64,000 bases of DNA from Leifsonia sp. Root4. Its GTDB lineage: Bacteria; Actinomycetota; Actinomycetes; Actinomycetales; Microbacteriaceae. The stretch is taken from assembly GCF_001425085.1 (NCBI RefSeq), contig NZ_LMDN01000001.1, forward strand, positions 943,100 to 1,007,099. Reading direction: 5' to 3'. Below are positions 1 through 64,000 of this stretch, piece after piece. Position numbers and translations under genes: made by a program. Position 1 is the stretch's first letter; each line of letters starts with the position of its first letter. The notes below the pieces were generated by a model. That model saw only the letters and a program-made list of their open reading frames with translations. It was not told the origin of the DNA and searched no databases.

Positions 1-2569
1 CAGCGCGGGGCCTATCTGGCTGGTCCACGATCCACTGGTGGGCGCCGTGGCCGACCGTCGCCGTGCCCGTTCCCCAAGGGAGCTCGACCGTGGCCGTGCT
101 TCCGACCGGCACCTGGACGTCGAGAACGAGTGTCCCGTCCGTCTTTCTCCAGGAGACCGCGGCTTCGCCGTAGGGCGTAGTGTGTCGGGCGCTGGCGTGT
201 TCGAGCTGCGCTGGCGGCATTGGCCGGACCGCGAGCGTACGGTACCCAGGTTCGGCTGGCGCCAAGCCCGCCACACGGCGGTGCACCCAGTCGACGATGC
301 TCCCGAGCGCATAGTGGTTGAACGAAGTCATTCCGCTCGGGTTGATCGAGCCGTCTGGGAGGAGACTGTCCCAGCGCTCCCAGACAGTCGTGGCTCCCAT
401 GGTGACGGGATAGAGCCACGAGGGAGCGTGAGTCTGCAGGAGGAGTCGGAACGCGACATCGGCATGACCGGCGTTCATCAACGCATCGGCGACGACCGGG
501 GTCCCCACGAACCCCGTTGCGATGCGGAAGTCGCTCGTGCGAACGAGGTCCGCGAGGCGTTGCCCGGCGACTTGTCGCTGACGGGGATCCTCGAGCAGCT
601 CCCATTCAAGAGCGATGGCGTACACCGTCTGGGCATCGGACAGAATACGGCCGTCTCCGGTGACGAAAGCGTGTCGGAATGCGACACGAACGCTATTCGC
701 GAGCGAACCGTAGCGCGCTGCTTCGGACTCCTCTCCGAGGACAGCTGCTGCACGCGCGACGAGTTCTGCAGAGCGGGCGAAGTGGGCGGTCGCGACGACA
801 TCCGGATCGGCCTTAGCCGCAGCTGCGTCATCGTGTGGGGCGGTCGGGTCGAGCCAGTCGCCGTACTGGAATCCGCCTCGCCAGATGAGGTCGTCGCCGG
901 CGAGCTTGTGCACGCAGTCGACCCACGCTCGCATGCTGTCGAATTGGCGCCGGAGGATGCCGCGGTCACCGGTGCGTTCCCAGAGCGTCCATGGGACGAC
1001 GGTCGCGGCATCGCCCCATGCCGCGGCCGGCGCGGACGTCAGCTGTGTGCGGAGGATGTCGGGGACCACGTGTGGCACGCTGCCGTCCGGGTGCTGCTCG
1101 ACGGCGAGGTCGGCGAGCCAGGAGCTGAGGAATCCGGCGGAGTCGAAGAGGTAAGTGGCGGTCGGAGCGAAGACTTGGATGTCGCCCGTCCAGCCGAGGC
1201 GTTCATCCCGCTGCGGGCAGTCGGTGGGCACGTCGAGGAAGTTTCCGCGCATCCCCCACACGACGTTCTCGTGGAATCGGTCGAGCAGCTCGTGCGAGGA
1301 GGAGAACCATCCGGTGCGCTCGAGGTCGCTGCCGATGACAGCGGCTTCGATGTCGGCAGCGGGGATCTCTCCTGCTCCCGAGATCTCCGCGTATCGGAAG
1401 CCGTGGAAGGTGAGCGACGGTTCGAGGAACTCCTCGGCTGCCCCGCTGAGCAGAAAGGTGTCAGTGGCGCGCGCGGTGCGGAGCGGTCCGACGCCGAGTT
1501 CGCCGTCCTCAAGGACCTCTGCGTGACGCAAGATGATCTCGCTTCCGGCGGCGGCACCGCGTATGCGCAGGCGGACCCAGCCGACGAGGTTCTGGCCGAA
1601 ATCGACGAGCGTCTTTCCGCTGGAAGAGGTCCAAATCTTGGCGGCCGGGATAGTCGCGGTTACTCGCATCGGCGGACCGTCTTCACCGACAAGACGGGAG
1701 AGGTCGGCGTCGACCTCCTCGACGGTAGCGGTGAACGGGGCGTCCGGATCATTGCGCAGATCGGTGGTCTGGCCGTCATAGATGTCATCGGACAGGATTC
1801 CTGTTGGACGCGCCACCCACGATCCGTCGGTCGCCAGGATCTGAACGGAGCCGTCGACCAGGGTGACCTCGAGCTGCGCGAGGAGCGCGAGCCGGTCTCC
1901 ATAGATAGCCCGCTCGCCAAGGAACCCGAATCGCCCGCGCCACCACCCGTTTCCGAGGACAAAGTCGAGGTGGTTGTCCCCTGTTGCGACGAGCGAGGTC
2001 ACGTCGTACGCCCGGATGCGAAGCCGGTGCTCGTACGCTGTCCAGCCCGGCGCAAGGACGGTGTCGTCGATCGGAGCTCCATTGAGGCGAGCCGTGTAGA
2101 TCCCGTGCGCGGTCGCGTAGAGGCGAGCACTGGCCACGGGGCCGGGCACCTGAATCATGCCGCGGAGCTCCGGCGCAGCTTGGCGGATGCCGCCAATGCC
2201 CACGGGGCTGATGAAGCGAGCCGCCCAATCGTCCGATTCCAAAAGGCCGGCTTCGACGGTGCCGCCAGGGCTCCACCCACTCCACACAGCATCGACCTGA
2301 GCAGAGCGGACACGGACGCGGACGGTCACTCGTTCTCGTGACCGTAGCGGCGCGCCCGGCCAATCGACGAGTACCTGCTCATCAGACTCGACGACCAGCG
2401 TCTCTGTCGCGTCGTTGCGCCGAATCTCCACTTCGTAGGCTGCCTGCACGTAACCTGCCGGAGCCGATTCAATCGTCCAGGACAATCGCGGAGTAGGCAC
2501 GGCGATTCCGAGCGCGTCTCCGGTTCGATGCTCGAATCGCGGCGTGGTCGGGGCGGAAATGACTGTCAT
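1..2569 (-). CDS. Alpha-L-rhamnosidase, GH78 family (3' end outside window)
   Basis: Hydrolyses terminal alpha-L-rhamnose from glycosides or polysaccharide fragments. About 856 residues are visible and the frame is still open at base 1, so the C-terminus is missing. Translation from the ATG at 2569 shows the N-terminal TPRLSW signature near residue 27, a carbohydrate-binding-like segment with LGNGWWRGRFGF at about 206-217, and the GH78 (alpha/alpha)6-barrel motif DCPQRDERLGWTGD at 450-463, whose acidic residues belong to the active site in this family. No signal peptide is seen at the N-terminus, so the enzyme is probably cytoplasmic and acts on imported rhamnosides. It is the last visible gene of the transporter operon, 63 bp after the ATPase. 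A 767-codon open frame on the opposite strand is a composition shadow. Confidence 0.9.
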   Translation of the reverse strand, partial: MTVISAPTTPRFEHRTGDALGIAVPTPRLSWTIESAPAGYVQAAYEVEIRRNDATETLVVESDEQVLVDWPGAPLRSRERVTVRVRVRSAQVDAVWSGWSPGGTVEAGLLESDDWAARFISPVGIGGIRQAAPELRGMIQVPGPVASARLYATAHGIYTARLNGAPIDDTVLAPGWTAYEHRLRIRAYDVTSLVATGDNHLDFVLGNGWWRGRFGFLGERAIYGDRLALLAQLEVTLVDGSVQILATDGSWVARPTGILSDDIYDGQTTDLRNDPDAPFTATVEEVDADLSRLVGEDGPPMRVTATIPAAKIWTSSSGKTLVDFGQNLVGWVRLRIRGAAAGSEIILRHAEVLEDGELGVGPLRTARATDTFLLSGAAEEFLEPSLTFHGFRYAEISGAGEIPAADIEAAVIGSDLERTGWFSSSHELLDRFHENVVWGMRGNFLDVPTDCPQRDERLGWTGDIQVFAPTATYLFDSAGFLSSWLADLAVEQHPDGSVPHVVPDILRTQLTSAPAAAWGDAATVVPWTLWERTGDRGILRRQFDSMRAWVDCVHKLAGDDLIWRGGFQYGDWLDPTAPHDDAAAAKADPDVVATAHFARSAELVARAAAVLGEESEAARYGSLANSVRVAFRHAFVTGDGRILSDAQTVYAIALEWELLEDPRQRQVAGQRLADLVRTSDFRIATGFVGTPVVADALMNAGHADVAFRLLLQTHAPSWLYPVTMGATTVWERWDSLLPDGSINPSGMTSFNHYALGSIVDWVHRRVAGLAPAEPGYRTLAVRPMPPAQLEHASARHTTPYGEAAVSWRKTDGTLVLDVQVPVGSTATVELPWGTGTATVGHGAHQWIVDQPDRPRA

Positions 2570-2632
2570 TGGTCTCTCTGAGGCTGGGTGGGACGAGCGG
2601 TCGTAGGGTGTGCAAGCGGCGGAAATGTTCCG

Positions 2633-3473
2633 TCAGCTGACTGTCAACCCCGGACCCTTCGCCGCGGTCTCCCCGGCCAGAACGCGCGCGCGTTCAGCTC
2701 GTCGGGCCCGCTGCCTAGGGGGATCCGCGACCGGTGCAGACATCTGCAGTCGTCTCGTGTACGGATGTTGCGGGTTTGTCGCCACTTGCCGCGCCTCGCC
2801 GAGCTCGACGATGCGGCCGCCGCGCAGCACCGCAATACGGTCGCTGATCGCTTGAACCACGCCGAGGTCATGACTGATGAAGAGATACGCGACACCAGTC
2901 TCCTTCTGCAGCTCGGCGAGCAGCGACAAGACCCGCGACTGCGTCGTCACGTCGAGGGCACTCGTAGGCTCGTCGCACACGATGACAGAGGGCTCCATCG
3001 CGAGAGCGCGTGCGATCGCAATTCGTTGCCGCTGGCCGCCAGAGAATTCCCGCGGGTACCGGGTCCCCGAATCCGCTGGCATGCCGACCGCGTCGAGGAG
3101 TTCACGGACGCGGGCACGTCCCTCGGTCATGCCCGCGGCTCGAAGCGGTTCCACAAGGATGTTCTCGATCGTCATCGACGGATTCAATGAGGAGTACGGG
3201 TCCTGGAAGATGACTTGGATGTCGCGCGCGACCTGGCGCCGCCGGTTCCGAGGGATGTTGCTGATCGTCTGTCCACGGAAGGAAATCGTTCCGCCGGTGA
3301 CGGGAGCGAGGCCAAGAATGGCGCGGCCAATCGTCGTCTTTCCCGACCCCGATTCGCCGACGAGGCTCACCGTCTCCCCTGCTCGGAGGTCGAGCGACAC
3401 ATCCTCGATGACGGTCTTACCTCCTCGCTTCCCGCCGTACCGAACCACGAGGTCACGGATTTCCAACAGGTTC

Positions 3474-3481
<8 letters not shown>
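2633..3481 (-). CDS. Oligopeptide/oligosaccharide-type ABC transporter ATPase (DppF/OppF-like)
   Basis: ATP-hydrolysing subunit of a family-5 (Opp/Dpp) importer, 282 residues from the start MSENLLEIRD. Walker A GESGSGKTT is at residues 43-50. The signature EFSGGQRQR and Walker B VIVCDEPTSALD follow, and the C-terminal YTRRLQ segment is typical of the Opp/Dpp extension. The ATG at 3481 overlaps the stop of the upstream permease-ATPase gene by 8 bp. A longer in-frame start at 3571 would lie deep inside that gene and adds an unlikely basic leader, so I reject it. It works with the fused ATPase and the two permease domains; the neighbouring rhamnosidase suggests glycosides as substrate. Confidence 0.88.
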
Positions 3482-5263
<1,782 letters not shown>

Positions 5264-5267
<4 letters not shown>

Positions 5268-6205
5268 CGGATCCTCGACTTCGGATTGAGCAGACCAACG
5301 AATAGATCCGCAAGGAAATTGACGACGAGGATGAGGATCATCGCGAAGATGACGGTACCCATCACCATCGGGACATCGCCGGCCTGCGCCGAGAGGTTCG
5401 CGAGCTGGCCGACACCAGGAAGGGCGAAGACGGCTTCGATGAAGAGGGCACCACCGAGCAGGCCCAACGTTGTCAGGCTGAGCACGATGAGACCGGGTCC
5501 CGCTGCGTTCCGCAGCACGTGGCGGAAGAGCAGCGCACGTTCCGAAATGCCGCGTGAGCGCAACGTCCTGACATAGTCCTGGGACAGTGTGTCCAGAACC
5601 GAACCGCGGAACTGGGAGGCCGCATTCGCGATTGTGCCGATCAGCAGCGCCGTTATCGGAAGTGTCAATGACCAGATCCACCCCTGAACACTGTCCGTCG
5701 CGCGAATGTACCCGGTCGCTGGATAGAGCGGGATCGCGATCGCAAACGCAAAGATCAGGCCGATCGCCACAATGAAGCCAGGGACTGCCGCGCCGAGCAC
5801 GGAGATGAATTGCACCAGCCGGTCAACCCAGCCTCCGTAGAGCGCGGCAGTAACGCCTAGCACGACACTGATGATCGCCGTGAGGACAATCGTTCCAATG
5901 ATGAGGGAGAGTGTCACGGGCACACGCGATGACATGGCGTCAGTGACCGGTTGGCCAGTCAGGAAAGACGAGCCCAAGTCACCCTGCACCGCCCCCCAAA
6001 GCCAATCGAGGTACTGGACGATGAGGGGACGATCGAGCCCCAGCTCTGCCGCTTTCGCCGCCACTTGCTCGTCGGATGCCGTGACACCGAGGACAGCTCG
6101 AGCGATCCCGATGCCGTCGGTGTACATCATGCAGAAGGTGAGGAGACTCACGATCAGGAGGACGCCAACTGCTCGGACGAGATGAATGGGAAGAATGCGC
6201 AGCAT
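5264..6205 (-). CDS. ABC transporter permease (DppB/OppB-like)
   Basis: Inner-membrane permease of the same importer, 313 residues from MLRILPIHLV. It shows an N-terminal transmembrane helix, the OppB-type GLDRPLIVQYLDW and GDLGSSFLTGQPV periplasmic segment, five further hydrophobic stretches, and the EAA-loop region DYVRTLRSRGISERALLFRHVLRN that docks on the ATPase. The C-terminus FVGLLNPKSRIR matches the family. The start lies 20 bp after the binding-protein gene, and ATGA coupling joins it to the fusion gene downstream. Confidence 0.88.
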
Positions 6206-6225
6206 TGCCGGGGCCCGTCGACGGG

Positions 6226-7740
6226 TTACTTCTGGAAGTCGCGCAACAGCGGGTGCAGCGCCGAGAAGTCGGACATGGTTGGGATTTTGACCGCAGGATT
6301 GTGGGCGTAGAACCCGTCCGGGTAGGCCATCGGAACGAACCACGCCTGGTCAACAACGTACTGGTTGATCTCCTGCTGGGCGGCGACTCTTTCTTCGTCG
6401 TCGGCAGTGAGGATCGTCTGCCAGAGGGCATCTACCGTGGCATCAGGCTGGTGGGAGACATTCCAAATGCCGTCGGTCAGGATGTAGTCCTTAATGTCCC
6501 GAAGCGATTCACCGTAGTTACCCAGCTGCCACAGCGGTACGGGAAATTCGCCGCTCAGGAGGTTGTTGATGGCGTCGGGGCCGGTCAGGTTGACCTGTTC
6601 GACTGTGATGTTCAGCAGGGCGAGCTGCTCCGTCACGTACGGGAAGAGCAGATCGTGGTTCTGACCCTCAAAGAACGGGATCTGAAGCGTGAATCCGTCT
6701 GCGTAGCCGGCTTCGGTCATGAGAGATTTCGCCTTCTCCACGTCGAACGGGTATGGGTCGACCAGATCCTCGATGTACGCGTCGCTGCCGACGCGGAAGA
6801 TCTGTGATGCCGGGTCGGCGTAGCCGCGGTAAAGCTGTTCCGCAATGGCATCGCGGTCGAAGACCATGTTCATGGCCTGGCGCACACGGACGTCGCCCAG
6901 CGCGGGGATCTTCTCGCCGTTGTGGTCCGTGATGAGCAAGCGCGTGGTGACACCGCGGAGCGTGACGATCTCTTGCCCAGAACTCTTCGCCTCGTCGACG
7001 GTCGAGGCATCGGCAAGGATGCCATCGATCTGGCCAGTCTTGAGGGCGTTCACACCAGCAGTCGAGTCAGCCAACACCTTCAGCACAAGCTTGTCGTACG
7101 GGTAGGTCTCGGAGTCCCAGTAGTCGGGGTTCTTCGTCAGTGTGTAGCTCGAGCCCTGGGTGCTAGCAGCCGCGTCGTAAAGGTACGGCCCAGAACCGAC
7201 CACAGTCGTGTCGTCCTTGCCTGCTGCGATGGCCTCGGAGGATGAGATCTGCGGCTCGCACAGCACCAGGTCGATGGTGGGAATCGGCGCGGGCCAAGTA
7301 ACCGTGATCGTACGGGGATCCGGGGAATCAAAGGTCAGGTCGGCGAACCGCGCGTTTGATTCACCGATTGCGTTGAAGGACGCCTCGATATCGGCCGCGT
7401 CGAGTTCTGATCCGTCGCTGAACTTCACGCCCTCGCGGAGCTTCAAAGTCACGGCGCTCTTGTCTTCGTTGTATTCCCATTCTTCGGCAAGCTGCGGCAA
7501 CGGCTTTCCGAACTCATCGCAGTTCAACGGGGTGTCCCAGACAGCATCGGCAAACCATCCTTGGTACGACGGCTGGATCGTGAAGCTGAGGCCAGGAATA
7601 TCGGCGGTCATGCCGAGCGCGAGCGTATCCTTCTCGCCGTCAGTAGCGCCGCTGCTCGGCGCGCAACCGGAAAGCATGGCGACTGTGGCGAGCGCCGGAA
7701 TGGCCAAGGCCGCGGTAACGCGGCGTCGGGTGATGCGCAT
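6226..7740 (-). CDS. Extracellular solute-binding lipoprotein, family 5 (OppA/DppA-like)
   Basis: Captures the substrate outside the membrane and delivers it to the permease. The 504-residue precursor starts MRITRRRVTAAL and has a lipobox (MLSGC) for lipid anchoring. Typical SBP_bac_5 segments follow: LAEEWEYNEDKSAVTLKLREGVKFSDGSE-like region, VRQAMNMVFDRDAIAEQLYRG-like helix, and MTEAGYADGF. It is the first gene of the transporter operon. The promoter region (7741-7966) is shared with the divergent lacI-type gene and holds two TTGCGCAA boxes, so repression by that LacI protein is likely. Substrate class is inferred only from the rhamnosidase neighbour. Confidence 0.88.
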   Translation of the reverse strand: MRITRRRVTAALAIPALATVAMLSGCAPSSGATDGEKDTLALGMTADIPGLSFTIQPSYQGWFADAVWDTPLNCDEFGKPLPQLAEEWEYNEDKSAVTLKLREGVKFSDGSELDAADIEASFNAIGESNARFADLTFDSPDPRTITVTWPAPIPTIDLVLCEPQISSSEAIAAGKDDTTVVGSGPYLYDAAASTQGSSYTLTKNPDYWDSETYPYDKLVLKVLADSTAGVNALKTGQIDGILADASTVDEAKSSGQEIVTLRGVTTRLLITDHNGEKIPALGDVRVRQAMNMVFDRDAIAEQLYRGYADPASQIFRVGSDAYIEDLVDPYPFDVEKAKSLMTEAGYADGFTLQIPFFEGQNHDLLFPYVTEQLALLNITVEQVNLTGPDAINNLLSGEFPVPLWQLGNYGESLRDIKDYILTDGIWNVSHQPDATVDALWQTILTADDEERVAAQQEINQYVVDQAWFVPMAYPDGFYAHNPAVKIPTMSDFSALHPLLRDFQK

Positions 7741-7859
7741 GTCAACTCCTTTGTTGTGAATCGGTGCGGGAGGAACTGGAGAGGGTTGAGTGCACTCTTC
7801 GAGCTCCACCGGGAACGCTACGCCGGGCCAGATCACTCGGTCAAAGATGCAAGTAGTAG

Positions 7860-7867
7860 TTGCGCAA
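7860..7867. promoter_or_regulatory. Candidate LacI-type operator O1 (TTGCGCAA)
   Basis: A perfect 8-bp palindrome TTGCGCAA followed by AAA, 119 bp before the binding-protein gene start. It has the central GC-rich symmetric core common in LacI-family operators. The same octamer lies 81 bp away next to the lacI start and again upstream of the oxidoreductase operon. Confidence 0.55.
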
Positions 7868-7938
7868 AAACCGTGACGTTTGCGGAGCTTTCTATGCGCG
7901 AGGCTACGAGTGCACACTGCGAGCGCTAGTGTCGAGCT

Positions 7939-7950
7939 TATTGCGCAATA
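7939..7950. promoter_or_regulatory. Candidate LacI-type operator O2 (TATTGCGCAATA)
   Basis: A perfect 12-bp palindrome located 16 bp upstream of the LacI-family start codon and immediately before its ribosome-binding site GAGGAGG (7954-7960). Position and symmetry fit autoregulation plus looping with the box at 7860 (centres 81 bp apart, close to eight helical turns). Confidence 0.6.
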
Positions 7951-7966
7951 GTCGAGGAGGACTCTG

Positions 7967-9001
7967 ATGGCAGGCCATGTCCACGTCACGCTTCAGATGA
8001 TTGCCGAGCAATCTGGCGTCTCGATCTCCTCTGTCTCGCGAGTGCTCGCGGGACGCGGCGATCTGAAGCGGGAGACGAGAGAGCTCGTCCTAGAGACGGC
8101 GCACGCCCTGGGGTATGACCGCGTGGCCGGGCAACGGGGTCGGCCGCCCGCTCTTGATCAACGACTCATAGAACTCGTGCTCGGAAGCTTCGACGACGCA
8201 TGGACTGAGGAAATTGCCCGCGGCGCCCGAGAAGCTGCCTTCCGGCTTGGCTTTGATCTCGTACTGACGCTCGAGCGGGATGACCCGGCCGACGACTGGC
8301 CAGCGCGGGTCGCAAGGCGGAAACCGTCAGGAGTGATCCTCGGCATCATTCGTCCCACACACCGCCAACTTGACGAACTGCGTGGCCTACGAATCCCAAT
8401 CGTCCTACTCGATCCACGGTCCGACCCTGACGGGGAGCTCGCGAGCGTTGGGACCACTGACTGGCAAGGCGGCTACGACGCGGGCGCACACCTCGTTGAA
8501 TCGGGAGCGTCCTCATTCGCGGTGGTCACCGGCGTTCCGGCGTTCAGGTTCGGGCGCGCTCGCGAGGAGGGCTTTCGAGCAGCCATCACAGAGCTCGCGC
8601 CGGAAGCCACTACCCATCGACTGGCCAGCGAATGGACTCACGCACGGCCGACCGCCGAGCTGATCCGAGTGCTCAAGGATGCGCCCGTCCCACTAGGGGT
8701 GTTCGCCACCAACGACGAGATGGCCTTGGCCGTGTATGCAGCAGCGGCCATTATCGGACGTGCCATCCCATCCGACATCCGTGTGGTCGGCTTCAACGAT
8801 GAGCCGCGTGCCGCCGCCGCAGAACCGCCCCTCACCTCGGTTCGTCAACCACTTAGGGCAATGGCGCACCGAGCTGTGGAGCTACTGCGCGAACTGAGAG
8901 ATACGGACGGGAAGCGCCATGAGCGGGTCGAGCTCCCCTCAAAGCTCGTGGTCCGCGAATCCACCTTGTCGGTCGCTGCGCTCCCCAGCGACGGACGTTG
9001 A
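7967..9001 (+). CDS. LacI-family transcriptional regulator
   Basis: A 344-residue repressor. The N-terminal LacI helix-turn-helix is at residues 7-52 (VTLQMIAEQSGVSISSVSRVLAG followed by a hinge with ALGYD). A periplasmic-binding-protein-like effector domain follows, with VFATNDEMALAVYAAA and IRVVGFNDEP, typical of the sugar-binding LacI/GalR type. It is transcribed divergently from the ABC operon, and two palindromic boxes sit between them. The start is supported by a strong Shine-Dalgarno GAGGAGG. It probably senses the imported glycoside or a product and controls both flanking operons. Confidence 0.92.
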   Translation: MAGHVHVTLQMIAEQSGVSISSVSRVLAGRGDLKRETRELVLETAHALGYDRVAGQRGRPPALDQRLIELVLGSFDDAWTEEIARGAREAAFRLGFDLVLTLERDDPADDWPARVARRKPSGVILGIIRPTHRQLDELRGLRIPIVLLDPRSDPDGELASVGTTDWQGGYDAGAHLVESGASSFAVVTGVPAFRFGRAREEGFRAAITELAPEATTHRLASEWTHARPTAELIRVLKDAPVPLGVFATNDEMALAVYAAAAIIGRAIPSDIRVVGFNDEPRAAAAEPPLTSVRQPLRAMAHRAVELLRELRDTDGKRHERVELPSKLVVRESTLSVAALPSDGR

Positions 9002-9073
9002 TATCGAGCACACGCCATCCGCACCGATGCCTTTACGTCGAGTGATCGAAGAGGCCGTCGAGACACGACCCGA

Positions 9074-10174
9074 CTATTTGAGCCACTCAGACCGCGCGGT
9101 GAGTGGAACGGCTGGGCCGCGTTCCGCGGTCGTGGCGAGGGCGATTCGCTGACCTTGCTCGGCTGACTGCAGCAAGGCTGTCATGATTTCCAGCACGTGC
9201 AGAGCCAACGTGCCGCTCGCTCGAGCTGGGCGTTCCGGGGTCGCCTCAATGAAGTCCAGCAGGCCGGCACCGCGAGCACCCTCTTGGTAGCCGGCGGCGA
9301 CATCGAGAGCACGCCACTCGGTCCCACCGGTTTCAATGAACCTGACTTCGCCGTCAAACCAGTTGGGATCCGGCAGTGCGAGAGTGCCGAGCTCACCGTG
9401 GACCTCTATGTTCGCGGCGTTTGTCGCCGCCCCGTCGAAGCTGGTTGTCAGCGTCGACAAGGCTCCGTTCTCGTGCTCGAGCACACCTGAGATGTGTGTC
9501 TGAACTTTCACTGGGATTGCTTCTCCCGCGCGTCCTCCATTGTTGATCACGCGCTCAGCACGTAGCCGGCTAGAAGCACCGACAACTGAACGAACCGGGC
9601 CAAGCAACTGCACGAGCGCCGATACGTAGTAGGGACCCATATCCAGAAGCGGACCCCCACCAGGAAGATAGAAGAAGTCGGGATTCGGATGCCACCGCTC
9701 GTGACCGGGGGCAACCATGGTCGCCGAAGCGGCTAGCGGCCGCCCGATGCCCCCACTATCTACGAATGCTCGGGCGGTCTGGACGCCGGTGCCAAGTACC
9801 GTATCTGGCGCACAGCCGACACGGACGCCGGCGGCGATTCCCGCTTCGACGATGGCGCGGGCATCGCTCATCGATGCGGCCAGTGGTTTTTCACCGTATG
9901 TGTGCTTCCCCGCTCGAATCGCGGCGAGTGCGATCTGGGCGTGAGCCGATGGAATCGTCAAATTCAGAACTGTGTCCACCTCGCTACTGGTGACGAGGTC
10001 TTCAACAGTGAGTGCACGCGCACCGGGGATCTGTTCGGCGACGGCCTTCGCGCGCGCTTCATCGAGGTCTGCAACTGCAGTGATCGACACTGTCCGGCTC
10101 TGTGAGAGCGTCTCAAGGTAAACGGCAGAGATGTTTCCAAGCCCGACGATTCCTACGCGGTGCGAGTTGCCCAC
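9074..10174 (-). CDS. Gfo/Idh/MocA-family oxidoreductase
   Basis: NAD(P)-dependent sugar dehydrogenase of 366 residues. The Rossmann nucleotide motif VGIVGLGNIS is at the N-terminus, the family signature GEKPLAAS is near residue 96, and a typical C-terminal substrate domain contains LLDMGPYYVSAL. It starts with GTG at 10174 and overlaps the ThuA-domain gene by 22 bp, so it is the last gene of a three-gene operon. Such enzymes oxidise sugars or polyols, often at C3 of a glycoside. The specific substrate cannot be read from sequence. Confidence 0.88.
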   Translation of the reverse strand: MGNSHRVGIVGLGNISAVYLETLSQSRTVSITAVADLDEARAKAVAEQIPGARALTVEDLVTSSEVDTVLNLTIPSAHAQIALAAIRAGKHTYGEKPLAASMSDARAIVEAGIAAGVRVGCAPDTVLGTGVQTARAFVDSGGIGRPLAASATMVAPGHERWHPNPDFFYLPGGGPLLDMGPYYVSALVQLLGPVRSVVGASSRLRAERVINNGGRAGEAIPVKVQTHISGVLEHENGALSTLTTSFDGAATNAANIEVHGELGTLALPDPNWFDGEVRFIETGGTEWRALDVAAGYQEGARGAGLLDFIEATPERPARASGTLALHVLEIMTALLQSAEQGQRIALATTAERGPAVPLTARSEWLK

Positions 10175-10857
10175 AGGATCCCTCTTTCGATCACGGTAGT
10201 GATGTTCTTGTCGTCAAGGATCTCCACGCTGTGTCCAGGAGTCGTCACAACGACGCGGCCTTTTCCCCACGAGCGCGTCCAAATGGCCGGCGACACGATC
10301 GGTCGATGCCATGGTTGCCATTCCGGCGCCGGGTGAGTTGTCGTTGCCAACACGTCGTTGAGGTCGTCATGCAGCACCCAGTACTGTTCGGTTGTGAGCT
10401 CGAAGTCCTCGAGCCCCTCCGTGATCCAATGACTCCGCCCCAGCGGCGTGAAATCGATCGTGTACGTGCGGAAGTTGATGTCGGCCACGTCGTGCGACAT
10501 TGCTACCGGCTGCCGAGCTGGGTGGGTTGCAAACTGAGCTCCGATGAGCTGCAGGTAGTCCGACGATGCCCGAAACGAATCCGCGATACCACCGTGCCAG
10601 CCGGTCAGCCCGGTGCCTGCTTGGACAGCAGCGCGAAGACCCATGACCTCGTCGTAGGTGATCTCGGACATCGTTACGCATTGAATGACCAGGTCGGTAG
10701 CTGCCATTGTCGCGGGGTCAGCGTAGACAGCAGTCGACTCTTCCACACGGATCTCGTAACCATTTGCTGCAAGAAAGGGGATAAACCTTTCGGTGGCGGT
10801 GACGGGGTCGTGTCCGTCCCATCCTCCGCGCACGATGAGAGCTTGGGGTCTTATCAT
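10153..10857 (-). CDS. ThuA-domain protein (trehalose-utilisation type, glutamine-amidotransferase-like fold)
   Basis: A 234-residue ThuA-family protein, recognisable from ALIVRGGWDGHDP at the N-terminus, the central GLTGWHGGIADSFR and the HYWV-like segment EQYWVLHDD. ThuA proteins pair with ThuB, a Gfo/Idh oxidoreductase, in rhizobial disaccharide use through 3-keto intermediates. Here the gene lies between two Gfo/Idh genes, overlapping the upstream one by ATGA and the downstream one by 22 bp, which supports the same kind of pathway. Biochemical role of ThuA domains is not firmly settled. Confidence 0.85.
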   Translation of the reverse strand: MIRPQALIVRGGWDGHDPVTATERFIPFLAANGYEIRVEESTAVYADPATMAATDLVIQCVTMSEITYDEVMGLRAAVQAGTGLTGWHGGIADSFRASSDYLQLIGAQFATHPARQPVAMSHDVADINFRTYTIDFTPLGRSHWITEGLEDFELTTEQYWVLHDDLNDVLATTTHPAPEWQPWHRPIVSPAIWTRSWGKGRVVVTTPGHSVEILDDKNITTVIERGILWATRTA

Positions 10858-12050
10858 TCTGGGGTCCTTTTCACTGTTGTCGCCATTGACCGCGCGGCGG
10901 AACTCGCCTGGACTGCGGCGAGGACTCTCTGAACATCGAGCGCTTCTGCGAAAGATGGTGATGGGACAGCACGATCGGCAACCGCTCTGACTACGTCAAC
11001 TACCTGATGGGTGAAAAGGTGTTCGTAGCCCAGCCCATGCCCCGTTGGCCACCAATTCGACGCGTATGGGTGTGTGGGGTCGGTGACGAGAATGCGTCTG
11101 AATCCTTCTGCACGCTTGTCGACGCTGCGACCATCGAAGTACTCAAGCTCATTCATGCGCTCGAAGTCGAATGCAACGGAACCGCGATCTCCATTGACCT
11201 CGACGCGATTCGCATTTCTTCGTCCCGTCGCCATCCGGGTGGCTTCGAACACGCCGAGCGCCCCTCCGGAGAGTGTCGCTGTGAACGCGACCGCATCGTC
11301 AACAGTGACAGGGCCCCTCGGCGCACCCCCGATTGCGACGCCACCAAGTCCAGCTGCCGCAACGCCCATGGGACGATCGGCCACAAAGGTCCGCATCGTC
11401 GCCGACACCTCGACGATCGCCTGCCCGGTGAGCCACTGCGCGATGTCGATGCTGTGGGCACCGATATCCCCGAGCGAGCCAGAGCCGGCCTTGGATCTAT
11501 CGAGTCGCCAACTCAAGGGAGCGTCCGCATCGCTCAGCCAGTCCTGTAGATAGCTTGCGCGAACGTGGCGTATCGCTCCGAGTCGACCTTCGGCAATGAA
11601 CTGGCGTGCCAAACTGAGAGCAGGGGTTTGACGATAGCTGAACCCGCACATTGCAATCGACGCGGACATCGCAAACGCCCGTTCGGCGGCGCCCACCATA
11701 CGTTCGGCTTCTTCTACCGAGTTAGCCAATGGCTTTTCGCAAAGCACGTGCTTCCCAGATTCGAGTGCGGCGATCGCGATCTCCGCATGAGTGTCCCCGG
11801 GCGAGCAGATATCGACGAGGTCGATATCGTCGCGCTCGACCACGGCTCGCCAGTCCGTTGAAGCTTCGGCCCAGCCGAGCATCCTCGCCTGCTCCTCGGT
11901 CCGCTTCGCCGAGGTGCCAACTATGACCGCCGGAACTGGCTCCAACGCGAGGTCAAAAAAGCGCGGCGCCGTGTGCCATGCCTGCGAGTGTGCCCTCCCC
12001 ATAAAGGCGGTTCCGATCATGGCTACTCGCAGGGGCTTGCGCTCAGACAT
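10854..12050 (-). CDS. Gfo/Idh/MocA-family oxidoreductase
   Basis: A 398-residue NAD(P)-dependent dehydrogenase and first gene of its operon. Features are the Rossmann motif VAMIGTAFMGRAHS, the HVLCEKPLANS signature, and GSLGDIGAHSIDIAQWL, which carries the conserved Asp/His of the family. It is only distantly like the other Gfo/Idh gene (different length and nucleotide motif GTAFMG), so the two probably act at different steps. The upstream region carries a TTGCGCAA box like those at the lacI locus. Confidence 0.88.
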   Translation of the reverse strand: MSERKPLRVAMIGTAFMGRAHSQAWHTAPRFFDLALEPVPAVIVGTSAKRTEEQARMLGWAEASTDWRAVVERDDIDLVDICSPGDTHAEIAIAALESGKHVLCEKPLANSVEEAERMVGAAERAFAMSASIAMCGFSYRQTPALSLARQFIAEGRLGAIRHVRASYLQDWLSDADAPLSWRLDRSKAGSGSLGDIGAHSIDIAQWLTGQAIVEVSATMRTFVADRPMGVAAAGLGGVAIGGAPRGPVTVDDAVAFTATLSGGALGVFEATRMATGRRNANRVEVNGDRGSVAFDFERMNELEYFDGRSVDKRAEGFRRILVTDPTHPYASNWWPTGHGLGYEHLFTHQVVDVVRAVADRAVPSPSFAEALDVQRVLAAVQASSAARSMATTVKRTPE

Positions 12051-12131
12051 GGACCAGGCTCCTCCATTGGACGTTAGGCCGACTACCGTTCCTAACCGAG
12101 ACTCGCAGATTTCGATATCTCGCGCACGGCA

Positions 12132-12139
12132 TTGCGCAA
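12132..12139. promoter_or_regulatory. Candidate LacI-type operator O3 (TTGCGCAA)
   Basis: TTGCGCAA followed by AA, 82 bp upstream of the first oxidoreductase start (12050). It is identical over ten bases to the box at 7860. Its promoter position links this operon to the LacI-family regulator; the octamer also occurs by chance inside two unrelated genes, so the site is a candidate only. Confidence 0.5.
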
Positions 12140-12188
12140 AACGAGCCCGGCTGCGATCCGCGCGTACTCGCCCCGCGCGCTAGTCGTC

Positions 12189-12797
12189 CTAGTCGTAGCG
12201 CTCGAGCATCAGCCTGAAGAGCAGTTCCGCGTCTCCGTCGTCACGGATTGCGCGCACCGCGTCACTGTGACGCCGAAGATCACCGGAGCGCAGCGCGACA
12301 ACGTCCAGCCCACTGCGCAGCAGCTCCGCGTTCGCCGCCAGGCGGGCTTCAATCGGGTCTAAGCCCGCGACAATCGCTCGGGCAGCCAGATCTACTGCAC
12401 GGGTGAAGTCGTCGTCAATGGTTGGATCCGGCAGTAGCGCAACGCCGGTTGGCCCGACCAGCTGCGGCACCTCACTTCTCGCGACTTGCCGCACCATGGC
12501 GTCGTACTCGTCTCTAATCGTTCGGACACGACGCTGAGCACCGATCTGACCTCCCTCGACCGGAATTCCTTCGACTATCCCCACAACTCGTAAACGGGGC
12601 ACCGTCGACGGGGATGACTGCGCCTGTGCGAATCCGACTTCTGGCCCGAAACAGGATGCGTTCTCTGGAACGCTGAGGCTTGGGCGACAACACGGCAAGC
12701 TCAGATGGAATGTCGAAAAGTCAGCCGGCCTGCTTAAAGTGTTGCCACCATTCGGCAAGTGACGTCCCGGTAGCCCATCCCGGTAGCGTTGCCTCAC
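12189..12797 (-). CDS. Hypothetical protein, possibly a remnant
   Basis: An open frame of 202 codons that I do not recognise. The C-terminal two-thirds (from about VVGIVEGIPVEGG to the end LMLERYD) reads like genuine soluble, helix-rich protein with high G/C third positions. The N-terminal 60 residues look non-coding in character. The true start may be an internal GTG or ATG, or this may be the tail of a decayed gene. It lies between the oxidoreductase promoter and the afsA-like unit on the same strand. Confidence 0.35.
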   Translation of the reverse strand: MRQRYRDGLPGRHLPNGGNTLSRPADFSTFHLSLPCCRPSLSVPENASCFGPEVGFAQAQSSPSTVPRLRVVGIVEGIPVEGGQIGAQRRVRTIRDEYDAMVRQVARSEVPQLVGPTGVALLPDPTIDDDFTRAVDLAARAIVAGLDPIEARLAANAELLRSGLDVVALRSGDLRRHSDAVRAIRDDGDAELLFRLMLERYD

Positions 12798-12849
12798 CGA
12801 CTCCCGACCAGCCGAGGAGCCAACGTGTAGGGGTTGGCGACGAATTTTC

Positions 12850-13065
12850 TTAGACCCATTCTGTTTCGAACACGCCTCGCACCCGCCACACGGCGATCGG
12901 CCCGCCCCGGTACACGGCGATCAGCCGGGTGACCTTTGAAACGGCCTCAAGTCGGATCGGCCAGCGGCCAGAGGCGTAGGGTTCGAGTGCTTCAATGAAC
13001 ATTCCTGGGTCGAAAGACTTCGTGACGACGGCGAATGCGACGTCTTCGTTTGTTGAACCAGTCAT
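12850..13065 (-). CDS. Small hypothetical protein (71 aa)
   Basis: A 71-residue soluble protein starting MTGSTNEDVA. It has no membrane segment or signal. The middle part SKVTRLIAVYRGGPIAVWRV suggests a beta-rich fold. It follows the afsA-like gene on the same strand after a 48-bp gap, so the two could be co-transcribed. I do not recognise the family. Confidence 0.5.
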   Translation of the reverse strand: MTGSTNEDVAFAVVTKSFDPGMFIEALEPYASGRWPIRLEAVSKVTRLIAVYRGGPIAVWRVRGVFETEWV

Positions 13066-13113
13066 GGCTTCCTACTTCCACTCGGCCGTCTAGACACGTT
13101 CGCGATTGAGCGC

Positions 13114-14013
13114 TCAGAGAGTCGCCCTCGCCTCGCACACGACCCGCACAGCGATACGCCCCGCCTGCACGAACTCGACGACATATCCAGGCGCAGTGCG
13201 CATCAGCAGAACGTCGATCGGCTCGCCAAACTCGAGCACGTGCGCGAGCGAGACCTCGACACGAGCAAGGTCAAGCTGAGGGTCTTCTTGCGCGATTCGA
13301 ATCGCTTGACGGGCTGCTTCGATTGCCAGCACTCCCGGGACGTGATCAAGAGGGTGGTCGAAGTAGAAAGGGTTCGTGGTGTCGACGCTGAGACGCCAGT
13401 GCTCGGCACCGGAAGCGGCGAGGACGACGTCTGATTCAGCCGAGTACCCAACCGTCGCCGACTCCACGTGGTCACCGGGTTCTCGCCTGAAGTCGAGTGA
13501 ACTGTGGTTCGCCCGCTCACCTCTGATCCGGCTGTAGACGTTTGGGCCGGCGATAATGGCATCGCCGTGGCCAGTAGCGACGACGAGCCCTGCGCGTACA
13601 ACCTCCATATCTACTCTGATGCTGCGGAGGTCCCCCGACGGTCGACGCACGACATCTCGCCCGCGAAGAGTGACCACGCAATCAGTTGAGCCTCCGGCGA
13701 CGAACGCTATCTCGGCGAGCTCGTTGATCACGCACCCGACGCCGGACATCAAAAACTTTGACGTCAGCGGGACGTCGTAGAAGGTGTGGCAGGTGACGAT
13801 CGTGAGTTGGCGGATGATCTCGATAATCAGATGCGAGTCGACGCGGGTCGCTGGCGAGCCGAAAAGCGCATGGCGCCTAGGCAGCTGGATGCCAGCGACG
13901 AACGTGTCGGCGGAGATGGGGTGAACGTCAGTGACGAAGACTTCACTGATCGATTGCCGATGTGTGAGCTTCCGCGCTACCGCGCGCTCAAATTCAACGA
14001 GCAAATCACCCAC
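13114..14013 (-). CDS. AfsA/ScbA-family gamma-butyrolactone biosynthesis protein
   Basis: Proteins of this family condense a beta-ketoacyl chain with dihydroxyacetone phosphate, the first step to gamma-butyrolactone signals of the A-factor type. With the GTG start at 14013 the protein has 299 residues and two hotdog-like repeats. Repeat 1 has THRQSISEVFVTDV (18-30), LPRRHALFG (44-52), LIIEIIRQ and TFYDVPLTSKFLMS (77-90). Repeat 2 has NPFYFDHPLDHVPG and IEAARQA (214-236). These match the two A-factor biosynthesis hotdog domains. An in-frame ATG at 14175 would add a basic, low-complexity leader, so I prefer the GTG, which follows a GGGGGAG. No receptor (TetR type) or BprA-type reductase gene lies nearby. 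Confidence 0.82.
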   Translation of the reverse strand: MGDLLVEFERAVARKLTHRQSISEVFVTDVHPISADTFVAGIQLPRRHALFGSPATRVDSHLIIEIIRQLTIVTCHTFYDVPLTSKFLMSGVGCVINELAEIAFVAGGSTDCVVTLRGRDVVRRPSGDLRSIRVDMEVVRAGLVVATGHGDAIIAGPNVYSRIRGERANHSSLDFRREPGDHVESATVGYSAESDVVLAASGAEHWRLSVDTTNPFYFDHPLDHVPGVLAIEAARQAIRIAQEDPQLDLARVEVSLAHVLEFGEPIDVLLMRTAPGYVVEFVQAGRIAVRVVCEARATL

Positions 14014-14068
14014 AGCTCCCCCAGCCGACGAAACGAGCGAGCGTGATCGGCTCTGGCTCCGGCACCAA

Positions 14069-14090
14069 GAATACCGTTTGGTTGGTTTTA
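14069..14090. promoter_or_regulatory. ARE-like element upstream of the afsA-like gene
   Basis: On the minus strand this reads as half-sites AAAACC and CGGTATTC around AACCAAA, 56 bp before the GTG start. It matches about 14 of 22 positions of the autoregulatory element I recall for butyrolactone receptors (ACATACC...GGTATGT). This would be the expected place for feedback control of the synthase. Confidence 0.45.
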
Positions 14091-14265
14091 AAGGCGCCGC
14101 TCTACGTCCCCATTTCGGGGCAGCATCAGGCACAATGCCAGCTCGACTGTCTCGCGATGAGTGGCGCGCAATCAACGAGAAACTCCGCCAGTCACCCGGG
14201 CCCCTCGGGATATCGGCACGAATCCAGCCGTCGGCGCTTGAACGACGTCGCGAGTAAGTCCAAAG

Positions 14266-14285
14266 AAAACCATTCGTTTGGTTTT
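14266..14285. promoter_or_regulatory. Perfect inverted repeat AAAACCA-N6-TGGTTTT (ARE-like)
   Basis: A 20-bp element with perfect 7-bp arms and the spacer TTCGTT, in the control region shared by the afsA-like gene and the ABC operon. The half-site A-ACC / GGT-T resembles the other ARE-like elements in this region. Confidence 0.5.
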
Positions 14286-14507
14286 AGTCTCCGCACGGCG
14301 TAGCTTGTATTCACCGTGGCTCCGGCTCCGGTCAGAGCCCAGCAACGCCAGATTCCTAGGTTGGGGCGAAGCATTCGGAAAGGGAGTTATGAGCGGTCGT
14401 CTTTGCGATGGGGTGGCATCCGGCAGTTTCAATGCGAGTGATCAACTAGGTCATCCATACACGGATGAACTGGCATCGTTTGTGGTCGAGTCGGAGTTGC
14501 GCGTTCG

Positions 14508-15581
14508 ATGAACGATCGCGCGAAATGGCCTGCTTGGGCCGTGTCTGGAGTCGTTGTACTAGCCGTAGGCGGTGCGCTCGGTTGGGCAGCGTCCGCGGTG
14601 TTCGCCTCGCCCGGTGACGTCCTTGCGCCCACGAAATCCACGTTCGCGACTCTGACCGAAGGAGAGGTGAGTTCCTCGATCACGCTCAACGCAATCGCGA
14701 AGTGGGACCCGGAACCCGTTGGCACCAATCTAGCAGCGGGGACAGTCACATCCGTTTCCGCAGCTGCAGGGAACGAAGTGGGGGCGGGTGCTGTCCTCTA
14801 CTCAGTCGATCTCCGGCCCGTCGTTGTGGCAGAGGGCGACGTGCCAGCGTTCCGTACCCTCGCGCGTGACTCCGTCGGCGCCGATGCCGCACAATTGCAA
14901 GCCTTTCTCGCTGAGCTCGGATTCTATGAAGGAGCGGTCGATGGCGACCTCGGCGTCGAAAGCGAACGAGCCATCGAACAATGGCAGGAATCTCTCGGCA
15001 TCGAGGCGACTGGAGTCGTCAACCGCGGGGACCTGGTGTTCGTGCCTCACCTCCCGGGCCGCGTGGTCATCGACGAGGAAATCGTGTTCCGCGGAGCCAC
15101 CCTCGCCGGTGGAGAGTCAGTCGTATCCGGGCTCGCGGCCGCGCCGAGCTTCAGCATTCCGGCGACGCCCACCCAGGCTGCGCTGATGCCGGAGGGAACG
15201 ACCGTGCTCATCACCTTTCAGGACACAAAATGGCCAGCCGTCGTTTCAGGACAGGCACCGTCTGCAGACGGCAATCAAGTGGATGTGTCGCTAGAAGGAA
15301 TCGACGGCGCCCCGATCTGCGCAGACTCCTGCGCTCTCCTGCCCGCAACGGGTCAGAACCTTCTGACAAGCGAAATCGTGCTGCAAGAACCCGTCTCCGG
15401 AATCATCGCGCCCACCGCCGCCCTCCTCACGAAAGCCGATGGAACAATCAACGTCATCGACGACGAAGGCCGGACCCACCCTGTGACCGTGACAGCAAAC
15501 GCACAAGGCATGTCCGTCATTGACGGCGCGAAGGCCGGGATGCGCGTTCAAGTCCCCGTCTCGGAAGACACCCAGGAATGA
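14508..15581 (+). CDS. Membrane-fusion/adaptor protein with peptidoglycan-binding domain
   Basis: A 357-residue protein with one N-terminal transmembrane helix (about 10-33), a short beta-barrel/lipoyl-like part (for example AGTVTSVSAAAGNEVGAG at 77-94), a PG_binding_1 domain (about 124-166, AQLQAFLAELGFYEGAVDGD), and a C-terminal adaptor part with VSGIIAPTAALL. Such adaptors couple MacB-type ABC permeases to the cell wall in actinobacteria. It overlaps the ATPase gene as ATGA, so the three genes form one operon. Confidence 0.82.
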   Translation: MNDRAKWPAWAVSGVVVLAVGGALGWAASAVFASPGDVLAPTKSTFATLTEGEVSSSITLNAIAKWDPEPVGTNLAAGTVTSVSAAAGNEVGAGAVLYSVDLRPVVVAEGDVPAFRTLARDSVGADAAQLQAFLAELGFYEGAVDGDLGVESERAIEQWQESLGIEATGVVNRGDLVFVPHLPGRVVIDEEIVFRGATLAGGESVVSGLAAAPSFSIPATPTQAALMPEGTTVLITFQDTKWPAVVSGQAPSADGNQVDVSLEGIDGAPICADSCALLPATGQNLLTSEIVLQEPVSGIIAPTAALLTKADGTINVIDDEGRTHPVTVTANAQGMSVIDGAKAGMRVQVPVSEDTQE

Positions 15582-16222
15582 GCGCAGCGCTGCTCAGCAC
15601 CGATGGTCTGTCGTTCTCGTATGAGGCCACGGCGCCACTGCTCCAGTCGTGGTCCGCCGACTTTCAAGCGGGCGAGGTCGTGGCGGTAACGGGCCCGTCT
15701 GGGAGAGGGAAGTCAACGCTTCTATACCTGCTCGGCTTGATGCTGAAGCCGGCTGCGGGACGAGTGCTGCTCGATGGCGAACCGGTTCACGCACTTCCAG
15801 ACCGCACCCGCGCGCATCTTCGCGCGAGCGTGTTCGGGTTCGTATTCCAGGATTCTGCCCTCGATGCCTCCCGAACAGTCATGGACAACATCCTGGAGAC
15901 AGTGCTCTACCGGAACGAATCGCGTGTTGTGGCCGCGAAGCGGGCGGAGGCACTGATGGAGCAGTTCAGCGTGGGCCTGCGCGCGGGTGCGAAACCGGGA
16001 CAAGTCTCGGGCGGGCAAGCGCAGCGCATTGCGTTGTGCCGAGCACTGATCGGTGACCCCCGGATTCTCCTCGCCGACGAGCCGACCGGCAATCTTGACC
16101 CAAGCTCGTCAGACATCGTCATCCAGGCGATGCACGACCAGGCTGCTCGGGGCGCCGCAGTAATCGTCGTCACCCATGACCCCGCCCTAGTCGCGCGCTG
16201 CCATCGCAAGATTGAGCTCTGA
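15578..16222 (+). CDS. ABC transporter ATPase (MacB/LolD type)
   Basis: A 214-residue ATPase with Walker A GPSGRGKST (39-47), Q-loop FVFQDSALD, signature VSGGQAQR and Walker B ILLADEPTGNLD, the last typical of the LolD/MacB/FtsE group. It is coupled to the adaptor by ATGA and followed after 2 bp by the permease. This group powers MacB-like transporters that export peptides or respond to antimicrobial peptides. Confidence 0.9.
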   Translation: MSAALLSTDGLSFSYEATAPLLQSWSADFQAGEVVAVTGPSGRGKSTLLYLLGLMLKPAAGRVLLDGEPVHALPDRTRAHLRASVFGFVFQDSALDASRTVMDNILETVLYRNESRVVAAKRAEALMEQFSVGLRAGAKPGQVSGGQAQRIALCRALIGDPRILLADEPTGNLDPSSSDIVIQAMHDQAARGAAVIVVTHDPALVARCHRKIEL

Positions 16223-16224
16223 TC

Positions 16225-17379
16225 GTGCAGCATCAATCGGCGGCGGCCGACGCGAGGCCTTTCTCCGGCGGGGGCGCCTCGAGGCGATCGATTCTCCCCG
16301 TATTCCGTGAGGCGCTGGCGACAGCGATGTCTGCACCCGTAGCGTCCGCACTAACGGTTGTCATGATCGCCGGCCTCTGCGCGTCCGTGCTGCTGACCAG
16401 CGGCCGAACGGTGGGCGCCGAGAATGCCGTTATCGGCTCGATCGATTCTGCTGGCACACGCTCGATCATTATGCGAGCCGAACCTTCGGCGGAGCTTGAC
16501 TCGTCGGTGCTCGGCCGCATCCGAAACATCGAGGGCATCGAATGGGCCGGCGCGTTCGGCGCCGCGACTGACGTGCAAAACCGCGCGTTCTCCGGCGGCA
16601 CCAAGGTCCCGCTGCGCCTCGCGTGGAGCGAAGACTGGCGTCCGCTCGGCCTCGCACAAGTACCGCCCGGCCCTGGAGACACAGGTTACGGGTCACCGCC
16701 AGCACTCGAAGATTTGGGGCTTGCCGACGGGGTAGGCGGCGTCAAACAAACGAGCGGCGTGGAACTCTCGGTAGTCGGTGGGGTCGACGTGCCAGAGCAT
16801 CTTCGCTTCCTTGAACCAATGCTCGTCGCACCCCAGCCGCTGACCGCGCCGGGCGAGGTCGGAATTCTCGTGGTCGTCGCCGAACGCCCGGATCTCGTAG
16901 CGGCAGTTGCGGCCGCCGTGACAGGTGTGCTCGCGACAAGCGACCCCACGAAGGTGACAGTTTCAACCAGCGAGGGGCTTGCGAGCTTGCGGGCGTTGAT
17001 CGAAGGGCAGCTCGGGACATTCGGGCGAAGTCTCACATTGGGCATCCTGGCGATGACTGCGGTGCTGACATCTGCGATTCTCTATGGCATCGTCATGCTT
17101 CGGCGGAAGGACTTCGGGCGCAGGAGGGCACTCGGCGCATCACAACGGCTCATCGTCGCGCTTCTCCTCATCCAAACGGGGCTGCTCTCACTCATCGGCG
17201 CTGCCCTCGGAACGACGCTCGCCCTGCTCCTCCTCGCGATTAGCAACGACCCGCTGCCCGGTCCAACGTATGTGGTTGGCGTTGCGACGCTTGCCGTGAT
17301 GATCGGCCTCGTAGCAACCCTTGCGCCTGCGCTGAACGCCGCCAGCCGCGAACCGATCACCGAGCTTCGAGTGCCCTGA
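16225..17379 (+). CDS. MacB/FtsX-type ABC permease
   Basis: A 384-residue permease starting with GTG. It has the FtsX layout: one transmembrane helix near 39-60, a large extracytoplasmic domain (about 62-265), then three helices (about 270-293, 309-335, 345-368). The C-terminus EPITELRVP is typical for MacB-like permeases. Together with the adaptor and ATPase it forms a tripartite exporter without an outer-membrane partner. A small secreted peptide gene follows 143 bp downstream, making it a candidate cargo or inducer. Confidence 0.85.
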   Translation: MQHQSAAADARPFSGGGASRRSILPVFREALATAMSAPVASALTVVMIAGLCASVLLTSGRTVGAENAVIGSIDSAGTRSIIMRAEPSAELDSSVLGRIRNIEGIEWAGAFGAATDVQNRAFSGGTKVPLRLAWSEDWRPLGLAQVPPGPGDTGYGSPPALEDLGLADGVGGVKQTSGVELSVVGGVDVPEHLRFLEPMLVAPQPLTAPGEVGILVVVAERPDLVAAVAAAVTGVLATSDPTKVTVSTSEGLASLRALIEGQLGTFGRSLTLGILAMTAVLTSAILYGIVMLRRKDFGRRRALGASQRLIVALLLIQTGLLSLIGAALGTTLALLLLAISNDPLPGPTYVVGVATLAVMIGLVATLAPALNAASREPITELRVP

Positions 17380-17463
17380 CTTCGTCGGACAGGATACGAC
17401 CCCGGACACGATGCTTCACTCGTAGAGGCGTCCGACGGGAATGGTCCATTGCTTGCCTTAAAA

Positions 17464-17485
17464 CAAACCATACGGTAGGTATGTA
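17464..17485. promoter_or_regulatory. ARE-like palindrome upstream of the secreted peptide gene
   Basis: Read on the minus strand, half-sites ACATACC and GGTTTGT flank TACCGTAT. I count 17 of 22 matches to the butyrolactone-receptor element as I remember it. It overlaps a possible promoter (TTGCCT at 17453-17458, 18 bp, TAGGTA at 17477-17482), a position suited to repression that a butyrolactone signal would lift. Confidence 0.5.
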
Positions 17486-17522
17486 TTACCGCAGATCGCG
17501 GTGACGAAGTTGGAGGTCTTCA

Positions 17523-17843
17523 ATGAAGAGGAAACTGGCACTAGGACTCACGGCGGCTGCCGGCGCGGCGCTCATGGTTGCTGGATCTGCACTCCCCGCA
17601 TATGCGGGCGAATGGGCGTGGGGCTCCAAAAATTGCGCCCCGTCGAGCCAGTACGTCTACACGGGCAGCGGAGGGAGCGGAAACGTCACCCATGCGCACA
17701 AGATCAGCGGGTCCTACTCGACCGTGACATTTGCCAATGGCACGGTCAACCAGACGAGGGCTAAGACCTTCTGGGTCGGCATGACTGAAGGGGCTAGCGT
17801 CGCAGGCGCATCAGCCAGCTGGGGCACCTACTACTGCGGATAG
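17523..17843 (+). CDS. Small secreted Cys-paired protein, bacteriocin-like candidate
   Basis: A 106-residue precursor with a clear Sec signal peptide (cleavage likely after AYA, residue 28). The mature 78 residues start GEWAWGSKNC and end WGTYYCG, with only two cysteines (38 and 105), so one disulfide joining the two ends is likely. The composition is rich in Gly, Ser, Thr, Tyr and Trp. A good ribosome site (GGAGG) precedes it. Context: downstream of a MacB-like exporter and upstream of lipoproteins, an arrangement resembling lactococcin-972-type loci, but I do not see that family's motif clearly. Function is unproven; it could also be an envelope protein. Confidence 0.7.
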   Translation: MKRKLALGLTAAAGAALMVAGSALPAYAGEWAWGSKNCAPSSQYVYTGSGGSGNVTHAHKISGSYSTVTFANGTVNQTRAKTFWVGMTEGASVAGASASWGTYYCG

Positions 17844-17855
17844 CGCGGTCACCTG

Positions 17856-17882
17856 GGGGCGTCGGTTTCGCGCCGGCGCCCC
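17856..17882 (+). terminator. Hairpin between secreted peptide and lipoprotein genes
   Basis: A 10-bp stem (GGGGCGTCGG with CCGGCGCCCC, one G-T pair) and a 7-base loop, 13 bp after the peptide stop. No strong T run follows. It may be a partial terminator or processing stop that makes the peptide mRNA more abundant than the downstream lipoprotein message. Confidence 0.5.
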
Positions 17883-17899
17883 TCCGACTAAGGACAACA

Positions 17900-18532
17900 A
17901 TGAGAATCAGACCCTTGCCGATTGCAGCTGCGATCGCGATCGCGGTGAGTGGGCTTCTGCTTTCCGGATGCAGCGCACCCACGCCAGCCCGGACCCCATC
18001 TCCAAAGCCCGCCGCTTTGTCTGAAAGCGCGGCCGACCAGCTGACCGCGGCGGCCATCGAAGACGCATGGGTGCGGGCGGCGCTACCGGACGACAAGCGA
18101 CCCGACGTCGAGCTTGTCCGCCTGGTCTCCTTGCAGGAGTGGCCTGAAGCAGTCGCACAGTGTCTGCGAGACGCCGGATGGAACGCGACGTCTGAAGACG
18201 GCGGAGTTGGTCTCGTTGGAGTCACAGAAGCCCAGAGGGAGCCATCTGCACTGGCTCAATACACTTGCGAGGCGCAGTACCCCGTCGATCCAAAGTACCT
18301 TTCGCAGCTAACCGACTCGCAGTTGGAATACCTGTACGTGTACTACACGACAACGCTCCGCGACTGCCTGATCGATGCCGGGTACACACCCTCGGACCCG
18401 CCTTCGCGAGAGAAGTTCATCGAGAGCTATTACAGGACTGGAGCGTGGAGCCCATACTCGGAGGTACCGGTGACGGCCGTCGCCGATCTTGACGAGAAAT
18501 GTCCCCAAGTCCCAGAAGGATTGTGGGGATGA
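17900..18532 (+). CDS. Lipoprotein, paralogue of the next gene
   Basis: A 210-residue lipoprotein with lipobox LLLSGC (Cys 24), then a Pro-rich linker and a soluble domain containing four further cysteines (QCLRDAGW, YTCEAQY, LRDCLIDAGY, DEKCPQVPE). It shares the pattern CL-x-AG-W...R-DCL-x-x-G-x..PP...GAWSPY...CPQ with the next lipoprotein, so the two are paralogues. It follows the secreted peptide by 56 bp. An immunity or cargo-binding role outside the membrane is possible but is only inferred from position. Confidence 0.7.
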   Translation: MRIRPLPIAAAIAIAVSGLLLSGCSAPTPARTPSPKPAALSESAADQLTAAAIEDAWVRAALPDDKRPDVELVRLVSLQEWPEAVAQCLRDAGWNATSEDGGVGLVGVTEAQREPSALAQYTCEAQYPVDPKYLSQLTDSQLEYLYVYYTTTLRDCLIDAGYTPSDPPSREKFIESYYRTGAWSPYSEVPVTAVADLDEKCPQVPEGLWG

Positions 18533-18576
18533 GGCGTGAAGCACCCGCCAAACCAACACGGTTGGATCTCGCGAGG

Positions 18577-18603
18577 ATGAACGTCGATCGGGTTCGCGCT
18601 TGA
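18577..18603 (+). other. Possible 8-codon leader ORF overlapping a TTG start
   Basis: ATG at 18577 opens an eight-codon frame (MNVDRVRA) that stops with TGA at 18601-18603. That TGA overlaps the TTG (18600) used by the next lipoprotein gene. Such overlap could couple translation of a gene that lacks its own clear Shine-Dalgarno sequence. Confidence 0.35.
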
Positions 18604-19112
18604 CACTCAGAGATCGGCCGAGGCGAATCGGCGCATACGTTACCGTCGGCGTCCTATTTGGGGTCGCCGGGTTGCTCACGGGTTGCACCGCCGTTTCTAA
18701 CAGCACTGGCAGCGATTCCGACTTCAGCGAGAATTACCCAGCATGCATGAGCGACCTCGGCTGGGATTCCGTCCGGGACGCCGACGGCGGCGTAATCACA
18801 AGCATTCCCTCTGAACAGCGGTCCGCCTATACCGCAGCCCGCGATCAGTGCTTGGAGCTCATTGGTGCCAGCGATCGCCCGGTCCCAACCGCAGGGCAGC
18901 TGAAGCGCCTGTATGAGGCCCAACTCGATACAAGAGACTGCCTCCTTCGTGAAGGCTTCAGCCTTCCTGAGCCACCATCTGAGCAAGTGTTCCTTGAATC
19001 AGTCGGGGCGTGGAGCCCATATATCGCCCTTCCGGACACGGCGCTTTCATCTGGATTTGATGAGCTAATGAAGCGCTGTCCGCAGCCATCGGCGGAGTCA
19101 CTCGCTGGATAG
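18600..19112 (+). CDS. Lipoprotein, paralogue of the preceding gene
   Basis: A 170-residue lipoprotein with TTG start, lipobox LLTGC (Cys 29) and a soluble domain with the shared pattern YPACMSDLGW, TRDCLLREGF, PPSEQVFLESVGAWSPY and KRCPQPS. It is shorter than its neighbour because it lacks the long linker. No ATG lies in a suitable place upstream in frame; the TTG is chosen because it gives a complete signal peptide. Probably part of the same transcription unit as the secreted peptide. Confidence 0.65.
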   Translation: MTLRDRPRRIGAYVTVGVLFGVAGLLTGCTAVSNSTGSDSDFSENYPACMSDLGWDSVRDADGGVITSIPSEQRSAYTAARDQCLELIGASDRPVPTAGQLKRLYEAQLDTRDCLLREGFSLPEPPSEQVFLESVGAWSPYIALPDTALSSGFDELMKRCPQPSAESLAG

Positions 19113-19225
19113 CGACCTCCAGCTCTAGAGACGCAGTCGGACGAACGCGACCCAGTTCTGAGCGCCCACACCCTTGTCGCAGGAACCGCCACCACGCCCT
19201 CTCGTTTCGCCGCATACAGATTGGT

Positions 19226-19510
19226 ATGCACCCGTCAGTAACAACACCCGATCTGAAAACAACCCTTACGCGGGCTTGGTGGCGTGCGCTCGAATTTGTT
19301 CCAGCGTGCGTTGCCGTGGTGGCGGTCGCGAGGGTGGCCGTGATCTTGCTCGCGACCTGGCCCGAGCCGTTCCACCCCTTTCTCGCGATGGGGCTGGGTT
19401 TGGTCGCTGTCGCAGCATCAGTGGTTGCGACGGTTGTGGCCATTCGGGCGTGGAGTATCTGTACTGCCTCGCTCGTCGGAGCGCTCGCGATGCTGGCGCT
19501 CTTTTGTTAG
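19226..19510 (+). CDS. Small membrane protein (94 aa)
   Basis: A 94-residue protein with three hydrophobic segments (about 24-43, 50-72, 76-93) and a short cytoplasmic N-terminus. I do not recognise it. It follows the lipoproteins on the same strand, and its 3' end overlaps the convergent membrane-protein gene by 4 bp. Confidence 0.5.
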   Translation: MHPSVTTPDLKTTLTRAWWRALEFVPACVAVVAVARVAVILLATWPEPFHPFLAMGLGLVAVAASVVATVVAIRAWSICTASLVGALAMLALFC

Positions 19511-20199
19511 GGCAGACGTCTGTAAAAGACGAGCCCCGAGTCGCCCCAAGGAGTCATGCGCCTTGAGTAAAGCTTCGCAACGCGCTCGGTACTGGCCGAC
19601 GCGAACACGATCGCTCCCGCCGGAAGCGCGGCGCTGGCGAATGTCGCCAGTGCTAGCGACTGACCAACCTCTGAGCCGTCAGAGACAAGCCCTTCCACAG
19701 TCCATCCGCTTCCCAGCGCCCGTTTCATTTCCTTGAAGTCGCGCAGAATGGCACGCGGCGGAATGATCGTTTTTGCCGCCATCGTCGCGAGCACCATCCA
19801 TATCGCGGCGAGCGAGAATATGATTGCACCAAGCACGAGAGCTCCCACCTGGTCAAACACCATCACCATGGTGAGGAGTCCCACCACGAGAACGGCCAGC
19901 ACCCCGGGAGCGGCCAACGCCGCTGCACGCCGAACCCGAGCCCGCTTGCTTCCGTTGGGAGCGAGCAACGCTACCGCAGTGCTCCGACCGGCGACCCACT
20001 GCTCTTTCGCTGCGCATTGGCCCACTACGGCCATGGCGAGGAGCGGCCACACCAGAGCGACCCGCCACCCGCGGAAGCGCGGTTTCGCGTTGGTTGCGAA
20101 CGCGCGTGACGAGACCGTTGCAATCCATCCCACGTCGCGAAAAGTCGCGAGCCTTGCCGTGTCGCGAACGGTGGGGCTGCTCTCGAGTCGTGTAGTCAT
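19507..20199 (-). CDS. Hypothetical membrane protein
   Basis: A 230-residue protein with transmembrane segments near residues 46-62, 93-115 and 118-142. Its soluble C-terminal part has ASTERVAKLYSRRMTPWGDSGLVFYRRLP, which loosely recalls the end of a GNAT acetyltransferase fold, but I see no acetyl-CoA loop. No function can be assigned. Confidence 0.5.
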   Translation of the reverse strand: MTTRLESSPTVRDTARLATFRDVGWIATVSSRAFATNAKPRFRGWRVALVWPLLAMAVVGQCAAKEQWVAGRSTAVALLAPNGSKRARVRRAAALAAPGVLAVLVVGLLTMVMVFDQVGALVLGAIIFSLAAIWMVLATMAAKTIIPPRAILRDFKEMKRALGSGWTVEGLVSDGSEVGQSLALATFASAALPAGAIVFASASTERVAKLYSRRMTPWGDSGLVFYRRLP

Positions 20200-20337
20200 T
20201 GGACGCTGTCATTCGGTTCTGCTCACAATGAGCGCCCCGAAGGGGGTAGTTGGTCGCACTCTCGTCGCAACTCAAGACGGTGTTCACAGCGCGAAGAGCG
20301 CCGGCCAGCAGCAAGCAAAATGTTGGGCGACAGACAG

Positions 20338-20372
20338 AGGCGGGCCGCCATCGAACCGATGGCGGCCCGCCT
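20338..20372 (-). terminator. Rho-independent-like terminator of the DUF3892 gene
   Basis: A perfect 16-bp stem (AGGCGGGCCGCCATCG and complement) with loop AAC, starting 12 bp past the DUF3892 stop in the direction of transcription. There is no long T run. Confidence 0.6.
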
Positions 20373-20384
20373 GCGTTTCGCGGC

Positions 20385-20666
20385 CTAGAAGAGCGGCAGC
20401 GACAAGAGGTTGTTGTTGTACTTGCCATCCGCGTGGGTGCGCAGGTGCGGCGTGACGCCCGGCGTGCGAACTACCGCCACCTCAACCCGTGAGGGTCCGG
20501 TGCCCACGTGTGCGGAAGTTCCGGCCGCGTCCAGCCAGGCGACCATCCCTGCCTTGGTGTTGTTGCCGATCGTTCCGAGGGAGTCCACCCATTTGAACTC
20601 GGAGAGCGTCTCGTGGGTGCGGACAGTTCCGCTGTAGCGGACGTTGGCAATACGACGTGTGGTCAT
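20385..20666 (-). CDS. DUF3892-domain protein
   Basis: A 93-residue protein matching the DUF3892 pattern: KWVDSLGTIGNNTKAGMVAWLDA in the middle, VEVAVVRTPGVTPHLRTHADG and the C-terminal NNNLLSLPLF. These small proteins are common near mobile elements and toxin-related genes, but their role is unknown. It has its own strong terminator and a purine-rich ribosome site (AAAGG), so it is probably a single-gene unit. Confidence 0.75.
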   Translation of the reverse strand: MTTRRIANVRYSGTVRTHETLSEFKWVDSLGTIGNNTKAGMVAWLDAAGTSAHVGTGPSRVEVAVVRTPGVTPHLRTHADGKYNNNLLSLPLF

Positions 20667-21170
20667 TTTGCTAGGTACCTTTCATTGTTTGCAGCCCATT
20701 CGGTAAGCCACGTTCGGTTGTTGGTCTAGGACTCCGCTGAGTCGCTTGGGTGAGCGAGCGGCTTTGGATCGGAATCGAGAGAAGCTCTCGTCGACTGCCC
20801 GCACTTGGAACCCGCTGGCTTGCGGGTCTGCATGCTGGCCATTCAATACCGACCGTCCTGTTTCAAAGATACCGGGCTTTCATGGTTTCGGTGGGGATGC
20901 TCGCGCAGGGCGAACAGAATCTGTGCCCGCCGCGGCCTTAGGCAATAGGTGAGTCGGCATCGGCGCTCCACTGGCAGCTGCTTCCAGTTGCCGCATATGA
21001 CTAGGTGGCCGAGCATGATTCCGTGGCCAGAAGACAATGTGACAGAAAGGCTGCCCAGTGACTGCATATGAATCCTTGATCACCATGGCGATCGGGGGGC
21101 TGCCCCTGTTTCTTGCGATCGCCACGACTCCGCCACCACCACGCCGCCGCCGCCGCCGGGGAGAGCCCAA
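20667..21170. other. Gene-poor region without convincing coding sequence
   Basis: About 500 bp. Short frames on both strands (for example 20750-20941 plus and 20880-21170 minus) have low-complexity or unconvincing translations. A Pro/Arg-rich GC stretch (21120-21160) breaks it up. It holds the promoter of the DUF3892 gene and otherwise looks like decayed DNA. Confidence 0.45.
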
Positions 21171-21674
21171 TCAGCTTGTGCGGCGAAAGTGAAAGAACAG
21201 AGCAGCGACCCCGCAGAGGACGAGTAGGACGAACCCAGTGACGGTCATTGGCACCGAAGCAGCTATGCGCGTGATCGCATCATTGAGTCCGCCAAGCAGG
21301 GCGCCCGCCACGAGCGCAGCTGCGCCGCCGAGGATGACAGACCGCTGCTCATAGGCGTCGAGACCGTGAATCGCAAGCGCCACCGCGCCAGCAAGACACA
21401 GCACAATCACAATCCATGTGGCGGCCTGCACCTCGACGTGACGCATCATCGCGCCTGGGGCGAAGAAGAGTGTGAGCGCTGAAGCAATCAGCACAACCCA
21501 CTTCACTGTGCTGCGCACCCAAGTGCCTGTGCTGGCGGCAGCATCCGCCCACTCACCGAGCCCTTCCGCGAACCAGAAAACGCCCAAGGCGATCGCAACA
21601 AGCCCGAGCGCCACCATCCAATGAACCAAGGCCCAATCTGACTGAAAGGCGACTGCAATGGCTTCGGTGTGCAT
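21171..21674 (-). CDS. Hypothetical integral membrane protein (167 aa)
   Basis: Five hydrophobic helices (about residues 15-35, 57-72, 84-103, 112-130, 139-160) and a short basic C-terminus FHFRRTS. I do not recognise the family. It lies alone on the minus strand next to the second small secreted peptide gene, which is transcribed divergently. Confidence 0.6.
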   Translation of the reverse strand: MHTEAIAVAFQSDWALVHWMVALGLVAIALGVFWFAEGLGEWADAAASTGTWVRSTVKWVVLIASALTLFFAPGAMMRHVEVQAATWIVIVLCLAGAVALAIHGLDAYEQRSVILGGAAALVAGALLGGLNDAITRIAASVPMTVTGFVLLVLCGVAALFFHFRRTS

Positions 21675-21740
21675 GGTGATCTCCTGGTCTTTTCGCTCCA
21701 GAAGCTACTCTCGGCCGGCGGCGGAGCCACGTTAGCATTC

Positions 21741-21762
21741 ACATACCAATTGACCCGTTTTT
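21741..21762. promoter_or_regulatory. ARE-like element upstream of the second secreted peptide gene
   Basis: Begins ACATACCAA, matching the first nine bases of the butyrolactone-receptor element as I recall it, with a weaker right half GTTTTT. I count 15 of 22 matches. It overlaps a possible -35 TTGACC (21750-21755) and lies about 70 bp before the peptide start. Confidence 0.4.
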
Positions 21763-21832
21763 TTGAGTGATCGCGCTAGCATGAGCGCCGGGGGCCGCTT
21801 CGGCTCTGCTCGAAGATAAAACTGGGGGAATC

Positions 21833-22078
21833 ATGAACAAATCTGTGCGCCGTTTTGCTGTCACCGCTATGAGTGGGCTATTGATCGCGGGGAGCGTAGC
21901 GTTCGGCGGGGTAGTTCCTGCCCATGCAGAGGGCAACGTGGCAGAGTACTTCAGTACGTACGAAAAGTGTGCGACTCGTCGGTCACTTATCAGCACCTTG
22001 CAGGGGTACACCGTGCTGTCCTATTGCGCACGAACCAGTGACGGTCGGTATGCGTTTCAGTACCGCACGCGGGTGTAA
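21833..22078 (+). CDS. Small secreted basic peptide with Cys pair
   Basis: An 81-residue precursor with a Sec signal peptide (cleavage likely after AHA, residue 32). The mature 49 residues have two cysteines (EKCATRR and SYCARTS), six arginines and one lysine, and a net positive charge of about +3. A clear ribosome site (GGGGGA) precedes the ATG. A terminator hairpin follows. Size, charge and secretion fit an antimicrobial or signal peptide, but no family is recognised. Confidence 0.65.
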   Translation: MNKSVRRFAVTAMSGLLIAGSVAFGGVVPAHAEGNVAEYFSTYEKCATRRSLISTLQGYTVLSYCARTSDGRYAFQYRTRV

Positions 22079-22103
22079 CCGCACGATCCGCTAATACGAC
22101 CGC

Positions 22104-22142
22104 GCCGCGGGAGGGTCGGGACTACCCGGGCTCTCCCGCGGC
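22104..22142 (+). terminator. Terminator hairpin after the second secreted peptide
   Basis: 10-bp stem GCCGCGGGAG with CTCCCGCGGC, starting 26 bp after the stop. It overlaps the 3' end of the convergent lipoprotein gene. Confidence 0.55.
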
Positions 22143-22547
22143 TTCAAGCGCCACTACAAAGTTGCCCACCGAAATGCGGTCTAGCTGCACTGAGCCCACC
22201 GATTCCGGGATGGGCACTTCATAGGTCACGGCGCGTTCAGCAGAGTTGCATGGGAATTCTCGCTGGTGCGGAGTCAGGAGCAATTCAAGTTGATCCGAGT
22301 CGTTTGCGCGAATGCTGGTCGCCACCCCAAAGCAACCTGACATGGCCCTCATCGTGTAAGAGAGGGTCTCTCCGTCGTCGATCAGAACGGCATACCCCTC
22401 GGTCGGCAGGTCGGCAATTCCGCCATGAAAGCTGTCCGGGAACCCCTCATACTCGCGAGTCGCGACGCTCTCTGGAGCCTGGGTACAACCAGCCAGCATC
22501 GTGGCGGCGATACCTGCAATACCAGCAGCAATAAGTTTGCGGTTCAC
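22122..22547 (-). CDS. Hypothetical lipoprotein
   Basis: A 141-residue lipoprotein starting at GTG (22547) with basic N-terminus, hydrophobic core and lipobox MLAGC (Cys 20). AAGGA lies 7 bases before the GTG. The soluble domain has GFPDSFHGGIADLPTEGYAVLIDDG, SGCFGV and a second cysteine in REFPCNS. A longer frame upstream lacks signal-peptide character and was not used. Unknown function. Confidence 0.65.
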   Translation of the reverse strand: MNRKLIAAGIAGIAATMLAGCTQAPESVATREYEGFPDSFHGGIADLPTEGYAVLIDDGETLSYTMRAMSGCFGVATSIRANDSDQLELLLTPHQREFPCNSAERAVTYEVPIPESVGSVQLDRISVGNFVVALEAAGEPG

Positions 22548-22821
22548 TCCTGAATCCTTGCATACTGCAAACGCGCGAGGTGAATCGCGCCGATGGCACC
22601 CCTGCGATTGCGACCAAGAGTCACGAGGCACCGTCCGTTCCCGGCATGTGCGGGGTGCGGCGCAGCGATCGGGTCGCTGCCACTTTTCCCGCAGTCGCCA
22701 CGACCCCCGCGACCGTAACCACGTTAGCTGGCCCAATCAGGCTGCGCAGCGACACTGAGGAAGCAGGACGGCGGCGCCGAAGAGGACGAGAAGGCGAACT
22801 CGTCCCGGCAACGTTCAGCGC

Positions 22822-22983
22822 TTAGTTACCGCTGTAGGTCAAGTCATCGCGCAGCTTGATCCGCACGTTCGCGCCCACAGGAAGGGTTCGCGGCAGGAGC
22901 TGGACGCTAACGGCATGCTCCGACACGACTGTCGCCGTCCGCAATCCAGGCAAACCGATACGCCCAGGCGAGGTGAGCGTCAT
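22822..22983 (-). CDS. Possible small protein (53 aa)
   Basis: The frame from MTLTSPGRIGLPG to KLRDDLTYSGN reads as a compact beta-rich peptide. It lies 49 bp downstream of the HTH gene on the same strand. There is no family match from memory and the short length leaves doubt. Confidence 0.35.
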   Translation of the reverse strand: MTLTSPGRIGLPGLRTATVVSEHAVSVQLLPRTLPVGANVRIKLRDDLTYSGN

Positions 22984-23032
22984 GCTCGTCGAATCACTCA
23001 AATCACACCTCGAAGCTAACGGTGATACCGCT

Positions 23033-23335
23033 CTAGTCCGCCGGCTGCTCGTCTGACGAAGGCTTTTGGCGCCCGGGCCAGAGGTCCGCGTCAAGAAAGA
23101 GCTCCAGCTTCGCGATCGTCTCCATGTCGGGCCACGTCCGGCCTTCGAGAATGGCGACGAGCGTCACATGGCTGAGATCAGCGGCGCGGGCTGCGGCGCG
23201 AATGCTGCGCTCCCCGATCGCTTCGCGCAGGTTGAGAGTAAAGCGCCTCGCGACTTCACCGACCGGGTCTTCAGACTTCACCGTCGGCCACGAGCGAACG
23301 ATCTCGTTCGGCTTTCTGCGGGCGGTCCGGGGCAT
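23033..23335 (-). CDS. XRE-like helix-turn-helix regulator (module 1)
   Basis: A 100-residue protein with a helix-turn-helix at about residues 34-78 (LREAIGERSIRAAARAADLSHVTLVAILEGRTWPDMETIAKLE). It is divergent from the first tyrosine-recombinase-like gene, separated by 236 bp. The same HTH/recombinase pairing is repeated immediately downstream. It probably controls the neighbouring gene. Confidence 0.75.
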   Translation of the reverse strand: MPRTARRKPNEIVRSWPTVKSEDPVGEVARRFTLNLREAIGERSIRAAARAADLSHVTLVAILEGRTWPDMETIAKLELFLDADLWPGRQKPSSDEQPAD

Positions 23336-23571
23336 GCCTCAAGACTAGAGGCGAGCGCGCCGTCAGCCTGAATGGGCGCGCGATGTACGCCAGTCCAATT
23401 GGTCATTCACACCAAGATACGGTGTTGATAGTATTAAACACAAGCGGGCGGTTGATCTCCCGAATTGGTTGCCACCGCACACGACCGGACTGCCCTCTGG
23501 GCGTGGCTGCCGCGGCTCGAGTTTCGATTCGAGGACACACAGCCAGTTGGGCGCAACTTTGCGAGGCGACT

Positions 23572-24444
23572 ATGGCTGACTACCTTCCCCGACTTCCCGT
23601 TCAGCTCTGGCTTCAGCTCAAGCCTTTCGTCGATGGCTCGGTCGTTGACGCGGTCGCGCTCACTCCATATCGAGACGTCGAGCTTTACGCCGCCGTTACG
23701 CCGCTCGCGGCCTGGATGGTGACTCAAGCCGGGCTCCCGCTTGATCGCGAAGTTGCGTTCGACCCGCACACCATCGACAGGTTCTGCATGGAGGGCTTGG
23801 TTCGCTACACAAAGGCCGGGCGCGGGACGATGCGCTCTCGACTCCGCCGGGTTAGCGAAGTGCTACTGCCGGGCCTTGCGGAGCCGCCCCGCGAACGGGC
23901 GTTTGGGCCGTCAGTGCCGAACGCGCCCTACTCCGAAGCGCAGCAGATCATGCTGAGCGCGTGGGCGCGGTCGTTGCCTTCGGCCCGGAGCACTCAGGCG
24001 CAGCGACTGCTCAGCCTGGGGCTCGGCGCCGGCCTCATCGGTAGCGAGATCGGGCGGGCTCATATCGGCGACATCAAACTGGCCGCGAGCGGAGTGACAG
24101 TCGCGGTTAGGGGTCCGCGCGCCAGGACGGTCCCGGTCCTCGACGAGTGGAGTGCGGCGCTCATTCTCGCGCAGAAATCCGAATCACCGGACACATGGCT
24201 GTTCCGAGAAGGACGCGATGCGCTAAATCACAACCTCGTCACTGACTTCGTCACTCGGCATCCGGCGCAGGTCCCGCTTCAGGCACGCAAGATGCGAGCG
24301 ACGTGGCTCGTGTATCACCTCAACTCCGGCGCCCCGCTGATCGCGTTACTCAAAGCCGCGGGGCTCGAGAACGCCGAAGGTTTGGACCGACTGTTGCAAT
24401 TCGTTGACCCCGACGCCGCGACAAATCACCCGCTGTCGTTCTGA
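23572..24444 (+). CDS. Tyrosine-recombinase-like protein, probably catalytically inactive
   Basis: A 290-residue protein (start MADYLPRLPVQ; the longer frame from 23383 has no supporting sequence character). The C-terminal half keeps the integrase layout: LLSLGLGAGLIGSEIGRAHIGDI, a strand with RARTVPVLDEW, then RKMRATWLVYHLNSGAPLIALLKAAGL aligned to the usual LRHT...LLGH box. Key residues are lost: the first catalytic Arg is Ile (GLIGSEI), the RH pair is RA (R242), and the position 32 residues after R242, where the nucleophilic Tyr should be, is Leu. It resembles the next recombinase-like gene in the same positions. Confidence 0.65.
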   Translation: MADYLPRLPVQLWLQLKPFVDGSVVDAVALTPYRDVELYAAVTPLAAWMVTQAGLPLDREVAFDPHTIDRFCMEGLVRYTKAGRGTMRSRLRRVSEVLLPGLAEPPRERAFGPSVPNAPYSEAQQIMLSAWARSLPSARSTQAQRLLSLGLGAGLIGSEIGRAHIGDIKLAASGVTVAVRGPRARTVPVLDEWSAALILAQKSESPDTWLFREGRDALNHNLVTDFVTRHPAQVPLQARKMRATWLVYHLNSGAPLIALLKAAGLENAEGLDRLLQFVDPDAATNHPLSF

Positions 24445-24447
24445 CGG

Positions 24448-24831
24448 TCAGCGCACCGTGTCGTTGGCAGTTCGGCGCTGGTTCATCGAGCCTGCGAGCA
24501 CATCTGCGATCTCCTGGAGCATGGTCGTACCGAGCTCGTCGTCAATCAAGACGACGTCCTCAAATCGCAGGACGATCTCGCCCCGGAGTAGCCGACCAAG
24601 TCGAAGATGGTTCATCCCCATGCCATCAGCAAGCTCCATGATGGTCGTGCCGTTCACTGCGACAGCATTGCGCACGCGGAGCGAAAGCGCGTGGTGGACC
24701 TGCGCGACTCGAAGGTTGACGTAATCGCCGGTGCTGAGCCCTTCCGCAGATCGCCAGCGAATCTGAGATGTGGTGCCAAAATCCTTGGCGGAGAGTGCGT
24801 AGCTGCGCGGTACGAAACGAGGGGCGGTCAC
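24448..24831 (-). CDS. XRE-like helix-turn-helix protein (module 2)
   Basis: A 127-residue protein starting at GTG. The HTH region is about residues 45-95 (HHALSLRVRNAVAVNGTTIMELADGMGMNHLRLGRLLRGEI). It is convergent with module-1 recombinase (3 bp gap) and divergent from module-2 recombinase. Its layout echoes the module-1 HTH gene, which suggests a duplicated pair. Confidence 0.65.
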   Translation of the reverse strand: MTAPRFVPRSYALSAKDFGTTSQIRWRSAEGLSTGDYVNLRVAQVHHALSLRVRNAVAVNGTTIMELADGMGMNHLRLGRLLRGEIVLRFEDVVLIDDELGTTMLQEIADVLAGSMNQRRTANDTVR

Positions 24832-24918
24832 AGAACGAGCCTAGGCCGAAATCTCCATGTATCCCAAAGGGGCACATTGCCTATTGGGGCACCTCGCGTT
24901 CGCATCTAACAGTGCGTG

Positions 24919-25914
24919 ATGATCCCCGCGCCTGAAGTCGCCCCCACCGCCGTCCGTGTCGACATTGGCACGCCTGTCGAATACAATGACCACTCTGAGG
25001 TTACCCGCCATGTCGTCGCGAACTATGTCTCCCGTTCGGCTGGTGCGCACTGGGACGCGATCAGGTCTTTCGTGGTTGCCAGCGTGAATCAGCTCGAACC
25101 ACAATCGCCAGCCTCGATCAGGTTTCACCTGACCGTCGCCACTCGCTTTGCCCTCTGGCTCCGGACCAGTACTGGCGCAAGCCTCGACGAGCCCGCCGAC
25201 TACTGGACCTTTCACCAAGTCCAACGTTTCGCCGCCATGGAGCTCGGGACAGGCACAAGCGCAAGCTACCGAGCGGCAGTGTTGAGGAGACTGAACACGT
25301 TTGTGCGACGCTGCGGAGACGGTGAAGACTCCCGGAGGGCTATTCCGGTCGCTCCGCTCCCACCGCTGCTTCCGTACACCTCACGCGAACAAGCAGCGTT
25401 TTTGGCCGCTGCCCATGCGCGCGGGTCGGAGCACCGTCGCTCTAACAATCTTGCATTCGTCGCGCTTGGCCTGGGTGCCGGGCTGCGCGCCGTGGAACTT
25501 GTCGCAGTCCGCGTTGAAGACATCAGCGATGACTGCACGGACATGAACATCCATGTCCGCGCGGGCTCATCACCCCGCATCGTCCCGATGCGCCGCGAAT
25601 GGTGCGAAACCCTTCGCCAGGCCCTTGCCAGCCGCGCCTCCGAAGACTTCGTCATCATCGGCCACCGATCGGCAAAGCCGGCCCCGCTCCTTTCTACGCT
25701 CACCACAAACGGCCCGAAGGCTCCTCGCCCGACTGCATCACGGATGCGGGCGACCTGGATCATCGGTCATCTCACCTGCGGGCTTCGCATCGACCTCGTG
25801 CTGGAGATTGCGGGTCTACACAAGCTCTCGGCACTCGTTCCATATGTAGCCAGCCTCCCGGCGGTCTCACCCATTGATCGCGAGCTCGCGCACGGGAGCT
25901 TGGCGAATGACTGA
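24919..25914 (+). CDS. Tyrosine-recombinase-like protein (module 2)
   Basis: A 331-residue integrase-like protein. The N-terminal half (residues about 20-120) looks like a SAM-like core-binding domain. The catalytic half has VALGLGAGLRAVELVAVRVEDI with the first Arg (R190), SPRIVPMRREW, and RMRATWIIGHLTCGLRIDLVLEIAGLHK. R277 is the second Arg, the usual His after it is Ala, and Y309 lies 32 residues after R277, the spacing of the nucleophile in active enzymes. It may be active although divergent. A GTG at 24916 is an equal start candidate. Its stop overlaps the transposase start by 8 bp. Confidence 0.65.
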   Translation: MIPAPEVAPTAVRVDIGTPVEYNDHSEVTRHVVANYVSRSAGAHWDAIRSFVVASVNQLEPQSPASIRFHLTVATRFALWLRTSTGASLDEPADYWTFHQVQRFAAMELGTGTSASYRAAVLRRLNTFVRRCGDGEDSRRAIPVAPLPPLLPYTSREQAAFLAAAHARGSEHRRSNNLAFVALGLGAGLRAVELVAVRVEDISDDCTDMNIHVRAGSSPRIVPMRREWCETLRQALASRASEDFVIIGHRSAKPAPLLSTLTTNGPKAPRPTASRMRATWIIGHLTCGLRIDLVLEIAGLHKLSALVPYVASLPAVSPIDRELAHGSLAND

Positions 25915-27709
25915 TCTCGTCGAAGGGTTCGAGCTCGATCTCGCCGAGCGCCTCACGGATGCGGAACTCGCGACTTTCTCCGGCAAGACTTCTGTGTTCC
26001 CGCACTCTGCCGTGCTCACCGTCGACAAGTGCATCCAGATGACAGGCCTGCTTGGTCGGGTCCTCGAGTGGCGTGCGGAAGATCGGTTGGGAAAACACCC
26101 GGGCGGGCCAGCCCCGTACGTGAACGATCACGCAATGCTTGTCGTGATGTTACTGCTGGCTCGAGAGCATGCACCACTAAACATCACGGAAATGGCGAAC
26201 GTTCTACACCGGCGCCTTTCTCCGGAATCGCGCGAGTTCCTCAGGATTCCAAACTCGCTTCCGCCGCGCCAAGGAGGTGGCGGCACCGAGAGGAAGAACT
26301 GGTTCAACCAGGCGTACAACGCGTTCCACCGCCTGGTCGACACCATGGACCCACATCTCGACACAAAGAAGACGCGGCGATACCTCCTCACGAACGAGCA
26401 GCGCGAGAAGATCTTCACGGGCCGCGACAGAAACATGATGCGGCGCCGCAAAGAACGGCTCGACCTGTTCTCAGAGAAGTTCGTGCAGATGACATTCACG
26501 ATGCAGCCACGACGCCTCCGGAGGTTGCAGCGTCGGGCTAATCTTTCCGTCGACCAGACCCCGATTCCAGTCTTCAGCAAGAAGGGCACCAAACGCGACA
26601 AGCAAGCTAAGGGCATGGAAGAGCGACTTGTCGCCGAGATTGATGCCGCCTGGTATGTCAAGGGTGAAGAGTACATCTGGGGATTCGCCGCAAACTTCAT
26701 CATTAACACCGCAGACACTCCAGGGACGAAGCCCAACTACCCGATCACCATTCGCGCATTCAACCTCAGCAAGCCGGGTGAGCAAATAGGTGAAGAAGCT
26801 GTCAAGCTCGCGCGACAGCTCGTACAGGCCGGGCATGTGCCGGGGCGTTTCACCGCCGACCGTGGATACTTCCCAAACGAGAAGGTGTCCAACCTTCATC
26901 GTCCGCTCCGGGACATGGAATTCGACCTCGTGTTTGATATGAAGCGCACCGAGTTCGGAAAACAAGACGGTGGGCAAAACGGCACGATCTATGTCGAGGG
27001 CGAGCACCTCTGCCCGGGCACCCCGAAAGACCTCATCAACCTTTCCGTTCGCGCGGAGGCGAAAGAATTCGATGAGCACACATACAGAACCCTCATCGAC
27101 GAACGAGCACGATACGCAGCGCGCAACAAGGAGAAGCCTGACGCGGACGGCAAAGTGAAGAAGATGTGCCCGGCACTTGGTCCCCAAGCAAAGATCGAGT
27201 GCCCACTGCGAGAAATCCACCCCGAGTCCTCAAAGAAGACGAAGCCTCGAGTGCTGAAGAAGAACCTCCCGGAGAAGCCGCCGGCGATCTGCTGCCAATC
27301 TTCAGCCGTGTTCGAGGAGAACGACGACACGATCCGCTTTGCGCAAAGGTATCGCTTCCAATCTTCGGAATGGGCCCAGATCTACAAGTTCGATCGAAAT
27401 GCCGTCGAGGGCATGAACGGGTATATCAAGAACGATGCCCACGAGTCGCTCTCGAACCCACAACGTCGTTCTGCGCGCGGAATGGCCGCGCAACAAGTTC
27501 TCATCACAATGCTCGTCATCTCGGCGAACATGCGGAAGCTACAGTCGTTCCTCGCGGAGGAGGGGCGCGAGATTTTCCAGAAGATTGAGAGGCGCTACCC
27601 CGAGTCGCGTCGACGGGACCGGAAGGCACACAGCAAGTACAAGCGCACTTGGGGACCGGCACCAGACGTGGTCATCGTTGAAGGCAGATCCGACCCTCTG
27701 AGAACATAG
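25907..27709 (+). CDS. DDE transposase with Cys-containing insertion
   Basis: A 600-residue RNase-H-fold transposase. Catalytic triad candidates are D216 (SVDQTPIP), D318 (TADRGYFP) and E501 (NAVEGMNGYIK). Between D318 and E501 lies an insertion with cysteines in HLCPGT, KKMCPALGP, KIECPL and AICCQ, which could bind zinc. An N-terminal helical domain (about 60-200) and a basic tail (YPESRRRDRKAHSKYKR) complete it. I chose the ATG at 25907, inside the upstream gene's last codons, for translational coupling. No terminal inverted repeats were found by eye. It resembles large actinobacterial IS transposases but I cannot name the IS family. Confidence 0.8.
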   Translation: MTDLVEGFELDLAERLTDAELATFSGKTSVFPHSAVLTVDKCIQMTGLLGRVLEWRAEDRLGKHPGGPAPYVNDHAMLVVMLLLAREHAPLNITEMANVLHRRLSPESREFLRIPNSLPPRQGGGGTERKNWFNQAYNAFHRLVDTMDPHLDTKKTRRYLLTNEQREKIFTGRDRNMMRRRKERLDLFSEKFVQMTFTMQPRRLRRLQRRANLSVDQTPIPVFSKKGTKRDKQAKGMEERLVAEIDAAWYVKGEEYIWGFAANFIINTADTPGTKPNYPITIRAFNLSKPGEQIGEEAVKLARQLVQAGHVPGRFTADRGYFPNEKVSNLHRPLRDMEFDLVFDMKRTEFGKQDGGQNGTIYVEGEHLCPGTPKDLINLSVRAEAKEFDEHTYRTLIDERARYAARNKEKPDADGKVKKMCPALGPQAKIECPLREIHPESSKKTKPRVLKKNLPEKPPAICCQSSAVFEENDDTIRFAQRYRFQSSEWAQIYKFDRNAVEGMNGYIKNDAHESLSNPQRRSARGMAAQQVLITMLVISANMRKLQSFLAEEGREIFQKIERRYPESRRRDRKAHSKYKRTWGPAPDVVIVEGRSDPLRT

Positions 27710-27901
27710 GCCTGCCTCCAGGCCACCCAACTGATTCATTCGCGCCGAACAGGGCGCTATTTGTGCTGCCCCCGATCGACAGATTCACACCCGGGTCAAG
27801 GACAGACGGCGCCAGCCTGCCGTAAAACTGGCGCTTGGGCCCAGCAGCGAGGTCCGTACAGGACTTGGCCGGTGAAGAAAACCGATAACGGTCAAGAAAC
27901 G

Positions 27902-27938
27902 AAGAAGAGGGCCTCCGCAATGCGGAGGCCCTCTTCTT
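27902..27938. terminator. Strong bidirectional terminator
   Basis: A perfect 17-bp stem (AAGAAGAGGGCCTCCGC and complement) around loop AAT, followed by TT on the plus strand and preceded by AA-rich sequence. It can end the transposase transcript on plus and the tRNA-Ser transcript on minus. Confidence 0.8.
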
Positions 27939-27987
27939 TTGATCCCAGTTCTTAGAACGAAATCGACCAGACCCTAGAAGGGCCCAA

Positions 27988-28077
27988 TGGCGGTACCGGT
28001 GGGATTTGAACCCACGGTGGACTTTCACCCACACAACTTTTCGAGAGTTGCACCTTCGGCCGCTCGGACACGGTACC
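27988..28077 (-). tRNA. tRNA-Ser(CGA)
   Basis: Minus-strand sequence folds as a class II tRNA of 90 nt including encoded CCA: acceptor GGTACCG/CGGTACC, anticodon loop CTCGAAA with anticodon CGA, a long variable arm, and T loop TTCAAAT. It sits at the edge of the accessory region. Confidence 0.93.
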
Positions 28078-28129
28078 GCGGATTAGTTTAGTTGCGAGAG
28101 GCGCCGAGCGCGAATCGAGGGCGTCAATC

Positions 28130-28165
28130 ACGGATGCCGCGCGCGTCGCGCGATGCGGCATCCGT
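28130..28165. repeat. Hairpin upstream of radA
   Basis: An 11-bp inverted repeat ACGGATGCCGC/GCGGCATCCGT with additional inner GC pairing, 65 bp before radA. The arms contain the GGATGCCG octamer that is abundant in this genome section. Confidence 0.5.
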
Positions 28166-28229
28166 GCTCTCTGGCCTGGCACCGGCCCCGACAGGCACCC
28201 CTGTCAGAGCAGCAGGCTAACCTCGGAGC

Positions 28230-29627
28230 ATGGCCAAATCCGTGAGTTCCTTCCGCTGTGTCGAGTGCGGGTGGACCAGCATTCGTTGGGTCGGGCGATG
28301 CGGTGAATGCCAGCAGTGGGGCTCCGTTCAGGACCTCGCCGATCAGGCCGGACCGGCACGCACTCTGCGGCCGGTGCAGATCTCTGACGCTCGCTCCGCC
28401 CGGCCGATCACGGCGGTGACGACCGAGTCCGTGCAGCACTGGCCGAGCGGCATCGCCGAGTTCGATCGCGTTCTCGGCGGCGGCATCGTTCCCGGTGCGG
28501 CGATCCTGCTGAGCGGCGAACCCGGTGTCGGCAAGTCCACGCTGCTGCTGGAGGTGGCGGCCCGTGCGGCGGCGACGGGCCAGAAGGTGCTCTACGTCAG
28601 CGCCGAGGAATCGGTGCAGCAGGTTCGTCTGCGCGCCGAACGCACGAATGCGCTCGTACCGACCCTCTACCTGGCCGCCGAAACCGATCTCGCGACGATC
28701 CTCGGCCAGATCGACGCCGTCGAACCACAGCTGCTCATCGTCGACTCGGTGCAGACCGTCGCCAGCTCGCTCTCCGACGGTCTCGCCGGCCAGCCCAGCC
28801 AGGTGCGCGAGGTCGCGTCGACGCTCATCCGCGTGGCGAAGGACCGCCACCTTCCCGTTTTGCTCGTCGGCCACGTGACGAAGGATGGCTCGATCGCCGG
28901 GCCGCGACTGCTTGAGCACCTCGTTGACGTCGTGTGCCAGTTCGAGGGCGATCGGCAGACAGCGCTGCGCTTCGTGCGTGCGCTGAAGAACCGATTCGGA
29001 CCGACCGACGAGGTCGGCTGCTTCGAGATGACCGGAGACGGCATCGCCGAGGTGCCAGATCCCAGCGGGCTTTTCCTCAGCCGGGGCGCGACCGGCGTCA
29101 GCGGCACCTGCGTCACCGTCGCCCTCGAGGGGCGGCGTGCGCTCCCCGTCGAGGTGCAGGCGCTGCTCGTCAAGTCCACCGGGCCCCAGCCGCGGCGCGT
29201 GGTCAACGGCGTCGACCCTTCGCGGGTGGCGATGATCCTCGCCGTGCTCGAGCGCCGGGCCAAGCTCTCCGGCGTCGGGCAGCTCGATGTCTACATCTCC
29301 ACCGTCGGCGGGGTGCGGCTGAGCGAACCCGCCGCCGACCTCGCCATTGCCGTCGCCATCGCCTCCGCGATGCATGACCGCCCGGTCCCCCACGATATGG
29401 CCGCCTACGGCGAGATCAGCCTGGCCGGGGAGGTGCGCCCGGTCACGGCCGGCAAGCTCCGCGGGGCCGAGGCCAGACGGCTCGGCTTCAACAAGATCCT
29501 GGATGCCGAACTCGGCAGCGTCACGGCCGCACTCGAACGGCTGCGGCTCGCCGGGCCGGGCACCCCGGCCGAGCAGCGCCAGCAACGGGCGGAGAGTCGC
29601 GAACGGGAGCTCGACGGCGCGTTCTGA
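28230..29627 (+). CDS. radA: DNA repair protein RadA
   Basis: A 465-residue RecA-family ATPase that drives branch migration in recombination. It has the N-terminal zinc finger (C10, C13, C24, C27), Walker A GEPGVGKS (96-103), the RadA-specific KNRFG motif (253-257), and the C-terminal Lon-like domain with GGVRLSEPAADLAIAVAIASA and ISLAGEVRPV. Length matches the family. It starts ATG at 28230 and stands alone on the plus strand. Confidence 0.96.
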   Translation: MAKSVSSFRCVECGWTSIRWVGRCGECQQWGSVQDLADQAGPARTLRPVQISDARSARPITAVTTESVQHWPSGIAEFDRVLGGGIVPGAAILLSGEPGVGKSTLLLEVAARAAATGQKVLYVSAEESVQQVRLRAERTNALVPTLYLAAETDLATILGQIDAVEPQLLIVDSVQTVASSLSDGLAGQPSQVREVASTLIRVAKDRHLPVLLVGHVTKDGSIAGPRLLEHLVDVVCQFEGDRQTALRFVRALKNRFGPTDEVGCFEMTGDGIAEVPDPSGLFLSRGATGVSGTCVTVALEGRRALPVEVQALLVKSTGPQPRRVVNGVDPSRVAMILAVLERRAKLSGVGQLDVYISTVGGVRLSEPAADLAIAVAIASAMHDRPVPHDMAAYGEISLAGEVRPVTAGKLRGAEARRLGFNKILDAELGSVTAALERLRLAGPGTPAEQRQQRAESRERELDGAF

Positions 29628-29648
29628 GTCGGAGCCCTGAAGCCGAGC

Positions 29649-30110
29649 CTAGAGCTCGAGCGCGGCCAGCAGCTCGGCCGGCGAGGCCTGCATCGGGTGG
29701 GGGCCGGCGATGTCCAAGAACACCGTCGTGATCTGCTCGCTGTAGCGACGCAGGAAGGTCTTCAGCCACTCCGGGCCCTGCAGGCCGACGGCGGGCGGAA
29801 GGTTCGCCGGCTTATTGCGCGCATCGCTGAAGAGCAGCAGCGCGATCTCGCCCGTGTTCGGGTCGCGGTATGTCCACACCTCACCCGACTCAAGCGGTCG
29901 ATCCCGGTCACCGGCCTTCATCAGCGGGACGATCGTGTTGCCGTTGCGCAACGCGAGTGCGACCGCGGCCATGTCCTGGCGCTCGAGCGCCTCGGCGAGG
30001 GCCTGCGAACGGAACTCCTCGGCGCCCGGGCCCTTCTTCGCGGCCTTGGCCGCCTTGCTCGCCGGGTGCCCGCCCACGCGCTTGGTCTTCTTCTGAGCTC
30101 CGGATGCCAT
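29649..30110 (-). CDS. SseB-family protein
   Basis: A 153-residue protein with a basic N-terminal stretch (QKKTKRVGGHPASKAAKAAKK) and a domain with LALRNGNTIVPLMKAGDRDRP, EVWTYRDPNTGEIALLLFSDARN and a C-terminal VFLDIAGPHPMQASPAELLAAL. This fits the SseB N-domain family, of unclear function in actinobacteria. It is convergent with radA. Confidence 0.65.
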   Translation of the reverse strand: MASGAQKKTKRVGGHPASKAAKAAKKGPGAEEFRSQALAEALERQDMAAVALALRNGNTIVPLMKAGDRDRPLESGEVWTYRDPNTGEIALLLFSDARNKPANLPPAVGLQGPEWLKTFLRRYSEQITTVFLDIAGPHPMQASPAELLAALEL

Positions 30111-30311
30111 GACTCCAGCCTAGCCAAAGCCGATCGCCCGGCCCCCGGCCGTTCGCTCGCGGCGTGCGCTCGGCCGGTGTTGCGGTGAACACGCCGAGCG
30201 GGGCGCCCGTTCGTGCGGCGTGGCGCCAGAATCACCGGCCGAGCGCCCGCGCAGGAGGGCCAGCGGAGGACAACGGAGGGACACCGAACAGCAGCTCAGC
30301 GCCGAAGGCCG

Positions 30312-30944
30312 CTAGTTGAGGATGAACTGCTTCGAGCTGGCTGATTCCACGCCGTCGACACTCACCGACAGGTGGTAGGAGGCGCCCCCGGCTGGAGCCG
30401 AGTCGCGTTCGGCGGAGTCACAGGTGTCAGGCGATGAACGGGTGCGGTCCCAGACGATCGGCGCGGCCGACTTCACGGGCTCCCCCGGTTTCAGCTCGAA
30501 CGGCACATCGCTGGATTCCGTCTGGCAGTCGGTCGAGGTCCAGTAGACGTCCTCGCCGCTCTTGACGGTGAAGACCTGGGCAGCCGTGCCGACGTTGAGG
30601 GTGCACGCCGTTGCTCCGGTATTCGTCACGACGAGCGAGAGCTCCGGCTGCTGGTCGGCCGCGTAGTCGCCGGCGTCGGTGACGGCCTCGACCGTGACAA
30701 CCTCAGGCGCGCACGCCCCGTCGGCGGAGGCAGGGGCCGTCGGGCCCGTGCTGCTGCCGGGATCCGTCGTCTGATTGGAAGAGCCGGTGGAATCGGGTTT
30801 CTGCGCCTCGGCGTTGCCACCGGGCCGCACGATGATCAGCACGACGACAACGATGACGGCGAGCAGACCGAGCAGGACTACGAGCCTCCGGCGCCAGTAG
30901 ACCTTGCTGGGCTGGGGGCCGACGGGATTCTTGATCGTCGACAT
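30312..30944 (-). CDS. Membrane-anchored extracytoplasmic protein
   Basis: A 210-residue protein with a short cytoplasmic N-terminus, one transmembrane helix (about 23-44), a Ser/Thr/Pro linker and an extracellular beta-rich domain with several cysteines (GACAPEVV, TACTLNVG, STDCQTE, PDTCDSA), likely paired. DUF4232-like in character, but not confirmed. Unknown role. Confidence 0.65.
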   Translation of the reverse strand: MSTIKNPVGPQPSKVYWRRRLVVLLGLLAVIVVVVLIIVRPGGNAEAQKPDSTGSSNQTTDPGSSTGPTAPASADGACAPEVVTVEAVTDAGDYAADQQPELSLVVTNTGATACTLNVGTAAQVFTVKSGEDVYWTSTDCQTESSDVPFELKPGEPVKSAAPIVWDRTRSSPDTCDSAERDSAPAGGASYHLSVSVDGVESASSKQFILN

Positions 30945-31025
30945 GCCATCAGGCTAGAACGCCACATGCGCTTTGCCCGGCATTTACCCGGTGATTCAGC
31001 GCTTTCGCAGGCTGGGCCGGGCGCG

Positions 31026-31532
31026 TCAGAGGCGCTTGAGCATGCGGGTGTTGCCAAGGGTGTTCGGCTTGACCCTCGCCAGATCGAGGAACTCGGCGAC
31101 GCCCTCGTCCGGTGAACGCACGAGCTCGGCGTAGACCTCGGGCGCCACCGTCTCCGTGCCCATGTCGGCGAATCCGTGACGCACGAAGAACGGCACCTCG
31201 AAGGTGAGGCAGAACACGCGGGAGAGGCCGAGCTCGCGGGCATCGTCGATCAGCCGGTCGAGCAGGGCGTGACCGACGCCGGTGCCGCGCCACGCCCGCG
31301 AGACGGCGAGCGTGCGCACCTCGGCGAGGTCTTGCCACATCACGTGCAGCGCGCCGCATCCGATGATCTCACCGGTATCGCTCTCGGCGACCCGGAACTC
31401 CTGCACCGCCTCGTAGAAGACGACGAGGTCCTTGCCGAGCAGGATTCGCTCCTGCACGAGCGGTTCGATCAGGCGCTGGATGTCGGGGACGTCGCTCGTG
31501 CGTGCGCGACGCACCGTGAATTGCTGAGCCAC
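31026..31532 (-). CDS. GNAT N-acetyltransferase, N-acetylglutamate-synthase-like
   Basis: A 168-residue acetyltransferase starting at GTG (31532). The acetyl-CoA loop is RAWRGTGVGHALLDRL, followed by LGLSRVFCLTFEVPFFVRHGF. The size and the N-terminal VRRARTSDVPDIQRLIEPLV match the short single-domain amino-acid N-acetyltransferase (NAGS) of actinobacteria, which makes N-acetylglutamate for arginine synthesis. No other arg gene is near, so the assignment rests on motif similarity. Confidence 0.75.
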   Translation of the reverse strand: MAQQFTVRRARTSDVPDIQRLIEPLVQERILLGKDLVVFYEAVQEFRVAESDTGEIIGCGALHVMWQDLAEVRTLAVSRAWRGTGVGHALLDRLIDDARELGLSRVFCLTFEVPFFVRHGFADMGTETVAPEVYAELVRSPDEGVAEFLDLARVKPNTLGNTRMLKRL

Positions 31533-31647
31533 CCTGGCACCCTTCTGTCTGCGTGCATCCAGCGTACTGCCGCCACACTCCGTCGCCGCGCGTGCCCAGC
31601 AGCAGCCGCACGTTGTGAGACAGCGCGTTGCGATGCGGTGGCACGCA

Positions 31648-31681
31648 ACAGGCCCCGGCAGCCGGAGCTGTCGGGGCCTGT
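31648..31681 (-). terminator. clpC terminator
   Basis: A 14-bp stem (ACAGGCCCCGGCAG with CTGTCGGGGCCTGT, one G-T pair) and loop CCGGAG, starting 31 bp past the clpC stop. Confidence 0.65.
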
Positions 31682-31712
31682 GACGCGCGGGGGCGCGGTG
31701 GTTGTGCTGTGC

Positions 31713-34235
31713 CTAGCCGGCGATCGCGATGCCCGGCGTGACCGGACCGGTGCCGAGTGCGGCTCCGGCGTTCACGTTGGATGTCGCGGCGACCGAACGC
31801 TGCGTGGTGGTGAAGACGAACTTGCCATCGACGAAGTCCACGTGCACGTGGTCGCCCGAGTTGAGCTCGCCGTGCAGGATCTTCTCGGAGAGCAGGTCCT
31901 CCACCTCGTGCTGGACGGCACGACGGAGCGGACGCGCACCGAGGGCGGGGTCGAAGCCGACCTCGATGAGGCGCTCCTTGGCGGCGAGGGTGAGCTCGAC
32001 CGTCATGTCGCGGTCCAGCATCCGCTCGGAAAGACGCTTGATGAACAGGTCCACGATCTGCAGCAGCTCCGGCTTGCTCAGCTGCGGGAAGACGATCGTC
32101 TCGTCGACACGGTTGAGGAACTCGGGCTTGAAGTGCTTCTTCAGCTCTTCGACGACCTTGCCCTTCATGATGTCGTACCCGACCGCGCTGTCACCCTCGA
32201 CCTGGAAGCCGACGGGACCGCCGGAGATGCCCTTCGAACCGAGGTTCGTGGTCATGATGATGACGGTGTTCTTGAAGTCGACGACTCGGCCCTGACCGTC
32301 GGTCAGGCGGCCCTCCTCGAGCACCTGCAGCAGCGAGTTGAAGATGTCCGGGTGGGCCTTCTCGATCTCGTCGAAGAGCACGACGGAGAACGGCTTGCGG
32401 CGCACCTTCTCGGTGAGCTGGCCACCCTCTTCGAAGCCGACGAATCCAGGAGGAGCACCGAACAGGCGCGAGACCGTGTGCTTCTCGCCGTACTCACTCA
32501 TGTCGAGCGAGATGATGGCGTCTTCGTCGTCGAACAGGAACTCGGCGAGCGCCTTGGCCAGCTCCGTCTTTCCGACACCGGTCGGACCGGCGAAGATGAA
32601 CGAGCCGGAGGGGCGCTTCGGGTCCTTCAGGCCGGCACGGGTGCGGCGAATCGTCTTGGAGAGCGCCGAGATGGCCTCCTCCTGACCGATGACGCGCTGG
32701 TGCAGGGCCTTCTCCATGAAGACGAGTCGCGAGGACTCCTCCTCGGTGAGCTTGAACACGGGGATGCCGGTGGCCTGAGCGAGCACCTCGGCGATGAGTC
32801 CCTCATCCACGACGGCGGTCGTCTTGACGTCGCCGGACTTCCACTGCTTCTCGAGGCGCAGACGCTCGCCGAGGAGGTTCTTCTCCTCGTCACGCAGGCT
32901 GGCGGCCTTCTCGAAGTCCTGGTCCTCGATGGCGGCTTCCTTGTTGCCACGCACGACGGCGATCTTCTCGTCGAACTCGCGCAGCTCGGGCGGGCTCGAG
33001 AGGATCGAGAGGCGCAGGCGTGCGCCGGCCTCGTCGATCAGGTCGATGGCCTTGTCCGGCAGGAAGCGGTCGGCGATGTAGCGGTCGGCGAGGTTCGCCG
33101 CCGCGACGATGGCACCGTCGGTGATGGACACCTTGTGGTGCGCCTCGTAGCGGTCGCGGAGACCCTTGAGGATGTTGATCGTGTGCGGCAGGCTCGGCTC
33201 CGCTACCTGGATCGACTGGAAGCGACGCTCGAGTGCGGCATCCTTCTCGAAGTGCTTGCGGTACTCGTCGAGGGTCGTCGCACCGATGGTCTGCAGCTCG
33301 CCACGGGCCAGCAGCGGCTTCAGAATCGAGGCCGCGTCGATGGCGCCCTCTGCGGCACCGGCACCGACGAGCGTGTGGATCTCGTCGATGAAGATGATGA
33401 TGTCGCCGCGGGTGCGGATCTCCTTGGTGACCTTCTTCAGGCGCTCCTCGAAGTCACCGCGGTAGCGGCTTCCGGCGATGAGCGAACCGAGGTCGAGCGA
33501 GTAGAGCTGCTTGTCCTTGAGTGTCTCGGGCACGTCGCCCTTGACGATGGCCTGGGCGAGGCCCTCGACGACGGCGGTCTTGCCGACGCCGGGCTCACCG
33601 ATCAGCACGGGGTTGTTCTTGGATCGACGCGAGAGGATCTGCATCACGCGCTCGATTTCCTTCTCGCGCCCGATCACGGGGTCGAGCTTGCCGTCGCGGG
33701 CAGCCTGCGTGAGGTTGCGGCCGAACTGGTCGAGGATCTGCGAGCCGCCCTGGGCCTGCGTCTGCTCGTTGGCGCCGACGGCGACCTGCTCCTTGCCCTG
33801 GTAGCCGGAGAGAAGCTGGATGACCTGCTGGCGCACGCGGTTGAGGTCGGCGCCGAGCTTGACGAGAACCTGAGCTGCGACGCCCTCACCCTCGCGGATG
33901 AGGCCGAGCAGGATGTGCTCGGTTCCGATGTAGTTGTGGCCGAGCTGCAGCGCCTCGCGCAGTGAGAGCTCGAGCACCTTCTTCGCGCGCGGCGTGAAGG
34001 GAATGTGGCCGGTCGGCTGCTGCTGACCCTGACCGATGATGTCCTGCACCTGCTCGCGCACGGCGTCGAGCGAAATGCCGAGGGACTCGAGCGCCTTGGC
34101 CGCGACACCCTCGCCCTCGTGGATCAGCCCGAGCAGAATGTGCTCGGTTCCGATGTAGTTGTGGTTGAGCATCTTGGCCTCTTCCTGGGCCAAGACAACG
34201 ACGCGGCGGGCACGGTCGGTAAATCTCTCGAACAT
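31713..34235 (-). CDS. clpC: ATP-dependent Clp protease ATPase subunit ClpC
   Basis: An 840-residue AAA+ unfoldase for ClpP. Two Clp_N repeats (each with [15 protein letters not shown]-like sequence) occupy the first 145 residues. The first AAA module has Walker A GEPGVGKT, the UVR-like middle region contains [19 protein letters not shown], and the second AAA module has GPTGVGKTE. An LGF-type ClpP loop region and a long C-terminus follow. Two ATGs are adjacent; the second (34235) has better spacing to GGAG. The 929-codon frame antisense to it is a shadow. Confidence 0.95.
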
Positions 34236-34385
34236 CATCACTCCTCGCGACGCCACGCAGGTATGCGGCGCCGATACATAGAGAGTAACCAGCGCAGAGT
34301 CCGCGTGTGCCTGTGTTCGCCCAGAGCATGACGATGTGACACGGGATGCCGCGGACGCCCGATACAACGCACAGCCGCCGCACAG

Positions 34386-34427
34386 TTGACAGCCCCGGCA
34401 TCCGGCCGTACCTTAACGATAATCGTT
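34386..34427 (+). promoter_or_regulatory. Promoter with operator palindrome for the DUF2975/XRE pair
   Basis: TTGACA (34386-34391), 17 bp, TACCTT (34409-34414). Directly after the -10 is the 13-bp palindrome AACGATAATCGTT (34415-34427) and an overlapping CGATAA...TTATCG repeat to 34434. This is the right place for autorepression by the XRE protein. Confidence 0.65.
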
Positions 34428-34456
34428 GTTATCGATAAACGTGAAGGAGCATGACA

Positions 34457-35074
34457 ATGCGCACTGCGCCCAACTACACCATCAAGCGGTCAGACGCCGT
34501 CGGACTGTGGATCTTCATGGTGGCCGGTGCCGCGATCGCCCTGTGGACGGGCATCGCCGCGTTCCAGCGGATCATGGAGGTGCTGCCGAACAGGGATGTC
34601 GCCGTGCTCGGGCAGTTCGCCGGCACCATCGCGTCCGCTCCGATCGGCGTCGACGGTTCCCCCGTGGACGTCGAGCTCGAGCAGGCCATGCTCACCGTGC
34701 CCGCCCTACCGGTCGCGGCGCTCTGGGCGATCGTGATCCAGCAGATCGTGGTTGTCATCACCGTGCTCACCGTGGTGGTCGCGCTAATCTGGCTCGGCCG
34801 GAACGTGACACGCAGCGTCGTGTTCAGCCGCACCAACACCGTGCTCGTCAGCACGGCGGGAATCGTGGGGCTGGTCGGCTACGCCGCCGTGCCCTTCCTC
34901 GGCAACATGGCGGCGAATGGCGCCTTCGCGGTGCTGAGCGAGCGCACCTTCGATAACGTGATCATCTCCGTCGAGCCGTTCAGCCTCATGCTCCTGGCGT
35001 TCGTCGCCGCGCTGATGAGCACGGTCTTCGCGATCGGCGAACGCCTGCAGCGCGACACCGATGGGCTGGTCTGA
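34457..35074 (+). CDS. DUF2975 membrane protein
   Basis: A 205-residue protein with four transmembrane segments (about 20-38, 88-113, 125-145, 170-190), matching the DUF2975 type that is usually paired with a small YozG-like XRE regulator. ATG 34457 is preferred over 34451 because AAGGAG lies 7 bases before it. The stop overlaps the regulator's ATG by one base. Confidence 0.75.
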   Translation: MRTAPNYTIKRSDAVGLWIFMVAGAAIALWTGIAAFQRIMEVLPNRDVAVLGQFAGTIASAPIGVDGSPVDVELEQAMLTVPALPVAALWAIVIQQIVVVITVLTVVVALIWLGRNVTRSVVFSRTNTVLVSTAGIVGLVGYAAVPFLGNMAANGAFAVLSERTFDNVIISVEPFSLMLLAFVAALMSTVFAIGERLQRDTDGLV

Positions 35075-35307
35075 TGGCCCCCGCCGAGAGCGATGACGAC
35101 GGCATCCGCTGCCGACTCGACGAGCTGCTTATCGAGCGCGGCATGACGCTGACGCGGCTGAGCGAGCTGGTGGGCGTGAGCATCGTGAACCTCAGCGTGC
35201 TGAAGAACGACCGGGCCCGCGCCATCCGCTTCTCGACCCTGCAGGCGATCTGCGACGCGCTGGACTGCGAGGTGGGCGAGCTCCTGGTGCGCACCCGGCG
35301 CGGCTGA
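35074..35307 (+). CDS. Small XRE-family regulator (YozG-like)
   Basis: A 77-residue protein consisting almost only of a helix-turn-helix (RCRLDELLIERGMTLTRLSELVGVSIVNLSVLKND...ALDCEVGELL). This is the Cro/C1 type of the YozG group, which occurs with DUF2975. It is coupled to the membrane gene and probably binds the palindrome in their shared promoter. Confidence 0.85.
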   Translation: MAPAESDDDGIRCRLDELLIERGMTLTRLSELVGVSIVNLSVLKNDRARAIRFSTLQAICDALDCEVGELLVRTRRG

Positions 35308-35346
35308 GCGCTCCCCTCGACTGCGGACCTCCGCTGCAAAAAAAGT

Positions 35347-35403
35347 ACTTCGCGCGGCTGCAAGGATCGAATCGCGGATTCAGTCCTTGTAACCGCGCGA
35401 AGT
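35347..35403. repeat. Long near-perfect hairpin between convergent genes
   Basis: Arms of 20 bases with two mismatches (starting ACTTCGCGCGG and ending CCGCGCGAAGT) enclose a 17-base loop that itself holds GAATC-GCG-GATTC. It is preceded by a run of seven A (35338-35344), so on the minus strand it ends in a T run and could terminate the lipoprotein gene. Confidence 0.65.
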
Positions 35404-35430
35404 CCTGAGAAACGCGCGAGCCGCGGCTGG

Positions 35431-35922
35431 CTAGTGCTCGGCGTCTTCTTCCGGCTCGTCTTCGGCGGGCTTGCCTTCGGCCGGCTTGTATTCCTTCGTC
35501 GGCAGCACGATGGTCTGCTCCAGCACCGTGATCTCGAGCGGCTCCGTCGTGGTGACGTCCTGCGGGGTCCAGAATTCGGTCGTGTGGGGCACCAGATCCA
35601 TGGTGCACGGCTGGTCGGGCAGCGGCGGGACCTCAATGCTCACCGCGTTACCCTCGCCCGCCTGCTTCTCGACGTTGATGGCGCTGCCGACGTAGGGGCA
35701 GGTCGAGCTGCCGAAGATCGTGATGGCGATCTTGTTGCCGATGCCGATCCAGGCGGCCTGCGGCTCACCTGTCGGCGCATCGCTCTCGACGTCGACGCCC
35801 TCCGGGAAACCGGGGAAGTCTCCGGTCGGCGTGTTGGGGACGGGCGTGCAGCCCGTCAACAGCAGAGCGGATGCCGCAACCACGGTTGCGATGACGAAGC
35901 GGTTGCGCACGGTAGTAGCCAT
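35431..35922 (-). CDS. Lipoprotein (paralogue of the next gene)
   Basis: A 163-residue lipoprotein with lipobox LLLTGC (Cys 25). The mature domain has GDFPGFPEGVD, AAWIGIGNKIAITIFGSSTCPYVG and CTMDLVPHTTEFWTP, and ends in an acidic, Glu/Pro-rich tail. It shares the ITxxGSSxCP and C-x-x-DLVPHTT-x-F pattern with the lipoprotein at 36053-36508. Unknown function. Confidence 0.75.
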   Translation of the reverse strand: MATTVRNRFVIATVVAASALLLTGCTPVPNTPTGDFPGFPEGVDVESDAPTGEPQAAWIGIGNKIAITIFGSSTCPYVGSAINVEKQAGEGNAVSIEVPPLPDQPCTMDLVPHTTEFWTPQDVTTTEPLEITVLEQTIVLPTKEYKPAEGKPAEDEPEEDAEH

Positions 35923-36052
35923 GCCGCCACTCTAGCGCCAGAGGAGCGGCGCACCACAGCACCGATTTGGGCGCGCCGCGACCGCCCATCGGGACCCTGA
36001 GAACGTCCACACCATCCGAAACCAGACGCTCAGTGGCGGGCGTTCCGCGGAG

Positions 36053-36508
36053 CTAGCGCTCGGCGGGGAGGGTGAGGCTGGTGCCGTCGAGCACGATCGT
36101 CACATCGGAGCTCGGCGTCGTCCCGGTCGGCGTCGCGAAGACGGTCGTGTGCGGCACGAGGTCGCGTGTGCACGGCTTCGGCGGGATCTCCTGCTGCGTC
36201 ACCTCGAAGGCGTTTGCCGAGGTCTGCGTCAGCGATTCGACGATCGGCGGGCAACTCGAACTCCCCCACAGCGTGATCCCGATCTGGCTGGCATCCTGCA
36301 ACCAATACAGCTGCGGCTCGCCGCTCGGGTTCTGCGGCAGTCCGACCATGCCCTCCGGAAGCCCGGCGTAGTCCTCCTCCGGGCTGAACGTCGCACCGGC
36401 GCCTCCCACTCCGCCCTCCGAGCTGGCGCAGGCGCTGATCGTGAGCACGACGGATGCCGCAAGCAGCACTGCGGCAGCGGGGCGAATGGAGCGGAGACTC
36501 GGTGTCAT
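36053..36508 (-). CDS. Lipoprotein (paralogue of the preceding gene)
   Basis: A 151-residue lipoprotein with lipobox TISAC (Cys 27). Shared features are YAGLPEGM, QLYWLQDASQIGITLWGSSSCPPIV, CTRDLVPHTTVFATP and a terminal beta-strand SLTLPAER. It lacks the acidic tail of its paralogue. The gap of 130 bp between them allows separate promoters. Confidence 0.75.
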   Translation of the reverse strand: MTPSLRSIRPAAAVLLAASVVLTISACASSEGGVGGAGATFSPEEDYAGLPEGMVGLPQNPSGEPQLYWLQDASQIGITLWGSSSCPPIVESLTQTSANAFEVTQQEIPPKPCTRDLVPHTTVFATPTGTTPSSDVTIVLDGTSLTLPAER

Positions 36509-36550
36509 GCCGCCAGACTAGCCCTCTGCACGCGGGCATAGGCTGTGGAT

Positions 36551-37666
36551 ATGAGCAATCTTGAGCGCGAGCCGGCAGAGCTCATCTGCGAGTACATCGA
36601 GGCGGCGACATCCGCCCGCCCGGCCCCCGTCGAGGTGCTGCTTCCGCGCGATGTGCCCCTCGGTGGGCCGCGGGCGATGCCGGTGCGGCGCACCCTTCCG
36701 CAGCGCGGGCGCACCACCATCGGGGCCTGGTGCTTCGCCGACCACTACGGCCCCGACGACGTCGCCGCCACCGGCGGGATGGTCGTCCCGCCGCACCCGC
36801 ACACGGGTCTGCAGACGGCGAGCTGGCTGTTCGAGGGTGAGATCGAGCACCGCGACAGCGTCGGCAGCCACGCCATGGTGCGCCCGGGCGAGCTCAACCT
36901 GATGACAGCAGGCAGCGGCATCTCGCACTCCGAGGTCTCCACCCCGGCCACGACCACCCTGCACGGCGTGCAGCTCTGGATCGTTCTCCCGGATGCCGCG
37001 CGCGCCACCCAGCCGTTCTTCGAGCGTCACGACGCCCGGCCACTGCGCCGCGGCGACGCGGAGCTGCGCGTGTTCATCGGCGCCATCGCCGACGAGGCGG
37101 AGACGCCGTCGGAGCACCAGGAGTCCGGCACGGCCGCGGCACCCGCCGGCGTCGCAGGACCGGGCCTGAACGTTCCGCTCCCTGCCGGCCCGATCGTCTT
37201 CAGCCGGTTGCTCGGTGCCCAGCTCGATCTGCCGGCGCACGGCAGCGTCACCCTGCCGCTCGACCCCGCCTTCGAGCACGGTGTGCTCGTGGACGCCGGC
37301 CCGGTGACGCTCCACGATGACGAGGATGACGCCGACGCCGGCGACTCCGAGACGACGCTGGCACGCTCGGAGCTCGGCTACCTCGCACCCGGCCGGCACG
37401 CGGTCACGCTCCGGGCCGGTGAGCACCCCGTGCGGGTGATGCTGCTCGGCGGCGAGCCGTTCACGGAGGAGATCGTGATGTGGTGGAACTTCATCGGGCG
37501 CAACCACGACGAGATCGTCGACTACCGCCACGACTGGCAGCACGACGTGATCAATGAGGCCGGGGCGGCCACGGCATCCGGTCGCTTCGGCATCGTCGCG
37601 GACTACCCGGGATCGGCGCTGCCCGCGCCCGCGCTGCCCACCGTGCGGCTCAAGCCCCGCGGCTAG
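36551..37666 (+). CDS. Pirin family protein
   Basis: A 371-residue bicupin. The N-terminal cupin has the metal-binding pattern PPHPHTGLQTASWLFEGEIEHRDSVG and LNLMTAGSGISHSE, typical of pirins. The C-terminal part has HDDE-rich insert and AGEHPVRVMLLGGEPFTEEIVMWWNFIGRNHDEI, the pirin C domain. Some pirins act as quercetin dioxygenases; the role here is unknown. GTG at 36545 is an alternative start two codons upstream. Confidence 0.88.
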   Translation: MSNLEREPAELICEYIEAATSARPAPVEVLLPRDVPLGGPRAMPVRRTLPQRGRTTIGAWCFADHYGPDDVAATGGMVVPPHPHTGLQTASWLFEGEIEHRDSVGSHAMVRPGELNLMTAGSGISHSEVSTPATTTLHGVQLWIVLPDAARATQPFFERHDARPLRRGDAELRVFIGAIADEAETPSEHQESGTAAAPAGVAGPGLNVPLPAGPIVFSRLLGAQLDLPAHGSVTLPLDPAFEHGVLVDAGPVTLHDDEDDADAGDSETTLARSELGYLAPGRHAVTLRAGEHPVRVMLLGGEPFTEEIVMWWNFIGRNHDEIVDYRHDWQHDVINEAGAATASGRFGIVADYPGSALPAPALPTVRLKPRG

Positions 37667-37725
37667 GGCGAGCCGACTGAAACCGGGGCCAGCATCGGTG
37701 ACGGCGCCTGAGGCTGCCTGATTCG

Positions 37726-37757
37726 GGCTGCCGCCTTTCGCGACGCTTCGCGTCGCG
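37726..37757. repeat. Intergenic repeat copy A with hairpin
   Basis: 21 bases (37726-37746, GGCTGCCGCCTTTCGCGACGC split for reading as GGCTGCCGCC and TTTCGCGACGC) recur at 51887-51907 with one change. Here the stem CGCGACGC-TTC-GCGTCGCG (37739-37757) follows the cls stop and may act as a terminator. Confidence 0.5.
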
Positions 37758-37791
37758 TTGCGGCCGTATCGAGATCCGCCGAGGCGATGTC

Positions 37792-39270
37792 TTACTGCAG
37801 CGCCGAGGTGAGGCGGGCGAGCCCGTCCAGCACGGTCGAGCGCAGCGGCTGCTTCATCCACTCGTCGAGGGTGAGTTCCTTGCTGACGGAGCGGTAGTGG
37901 TCCTCGACCACTCGCATGTCGCGCACGAAGCTCTCGCCGCGCACGAGCATGGAGACCTCCATGTTGAGGCCGAATGAGCGCATGTCCATGTTGCTCGATC
38001 CGATCACGGCCACGTCGTCATCGATCGTGAAGTGCTTGGAGTGCAGGATGTACGGCGCCTTGTACATGTAGATGCGCACGCCGGCGCGCAGCAACGCCTC
38101 GTAATAGGAGCGTTGGGCGTGCCAGACCAGGGCCTGGTCGCCGATCTCGGAGACGAACAGGTCGACGCGGAGGCCACGGTCGACCGCCGTGGTGATGGCG
38201 TAGAGCATCGACTCGTCCGGCACGAAGTACGGGCTCGTGATGACGATGCGGTGCTGCGCGCCGTAGAGCAGGGCGAGGAAGAGACGCAGGTTGTTCTCGC
38301 CCTCGAAGCCCGGGCCGCTCGGAACGACCTGGCACTCCAGCAGCGTGGGGTCGTCGATCGACTCGAGAACCCGCACCTCCTTCTCGAGCAGCTCCTCCGA
38401 CTCGATGTACCAGTCGGTGATGAAGATCAGATTGAGCGCATCGACGACGGGGCCCTCGACCCTGGTCACCAGCTCCTGCCACTTGAGCCCGCGCTTGATG
38501 TTGGAGCGCTTGTTGTAGCTGCGGTCGATCACATTCAGCGACCCCATGAAGCCGACGTGCCCGTCGACGACGAGGATCTTGCGGTGGTTGCGCAGATCCG
38601 GGCGCTGGAACTTGCCCTTCAACGGCTGCACGGGCAGCATCAGGTGCCACTGCGCCCCCATCGCGGTGAGTCGCTTGACGGTGTGCTTGTAGTCGCGGGT
38701 GCGCCAGGAGGCCCAGTGGTCCATCAGCACGCGCACGGTGACGCCGCGCGCGACGGCCGCCTCGAGCGCGTCGAAGAACACCCTCGTCGTCTGGTCACAG
38801 GAGAGGATGTAGAACTCGACGTGCACGAACTTCTCGGCCTTGTCGATCTCGGCTGCCATCGCCATGATCGTGTCGTCGTAGTGCTCGAGCAGGGTCGCCG
38901 TGTTGCCGTCGACCATCGGCATCGAGGTGAGATTGCGGTTCAGCTGGGCGACGGAGGCGAACCACTCCGGCCAGTCCTCGTTGTGTGGTCGCCCGCCGGG
39001 GACATCCGAGTTCGCACGGATGAATGCGTCCATCCGGCGTTGCTTCGCCATCCGCTTGCGTGGAAGCTTCGGGTTCCCGATCAGGAGGAACAGCGCGATG
39101 CCGATGTAGGGGATGAAGAACACGGCGAGCAACCAGGCCATCGCGGCAGTCGGCCGGCGATTGCGCGGGATGATGATGATCGCCGTGACGCGGACGGCGA
39201 AGTCCACGAGCAGCAGGAGGCTGAGTATGACGAGCGACGTGTCCGATGGATCCGTGAAGTCAATCAGCAT
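37792..39270 (-). CDS. cls: Cardiolipin synthase (phospholipase D superfamily)
   Basis: A 492-residue membrane enzyme that joins phosphatidyl groups to make cardiolipin. Two N-terminal transmembrane helices (about 11-34 and 43-65) precede two PLD modules. The HKD motifs are H229-R-K231...D236 (HRKILVVD, followed by GFMGSLN) and H410-S-K412...D417 (HSKHFTID, followed by GSSNMDMRSF). The length is usual for the family. A 58-residue membrane protein gene precedes it by 6 bp. Confidence 0.92.
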   Translation of the reverse strand: MLIDFTDPSDTSLVILSLLLLVDFAVRVTAIIIIPRNRRPTAAMAWLLAVFFIPYIGIALFLLIGNPKLPRKRMAKQRRMDAFIRANSDVPGGRPHNEDWPEWFASVAQLNRNLTSMPMVDGNTATLLEHYDDTIMAMAAEIDKAEKFVHVEFYILSCDQTTRVFFDALEAAVARGVTVRVLMDHWASWRTRDYKHTVKRLTAMGAQWHLMLPVQPLKGKFQRPDLRNHRKILVVDGHVGFMGSLNVIDRSYNKRSNIKRGLKWQELVTRVEGPVVDALNLIFITDWYIESEELLEKEVRVLESIDDPTLLECQVVPSGPGFEGENNLRLFLALLYGAQHRIVITSPYFVPDESMLYAITTAVDRGLRVDLFVSEIGDQALVWHAQRSYYEALLRAGVRIYMYKAPYILHSKHFTIDDDVAVIGSSNMDMRSFGLNMEVSMLVRGESFVRDMRVVEDHYRSVSKELTLDEWMKQPLRSTVLDGLARLTSALQ

Positions 39271-39276
39271 CTGCGG

Positions 39277-39453
39277 CTATCGGGCCGGAGAGTCGAGGCC
39301 CAGACGCGCGCGCTCTTCTGCTTCGATACGGGCGTACACCTTGCGTTCCGTACGGTCCATTCGGATGATCGAGCGCATGATGATCCAGAAGATCACTCCG
39401 ACGAGCAGCGTCGGAACAATCGAGAAGATCGCGTTCACCCAGAAATTATCCAT
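39277..39453 (-). CDS. Small membrane protein (58 aa) upstream of cls
   Basis: Starts MDNFWVNAIFSIVPTLL after GGAGGGG. One transmembrane helix (about 8-29) is followed by a charged cytoplasmic helix RMDRTERKVYARIEAEERARLG. The 6-bp gap to cls indicates one operon. Unknown function. Confidence 0.75.
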   Translation of the reverse strand: MDNFWVNAIFSIVPTLLVGVIFWIIMRSIIRMDRTERKVYARIEAEERARLGLDSPAR

Positions 39454-39528
39454 AGCCCCTCCAGAATACGTTGCTTTTGCCGCGCGCGGGTGCCACGGCA
39501 TCCTGCCGCGGTCCGGGCGTGCCACCTT

Positions 39529-39577
39529 GCGAAAGCAGGCCGGGGATGCGCCGTCGGCCGCATCCGCCTGCTTTCGC
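39529..39577. repeat. Inverted repeat (hairpin) left of the DUF559 gene
   Basis: Outer arms GCGAAAGCAGGC and GCCTGCTTTCGC are perfect 12-mers; inner arms GGATGCG and CGCATCC pair as well. The right arm belongs to the 23-bp repeat found again beyond the gene. Confidence 0.65.
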
Positions 39578-39578
39578 G
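39556..39578 (+). repeat. 23-bp direct repeat, left copy
   Basis: Begins GGCCGCATCC and ends GCTTTCGCG. It is identical to 40691-40713, and the two copies bracket the DUF559 gene at a distance of 1.1 kb. Confidence 0.7.
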
Positions 39579-39790
39579 TCCGGATGACGCCGGCTGCCTG
39601 TTTCCGCGACGTCGCGCGGATGCCGCCATCGCCCAGCGAGAGCACGCTCGCACAGCGAAGCCGGCGCGAAGAGGTCCGTATGCTCGCGCGGCGGCGGCGT
39701 CTGTTGTGCACAGCGCGACATCCGGCGGACGCCATCCACAGGTTCCGTCCGGCTCCAGTGGCGGCGAGCCGGCCGCGGCAGGCTGGCCTG

Positions 39791-40663
39791 ATGGCACGCG
39801 CATTGGCGGACGACATGCAGCAACTCGGCGGGCTCGCCCGTCGCAGACAGCTCCAGCAGCTTGGCCACTCGGCTCGGAGCATTCGAGCGGAAATCGAGTC
39901 ACGCGCGCTGCGCGTCGTCGCTCGCAGCTGGGTTGCGACAGCCGCGGCAAGAGCGGACGCGGTGCGGGCCGTCGAGCTGCGGGGAACGCTCGGCGGGGCC
40001 AGCGCACTCGCGAGCTACGGTGTTTGGGTTCCACACGAGGTCCCGCTCTGCGTCGCAACGCCGCACAGCGCGAGCCGTCTGCCGCCGATGCGAGACACCG
40101 AGTGGCGGCTGAGGATCCCCGGCGCTGGTCCGGCAAAAACCCTCGGCCCACGTTCTCCGCAGTGGCGAGTGAGCCTCGTCGATGCCCTTCTTCAGCATGC
40201 GCGCTGCTGCCTCAGCGACGATCAGATCGTGGCGTCCTTCGACAGCGCGCTGCACTCGGGCGCGGTGAGCCGACAGTGGCTGCTCACCATCGGCCCTGGA
40301 ATGCCGCGACGTGTCCGCCGCCTCGTGCGGCACGTCGATGCGCGCGCCGAGTCGGGGCTCGAGTCGCTGCTCCGTCTGGCCTTCGAGCGTGAGGGGTGGA
40401 GCGTCGAGCTCCAAGTTCGAATCGACGGCGTCGGCCGTGTCGATCTTGTGATCAACGGCTGGCTGGTGATCGAGGCAGACGGCAAGGCCTGGCACGACGA
40501 CCCTCGGTCAGCGCAGCGAGACCGGCTGCGCAACTCGGCCCTCGTGCTTCGCGGATTCCGATGGCATCGCTTTGGCTACGAGCAGGTGATGTTCGACCTG
40601 GACGGCTGCGTCGCCGTGGTGCGGGCGCTTCTGGCGTCCGGCCGCCCACAACTGAGCGCGTAG
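39791..40663 (+). CDS. DUF559-domain (endonuclease-like) protein
   Basis: A 290-residue protein. The N-terminal part MQQLGGLARRRQLQQLGHSARSIRAEIESRALRVV resembles the winged-helix of AbiEi-type antitoxins. The C-terminal part has GLESLLRLAFEREGW, RVDLVINGWLVIEADGKAWH and RDRLRNSALVLRGFRWHRFGYEQVM, a PD-(D/E)XK-like DUF559 fold with likely catalytic D and E-x-D. These stand-alone genes are common in Microbacteriaceae with unknown role. The frame continues upstream to 39113, but only from ATG 39791 is the sequence protein-like. Flanked by 23-bp repeats. Confidence 0.75.
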   Translation: MARALADDMQQLGGLARRRQLQQLGHSARSIRAEIESRALRVVARSWVATAAARADAVRAVELRGTLGGASALASYGVWVPHEVPLCVATPHSASRLPPMRDTEWRLRIPGAGPAKTLGPRSPQWRVSLVDALLQHARCCLSDDQIVASFDSALHSGAVSRQWLLTIGPGMPRRVRRLVRHVDARAESGLESLLRLAFEREGWSVELQVRIDGVGRVDLVINGWLVIEADGKAWHDDPRSAQRDRLRNSALVLRGFRWHRFGYEQVMFDLDGCVAVVRALLASGRPQLSA

Positions 40664-40690
40664 CGAGAACAGGCAGCTCCGGCCAGAAAC

Positions 40691-40713
40691 GGCCGCATCC
40701 GCCTGCTTTCGCG
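40691..40713 (+). repeat. 23-bp direct repeat, right copy
   Basis: Identical to 39556-39578. It is followed directly by a 27-bp tandem duplication. Confidence 0.7.
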
Positions 40714-40767
40714 GCCGCAGGCGCACATCTGCCTGTTCCGGCCGCAGGCGCACATCTGCCTGTTCCG
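40714..40767 (+). repeat. 27-bp tandem repeat, two perfect copies
   Basis: Unit begins GCCGCAGGCG and ends TGCCTGTTCCG, at 40714-40740 and 40741-40767. The unit is a diverged relative of the neighbouring 23-bp repeat (shared GCCTG-TT core). Only two copies, so not a CRISPR. Confidence 0.75.
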
Positions 40768-40810
40768 GCGACGAACGCACAGCCACGGGCTGGCGGGGCC
40801 GACCCGAGAC

Positions 40811-40963
40811 CTAGCCTCCGGTGATGATGCCCCACACGCCACTGCCGACCAGGTAGAGCCCGACACCGCCGACGATGATCCAGATCGCGAGGCGCCCGTT
40901 GGAGACCTTCTTCGGGTCTTTCTCGGGCTCGAGCTCACTCTTGGGGAGGAATTCGTCGTTCAT
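40811..40963 (-). CDS. Small single-span membrane protein (50 aa)
   Basis: Starts MNDEFLPKSELEPEKDPKKVSNGR, an acidic-basic cytoplasmic part, and ends with one transmembrane helix AIWIIVGGVGLYLVGSGVWGIITGG. It follows lysS by 50 bp on the same strand. Unknown function. Confidence 0.7.
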   Translation of the reverse strand: MNDEFLPKSELEPEKDPKKVSNGRLAIWIIVGGVGLYLVGSGVWGIITGG

Positions 40964-41013
40964 ATCTGTGTCTCCGGTTCTCAGAGTCGCCGGCAGCGGT
41001 GCCGACTGCGGTC

Positions 41014-42546
<1,533 letters not shown>

Positions 42547-42655
42547 GTCTTCTCCGTGAACTGGGGCGTGATGCGGGTATCGAGACGTATACGCACGCAG
42601 TAGTCAAGAGTAGTCGCCGCGAGCTGAGCCTCTGCTCCCAGCCCTACCGGGAACG

Positions 42656-43549
42656 CTAGCCGAGCGTGATCGGCGTGTTGTCGATCAGGCGAGTCGCGCC
42701 GACGCGGGCCGCGACGAGTGCGATCGCCGGGCCGCGGAAGTGCTCGTCGACGGGCAGGAAGCTGGCCGGGTCGACGACGACCAGGTAGTCCAGCGTCACG
42801 TCGTCGTGGTCGCCGAAATTGGCTGTCGCCTCGGCGAGCAACTCGACGAGGCCATCGGATGCCGCGGCATCCGCCGCCTGGAGCGCGCCGCTCAGCGCCA
42901 ACGCCGCCCGCCGCGCGCCGGCATCGAGGAAGCGGTTGCGGCTGGAGAGGGCCAGGCCGTCGCTCTCCCGCACGGTCGGCACGACCTCGATCGCGAGCGG
43001 CAGGTTCAGCTCGTCGACCATGCGGCGCACCAGGAACACCTGCTGGGCGTCCTTCTGCCCGAACACGGCGACGTCCGGCCGCACGATGTTGAAGAGCTTC
43101 GCGACGACCGTGAGCATGCCGTCGAAGTGCCCCGGCCGGGTGGCGCCCTCCAGCAGCGTCCCGATGTGGCCGGCGGTGACGCGCGTCTCGCTCGGCCCGG
43201 ACGGGTACATCTCCCGCGCGGTCGGCGCGAATACGTACTCGACGCCCTCCGCCGCGAGGGCCGCCAGGTCGGCATCCAGGGTGCGGGGGTAGGCGTCGAG
43301 ATCCTCGCCGGCGCCGAACTGCAGCGGGTTGACGAAGATCGACACGACGACGGTTCCTGCGAGCTCCCGCGCGCGGCGAACCAGGCTGAGGTGTCCATCA
43401 TGCAGCGCGCCCATGGTCGGCACGAGTGCGATGCCGGCATCGGATGCCGAATCGCCCGCCCGCCCGGCGGCGAGGGCGCTGCGCACCTCGGCCACCGTCG
43501 TCAGCACGACGGGGGTCGCGGGGGCGCTCGGCCGGCTGGAGAAGGTCAT
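42656..43549 (-). CDS. panC: Pantothenate synthetase PanC
   Basis: A 297-residue ligase joining pantoate and beta-alanine. The adenylate-forming HIGH-type motif is MGALHDGHLSLVR, followed by SIFVNPLQFGAGEDLDAYPR, FGQKDAQQVFLVRRMV and the SSRN loop (LALSSRNRFL). The start ATG overlaps the stop of the DUF2520 gene as ATGA. Confidence 0.95.
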   Translation of the reverse strand: MTFSSRPSAPATPVVLTTVAEVRSALAAGRAGDSASDAGIALVPTMGALHDGHLSLVRRARELAGTVVVSIFVNPLQFGAGEDLDAYPRTLDADLAALAAEGVEYVFAPTAREMYPSGPSETRVTAGHIGTLLEGATRPGHFDGMLTVVAKLFNIVRPDVAVFGQKDAQQVFLVRRMVDELNLPLAIEVVPTVRESDGLALSSRNRFLDAGARRAALALSGALQAADAAASDGLVELLAEATANFGDHDDVTLDYLVVVDPASFLPVDEHFRGPAIALVAARVGATRLIDNTPITLG

Positions 43550-44355
43550 GCGGGGTCCTCTGGGTCGTCATTGAGGTAGTAGTCGGTGCCGTACGCGCCG
43601 TCGCTGTCCCCGCCAAACTCCTGGCCGCCGAATGCCTGCCCGCCAAACAGCGTCGGGTCCGCGGCATCCGCCCCACCGGCCTTGGCGAGTGCACGTTCAA
43701 CGGCCGAGCGAACGAGCGGCGCGAGCACGGGGCCGGGCGCCTCGACGCCGATGCCGGCCAAGAGGGCGACGGCCTGGTCGACGATGGCGGTGGAGAAGGA
43801 GACGGCGGTGTCGACGGCCTCCGCGTAGGCCGCGCGGTCGGCCTCGGCGATGATGAGTGGCTCTCCGCCCATCTCGACGACGAGCGCCTGACCGATCGGC
43901 AGCACAGGGCTCGGGGCTGTCACCGCGAACCAGGTGCCGGCGAGTTTGGCCAGGTCGAGGCTCGTTCCGGTGAAGGTCATCGCCGGGTGCACGGCGAGCG
44001 GAATCGCGCCGGCGGTGAGGGCGGGCGTGAGCACGCCGATCCCGTAGCGGGCGGCCGTGTGCAGAACGAGTTGGCCCGGCTGCCAGGCGCCGCGTGCGGC
44101 GAGCCCGGCCACGAGCGGCGCGAGCTCGGCATCCGGAACCGCCAGGATCACCAGCTCGCTGCGCTCAACCAGCACGTCGACGTCGAGGATCGGGGCGCCG
44201 GGCAGGATCGCCTCGGCCCGCTCGCGGCTCGCGGCGGAGATGGCCGAGATACCCACGATGGCGTGGCCGGCGCCGGCCAGCGCGGCGCCGAGAATCGGTC
44301 CGACGTTGCCGGCCCCGACGATGCCGACACCGAGCCGGCCCGCACGCTGCGCCAT
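43546..44355 (-). CDS. Rossmann-like/DUF2520 protein
   Basis: A 269-residue protein. The N-terminal Rossmann domain has LGVGIVGAGNVGPILGAALAGAGH, and the C-terminal helical DUF2520 domain has PLAVHPAMTFTGTSLDLAKL. This family resembles ketopantoate or pyrroline-5-carboxylate reductases and is often next to panC. A ketopantoate-reductase role is possible but unproven. Its start shares one base with the stop of the PH-domain gene. A tail rich in Gly and Asp (GGQAFGGQEFGGDSD) is unusual. Confidence 0.82.
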   Translation of the reverse strand: MAQRAGRLGVGIVGAGNVGPILGAALAGAGHAIVGISAISAASRERAEAILPGAPILDVDVLVERSELVILAVPDAELAPLVAGLAARGAWQPGQLVLHTAARYGIGVLTPALTAGAIPLAVHPAMTFTGTSLDLAKLAGTWFAVTAPSPVLPIGQALVVEMGGEPLIIAEADRAAYAEAVDTAVSFSTAIVDQAVALLAGIGVEAPGPVLAPLVRSAVERALAKAGGADAADPTLFGGQAFGGQEFGGDSDGAYGTDYYLNDDPEDPA

Positions 44356-46235
44356 CACTGTGCTCCCTGTCTGGAGCCCCAGCGGTGGCTCGTGTCGCTG
44401 GCGTCGGATGCCACGGCTCCGGCCGCGAGCGTCTCGAAGAGTTCGGCGGCGACCGCGTCGTCGATCGTGCTCAGGCGCGCGGAGACGGGACCGGCGACCG
44501 TGTGCAGGTGCACGCCACCGAGACGGAGCTTGCGCTGGATCGGCCCCTGGGTGACGCCGACGCTCTGCATGCGGGCGAACGGCACGAGTGCGAGTTCGCG
44601 CGCGACGACCCCGTGCCGCAGCAGCACCGTGTTCTCGGTGAGCGCGAAACCGGTGCGGCGCCACGAGAACGGTCGCAGCCAGGCCGCACGGCGCGGCGCG
44701 TTCGTGAAGCCATCTGCGCCGCCCTTGGACACGAGGCCGCGCTCGATCAGGCTGGGGATCGCGGCGTCGGCGACGGTCGGCAACTCGAGCTCGGTCGGAG
44801 ACTCGGCCGATGGCCCGGTCGCCAAATCGGCCGGTGGCTCGGCGGGCGGCTCGATCGTGAGGGCCGGTCGCTCGACCGGCTCGACCGGCACGGCGCCGGG
44901 CGCGAGGGCGGTGAACCCGCTCCCGGCGGGGAGGAGCCCGGATTCCGGCAGCAGCAGCGCAAGCACGCGCTCGACGTCATCGATGCGGCCGACCGGCAGC
45001 ACGGTCGTGTTCGAGGCGTTCTGCCCGTTCTGCTGCGAGTGCCCTGCGGTGTTGATGCGGATCGTCCACCAGCCGAATGGGCGCCAGAGCAGCGGCTGGG
45101 TGACGGCGATCGCGTGGATGCGGCCGGGCGGAATCGTCTCGTTGCTCGTCGAGAGCAGGCCGAAGCCGACGCGCACGCCGTCGGCGGTCCCGGCGATCGT
45201 GTAGCGCAGCCCCTTGGTGAAGCGGTTGATGTAGTAGCTGGCACCACCGATGAGGGCTGGCACGAATCCGAAGATGACCCAGTACTGCTGGTTCGCCAGG
45301 GCGATCGGAACGGCGACCACGAGTGCGATCAGCACGAGCGTGAACCCGCTCGCCGCGATCGAGGCGATGAGTCGCAGCGGCGGGATGTGCACGACGGACT
45401 CCGGCGGCGCGGCATCCGGGTCGAGCTCCGGAGCCAGGAACTCGTTGGCCCGCTGGGTGATCAGCGCGCCGGCGGATGCCGCAAGGCCGTGCGCCCCGGT
45501 TGCGTGCGGCACGGCGCCGGGTGTCTCGGGGGCGTGCGAGTCGAGGGCGTGCGCCTCGCCGCTCTGCGCCTGGGCGCCCGCGGCACCGGCCGTGCCGGCT
45601 GCGGGCTCAGCGGACGGTGCCGCCGTGGCTGCTGCCGCGCCCGCTCCGGCACCGGCCGGCGCTGCAGCGTTCTGGCGCATGCCGGATGCCAGCCGCAGGA
45701 TGTCGCGGCGCAGGGCGTCCGTGTGGCTCGACCCCAGGTAGGCCAGCTGCACATTGGCGTCCTGGCCGGCGACGCCGACCTCGAGCTTGGCCGCACCGAA
45801 GATGCGGGGCAGCAGGGGCCTGTCGATGTTGACGCCCTGGATCCGGTCCAGTCTGGCCTTCCTGCTGGTGCGGAACAGGATTCCGCTGCGCACCTCGACG
45901 GCCTCCTCCGTCACCCGGAAGCTGTGCATGCGCCACGAGAGGTAGAAGCCCGCCATCACCACGAGCAGCACGCCGAGGATCGCGAGCAGCGCCCAGCCCA
46001 CGGCGCCGCGGCTGTAGATCTCGTCGATCGGGTCGCCGCCGTAACTCGGAACCCCGAAGAACAGCTCGACCAGGCGCTCGCGCAGATTCGCGATCACGAT
46101 GCCGGTGATGGCGATGAGCGCGACGCCGCCCTTCAAGAGCGGCGTGGCCGGGTGCAGGCGGTGCCACTCGCCGTCGGCGAGGTTCGACACCCCGCGCGGA
46201 GGGATGCCGGGGGCAGCCACGTCGTTCAGGCTCAC
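44355..46235 (-). CDS. Bacterial PH-domain membrane protein (YdbT-like)
   Basis: A 626-residue membrane protein with three bPH2 (DUF304) modules. Transmembrane pairs lie near 35-55/75-98 and 288-330, with PH motifs such as FRVTEEAVEVRSGILFRTSRKARLDRIQGVNI and FALTENTVLLRHGVVARELALVPFARMQSVGV. An Ala/Gly-rich linker (about 190-255) separates modules 1 and 2, and a Pro/Glu-rich linker lies near 455-490. It is paired with the smaller PH gene upstream (overlap 4 bp), as YdbS/YdbT are in Bacillus. Confidence 0.82.
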   Translation of the reverse strand: MSLNDVAAPGIPPRGVSNLADGEWHRLHPATPLLKGGVALIAITGIVIANLRERLVELFFGVPSYGGDPIDEIYSRGAVGWALLAILGVLLVVMAGFYLSWRMHSFRVTEEAVEVRSGILFRTSRKARLDRIQGVNIDRPLLPRIFGAAKLEVGVAGQDANVQLAYLGSSHTDALRRDILRLASGMRQNAAAPAGAGAGAAAATAAPSAEPAAGTAGAAGAQAQSGEAHALDSHAPETPGAVPHATGAHGLAASAGALITQRANEFLAPELDPDAAPPESVVHIPPLRLIASIAASGFTLVLIALVVAVPIALANQQYWVIFGFVPALIGGASYYINRFTKGLRYTIAGTADGVRVGFGLLSTSNETIPPGRIHAIAVTQPLLWRPFGWWTIRINTAGHSQQNGQNASNTTVLPVGRIDDVERVLALLLPESGLLPAGSGFTALAPGAVPVEPVERPALTIEPPAEPPADLATGPSAESPTELELPTVADAAIPSLIERGLVSKGGADGFTNAPRRAAWLRPFSWRRTGFALTENTVLLRHGVVARELALVPFARMQSVGVTQGPIQRKLRLGGVHLHTVAGPVSARLSTIDDAVAAELFETLAAGAVASDASDTSHRWGSRQGAQ

Positions 46236-46824
46236 AGCCCCGCCCGGCGACTCTCGGCCAGTGCGACCAGCCGGTCGCGCAGCGCTTCGGCCTCATCCAT
46301 GGGCAGCCCGGGGATGATGACCCCGGTGGCCGCTGCCGCGGTCACGAACTTCAGCTCGGCCAGGCCGAGCGCCCGCGCAACGGGGCTGCGCGTGATGTCG
46401 ACGAGCTGCATGCGGCCGTAGGGCACAGACACGAAGCGCTGGAACATGATGCCCCGGCGGAACAGCAGGTCATCGGCGCGCAGCTGGTAGCCGATCGAGC
46501 GCACCCGGCGTGGCTCGACGGTCAGCGTCACGATGAACACGGTCGCGATTCCGATCAGGACCCAGAGCGCCCACTGCTGCTCGCCGAGGATCCAGACCGC
46601 CGCGGCACCCGCGCAGAACAGCAAGCCGCCGAACACCGTGCCGACGATCTCCACGACGAGGTACTTCGGCGACACGCGGTGCCAGGCGGCGGGGTCGCCG
46701 AGATCGAGGCGCTGGGCGGCATCCGCCTCGGGCGCAGGGCTCGTTGGCAGCTCGTTCATCGTGGCTTCTCTCACTTCGGCGTTGTTCATGGCGTGATCCG
46801 GATCACGTGCGTCGCGCTCAGGCA
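46232..46824 (-). CDS. Bacterial PH-domain membrane protein (YdbS-like)
   Basis: About 197 residues from ATG 46824, which overlaps the stop of the DUF3180 gene by 7 bp. Two transmembrane helices (about residues 62-85 and 88-106) are followed by the PH motif GYQLRADDLLFRRGIMFQRFVSVPYGRMQLVDI. Internal ATGs at 46789 and 46759 are alternative starts; the last has a weak GAGAAG before it and would give the length usual for YdbS. Confidence 0.78.
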
Positions 46825-47297
46825 TGCGAACCGTGCGGCTGCGGCGCTTCGTTGTCGCGGTCATCCGGCGGGAGCACGCAGAAATACTCGGCGACCAGGC
46901 CGGCGATCAGCAGGATGAGCCCGCCCGCCGCCATTGCGACCGCGAGCCAGAGCGACGTCGTGATGGGGGCGACGGAACGGCTGAGCAGGTAGAACAGGAG
47001 CCCGATCCCCGCACCGGTGAACAGCGCTCCGGAGAACGCGGACGCCTTCGCGAGCACCGCGACACGCATCGCCCGGAATGGGTCGATGTGCACCTTGACG
47101 GTTGCCCGCACGGCGCGTCGGACGGGCCAGGCCAGCAGCACAACGATGACGCCGATGGCGACGAGCGTGAAGCCGAGCGAGATCGGCGGAATGATGATGG
47201 GCAGCCCGGATGCCGCGATCGCCAGCTCGGCGAGGAACGCGACGACTCCGCCGCCGAGGGCGAGCAGCGCCAGCGCCGCGGGCGAGGTGCGCTTCAT
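46818..47297 (-). CDS. DUF3180 membrane protein
   Basis: A 159-residue protein with four transmembrane segments (about 7-30, 33-56, 85-108, 115-140) and a short charged tail. DUF3180 proteins are found downstream of folK in actinobacteria, as here (ATGA overlap with folK). Unknown function. Confidence 0.82.
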   Translation of the reverse strand: MKRTSPAALALLALGGGVVAFLAELAIAASGLPIIIPPISLGFTLVAIGVIVVLLAWPVRRAVRATVKVHIDPFRAMRVAVLAKASAFSGALFTGAGIGLLFYLLSRSVAPITTSLWLAVAMAAGGLILLIAGLVAEYFCVLPPDDRDNEAPQPHGSHA

Positions 47298-47830
47298 CGC
47301 CCCTCCCCCGTCTCGGCGCCTTCAGTCGGCGTCTCCCCCGTCAGCGCGGAGAGCAGCGCGTCGACGCGGCCGCGACCGGGCAGCACGGCATCCGGTTGGA
47401 TCTCCAACCACGGCCGCAGCACGAAGTCGCGCTCGGCCGCCCGCGGGTGCGGCAGCGTGAGCCGTTCGTCGCTCTGCTGCAATTCGGCAAAGGTGATCAG
47501 GTCGAGGTCGAGGGTGCGGTCACCCCAGTGCTCGTCGCGCACGCGCCCATTGGCGTGCTCGATCGCGTTGAGCGCGTCGAGGAGTGCGTGCGGGGGCAGC
47601 GCGCTGAGCACCGTTGCAACGCCGTTCAGGTAGGCGGGCGCATCGGTGTCGACGCCGTGCGGTTTCAGGGCGGGCGTCTCGATGAAGCTCGACACGGCCG
47701 TGAGCTCGACGCCGGGCAGATCGGCGATGGCGCGCACGGCGGCGGCCAGGGTCGCGCGGCGGTCACCGAGGTTCGCGCCGAGGGCGATCACCGCGGGCCC
47801 CTCGGTTGTCTCGACGTTCTGCGCGCTCAT
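47294..47830 (-). CDS. folK: HPPK, 6-hydroxymethyl-dihydropterin pyrophosphokinase
   Basis: A 178-residue folate enzyme starting MSAQNVETTEG. Signatures are VIALGANLGDRRATL, FIETPAL and the pterin/ATP site HWGDRTLDLDLI followed by LPHPRAAERDFVLRPW. A longer in-frame start (48085) would lie inside folB and is rejected. ATGA overlaps join it to folB and to DUF3180. Confidence 0.93.
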   Translation of the reverse strand: MSAQNVETTEGPAVIALGANLGDRRATLAAAVRAIADLPGVELTAVSSFIETPALKPHGVDTDAPAYLNGVATVLSALPPHALLDALNAIEHANGRVRDEHWGDRTLDLDLITFAELQQSDERLTLPHPRAAERDFVLRPWLEIQPDAVLPGRGRVDALLSALTGETPTEGAETGEGR

Positions 47831-48267
47831 GATCGCTCCCTCGTGATCGTCACGGCGACATCGCCGAATGGCACCGCGATCGGCGCATCGGGCTTGTGCA
47901 GGCTGACGCGCACGCGCTGGGCGGCCGGGTGCTCGAGCACGGTTGCCGCGATCCGCTCGACGACGGTTTCGATGAGGTCGACGGGGTCGCGCTGCACGGC
48001 GGCGGCGACCTCCTCCGCGAGCTCGCCATAGTGGATGGTCGCGTCGAGCTCGTCGCCGGCTGCCGCTCTGGCGAAATCGAGCCACACCGTTACATCGACG
48101 ACGAAGAGCTGGCCGTTCGCCCGTTCGAAGTCGAAGACACCATGGTTGGCCTGCACCCGGAGCCCGGTGAGCGTGATGTGGTCCCGCGCACTCCAGTCGA
48201 CGACGGTGCCGCCGGAGGAGAGGGGAGCACCGTCGGAGGAGCTGCGGACTGCGTTCTGATCAGGCAC
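47827..48267 (-). CDS. folB: Dihydroneopterin aldolase
   Basis: A 146-residue aldolase of the tunnel-fold family. Signatures are ITLTGLRVQANHGVFDFERANGQLFVVDVTVWLD, YGELAEEV, DLIETVVERIAA and RVSLHKPDAPI, which include the catalytic Tyr/Lys region. The GTG at 48267 overlaps the folP stop by 8 bp; an upstream ATG at 48309 would extend further into folP. Confidence 0.92.
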   Translation of the reverse strand: MPDQNAVRSSSDGAPLSSGGTVVDWSARDHITLTGLRVQANHGVFDFERANGQLFVVDVTVWLDFARAAAGDELDATIHYGELAEEVAAAVQRDPVDLIETVVERIAATVLEHPAAQRVRVSLHKPDAPIAVPFGDVAVTITRERS

Positions 48268-49117
48268 GTTCTCCACTTTGCCACGAAGCGAGCACTTCGA
48301 GGGCAACACGCGTGCCGGCCACGTCGTGCACCCGCACCGCCCAGGCTCCCGCTTGCGCAGACAGCACGCTCACAACGGCCGTCGGCAAGTCCCGTTCGGC
48401 GGGGGCCGCACCCTCCGGCAACAGCGTTCCGAGGAAGCGTTTCCGCGAGGCGCCGACCAGCACGGGGTAGCCGAGCGCGCGCAATTCGCCGAGCCGGCCG
48501 AGCAGCGCCCAGTTGTGCTCCGCGTTCTTGGCGAAGCCGAGTCCGGGGTCGAGCACGATCTTCTCCGCCGCGACGCCGGCCGCCGTCAACGCGTCAACGC
48601 GGGCGGAGAGCTCCGCGCAGACGTCGGCAACGACGTCGCCGTAGCTGGCCAGCTCCTGCATGTTCTCGGAGTGGCCGCGCCAGTGCATGGCGATGTAGAG
48701 CAGCCCGCTCGCGGCGACGGCGTCGGCCATGGCCGGGTCGGCCAGGCCGCCGGACACGTCGTTGATGATGAGCGCTCCGGCGGATGCCGCCGCGACGGCG
48801 GTCGCCGCGTTCATGGTGTCGACGCTCACCGCGATGCCCGCATCCGCGAGGGCCGCGATGACCGGGATCACCCGAGCCTGTTCCGCTGCCGGATCGACCC
48901 GCGCGGCGCCCGGCCTGGTCGATTCGCCGCCGACGTCGATAATGTGGGCGCCGGATGCCACGAGTTGCCTGGCGTGCGCGAGGGCCGCCACAGGGTCGGC
49001 CCACCGCCCGCCGTCGCTGAAGGAGTCCGGTGTGACGTTGACGATGCCCATGATGAGCGGGGTGGCACCGGCATCCGGCAGGCTAGGCACCGTGCCCGCC
49101 TGCGGTCGAACCCTCAC
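48260..49117 (-). CDS. folP: Dihydropteroate synthase
   Basis: A 285-residue TIM-barrel enzyme that couples pterin and p-aminobenzoate, the sulfonamide target. Motifs in order are GIVNVTPDSFSDGG, IIDVGGESTRPGA, VSVDTMNA, LIINDVSGG, VLDPGLGFAKNAEHNW and VGASRKRFLG. It starts with GTG inside the end of folE (35-bp overlap). Confidence 0.94.
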   Translation of the reverse strand: MRVRPQAGTVPSLPDAGATPLIMGIVNVTPDSFSDGGRWADPVAALAHARQLVASGAHIIDVGGESTRPGAARVDPAAEQARVIPVIAALADAGIAVSVDTMNAATAVAAASAGALIINDVSGGLADPAMADAVAASGLLYIAMHWRGHSENMQELASYGDVVADVCAELSARVDALTAAGVAAEKIVLDPGLGFAKNAEHNWALLGRLGELRALGYPVLVGASRKRFLGTLLPEGAAPAERDLPTAVVSVLSAQAGAWAVRVHDVAGTRVALEVLASWQSGERA

Positions 49118-49721
49118 GCGGGCGCCCGGCGGGGGCCGCGCTGCCGATCAACGCCATCAGCTCGGCGCGGGCCACCGGTTCGGCGAGCTCGCCGCGGCTC
49201 GCGATCGTGACCGTTGAACTGTTCGTCTGGCGGGATCCTCTGGCCACGACGCACCGGTGCACGGCGTCGAGTACGACGAGCACGCCACGCGGGGCGAGGC
49301 CGTCGTTCAGGGCGTCGGCGATCTCCTCGGTGAGGCGCTCCTGCAACTGCGGGCGGGCCGCGAGCGTGTCAACGACGGCCGGAAGCCTGCCGAGACCCAC
49401 GATGCGATCACTCGGGAGGTAGGCGATGTGCACGACACCGACGAAGGGCAGCAGGTGATGTTCGCAGACCGAGCGGAAGTCGATGCCGCGCAGCAGCACG
49501 ACGTCGCTGGTCTGGGGGACGCCGTCGACGTCCTCCCCGATCGGCACCGAGTCGAGCAGGTGCTCGAGCGGGTCCTCGCTGAGTCCACTGAAGAACTCGG
49601 CGTAGGCATCGGCGACGCGGGCCGGTGTCCTGGCCAGCCCCGGCCGCGCCGGGTCCTCACCGATCGCGAGGATGATCTCGCTCACGGCTGCCTCGATGCG
49701 TGCCCTGTCGACTCCGCTCAC
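49083..49721 (-). CDS. folE: GTP cyclohydrolase I
   Basis: A 212-residue enzyme that opens folate synthesis from GTP. The zinc/active-site motif is SVCEHHLLPFVGVVHIAYLPSDRIVGLGRLPAVVD, with the second zinc ligand region in DAVHRCVVARGSRQTNSSTVT. It starts with GTG 9 bp after ftsH. The C-terminal tail (PAGRPREGSTAGGHGA) is longer than usual because it overlaps folP. Confidence 0.94.
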   Translation of the reverse strand: MSGVDRARIEAAVSEIILAIGEDPARPGLARTPARVADAYAEFFSGLSEDPLEHLLDSVPIGEDVDGVPQTSDVVLLRGIDFRSVCEHHLLPFVGVVHIAYLPSDRIVGLGRLPAVVDTLAARPQLQERLTEEIADALNDGLAPRGVLVVLDAVHRCVVARGSRQTNSSTVTIASRGELAEPVARAELMALIGSAAPAGRPREGSTAGGHGA

Positions 49722-49730
49722 GAGCGCCGC

Positions 49731-51758
49731 CTAGGCCGTGGCCGGGCGCGGGTTCGTGGCGCGGGGGTGCTGGTCTGGAGCCTCGACCGCAGCAGCACCC
49801 GAAACATCCTCTGAGAGCACTCCGCCATCGGTGGCGCCCGGGTTCACCGGGGAGGTGAGCACGGGGTAGTCGATCGGCGGCACCGTCGAGAGCGGGCGCT
49901 TGTCGCTCGAGAGCCACTGCGGGCGCTCCGGGAGCTTCCTGACGTCCTTGAAGATCTCGGCGATCTGGTTGTGGTCGAGCGTCTCCTTCTCGAGCAGCTC
50001 CGCGGCCAGTCGGTCGAGGACGTCGCGGTTGTCGTTGAGCACTGCCCAGGCCTCGTCGTGCGCCTGCTCGATCAGGGCACGCACCTCCTGGTCGACGCGT
50101 TCCGCGATGCGCTCGGAGTAGTCACGCTGGTGGCCCATGTCGCGGCCGAGGAACATCTCGCCGCTCGACTGGCCGAGCTTGACGGCGCCGACATCGGTGC
50201 TCATGCCGTACTCGGTCACCATCTTGCGCGCGGTGGCCGTGGCCTTCTCGATGTCGTTCGAGGCCCCGGTGGTCGGGTCGTGGAAGACGATCTCCTCGGC
50301 GACGCGGCCGCCCATGGCGTAGGTGAGCTGGTCGAGCAACTCGTTGCGCGTGATCGAGTACTTGTCTTCGAGTGGCATCACCATCGTGTAGCCGAGGGCG
50401 CGTCCACGGGGAAGGATCGTGATCTTGGTGACCGGGTCCGTGTAGTTCATGGCCGCAGCAGCGAGGGCGTGACCGCCCTCGTGGTACGCCGTGATCATCT
50501 TCTCTTTGTCCTTCATCACGCGCGTGCGGCGCTGCGGGCCGGCGACGACGCGGTCGATGGCCTCGTCGAGGGCACGGTTGTCGATGAGCTGGGCGTGCGA
50601 GCGCGCCGTCAGCAGCGCGGCCTCGTTGAGCACGTTCGCCAGGTCGGCACCGGTGAAACCGGGCGTCTTGCGGGCGACGACCTCGAGGTCGACGCCCTGG
50701 GCGAGCGGCTTGCCGCGGCCATGCACCTCGAGGATCTTCTTGCGGCCCAGCATGTCGGGGGCGTCGACGCCGATCTGGCGGTCGAAACGGCCAGGGCGCA
50801 GCAGCGCGGGGTCGAGGATGTCGGGGCGGTTCGTCGCCGCGATGAGGATGACGTTGGCCTTGGGGTCGAAGCCGTCCATCTCGACGAGCAGCTGGTTGAG
50901 CGTCTGTTCGCGCTCGTCGTGGCCGCCCCCCATACCGGCACCGCGGTGCCGGCCGACGGCATCGATCTCATCGACGAAGATGATGGCCGGGGCGTTCTCC
51001 TTGGCCTGCTGGAACAGGTCGCGAACGCGGCTGGCACCGACACCGACGAACATCTCGACGAAGTCGGATCCGGAGATCGAGTAGAACGGAACGCCTGCCT
51101 CGCCTGCGACGGCGCGGGCGAGAAGCGTCTTGCCTGTTCCCGGAGGGCCGTAAAGCAGCACACCCTTCGGAATGCGGGCTCCGACGGCTTGGAAGCGGGC
51201 CGGGTCCTTGAGGAAGTCTTTGATCTCTTCGAGCTCTTCGATCGCCTCGTCGGCGCCGGCGACATCCTCGAAGGTGACCTTGGGGCTCTCCTTGGAGACG
51301 AGCTTGGCCTTCGACTTGCCGAACTGCATCACCTTGTTGCCGCCGCCCTGCATGCTGGAGAGCATCCACCAGAAGAACAGGCCGATGAGCAGCACGGGGA
51401 GCAGGATGCCGAGCAGCGAGAGCAGCCAGTTGGGCTGCGGAACCTCGTCGTCGAAGCCATCGGCGGGGTCGGCGGCCGTCACGGCGTCGACGACCTCGGT
51501 GCCGCGCGGCGTGACGTAGTAGAACTGCACCTGCTCGCCCAGCTTGGGGTCTGCCTTGGTCAGAGTGAGGTCGACGCGCTGTTCGCCGTCGACGATCTTC
51601 GCACTGGCGACCTTGCCGTCCTTGAGGAACTGCAAGCCCTCCTGGGTGGAGACCTCGCGGAATCCAGACATAGTGATCAGGCTTGACCCGATCCACACGG
51701 CAACAACCGCGAGCACGATGTAGAGCAGCGGACCCCGAAGAAGCTTCTTGACGTTCAT
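49731..51758 (-). CDS. ftsH: ATP-dependent zinc metalloprotease FtsH
   Basis: A 675-residue membrane protease. Two transmembrane helices (about 11-28 and 110-130) flank an extracytoplasmic domain. The AAA module has Walker A GPPGTGKT, Walker [16 protein letters not shown] and SRH. The zinc site is HEGGH in [17 protein letters not shown] Pro-rich actinobacterial tail follows. Gene order tilS-hpt-ftsH-folE is conserved in actinobacteria. An antisense frame of 571 codons is a shadow. Confidence 0.96.
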
Positions 51759-51840
51759 GGTGCTGCAAGGCTACCGCGACCGTGCTGCACGATTGCCGCA
51801 TGTTCGCTGCAGGCTCACCGTGTGGCGTTCGCGAACGCAG

Positions 51841-51876
51841 AAACCCCGTGAGCAGCGGTGGCTGTTCCCGGGGTTT
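51841..51876 (-). terminator. Hairpin downstream of hpt
   Basis: AAACCCCG and CGGGGTTT pair around a 20-base loop, 46 bp after the hpt stop. It may end part of the hpt transcripts before ftsH. Confidence 0.5.
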
Positions 51877-51886
51877 CCTGGCTTGA

Positions 51887-51907
51887 GGCTGCTGCCTTTC
51901 GCGACGC
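51887..51907. repeat. Intergenic repeat copy B
   Basis: 21 bases matching 37726-37746 with one C/T difference, again just beyond a minus-strand gene stop (hpt, 51922). Confidence 0.5.
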
Positions 51908-51921
51908 TGACGCCTCGCGAA

Positions 51922-52473
51922 CTAGCTGTAGATGTGGGGCGAGAGGATGCCGACGCTGCGGAGGTTGCGGTACTTCTCGTCGTAGTCGAGGCCGTAGCCG
52001 ACGACGAACTTGTTGGGGATGTCGAAGCCGAGGTACTTGACGTCGATGTCGACGCGGGCTGCCTCCGGCTTGCGCAGCAGCGCGCAGATCTCGACTGACT
52101 CCGGTCCGCGGGACTTGAGGTTGGAGATCAGCCAGCTGAGCGTGAGGCCGGAGTCGATGATGTCTTCGACGATGAGCACCTTGCGCCCGGTCAGGTCGCT
52201 GTCGAGGTCCTTGAGGATGCGCACGACGCCGCTGGACGCGGTGCCGGAGCCGTAGGAGGAGACCGCCATCCAGTCCATCGTCACCTGCATGTCGAGCTCG
52301 CGTGCGAGGTCGGCCATCACCATGACGGCGCCCTTGAGCACCCCGACCAGGAGCACGTTCTCTCCCGCGTAGTCGGCCTCGATCTGGCGGGCCAGTTCGG
52401 CCAGGCGCGTGTGGATCTGCTCTTCCGTCAGCAGAATCTCGTCGAGGTCGCCTGCGAAGTGGTGGGAATCCAT
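51922..52473 (-). CDS. hpt: Hypoxanthine phosphoribosyltransferase
   Basis: A 183-residue purine-salvage enzyme. Motifs are VLLVGVLKGAVMVMADLAREL, the PRPP loop VLIVEDIIDSGLTLSWL, and the C-terminal KFVVGYGLDYDEKYRNL that binds the base. The start ATG is 74 bp after tilS. Confidence 0.95.
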   Translation of the reverse strand: MDSHHFAGDLDEILLTEEQIHTRLAELARQIEADYAGENVLLVGVLKGAVMVMADLARELDMQVTMDWMAVSSYGSGTASSGVVRILKDLDSDLTGRKVLIVEDIIDSGLTLSWLISNLKSRGPESVEICALLRKPEAARVDIDVKYLGFDIPNKFVVGYGLDYDEKYRNLRSVGILSPHIYS

Positions 52474-52547
52474 GGACGTTGATCCGTTCCGGCATCGGCT
52501 GCGCTGATGCCCTGCTGCTGAGCTGTCGTGCGGGGTGGGGGACGAGG

Positions 52548-53546
52548 CTACGCGGCCGTGAAGACGAGGAGCCCGGCGTTCCTCTCAACTCTAATGCCTG
52601 GGAGGTTGAGCGCCTTCTGCCCGTGCCAGTCGGTGACCAGGCGCGCCACCGACAACGTGTGCGCGCGGTCCAGGCTCACCCCGAACTCGCTCTGCACGAC
52701 GAAGCGGATGACGCGCTGCCGAAGCGCGGCCGGGTTCGCGGCGAGGGCGGCAACGGAGACCGCGATGCCGGCCTCGGCCGGCTCACAGATCTCCTCGATG
52801 AACTCGAGCACCATCTCGTCGAGCGCAGCCGAGTCCTCGCGTAACTGCTCGGCCGTGCGGGCGAGCGCCTCAGCGACGCCGGGGCCGAGCTCGGTCTCGA
52901 GCACGGGAAGCACGCTCTGCCGCACCCGCACCCTGGCGTACGCGGGGTCGGCGTTGTGCGGGTCGTGCCACGGCTCGATCCCGGAATCGGCGCAGAACTG
53001 CACGGTGTCGCCGCGGCGGATGCCGAGCAGCGGCCGCAGGTAGCGACCGCTCCTCGGGGCCATGCCGTGCATGCTCGTCGGCCCAGAACCGCGGGCGAGG
53101 CCGAGCAGCACGGTCTCGGCCTGATCGTCAAGGGTGTGAGCCAGCAGGATGCCGACGGCTCCGGTCTCACCGAGCGCACGCTCGAAGGCGTCGTAGCGTG
53201 CCGCCCGCGCTGCGGCCTCCGGCCCGCCCGCGCCACCGTCAACATCCACGCGCATCACGAGCACCGGATCGAGGCCGAGACCGCGCGCCTGCTCCGCCGC
53301 GCGCTCCGCCACGGCATCCGAGCCCGCTTGCAGTCCGTGGTCGACAATCACCGCGCCGGCTCGAGCCCCCGCACGCGGCGCTTCGAACGCCGTCGCGGCG
53401 GCCATGGCGAGGGAGTCGGCACCACCGCTCAGCCCAACGAGCACAAGCGGGGATGCGGCCTCGTCCAGCGTTTCGAGCACCCCGCGCACCGCGCGGCGCA
53501 CATCGGCGATGGCCGGAGTCAGGCGGGGGCGGCGTGCAGAATCCAT
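52548..53546 (-). CDS. tilS: tRNA(Ile)-lysidine synthetase TilS
   Basis: A 332-residue enzyme that modifies tRNA-Ile(CAU) to lysidine. The PP-loop LVGLSGGADSLAMA is near residue 43, followed by VIVDHGLQAGSDAVAE, the AHTLDDQAETVL motif and RPLLGIRRGDT. The C-terminal part is short, as in actinobacteria. A TTG one codon upstream is an alternative start. Divergent from ppa. Confidence 0.93.
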   Translation of the reverse strand: MDSARRPRLTPAIADVRRAVRGVLETLDEAASPLVLVGLSGGADSLAMAAATAFEAPRAGARAGAVIVDHGLQAGSDAVAERAAEQARGLGLDPVLVMRVDVDGGAGGPEAAARAARYDAFERALGETGAVGILLAHTLDDQAETVLLGLARGSGPTSMHGMAPRSGRYLRPLLGIRRGDTVQFCADSGIEPWHDPHNADPAYARVRVRQSVLPVLETELGPGVAEALARTAEQLREDSAALDEMVLEFIEEICEPAEAGIAVSVAALAANPAALRQRVIRFVVQSEFGVSLDRAHTLSVARLVTDWHGQKALNLPGIRVERNAGLLVFTAA

Positions 53547-53628
53547 CAAGTAACCTTATTCCGGACTTTCCCCTCTCGGGGTTTGCGCAGCATCCGCTCA
53601 TTCTTCATGGATACAAGGAGACCCCGCC

Positions 53629-54114
53629 ATGGCCGATTACCTCGCCGTCATTGAGATTCCCAAGGGAAGCCGCAACAAGTACGAAGTTGACCACGAGACC
53701 GGTCGCGTGTTCCTCGACCGCGTGCTCTACACGACCTTCGTGTACCCCACCGACTACGGCTACTTCGAGAACACCCTCGGCCTCGACGGCGACCCCGTCG
53801 ACGTGCTCGTGCTGCTCGACTACCCGCTCTTCCCCGGCGTCGGCGTGAAGGTGCGCCCCGTCGGCGTGTTCAACATGACCGATGACGGCGGCAGCGACGC
53901 CAAGGTCATCGCGGTCCCGGCCGGCGACCCCCGTTGGAACCACATCCAGGACGTCACCGACATCCCCGAGTTCCAGCGCAAGGAGATCGAGCACTTCTTC
54001 GAGCACTACAAGGACCTCGAGCCCGGCAAGTGGGTCAAGACCGAGGGCTGGGGCGACGCCGCCGAGGCCACCGCGATCATCGAGGCCGGAATCGTCGCCT
54101 TCCCCGGCCACTGA
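53629..54114 (+). CDS. ppa: Inorganic pyrophosphatase
   Basis: A 161-residue soluble family I pyrophosphatase. Active-site sequences are [36 protein letters not shown] and [22 protein letters not shown]-type ribosome site (GGAGA) precedes the ATG. It is divergent from tilS and ends at a strong terminator. Confidence 0.96.
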
Positions 54115-54126
54115 CAAACCGCACGA

Positions 54127-54158
54127 AGAAGGGGCACGCCGCATGGCGTGCCCCTTCT
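54127..54158. terminator. Bidirectional terminator between ppa and the NlpC/P60 gene
   Basis: A perfect 14-bp stem AGAAGGGGCACGCC/GGCGTGCCCCTTCT with loop GCAT, 12 bp after ppa and 17 bp beyond the stop of the convergent gene. Confidence 0.8.
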
Positions 54159-54175
54159 CGCGTTAAGCCGACTGT

Positions 54176-55558
54176 CTAGCCCGGGCGGCCGACGTATGAC
54201 GCGACGTCGCCCATGCCCCAGATGAAGTACTCGCGCACCGGCCTGGTCTCGTTCGGAGCCTCGACGATGCGGCCGTTTCCGAGGTAGATCGCGACGTGGT
54301 AGTAATCCCCACCGCCACCCCAGAAGATCAGGTCGCCGCGCTGGCGTTCGCTGAACGGCACGAGGCGACCCTGCGCGGCCATGGTGTTGTACTGGTTGGT
54401 CGCGGAGTGGGTGCCGATCCAGACACCGGCGCTGCCATAGGCTCCGCGGGTCAGGCCGGAGCAGTCCCACACGTCCGGGCCGGCACCGCCGAGCACGTAG
54501 CGGTCGCCCAGTTGGGCGAGCGCGAAGGAGATGGCCTGCTCCGCGGCGCTGTTGTTGACCGGAGGAGTCACGGGGGGCGTCACGGGAGGCGTGACCGGCG
54601 GAGTCACAGGCGGCGTGACCGGCGGCGTCACGGGCGGTGTGACGGGCGGCGTCACGGGAGGCGTGACCGGTGGATTCACGGGGGGATTCACGGCGGGGTT
54701 GCTCGGCTTGGGCGTTGGCGTCGACCCGCCGTTCCCACCATTGCCCCCGGCCGGCGGCTGCACCACGGGCGGCGGATTCTTCGCTTCTTCGGCCGCGCGC
54801 TCACCCTCGACGCGTTCGCGCTCAAGCTGCGCGGTGCTGTCGCGCAGAACCGCGAGCTGTGCGTAGAGCTCATCCGATTTGCGTTGCTCCGTGTCGTAGG
54901 CGTCAACCGCCACCTGCGCGAGCGCGTTGGCGGCGTCGAGCTTGGTCTGGGCCTCAGCGGCCAGACGCTCCCGCTCGGCCGTTGCCGTTCGAGCCTGCTC
55001 GGCGAGGGCGGCGACGGTGTTGCTGTCCTGAATCGCCTCGCTGTAGATCTTCTGCGACTGCTCACTGAGCTTGCTCGCCGCCCCGAGCTGACGCAGCAGG
55101 TCATCGGCCCCGTCCCCCTCGAGGAACAGGTTGATCGACATGTCCTGGCCGCCGGAGCGCGCCAGGTGCGAGGCGAGCAGACCCGCGCGCATCTTGGAGG
55201 TCTCCGCCTTCTTCGCTGCGGCAGCCTGCTGATCCTTGAGCTTCGCCTCGCGCTCCGTGGCGGAGGCGAGATCTTCCTGATTCACCCGCCAGGCCTCTGA
55301 GGCGATCAGCGACTGCTTCATCGCGGCATCCGCCTTCGCGCGCAGGCCGTCGAGGAAGCCGGTGATCTTGTCGATCTCGGCCTTCTTCGTCGCCTCGTTC
55401 TTCTTCGCGTTCTGCACGTCGTCCCACGAGGGATAGTCGGGCGCGGCGACAACGGGGCCGACCAGTCCGCCGGTTGCCGCCAGAGCACCGATCGTCACGG
55501 CCGAGAAGACCGTGACCGGCTTGACGCGTGAGAGCGGTCGTGTGCGTGGATCAGCCAA
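54176..55558 (-). CDS. NlpC/P60 peptidoglycan endopeptidase with coiled coil
   Basis: A 460-residue secreted murein hydrolase. A signal-anchor (about 14-40) is followed by YPSWDDVQNAKK and a long coiled coil (about 45-255), a Pro-rich linker with about ten VTPP repeats, and a C-terminal NlpC/P60 domain with catalytic Cys (VWDCSGLT) and His (YYHVAIYLGNG). The TTG at 55558 is the only suitable start and overlaps the upstream gene's stop by 8 bp. The layout resembles RipC/CwlO-type hydrolases that respond to FtsEX. It cleaves stem peptides at division sites in such systems. Confidence 0.88.
   Translation of the reverse strand: MADPRTRPLSRVKPVTVFSAVTIGALAATGGLVGPVVAAPDYPSWDDVQNAKKNEATKKAEIDKITGFLDGLRAKADAAMKQSLIASEAWRVNQEDLASATEREAKLKDQQAAAAKKAETSKMRAGLLASHLARSGGQDMSINLFLEGDGADDLLRQLGAASKLSEQSQKIYSEAIQDSNTVAALAEQARTATAERERLAAEAQTKLDAANALAQVAVDAYDTEQRKSDELYAQLAVLRDSTAQLERERVEGERAAEEAKNPPPVVQPPAGGNGGNGGSTPTPKPSNPAVNPPVNPPVTPPVTPPVTPPVTPPVTPPVTPPVTPPVTPPVTPPVNNSAAEQAISFALAQLGDRYVLGGAGPDVWDCSGLTRGAYGSAGVWIGTHSATNQYNTMAAQGRLVPFSERQRGDLIFWGGGGDYYHVAIYLGNGRIVEAPNETRPVREYFIWGMGDVASYVGRPG
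54559..54694 (-). repeat. 12-bp tandem repeats encoding VTPP
   Basis: About ten degenerate 12-bp units (GTCACGGGCGGC-like on plus) inside the NlpC/P60 gene. They encode the flexible Pro linker and are prone to length change. Confidence 0.75.
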
Positions 55559-56912
55559 GGGGAACCCCACGATCTGCCATGAATGGAGCGGCGTCGATGC
55601 GACCGCCGTTGATGTACACCTCGAAGTGCAGGTGGCAGCCGGTCGACGCACCCGTCGTACCCGAGCTGGCGATGTTCTGCCCGACGTCCACCCAGTCTCC
55701 GACGCCGACGAACCGGCCACCATCGCGAATGTGTGCGTAGCCGGTGCTCACGCCGTTGCCGTGGTCGATCTGGATCCAGTTGCCGTACGTGCCATTCCAG
55801 CCAGAGTAGATCACGGTGCCAGACGCGGCCGCGTAGATCGGGGAGTAGCAACCGGTGCCGATGTCGGTGCCACGGTGGAAGCTGCTGCTGCACCCTCCCC
55901 CACCGCAGATCACCGGGCGGGGTCCGTAGCTGTCGGTGATCCGACCGGATGCCGGAACCGCCCAGCCGTTGCTGATGTACCCGCCGCCGAGGCCGGCTCC
56001 AGGGCCACCGCCGCCACCGCCACCTCCGCCGCCGCCTGCCGCGGCTTCGGCCGCCGCAGCCGCAGCGGCTGCCGCAGCAGCCGCAGCCTCGGCGGCGATG
56101 CGCTGGCGTTCGCCCTCCTGGTATGCGGCTGTCGTCTTCGCCTGCTCGTCGAGCATGAACGCGAGCTGAGCGTCGAGCACGACGCTGCGGTCCTGCGATT
56201 CCTGCAGCGCGGCGTCGGCGGCCTGCTGGGCGGCGACGGCCGCCGCCAGGGCGTCCTGCGCCGCGACACGGAGCTTCTCTCGCTCCGCCGTGGCGATCTC
56301 CGCCTGAGCGCCGAGCGCCGATGCTGTGTTGGTCGATGCCTGAGCGCTCGCGTAGATGTCCGTGCTGCGCTCCACCATCTTGCTCATGCTGCCGAGACGC
56401 GAGAGCAGGCCGTCGGCCTCGTCGACGGCGGCGTCGGCCTTGCCGTCGAGGAAGAGGTTGACGCTGAGGTCTCCCCCGCCGGAGCGGTAGAGCTGCGCGG
56501 CCAGCTGGCCGGCCTGCTTGGTTGCGACATCCGCGGTCGCCTTGCTTGCGTCGGCCTGTGCTTGCAGCGCCGCCGCGCGCTCGGAGGCCTCGTCGAACTT
56601 GTCCTGGGCGATGAGCAGTTCCGTGCTGCGCTTGTCGGATTCCGCCTGGGCGGCCTGTGCGGCCACGTCGAGTTCGACGATGAGCGCCCGGATGTTGTCC
56701 ACGGCGGCCGCAGCCGATGCCGAATTGGCCTTTGCGGCCTGGACGTCATCCCAGCTGGGGAATCCCGCGGCCGCGGCCGGACCGCCGAGGGCAAGCGTCA
56801 CGGTGAGCGCGGTCACCAGTCCTGCGCCGATGCTCGACCGAATTCGATGGCGAGCGACAATCTCCCACAACGCGGCGAGGCCGCGTCCTTGTGCCTGTCT
56901 AGTGCGCTTCAT
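55551..56912 (-). CDS. M23-family peptidoglycan endopeptidase with coiled coil
   Basis: A 453-residue secreted metallopeptidase. The start MKRTRQAQGRG follows GGGGAG. A signal helix (about 28-50) precedes FPSWDDVQAAK, a coiled coil (about 55-270), a poly-Ala/poly-Gly linker, and a LytM domain with HRGTDIG (His/Asp zinc ligands) and HLHFEV (HxH). Its N-terminal segment is clearly related to that of the NlpC/P60 gene downstream, with which it overlaps by 8 bp. Both are probably regulated together. Confidence 0.9.
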   Translation of the reverse strand: MKRTRQAQGRGLAALWEIVARHRIRSSIGAGLVTALTVTLALGGPAAAAGFPSWDDVQAAKANSASAAAAVDNIRALIVELDVAAQAAQAESDKRSTELLIAQDKFDEASERAAALQAQADASKATADVATKQAGQLAAQLYRSGGGDLSVNLFLDGKADAAVDEADGLLSRLGSMSKMVERSTDIYASAQASTNTASALGAQAEIATAEREKLRVAAQDALAAAVAAQQAADAALQESQDRSVVLDAQLAFMLDEQAKTTAAYQEGERQRIAAEAAAAAAAAAAAAAEAAAGGGGGGGGGGGPGAGLGGGYISNGWAVPASGRITDSYGPRPVICGGGGCSSSFHRGTDIGTGCYSPIYAAASGTVIYSGWNGTYGNWIQIDHGNGVSTGYAHIRDGGRFVGVGDWVDVGQNIASSGTTGASTGCHLHFEVYINGGRIDAAPFMADRGVPLG

Positions 56913-56949
56913 ATCTCCCCAGTTCGAGGATCCCGAAAACCCTCGAAAA

Positions 56950-56996
56950 GTAACATCTGTCACATTTGTAACGATGACAACACTGCCAACAGTAAC
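56950..56996 (-). promoter_or_regulatory. Direct repeats GTAAC/GTCAC upstream of the hydrolase operon
   Basis: GTAAC (56950), GTCAC (56959) and GTAAC (56968) are spaced exactly 9 bp, and a fourth GTAAC lies at 56992. This resembles the direct-repeat sites of the actinobacterial response regulator MtrA, which controls cell-wall hydrolase genes. Distance to the M23 start is about 38 bp. Confidence 0.5.
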
Positions 56997-57177
56997 AATT
57001 CGGCCACGAGAGCGCTCAGACGCGCTTCCGCCGCTTCCTCAACCGCTTGCGGTTGCGCCCAGGCGCAGCCGTCGCACGACATCGGTGAGACTAACCCGCG
57101 AGAGCGGCATTCTCCGCGCCATTCCGGGCCGTGGCGGGATTTGACGCGAACAGGGGACACGCCCGGGCGCAGCCGTT

Positions 57178-57206
57178 TTGGCAATCACTGAGAATGTACG
57201 TATGCT
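57178..57206 (+). promoter_or_regulatory. tRNA cluster promoter
   Basis: TTGGCA (57178-57183), 17-bp spacer, TATGCT (57201-57206). The tRNA-Glu 5' end is 34 bp further on. A good housekeeping-sigma match. Confidence 0.75.
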
Positions 57207-57240
57207 TATGCCTCGGTTGTCCTGCAGTTCAAGACAATCC

Positions 57241-57313
57241 GGCCCCATCGTTTAGTGGCCTAGGACACCGCCCTTTCACGGCGGCAGCACGGGTTCGAAT
57301 CCCGTTGGGGTCA
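57241..57313 (+). tRNA. tRNA-Glu(TTC)
   Basis: 73 nt with acceptor GGCCCCA/TGGGGTC, anticodon stem CCGCC/GGCGG and loop CTTTCAC (anticodon TTC), T loop TTCGAAT. CCA is not encoded. Confidence 0.95.
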
Positions 57314-57379
57314 CACAATTGAATAGCAACAAAGTATGTACAATTGAACAGTGCGCAAGCACAAAACGCTTCATTACGA

Positions 57380-57453
57380 GGCCCTGTAGCGCAGTTGGTT
57401 AGCGTGCCGCCCTGTCACGGCGGAGGTCGCGGGTTCAAGTCCCGTCAGGGTCG
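57380..57453 (+). tRNA. tRNA-Asp(GTC)
   Basis: 74 nt with acceptor GGCCCTG/CAGGGTC, anticodon loop CTGTCAC (GTC) and T loop TTCAAGT. CCA is not encoded. Confidence 0.95.
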
Positions 57454-57463
57454 CTTAGGCGAC

Positions 57464-57487
57464 AAGCCCCTTCGAAAGTTGGGGCTT
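57464..57487 (+). terminator. Hairpin between tRNA-Asp and tRNA-Phe
   Basis: AAGCCCC and GGGGCTT form a 7-bp stem followed by TCT. It may end most transcripts before tRNA-Phe. Confidence 0.5.
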
Positions 57488-57519
57488 TCTCCTTCTCGGC
57501 AGCATTTCCGAATGCTCCG

Positions 57520-57592
57520 GGCTCTGTAGCTCAGTTGGTAGAGCGTTCGACTGAAAATCGAAAGGTCACCGGATCGACGCCGGTCGGAGCCA
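57520..57592 (+). tRNA. tRNA-Phe(GAA)
   Basis: 73 nt with acceptor GGCTCTG/CGGAGCC, anticodon loop CTGAAAA (GAA) and variable and T arms of normal length. The T loop reads ATCGACG rather than the usual TTCGA-type, a small deviation. Confidence 0.93.
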
Positions 57593-57597
57593 CAAAC

Positions 57598-57634
57598 AAA
57601 CCCCTACTCCCGCGAGGAAGTAGGGGTTTTTTGT
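57598..57634 (+). terminator. Rho-independent terminator of the tRNA cluster
   Basis: AAACCCCTACT and AGTAGGGGTTT pair around a 10-base loop, followed by TTTTG. It is a textbook terminator. Confidence 0.9.
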
Positions 57635-57835
57635 TTCCCTTGTCACGGCCAGGGGCGCCAGAGCATGACGATGCCCCTGCTCCCCGGTGCGGGTGCGGCT
57701 GGATCCGGAGTCCGTCCCCATATTCTTGCCGATAGGCCGGGCTCGATTCGGCAGTCCATCAACTAGACTCCTGTCGGGCGGCGGCTCGATTGAGCGTGCC
57801 TCGATAAACACCCCTATCGCCTAGGGAGATACCGT

Positions 57836-58762
57836 ATGCGCGTCCTTCTCACCGGCGGCAATGGCATGCTGGCACGATCAATCGCGGATGCGTGGCGCGA
57901 TCAGGGCCGCCAGGATGAGCTCATCCCGGTCACCCGCGCGGACGCCGATCTACTCGATCTCGTTGCAGTGCACGAGATGATGCACTCGATCAAGCCGGAC
58001 CTTGTGATTCACGCAGCGGCTCGCGTCGGCGGAATCGCAGCCAACGTTGCAGACCCGACCGGGTTCCTCATGGACAACCTGCGACTCGACTCGAACGTGC
58101 TGTCCTCTGCGATGGAGAGCTCCGTCGGAAAGTTCATCTACTTCGGCAGTTCCTGCATGTACCCGAAGGATTACAGGCAGCCGCTGGTCGAGACCGACGT
58201 GCTCGCCGCCCCGCTGGAGCCGACGAATGAGGGGTACGCCCTCTCGAAGATCGCCGCCGCACGCTACTGCAACTACGTCGCTCGCCAGTTCGGGCTGGAC
58301 TACCGGGTGCTGATCCCCTCGAACCTGTACGGGCCGAACGATGACTATTCCCTCGACCGCGGCCACCTGGTCGCTGCGGCGATTGCGAAAGCTCACGCAG
58401 CGAAGACCCAGTCCGCCTCGTCGATCGACGTCTGGGGAGACGGCCTCGCCCGTCGGGAGTTCACGTACGTCGGAGACCTCGCTCACTGGCTGGTGGAACA
58501 CCTGGACAGCATCTCCGAGTGGCCAAGCGTGATGAATGTGGGAAAAGGTGAGGATCACAGCGTGCGCGACTACTACGAGGCTGCCCTCGCCACGGTCGGT
58601 TACGACTGCGAGCTGGTGACAGATCCCACAAAGCCGGCAGGCATGCACCAGAAGCTCATGGACTCGTCCCTGGCAATGGACTTCGGTTGGCGGGCCAACA
58701 CGAGTCTTGTCGACGGAATGCGGCAATCCTATGCGGGCTACCTGGACTCACTCGAACGCTGA
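57836..58762 (+). CDS. GDP-L-fucose synthase / GDP-L-colitose synthase-like epimerase-reductase
   Basis: A 308-residue SDR that epimerises and reduces a GDP-4-keto-6-deoxy sugar. The nucleotide motif is LLTGGNGMLARSI. Catalytic residues are S105/S106-C107 (GSSCMYP) and Y134-x-x-x-K138 (YALSK), as in WcaG/Fcl and ColC. ANVADPTGFLMDNLRLDSNVL and RREFTYVGDLAHWL are family features. GGAG precedes the ATG. The colD-like gene follows by 20 bp and gmd lies 5 kb on, so the product may be GDP-L-colitose instead of GDP-L-fucose. Confidence 0.82.
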   Translation: MRVLLTGGNGMLARSIADAWRDQGRQDELIPVTRADADLLDLVAVHEMMHSIKPDLVIHAAARVGGIAANVADPTGFLMDNLRLDSNVLSSAMESSVGKFIYFGSSCMYPKDYRQPLVETDVLAAPLEPTNEGYALSKIAAARYCNYVARQFGLDYRVLIPSNLYGPNDDYSLDRGHLVAAAIAKAHAAKTQSASSIDVWGDGLARREFTYVGDLAHWLVEHLDSISEWPSVMNVGKGEDHSVRDYYEAALATVGYDCELVTDPTKPAGMHQKLMDSSLAMDFGWRANTSLVDGMRQSYAGYLDSLER

Positions 58763-58782
58763 AAGAACGGTGTCACAGCAGA

Positions 58783-59955
58783 ATGACCACTATTCAGTTC
58801 CCTCTCGCCACCTCTTCCTGGGATGCCGCAGAGTACGCAGCCCTCCAGAACGTGATCGAAGGGGGCCGCTTCACGATGGGCCCCGAGGTTCGCGCTTTCG
58901 AAGAGGAATTCGCCGCAGCCATGGGCACGCGCCACGCGGTCATGGTCAACTCTGGCAGCAGCGCCAACCTCATCGCCCTCGCCGCAGCGGTTTACAATCC
59001 GGAGCTCAACGTGAATCCGGGCGACGAGGTCATCGTTCCGGCTGTCTCGTGGGCGACCACCTACTACCCGGTGCAGCAGCTGGGTCTGCGCCTGCGTTTC
59101 GTCGACGTCGATCTCGACACACTCAACATGAGCGTCGAGGCCGTCTCTGCGGCAATCACCCCCGCGACCAAAGTGATCTTGGTCGTGAACTTGCTCGGCA
59201 ATCCCGCAGACCTCATTGGGCTCCGCGCTCTGGCAGACGAGCACGGCCTGATCCTGATGGAGGACAACTGCGAGTCACTCGGTGCCACACTTGACGGTCG
59301 TCACGCCGGCACATTCGGCCTGTCCGGAACCTACAGTTCATTCTTCTCCCACCACATTTCGACGATGGAGGGCGGACTCGTCACGACCGACGACGAATTC
59401 ACCTACCAGGCGGCCGTCTCGCTCAGGGCGCACGGCTGGACGAGAGAACTTCCCGACGAGAACCTGGTACACCCGAAATCCGGCGAACCGTTCGACGACC
59501 TCTTCCGCTTCGTTCTGCCCGGCTACAACGTTCGCCCCGTCGAGATGTCGGGCGCGCTCGGCCGCGCGCAGTTGCAGAAGCTCCCCGGCCTCATTGCAGG
59601 GCGCCGACAGAATGCGGCGCTGTTCGTCGACCGCTTTGCAGGCAACGACAAGGTTCGGATCCAGCGCGAGAACGGCCAGAGCAGTTGGTTCGGCTTCTCG
59701 CTCCTGCTCGACGGGGTACTCGCCGGCCGTCGCGCGGAAGTAGTGCGCGCGCTGTCGGCCGCTGGCATCGAATCGCGGCCCATCGTCGGCGGCAACTTCA
59801 CACGGAATCCCGTCATGAAGCACCTGAACGCCCATGTCCCGGATGACCTCAGCGCAGCCGACAAGATCCACGATGACGGCCTCTTCGTCGGCAACCATCA
59901 CTACCCGATCGAAAGCGAGTTGGACTTGCTCGTCTCGGTGATCGACGGCATCTGA
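58783..59955 (+). CDS. ColD-like PLP-dependent 3-dehydratase (DegT/DnrJ/EryC1 family)
   Basis: A 390-residue protein of the sugar-aminotransferase fold. In place of the PLP-binding lysine it has histidine: SFFSHHISTMEGG, with H190 aligned to the lysine of usual aminotransferases. That replacement marks GDP-4-keto-6-deoxymannose 3-dehydratase (ColD) and the E1-type deoxygenases, which remove the C3 hydroxyl. Further features are SGSSANLIALAA, EDNCESLGATLDGRHAGTFG and GYNVRPVEMSGALGRAQL. The start ATG at 58783 is the first after the upstream stop. Paired with an epimerase-reductase and gmd, it fits 3,6-dideoxyhexose synthesis. A CDP-linked E1-type role is less likely as no iron-sulfur partner is seen. 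Confidence 0.82.
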   Translation: MTTIQFPLATSSWDAAEYAALQNVIEGGRFTMGPEVRAFEEEFAAAMGTRHAVMVNSGSSANLIALAAAVYNPELNVNPGDEVIVPAVSWATTYYPVQQLGLRLRFVDVDLDTLNMSVEAVSAAITPATKVILVVNLLGNPADLIGLRALADEHGLILMEDNCESLGATLDGRHAGTFGLSGTYSSFFSHHISTMEGGLVTTDDEFTYQAAVSLRAHGWTRELPDENLVHPKSGEPFDDLFRFVLPGYNVRPVEMSGALGRAQLQKLPGLIAGRRQNAALFVDRFAGNDKVRIQRENGQSSWFGFSLLLDGVLAGRRAEVVRALSAAGIESRPIVGGNFTRNPVMKHLNAHVPDDLSAADKIHDDGLFVGNHHYPIESELDLLVSVIDGI

Positions 59956-60093
59956 TCGTCGCCGAGTGTGCGCGGTGCCCGTGGTGTCGAGCGCGAAATC
60001 ACCCAGAAGTCGGAGCGTTTTATGGCGCTTGTATAACGATCCGGCGTAACGTTCACAAAAAATTCACCAATATCACGGGTTCATGAGCTAGTG

Positions 60094-60242
60094 TTGACGC
60101 TCAAGTTGTTGTGTTGCGCATTGTATTTCAAGCAACCACGAACCGACCGGTTCATGGGCGCTTTTCTGAGGGCGAATCAAGACACGCGACGCTCGGATTC
60201 GAAGGTCGGATCCGATCGATTACCTCATGAATGAGAGACAAA
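60094..60242 (+). promoter_or_regulatory. cspA-like promoter and leader
   Basis: A -35-like TTGACG (60094-60099) and a weak -10 (CATTGT, 60119-60124) are followed by about 115 nt of untranslated leader. Long leaders are typical of cold-shock genes. The -10 assignment is uncertain. Confidence 0.4.
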
Positions 60243-60446
60243 ATGGCAACCGGCACCGTTAAGTGGTTCAACGCTGAAAAGGGCTTCGGCTTCATCACCC
60301 CCGACGACGGAAGCGCCGACGTGTTCGCGCACTTCTCCGCTATCGCGAGCGATGGCTACCGCAGCCTCGACGAGAACCAGAAGGTCGAGTTCGAGACCGC
60401 CCGTGGCCCCAAGGGCCTGCAGGCTGAGAACATCCGCCCGCTCTAG
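60243..60446 (+). CDS. cspA: Cold shock protein CspA-type
   Basis: A 67-residue single-stranded nucleic-acid-binding protein. The RNP1 motif is KGFGFITP and RNP2 is VFAHFSAI, with the start [11 protein letters not shown]. The size is standard. It stands between the sugar genes with its own terminator, so it is probably an independent gene inside the polysaccharide locus. ATG 60243 (MATGTVKWF) is preferred over an in-frame start 12 bases upstream. Confidence 0.95.
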
Positions 60447-60982
60447 TCTGAGTACCGCGCCGCCACCTGTTGGCGTGCGCTGAACCCTCTGGGTTACTGA
60501 ACGGCCCCGCTTCGGCGGGGCCGTTTTTGTGTGCCTGGACGCGCAGGGCGGAGCGCCCCGTGTCCAGCTTCATGCCCGCTTCACGTCTCCTTGACGTCGA
60601 ATGTGAGCCGAATGTGCGCCGGCTCCTCCCCGCCCACATCCCCGCCATTCCGGCCCATTACAGCATCCGCGAGCGCTTTTCCGACGGAACGCACCCCCCA
60701 TTCTGGGGTATCGCCACCCCCCAATCGAGGCGTAAGGTCATCCACGAGAAGAGCTGAGCAGCCATCATCTTTGATGGCCGGGTTGTCCTAGCAACCCACG
60801 CACGGTCGATCTTGCATCAACCCGACGCAGTACCTGTAAACCCGAAATGCAGGGATTTTCGTGATCGCACTGATAATTCGTCGACCGTTCCGTCGACCCA
60901 CAACACAAGACAGCCTCGACCCGAACCCACAGTCTTCGCTGTTCGCCCACCGACCCTCCCCGCGCCGAAACGGGGCCAGGCG
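60447..60982. other. Intergenic region between cspA and the sugar transferase
   Basis: 536 bp. It holds the cspA terminator and probably the promoter of the following operon. Open frames here (for example 60531-60791) are not protein-like. The region 60812-60982 is in frame with the transferase but reads as non-coding. Confidence 0.5.
60501..60528 (+). terminator. cspA terminator
   Basis: ACGGCCCCGC-TTCG-GCGGGGCCGT followed by TTTT: a 10-bp stem with stable tetraloop. Confidence 0.9.
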
Positions 60983-62521
60983 ATGAGCGAGCCCCGCCCC
61001 CGGGCGCGCAGAGACGCCACATCAGGACGCCGTCGCCTTGAGCTCGTCGGAGTGCCGACGGAGCTCCCCACGGCGCCGACCGTCGACTTCCCGGCATCCG
61101 GGCTTCGCTGGGCTCGGCTCTACCGCGACCGGCTCCGGCTGACGGATGTCGGCATCATCCTCGGCATCGTCAGCGTGGTCGGACTCATCGGCTTCGCATC
61201 GAGCACCTCACTCAAGCACCCGCCGTCGCTGGCCGCAGAGTATGCACTCGTCGCCGGCCTCGTCGTGTTCGCCTGGTTGCTGACCCTCGCCGCCTTCCAC
61301 ACCCGCGACTCGCACATCGTCGGCGTCGGCGTGACCGAGTACAAGCGGGTCGTGAACGCGAGCGCCCTCGCCTTCGGGCTTCTCGCCATCACATTCCTGG
61401 TGCTGCAGATCGATGTGGCCCGCGGCTACTTCATCGCCGCTCTGCCGATCGGCGTCATCAGCCTCCTGCTCGACCGCTGGCTGTGGCGCAAGTGGCTGCT
61501 GCACCAGCGCTTGTTCGGCCACTACCTCGCCAGGGCGATCGTCGTCGGCAAGCGGGAAGACGTCGCCTACGTCATCGCGCAGATCGAGTCGAAGTCCGGC
61601 GCGGCCTATCACGTCGTCGGTGTCTCGCTCGAAGACGATGACGGGCAGGGGCTCACAGTCGGAGCGCAGCACGTTCCTGTGGTGTCGGACCTTGAGGGCA
61701 TCGCCGAGGCGGCCGAGTCCGTTTCTGCCGACACCGTCATCGTCGCCGGTCAACCCGACGGCGGCAGCCAATTCATCCGCACGCTCGGGTGGGACCTGGA
61801 AGGAACCGCCGCCGAGCTCGTCCTCTCCTCCCGGCTGACGGATGTCGCAGGCCCCCGCATTCACTTCCGGCCTGTCGAGGGCCTCCCGCTGATCCACGTC
61901 GAGATTCCCAGTTTCGAGGGCGGCAAGCACATCCTCAAGCGCACACTCGACGTCACGCTTGCGGCGGTGTCCCTGGTCGTGTTGTTCCCGTTGATGCTCG
62001 TGATCGGCCTTCTCATCAAGCTGGACAGCCGGGGTCCGATCCTGTTCAGGCAGGAACGCTGCGGTCGCAACGGACGCACCTTCCAGATGCTCAAGTTCCG
62101 CTCCATGGTGCAGACGGCCGAGGACGATCTGGCCGGCCTGCTCGACAAGAACGAGGGCTCGGGTGTCTTGTTCAAGATGCGCAACGACCCCCGCGTGACA
62201 CGCATCGGACGCGGCCTGCGCAAGTTCTCTCTCGACGAGCTCCCACAGATCTGGAACGCGCTGATCGGCGATATGAGCATCGTCGGCCCACGCCCTCCGC
62301 TCAGCAGCGAGGTGCAGAGCTACGAGGGCAGCGTGCACCGTCGCCTGTTCATCAAGCCGGGCATCACCGGCCTGTGGCAGATCAGCGGTCGCTCCGATCT
62401 CAGCTGGGAGGAGAGCGTCAGGCTCGACCTCTACTACGTCGAGAACTGGTCGCTCACCGGCGATCTCATGATCATCTGGCGCACATTCAAAACGATCATC
62501 ACGTCGAAGGGGGCGTACTGA
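60983..62521 (+). CDS. Polyprenyl sugar-phosphate transferase (WbaP/exopolysaccharide type)
   Basis: A 512-residue enzyme that starts polysaccharide repeat synthesis by moving a sugar-1-phosphate to undecaprenyl phosphate. Four N-terminal transmembrane helices (about 55-145), a cytosolic Rossmann-like middle domain (AIVVGKREDVAYVI), a further helix near 325-350, and the catalytic domain with RGPILFRQERCGRNGRTFQMLKFRSM, FSLDELPQIWNAL, GDMSIVGPRPPL and GITGLWQISGRS. The start ATG at 60983 is the first one after the likely promoter. One base overlaps the next start. Confidence 0.9.
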   Translation: MSEPRPRARRDATSGRRRLELVGVPTELPTAPTVDFPASGLRWARLYRDRLRLTDVGIILGIVSVVGLIGFASSTSLKHPPSLAAEYALVAGLVVFAWLLTLAAFHTRDSHIVGVGVTEYKRVVNASALAFGLLAITFLVLQIDVARGYFIAALPIGVISLLLDRWLWRKWLLHQRLFGHYLARAIVVGKREDVAYVIAQIESKSGAAYHVVGVSLEDDDGQGLTVGAQHVPVVSDLEGIAEAAESVSADTVIVAGQPDGGSQFIRTLGWDLEGTAAELVLSSRLTDVAGPRIHFRPVEGLPLIHVEIPSFEGGKHILKRTLDVTLAAVSLVVLFPLMLVIGLLIKLDSRGPILFRQERCGRNGRTFQMLKFRSMVQTAEDDLAGLLDKNEGSGVLFKMRNDPRVTRIGRGLRKFSLDELPQIWNALIGDMSIVGPRPPLSSEVQSYEGSVHRRLFIKPGITGLWQISGRSDLSWEESVRLDLYYVENWSLTGDLMIIWRTFKTIITSKGAY

Positions 62522-63018
62522 TGGACATTCCAGAAGCGAGCGGTCGGATCCAGCACCGCGTTGGCTACGCGGGAGGGGCATTCGACTTGTTCCACGTCGG
62601 CCACCTGAACATCCTCCGGCACGCGAGGAGCCGCTGCGACTACCTGATCGCCGGCGTCGTCTCCGACGAGGTGTTGCTGCGCACCAAGGGGGCCGCCGCC
62701 GTCGTACCGCTCACGGAACGGCTCGAGATCGTGCGTCACATCTCCTTCGTCGACGAGGCGGTCACCGAAACGGCGCTGGACAAGCTGGAGACGTGGCAGA
62801 AGGTCGGATTCGACATCTACTTCAAGGGTGATGATTGGAAGGGCACGGAGCGGGGCTACGCTCTCGAACTCGCCTTTGCGGATGTCGGGGTTGAAGTCGT
62901 CTACTTCCCCTACACAATGACCACGTCCAGCACGAGACTGCGCCGGGCACTGGACACGCTGACCACCGGCCAGCCTGCGCAGCTGGCGCGTGCGGATGCC
63001 GCGGGGGTGCGCTCATGA
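62521..63018 (+). CDS. Cytidylyltransferase-like protein (TagD/GCT type)
   Basis: A 165-residue nucleotidyltransferase. The HxGH motif is in [19 protein letters not shown], and the second family region is [28 protein letters not shown]. The C-terminal motif is TTSSTRLRR, similar to the RTEGISTT loop. The usual activity is CDP-glycerol or similar formation, supplying wall glycopolymers. It is coupled by TGATG to the sugar transferase and by ATGA to gmd. The exact substrate is unknown. Confidence 0.82.
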
Positions 63019-64000
63019 CCCGTCGCGCGCTGATCACCGGCATCACCGGCCAGGACGGCTCGTACCTTGCCGAGCTGTTGCTCGAGAAGGGCTACGAGGT
63101 GCACGGCATCAAGCGCCGCTCGTCTCAGTTCAACACGCAGCGGATCGATCACATCTTTCAAGACCCGCACGAGCAGCACCGCCGCCTGCACCTGCACTAC
63201 GGCGATCTCACCGACGGCTCAAGCCTCACCCGGATCATCCAGGAGGCACAGCCGGATGAGATCTACAACCTGGGCGCACAATCCCACGTGGCGGTGAGCT
63301 TTGAGACGCCGGAGTACACCGCCGACGTCGATGCCCTCGGAACACTCCGCATTCTGGAGGCGATCCGCCTGCTCGGCATGACCGACCGCGTCCGGTTCTA
63401 TCAGGCGTCGACGTCGGAGCTGTTCGGCCAGGTTCAGGAGATTCCGCAGCGCGAGACGACGCCGTTCTACCCACGCTCCCCCTATGCCGTCGCCAAGCTC
63501 TTTGCGTACTGGATCACCGTGAACTACCGCGAGTCCTATGGCATGTACGCCTGCAACGGGGTCCTCTTCAATCACGAGTCGCCGCGGCGTGGAGAGACCT
63601 TCGTCACCCGCAAGGTGACCAGGGCCATGGCGAACATCGCGCACGGTCTCGAATCATGTCTCTACATCGGTAACATCGACTCGCTGCGCGACTGGGGCCA
63701 CGCCCGTGACTACGTGCGTCTGCAGTGGATGATGTTGCAGGGCGACGTTCCGAAGGACTTCGTCATTGCCACCGGCGAGCAGCACTCGGTGCGCGAGTTC
63801 ATTCGGTGGGCGGCGGCGGATGCCGGCATCGGCCTGCATTTCGAGGGCACGCGGCTCAACGAAGTCGGGATCGTCGACACCGTGGACGGCGACACCGCCC
63901 CCGGGGTCGTACCCGGCGACGTCATTGTGCGGATCGACCCGCGCTACTTCCGCCCGGCAGAGGTCGAGACGCTGCTCGGTGATTCCTCGGCCGCCAGGGC
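63015..64000 (+). CDS. gmd: GDP-mannose 4,6-dehydratase (3' end outside window)
   Basis: SDR that converts GDP-mannose to GDP-4-keto-6-deoxymannose. Motifs: [52 protein letters not shown], and YAVAK with Y/K catalytic pair; [16 protein letters not shown] is diagnostic for Gmd. About 328 residues are visible and the frame is open at the window end. It supplies the substrate for the ColD-like and Fcl/ColC-like enzymes upstream. Confidence 0.94.

Follow-up and report, generated by a model that had tools for sequence, protein, structure and literature searches.

Five genes in Leifsonia sp. Root4 probably, though by no means certainly, form the machinery that moves a large DDE transposon with cargo. 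Such a transposon would insert next to tRNA genes, or rarely tmRNA genes, always at the same position, with the DDE transposase responsible for the chemistry and degenerate tyrosine recombinases taking part in targeting, end binding, or synapsis. By a narrow measure, we also favor the view that such elements form an undescribed, widespread family of cargo transposons in actinobacteria. In this family, retired tyrosine recombinases, one or two per element, would have kept their preference for tRNA 3' ends and would aim a DDE transposase there in a TnsF-like manner outside Tn7, and clades would favor different tRNA or tmRNA genes. The analysis was computational throughout and concerned a stretch of 64,000 nucleotides from contig NZ_LMDN01000001.1 (943,100 to 1,007,099), referred to here as the window. 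Its relevant features are these:

1..27985, no strand: the portion within the window of an element of about 70 kb, whose probable far end lies outside the window
23033..23335, minus strand: HTH1, a small Xre-like helix-turn-helix protein (Pfam HTH_3, E 5.8e-5), divergent from R1
23572..24444, plus strand (longest open reading frame from 23383): R1, tyrosine-recombinase-like by its homologues and residue pattern
24448..24831, minus strand: HTH2, a second HTH-like protein (weak HTH_31 match), divergent from R2
24916..25914, plus strand: R2, with a tyrosine-recombinase fold (Pfam Phage_integrase, E 9.6e-7; AlphaFold model)
25907..27709, plus strand: DDE transposase of 600 amino acids, with a weak IS1182 resemblance and a triad invariant in 10 aligned rows
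27902..27938, no strand: terminator-like hairpin immediately inside the element end (18-bp inverted repeat)
27941..27985, minus strand: tRNA-side end, consisting of GGGCCC and two semi-palindromic repeats of about 12 bp, 22 bp apart
27986..27991, no strand: 6-bp target duplication AATGGC, with a second copy at G000:C1:901061-901066 beside the probable far end
27988..28077, minus strand: target tRNA-Ser(CGA), intact (ARAGORN)

A preliminary description of this DNA had reported tandem HTH/recombinase units, the second overlapping the DDE gene by 8 bp (25907-25914), and all five open reading frames are present in this arrangement. The HTH genes are its inconstant members. HTH1 homologues occur at 5 of 9 other loci of the first set and at both Streptomyces plasmid loci looked at, and HTH2, whose Pfam match is weak (HTH_31, E 0.012, under the family cut-off), has homologues at G039, G044, L184, and L186; at four of the nine loci (L061 to L063 and L070), tblastn finds no HTH gene. 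Both proteins are probably regulators of the module.

The recombinase-DDE pair, by comparison, is co-located across genera, and its order is conserved even on Streptomyces plasmids, with genes that usually touch or overlap. A recombinase-like gene lies immediately upstream of the DDE gene at all ten loci of the first set, and a second one is found further up in seven of them. The genes do not stand mostly apart in other genomes, in keeping with the earlier suggestion that the gene set belongs to one mobile element. The DDE profile matches 75 of the 398 genomes of the family, with fragments counted, and R1 homologues are present in 11 of 99 genomes, including the Leifsonia genome itself. Both the recombinase-like and the DDE genes carry the label "hypothetical protein" in the two Streptomyces plasmid records looked at, and a search of a phage collection gave no match.

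Association with tRNA genes is similarly consistent. At 10/10 first-set loci, which involve six tRNA kinds, a tRNA gene converges with the DDE gene, and 175 to 283 bp separate the two 3' ends; a convergent neighbor of this sort, either a tRNA or a tmRNA gene, is also present at 31 of 37 further loci (39 of 45 with eight re-fetched loci). No tRNA was seen within loci L145 to L148, L161, and L168 or in about 17.5 kb of sequence at the two Streptomyces plasmid copies.

Evidence for the nature of the transposase comes from its conserved residues. D216, D318, and E501 are invariant among 10 aligned DDE homologues, and in a wider alignment the triad is kept in 36/36 (3 gaps), 38/39, and 39/39 rows, respectively. 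From this pattern we infer that the DDE enzyme is probably the catalyst that cuts DNA. Its protein family matches are weak, and both fall under cut-off: IS1182 (NF033551) at E 3e-4, where the window protein scores 19.8 bits against a required 270, and PF13751 at E 0.05. NF033551 matches 4 of 10 DDE members at E<=0.01 (best E 1.6e-6), weakly and in the C-terminal part. A fold search from a poor model (mean pLDDT 53.5) returned no match at E<=0.001, and the RNase H chain that appeared at E 0.23 is not evidence.

The element ends are defined most clearly on the tRNA side. Three relatives lose synteny at 27988 and a fourth loses it at 27987, and the duplication, read on the tRNA strand as GCCATT, begins at tRNA position 73. 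Inverted repeats of at least 13 bp lie at the place equivalent to the hairpin in 5 of 10 loci. The other end is probably at window position -42032 (G000:C1:901067), 42 kb to the left of the window, which gives an element of about 70 kb overall, with cargo and short imperfect inverted repeats as ends; sequence just outside this far end has no match to relatives. Another candidate, a plain tRNA island in which the tRNA 3' end recurs as a long repeat, was rejected, as 107 kb of scanned sequence contained no convincing repeat beyond the 6-bp duplication (best others, 17/26 and 10/11 bases).

Exact 6-bp duplications together with inverted-repeat ends occur in 8 of 10 elements, equal 6-bp flanks being a search condition for the seven delimited elements other than C2, a second copy in the same genome. 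As a control, fake ends were scored with the same number of tries as the real ones. Fake ends as good as the real ends were rare for G004 (0/1492), G008 (0/1488), G010 (1/1497), G051 (1/1488), and G039 (5/1491) and more frequent for C2 (20/1491), G005 (58/1486), and the window element (62/1487), whose far end is weak on repeat score alone. Far ends were not found for G035 and G044, where the best scores did not exceed chance (controls as good, 1441/1489 and 1474/1489). At the tRNA-Pro insertion of G002, the tRNA-side end was seen and the far end was not found.

C2 is the one element confirmed by an empty site. It measures 19,320 bp and holds the whole gene set in one delimited insertion, which is absent from an empty site in G003; ACAGTG occurs once there and twice at the occupied site, and both 6-bp flanks of C2 are identical to the empty site. 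The possibility that the transposase alone is a separate insertion, raised in the preliminary description, is contradicted by these boundaries, which enclose the whole set. A second candidate for an empty site, G001 compared with G004, was not counted: in G001 the flank match begins again some 3.8 kb away from the tRNA, and G001 therefore has an insert of its own.

R1 and R2 are homologous to one another. The AlphaFold model of R2 (mean pLDDT 79) has Cre, XerA, XerH, and Tn1549 Int as its best PDB matches (best E 2.7e-7), and R1 has no Pfam match at E<=1 and matches XerC at E 0.17. The residues described at the outset are confirmed: R1 is without ArgI, the HxxR histidine, and the tyrosine and retains ArgII, and R2 retains ArgI, ArgII, and the tyrosine at the exact canonical spacing, with both histidines missing. 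Across 45 aligned recombinase rows, the HxxR histidine (one gap) and the LGH histidine are found in none, ArgI in 13, ArgII in 43, and the full R-H-R-Y set in none. All seven R1 rows lack ArgI and the tyrosine. Among 38 R2-type rows, 30 have a tyrosine at the canonical place or one residue later, 13 have ArgI, and 11, window R2 included, combine ArgI, ArgII, and the tyrosine. On the favored reading, R1 and R2 derive from tyrosine recombinases that have ceased to work as a standard pair. The joint use of two chemistries, which the preliminary description had supposed, is not supported, as the recombinases are without a complete conserved catalytic site (R1 has kept the least of it, R2 a part) and the DDE triad is conserved. 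Because R2-type proteins are only partly degenerate and ArgII is present in 43 of the 45 rows, some catalytic function is conceivable in clades that keep Arg/Arg/Tyr, and R2 may have one there.

Were R1 and R2, or R2 alone, to recombine, the element would be an island of the tyrosine-recombinase type at the 3' end of a tRNA gene; its inverted repeats would be core sites flanking a crossover of 6 bp, with the DDE protein as an accessory. tRNA 3' ends are classic targets of tyrosine recombinases, and the Cre/Xer fold of R2 and its 11 Arg/Arg/Tyr rows would suit such a role. Also, SE elements, with two such recombinases, likewise end in imperfect inverted repeats and use a 6-bp crossover, according to the parts of the source used here (PMC9345347). 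We nevertheless consider this explanation unlikely. The loss of both histidines throughout and of ArgI in most rows stands against a near-invariant DDE triad, and the C2 and G004 elements have no tyrosine at the catalytic position in either recombinase. Moreover, SE flanks are unequal in the same parts of that source (PMC9345347), whereas those of C2 both equal the empty site, and in the 107 kb scanned nothing longer than the 6-bp duplication convincingly repeats the tRNA 3' end.

R1 and R2 might instead act on the element itself, binding the end repeats of about 12 bp for synapsis or cointegrate resolution and leaving tRNA recognition to the DDE transposase. The semi-palindromic repeats that stand as a pair at the tRNA-side end would suit this role, and the tRNA-target label, mapped for 33 of 35 labelled loci (two had no DDE row), changes 13 times on the R2 tree and 13 times on the DDE tree, which favors neither protein as the selector. 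There is also precedent in TnpI and TnpS/TnpT, which resolve Tn3-family cointegrates. Resolution requires an active recombinase, however, and the full residue set is in no row; furthermore, insertion at the same tRNA position, 73, whatever the isotype, is reminiscent of the target preference of tyrosine recombinases. Such a division of labor therefore strikes us as improbable. Finally, tRNA genes are general hot spots for islands, but a transposase landing by chance beside an older tRNA-linked integrase island is very hard to reconcile with a gene order shared across genera, Streptomyces plasmids included, with genes that usually touch or overlap, and with one entire element bracketed by duplications and matched by an empty site.

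We thus propose, for the cargo-transposon reading, that the DDE transposase would cut at the short inverted-repeat ends and join them to the target with a 6-bp stagger. With a stagger that begins at tRNA position 73, the tRNA would stay intact and 6 bp would be duplicated. R1 and R2 would most likely act by binding DNA, either to select the target or to assist synapsis, and so guide the transposase to the 3' portion of the tRNA gene, like TnsF for Tn6022, with the HTH proteins regulating the module. The sequences themselves show the gene set, the fold, the residue pattern, the position at the tRNA, the ends, the duplication, and one empty site; the catalytic role of the DDE enzyme and the functions of R1, R2, and the HTH proteins are inferred. 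If this proposal is true, then a tyrosine recombinase has been converted to aiming a DDE transposase outside Tn7-like elements as well. Elements of this kind could also account for actinobacterial islands that are linked to tRNA genes and lack a recognizable integrase, and natural site-specific insertion of roughly 16 to 70 kb beside an unbroken tRNA would be a useful delivery principle.

The preliminary description had known of no element with this design. That much is consistent with a literature search of PMC titles and abstract openings, which met no account of this element, but a related design, that of TnsF, is in print (PMC10293859, in the parts used here). The module resembles the IS1182 family through the weak C-terminal match to NF033551 and differs from it in scoring far under the 270-bit cut-off and in having large cargo elements, recombinase-like partners, and tRNA targeting. 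In the Tn3 family, Tn4430 and Tn5401 (TnpI) and Tn4651 (TnpS/TnpT) combine a DDE transposase with a tyrosine recombinase, as this module does, but they use active resolvases and a Tn3-type transposase and are not known to target tRNA genes. Casposons share inverted repeats and target duplication, and some adjoin tRNA genes, but they rely on a Cas1 integrase and a family B polymerase. SE-6945 and SE-6283 also have two tyrosine-recombinase genes, imperfect inverted-repeat ends, a 6-bp spacer, and varied cargo; as presented in the parts of the source used here, both of their recombinases are R-H-R-Y, and the elements have no DDE transposase, unequal 6-bp flanks, and other targets (PMC9345347). 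Tsy transposons bring together a tyrosine recombinase, an HTH gene, and a TnsF-like gene at a single site, but the relevant parts of the source name no DDE transposase and describe the recombinase catalytic activities as essential (PMC10293859).

The closest comparison, made by description in the available parts of one source, is with TnsF, an inactivated tyrosine recombinase that serves the Tn7-like transposon Tn6022 (PMC10293859). TnsF carries N-terminal zinc fingers, has TnsA/B/C and TniQ as partners, and targets comM, whereas the Cre/Xer-like proteins of the present module, one or two in number, are bare and accompany an IS1182-like transposase at tRNA targets (PMC10293859 for TnsF). The five module proteins gave no match at E<=1 to the TnsA, TnsB, TnsC, and TniQ families in Pfam and NCBIfam. 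All seven R1 rows are degenerate and R2 is so in part, and these proteins may have a serving role comparable to that of TnsF. Insertion at one fixed chromosomal site with a target duplication is common to both systems (PMC10293859 for Tn6022).

The preliminary description had set out two divergent pairs of a small helix-turn-helix gene and a tyrosine-recombinase-like gene leading into a DDE transposase gene, and all five genes are present, the last two overlapping by 8 bp.

Genes of the module and neighboring tRNA gene, in window positions
23033-23335, minus strand: HTH1, small helix-turn-helix protein
end at 24444, plus strand: R1, tyrosine-recombinase-like protein
24448-24831, minus strand: HTH2, small helix-turn-helix protein
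24916-25914, plus strand: R2, tyrosine-recombinase-like protein
25907-27709, plus strand: DDE, transposase
27988-28077, minus strand: tRNA-Ser(CGA) gene

The tRNA gene, on which the preliminary description is silent, has its 3' end opposite the DDE 3' end across a gap of 279 bp, and it is here that synteny breaks, at 27988 against three same-genus relatives and at 27987 against a fourth. The comparison of occupied and empty sites advocated in the preliminary description could be made for C2, a second copy in the same genome, for which relative G003 supplies the empty site. The flanks are 97% identical over the 231 bp up to the tRNA gene and 85% identical over 8.7 kb beyond, and ACAGTG, single in G003, flanks both sides of a 19,320-bp insertion in C2 whose ends read GGGCAGTTCTCGAAAC and GGTCCGTTCGCCAAAC. 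Applied to the window, the same end rule predicts an element of 70,018 bp with AATGGC duplicated. An exact 6-bp duplication with an inverted repeat at the far end was found in 8 of 10 elements, that of G051 being counted after a shift of 1 bp; a search for such a far end in G035 and G044 found none, and their best scores were equaled by 1441/1489 and 1474/1489 fake ends, respectively.

Fake ends that did as well as the real far end (element: main control; less even control)
Window: 62/1487; 57/1984
C2: 20/1491; 13/1986
G004: 0/1492; 0/1990
G010: 1/1497; 1/1987
G039: 5/1491; 1/1987
G008: 0/1488; 0/1987
G005: 58/1486; 38/1989
G051: 1/1488; 1/1987

Because fake ends did as well in 62/1487 and 58/1486 cases, the far ends of the window and G005 elements, read from sequence, are only probable. 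An exact 10-mer, TCTAAGAACT, common to both window element ends favors the proposed far end, and the absence of any match to relatives in the sequence just outside it counts against that position. By our reading, seven of the eight duplications begin at tRNA position 73; that of G051 is ambiguous by one base. Outside the probable far end of the window element, to the left of the window (G000:C1:901018-901066), lie paired semi-palindromes of ~12 bp and a terminator-like hairpin, which resemble the tRNA-side end of another element without its GGG start.

In all ten first-set loci (the window and nine loci from relatives), a convergent tRNA gene has its 3' end 175 to 283 bp from that of DDE, the targets being Ser(CGA) and Leu(CAG) three times each and Ser(GCT), Pro(CGG), Pro(GGG), and Met once each. 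A wider scan of 45 saved loci (L136-L180), mostly the best DDE-profile matches and including near-copies (L157-L159 of L064; L138 of L139), found a convergent tRNA or tmRNA gene in 39, the nearest at 101 to 356 bp from where the DDE match ends, or in 31/37 once eight repeats of first-set loci are removed. Rough arithmetic (~50 tRNA genes per 3.5 Mb) puts the chance expectation at ~1% or less. No such gene was seen within ~1.5 kb in L145-L148, L161, and L168. Targets in the scan include tRNA genes for Tyr, Gly, and Ala and one tmRNA gene, in L142 (G388:C12), convergent with the DDE match at 101 bp; tmRNA may thus also serve as an insertion target. Since no tRNA gene was found in ~17.5 kb at two Streptomyces plasmid loci, the plasmid-borne variant may have a different target or have lost it.

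The tRNA-side ends share sequence features as well. GG occurs at positions 2 to 8 past the tRNA gene in 38/42 ends (an uncontrolled count), and GTTCnCGAAAC, with up to two mismatches, occurs in 18/42, compared with a mean of 0.9 and a maximum of 5 in shuffles preserving single-base composition only. Several ends carry a second copy of this type 12 or ~22 bp inward, and an inverted repeat of at least 13 bp comes next inward in 5/10 first-set loci. A ~3.4-kb insertion at tRNA-Pro in G002 (L108, 263-3731) retains the conserved tRNA-side end; no module genes were detected in it at E<=0.01, which suggests a remnant or a non-autonomous copy.

G039 and G004 carry tandem insertions with a common duplicated 6 bp. 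At one tRNA gene on G039:C3 (L064 and L119-L121), these measure 15,957 bp and ~17.9 kb, and at one on G004:C30 (L062 and L115), 16,637 bp and ~4.7 kb; at each site, every junction carries an identical 6-bp duplication. A resident copy therefore seems to be no barrier to a new insertion. Three same-strand DDE matches spaced 25 to 27 kb apart (G516:C1:2669844, 2696870, and 2721810) are possibly a tandem array.

Counting the window's own genome, matches occur in 18/99 relatives' genomes for DDE, 21/99 for R2 (weak matches included), and 11/99 for R1. Profile searches with DDE, which count that genome and fragments, matched 16/396 genomes across the phylum and 75/398 across the family. Carriers include Microterricola pindariensis (Microbacteriaceae; the G004 element), Cryobacterium levicorallinum, Terrimesophilobacter mesophilus, Leifsonia aquatica, an Aeromicrobium MAG, and six Streptomyces plasmids; the recombinase-like and DDE genes are annotated as hypothetical in the two plasmid records examined. 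Twenty regions were fetched from relatives, nine of them with the module (L061-L067, L069, and L070). These and the window all have a recombinase-like gene directly before DDE, and seven (the window and L061-L066) have a second one farther upstream, at a distance of ~4 kb in L066. An additional recombinase-like gene, recovered separately as L068, lies ~28 kb off in L067, and L069 and L070 have one each. Outside the module loci, L071 holds an R1 fragment close to a tRNA-Met gene, and L072-L080 hold DDE fragments, with a tRNA gene nearby in six of nine (L072, L073, and L075-L078) and none seen in L074, L079, and L080.

For cargo, nine of 11 non-module ORFs from a rough gene list were scanned in C2, yielding HsdM, a Fic protein, a DEAD helicase, two helicase-associated-domain proteins, and a GAF domain slightly under the cut-off; three of the nine had no matches. 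The 17 ORFs scanned between 2877 and 22736, in the in-window part of the window element, include those for an oligopeptide-type ABC transporter, a solute-binding protein, a LacI regulator, two MocA oxidoreductases, ThuA, AfsA-like and peptidoglycan-binding proteins, and an ABC ATPase paired with an FtsX permease; seven of the 17 gave no match. On a Streptomyces sp. NBC_00057 plasmid (L187, 1-3806), a type I-E CRISPR-Cas operon, perhaps cargo, lies upstream of an HTH/recombinase/DDE trio.

Which protein cuts is best judged from catalytic residues. Across 45 aligned recombinase rows (7 R1-type and 38 DDE-adjacent, R2-type; partial matches left out), the HxxR His (one gap) and the LGH His are each found in 0/45, ArgI in 13/45, ArgII in 43/45, and Tyr in the aligned column in 26/45. 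All seven R1 rows lack ArgI and Tyr; among R2-type rows, Tyr is present in 30/38 if a one-residue shift is allowed, and ArgI, ArgII, and Tyr occur together in 11/38. The DDE triad is nearly invariant in 39 rows (D 36/36, with 3 gaps; D 38/39; E 39/39). In C2 and G004, where ends and duplication are clear, both R1 and R2 lack Tyr at the catalytic place, R2 having a Tyr 12 residues past it. The R2 model is a predicted Cre/Xer fold, with TM-scores of 0.34 to 0.48 among the 50 structural matches listed.

The SE elements, which move by tyrosine recombinases, have 6 bp that are unlike on the two flanks (PMC9345347), whereas in C2 both flanks carry identical 6 bp, the outcome expected of staggered cutting by a DDE enzyme. 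Because identical flanks could also arise from a recombinase that requires a matching crossover, the case for cutting by DDE rests more on the residue pattern. The tRNA label is clustered equally on the R2 and DDE trees (13 changes on either tree, against means of 20.8 and 20.9 after shuffling; 0/200 as low), so the trees cannot tell selector from follower. A role for R1/R2 as target selector is inferred by analogy with TnsF of Tn6022, a tyrosine recombinase that has lost its activity and directs a Tn7-like transposon to its target (PMC10293859).
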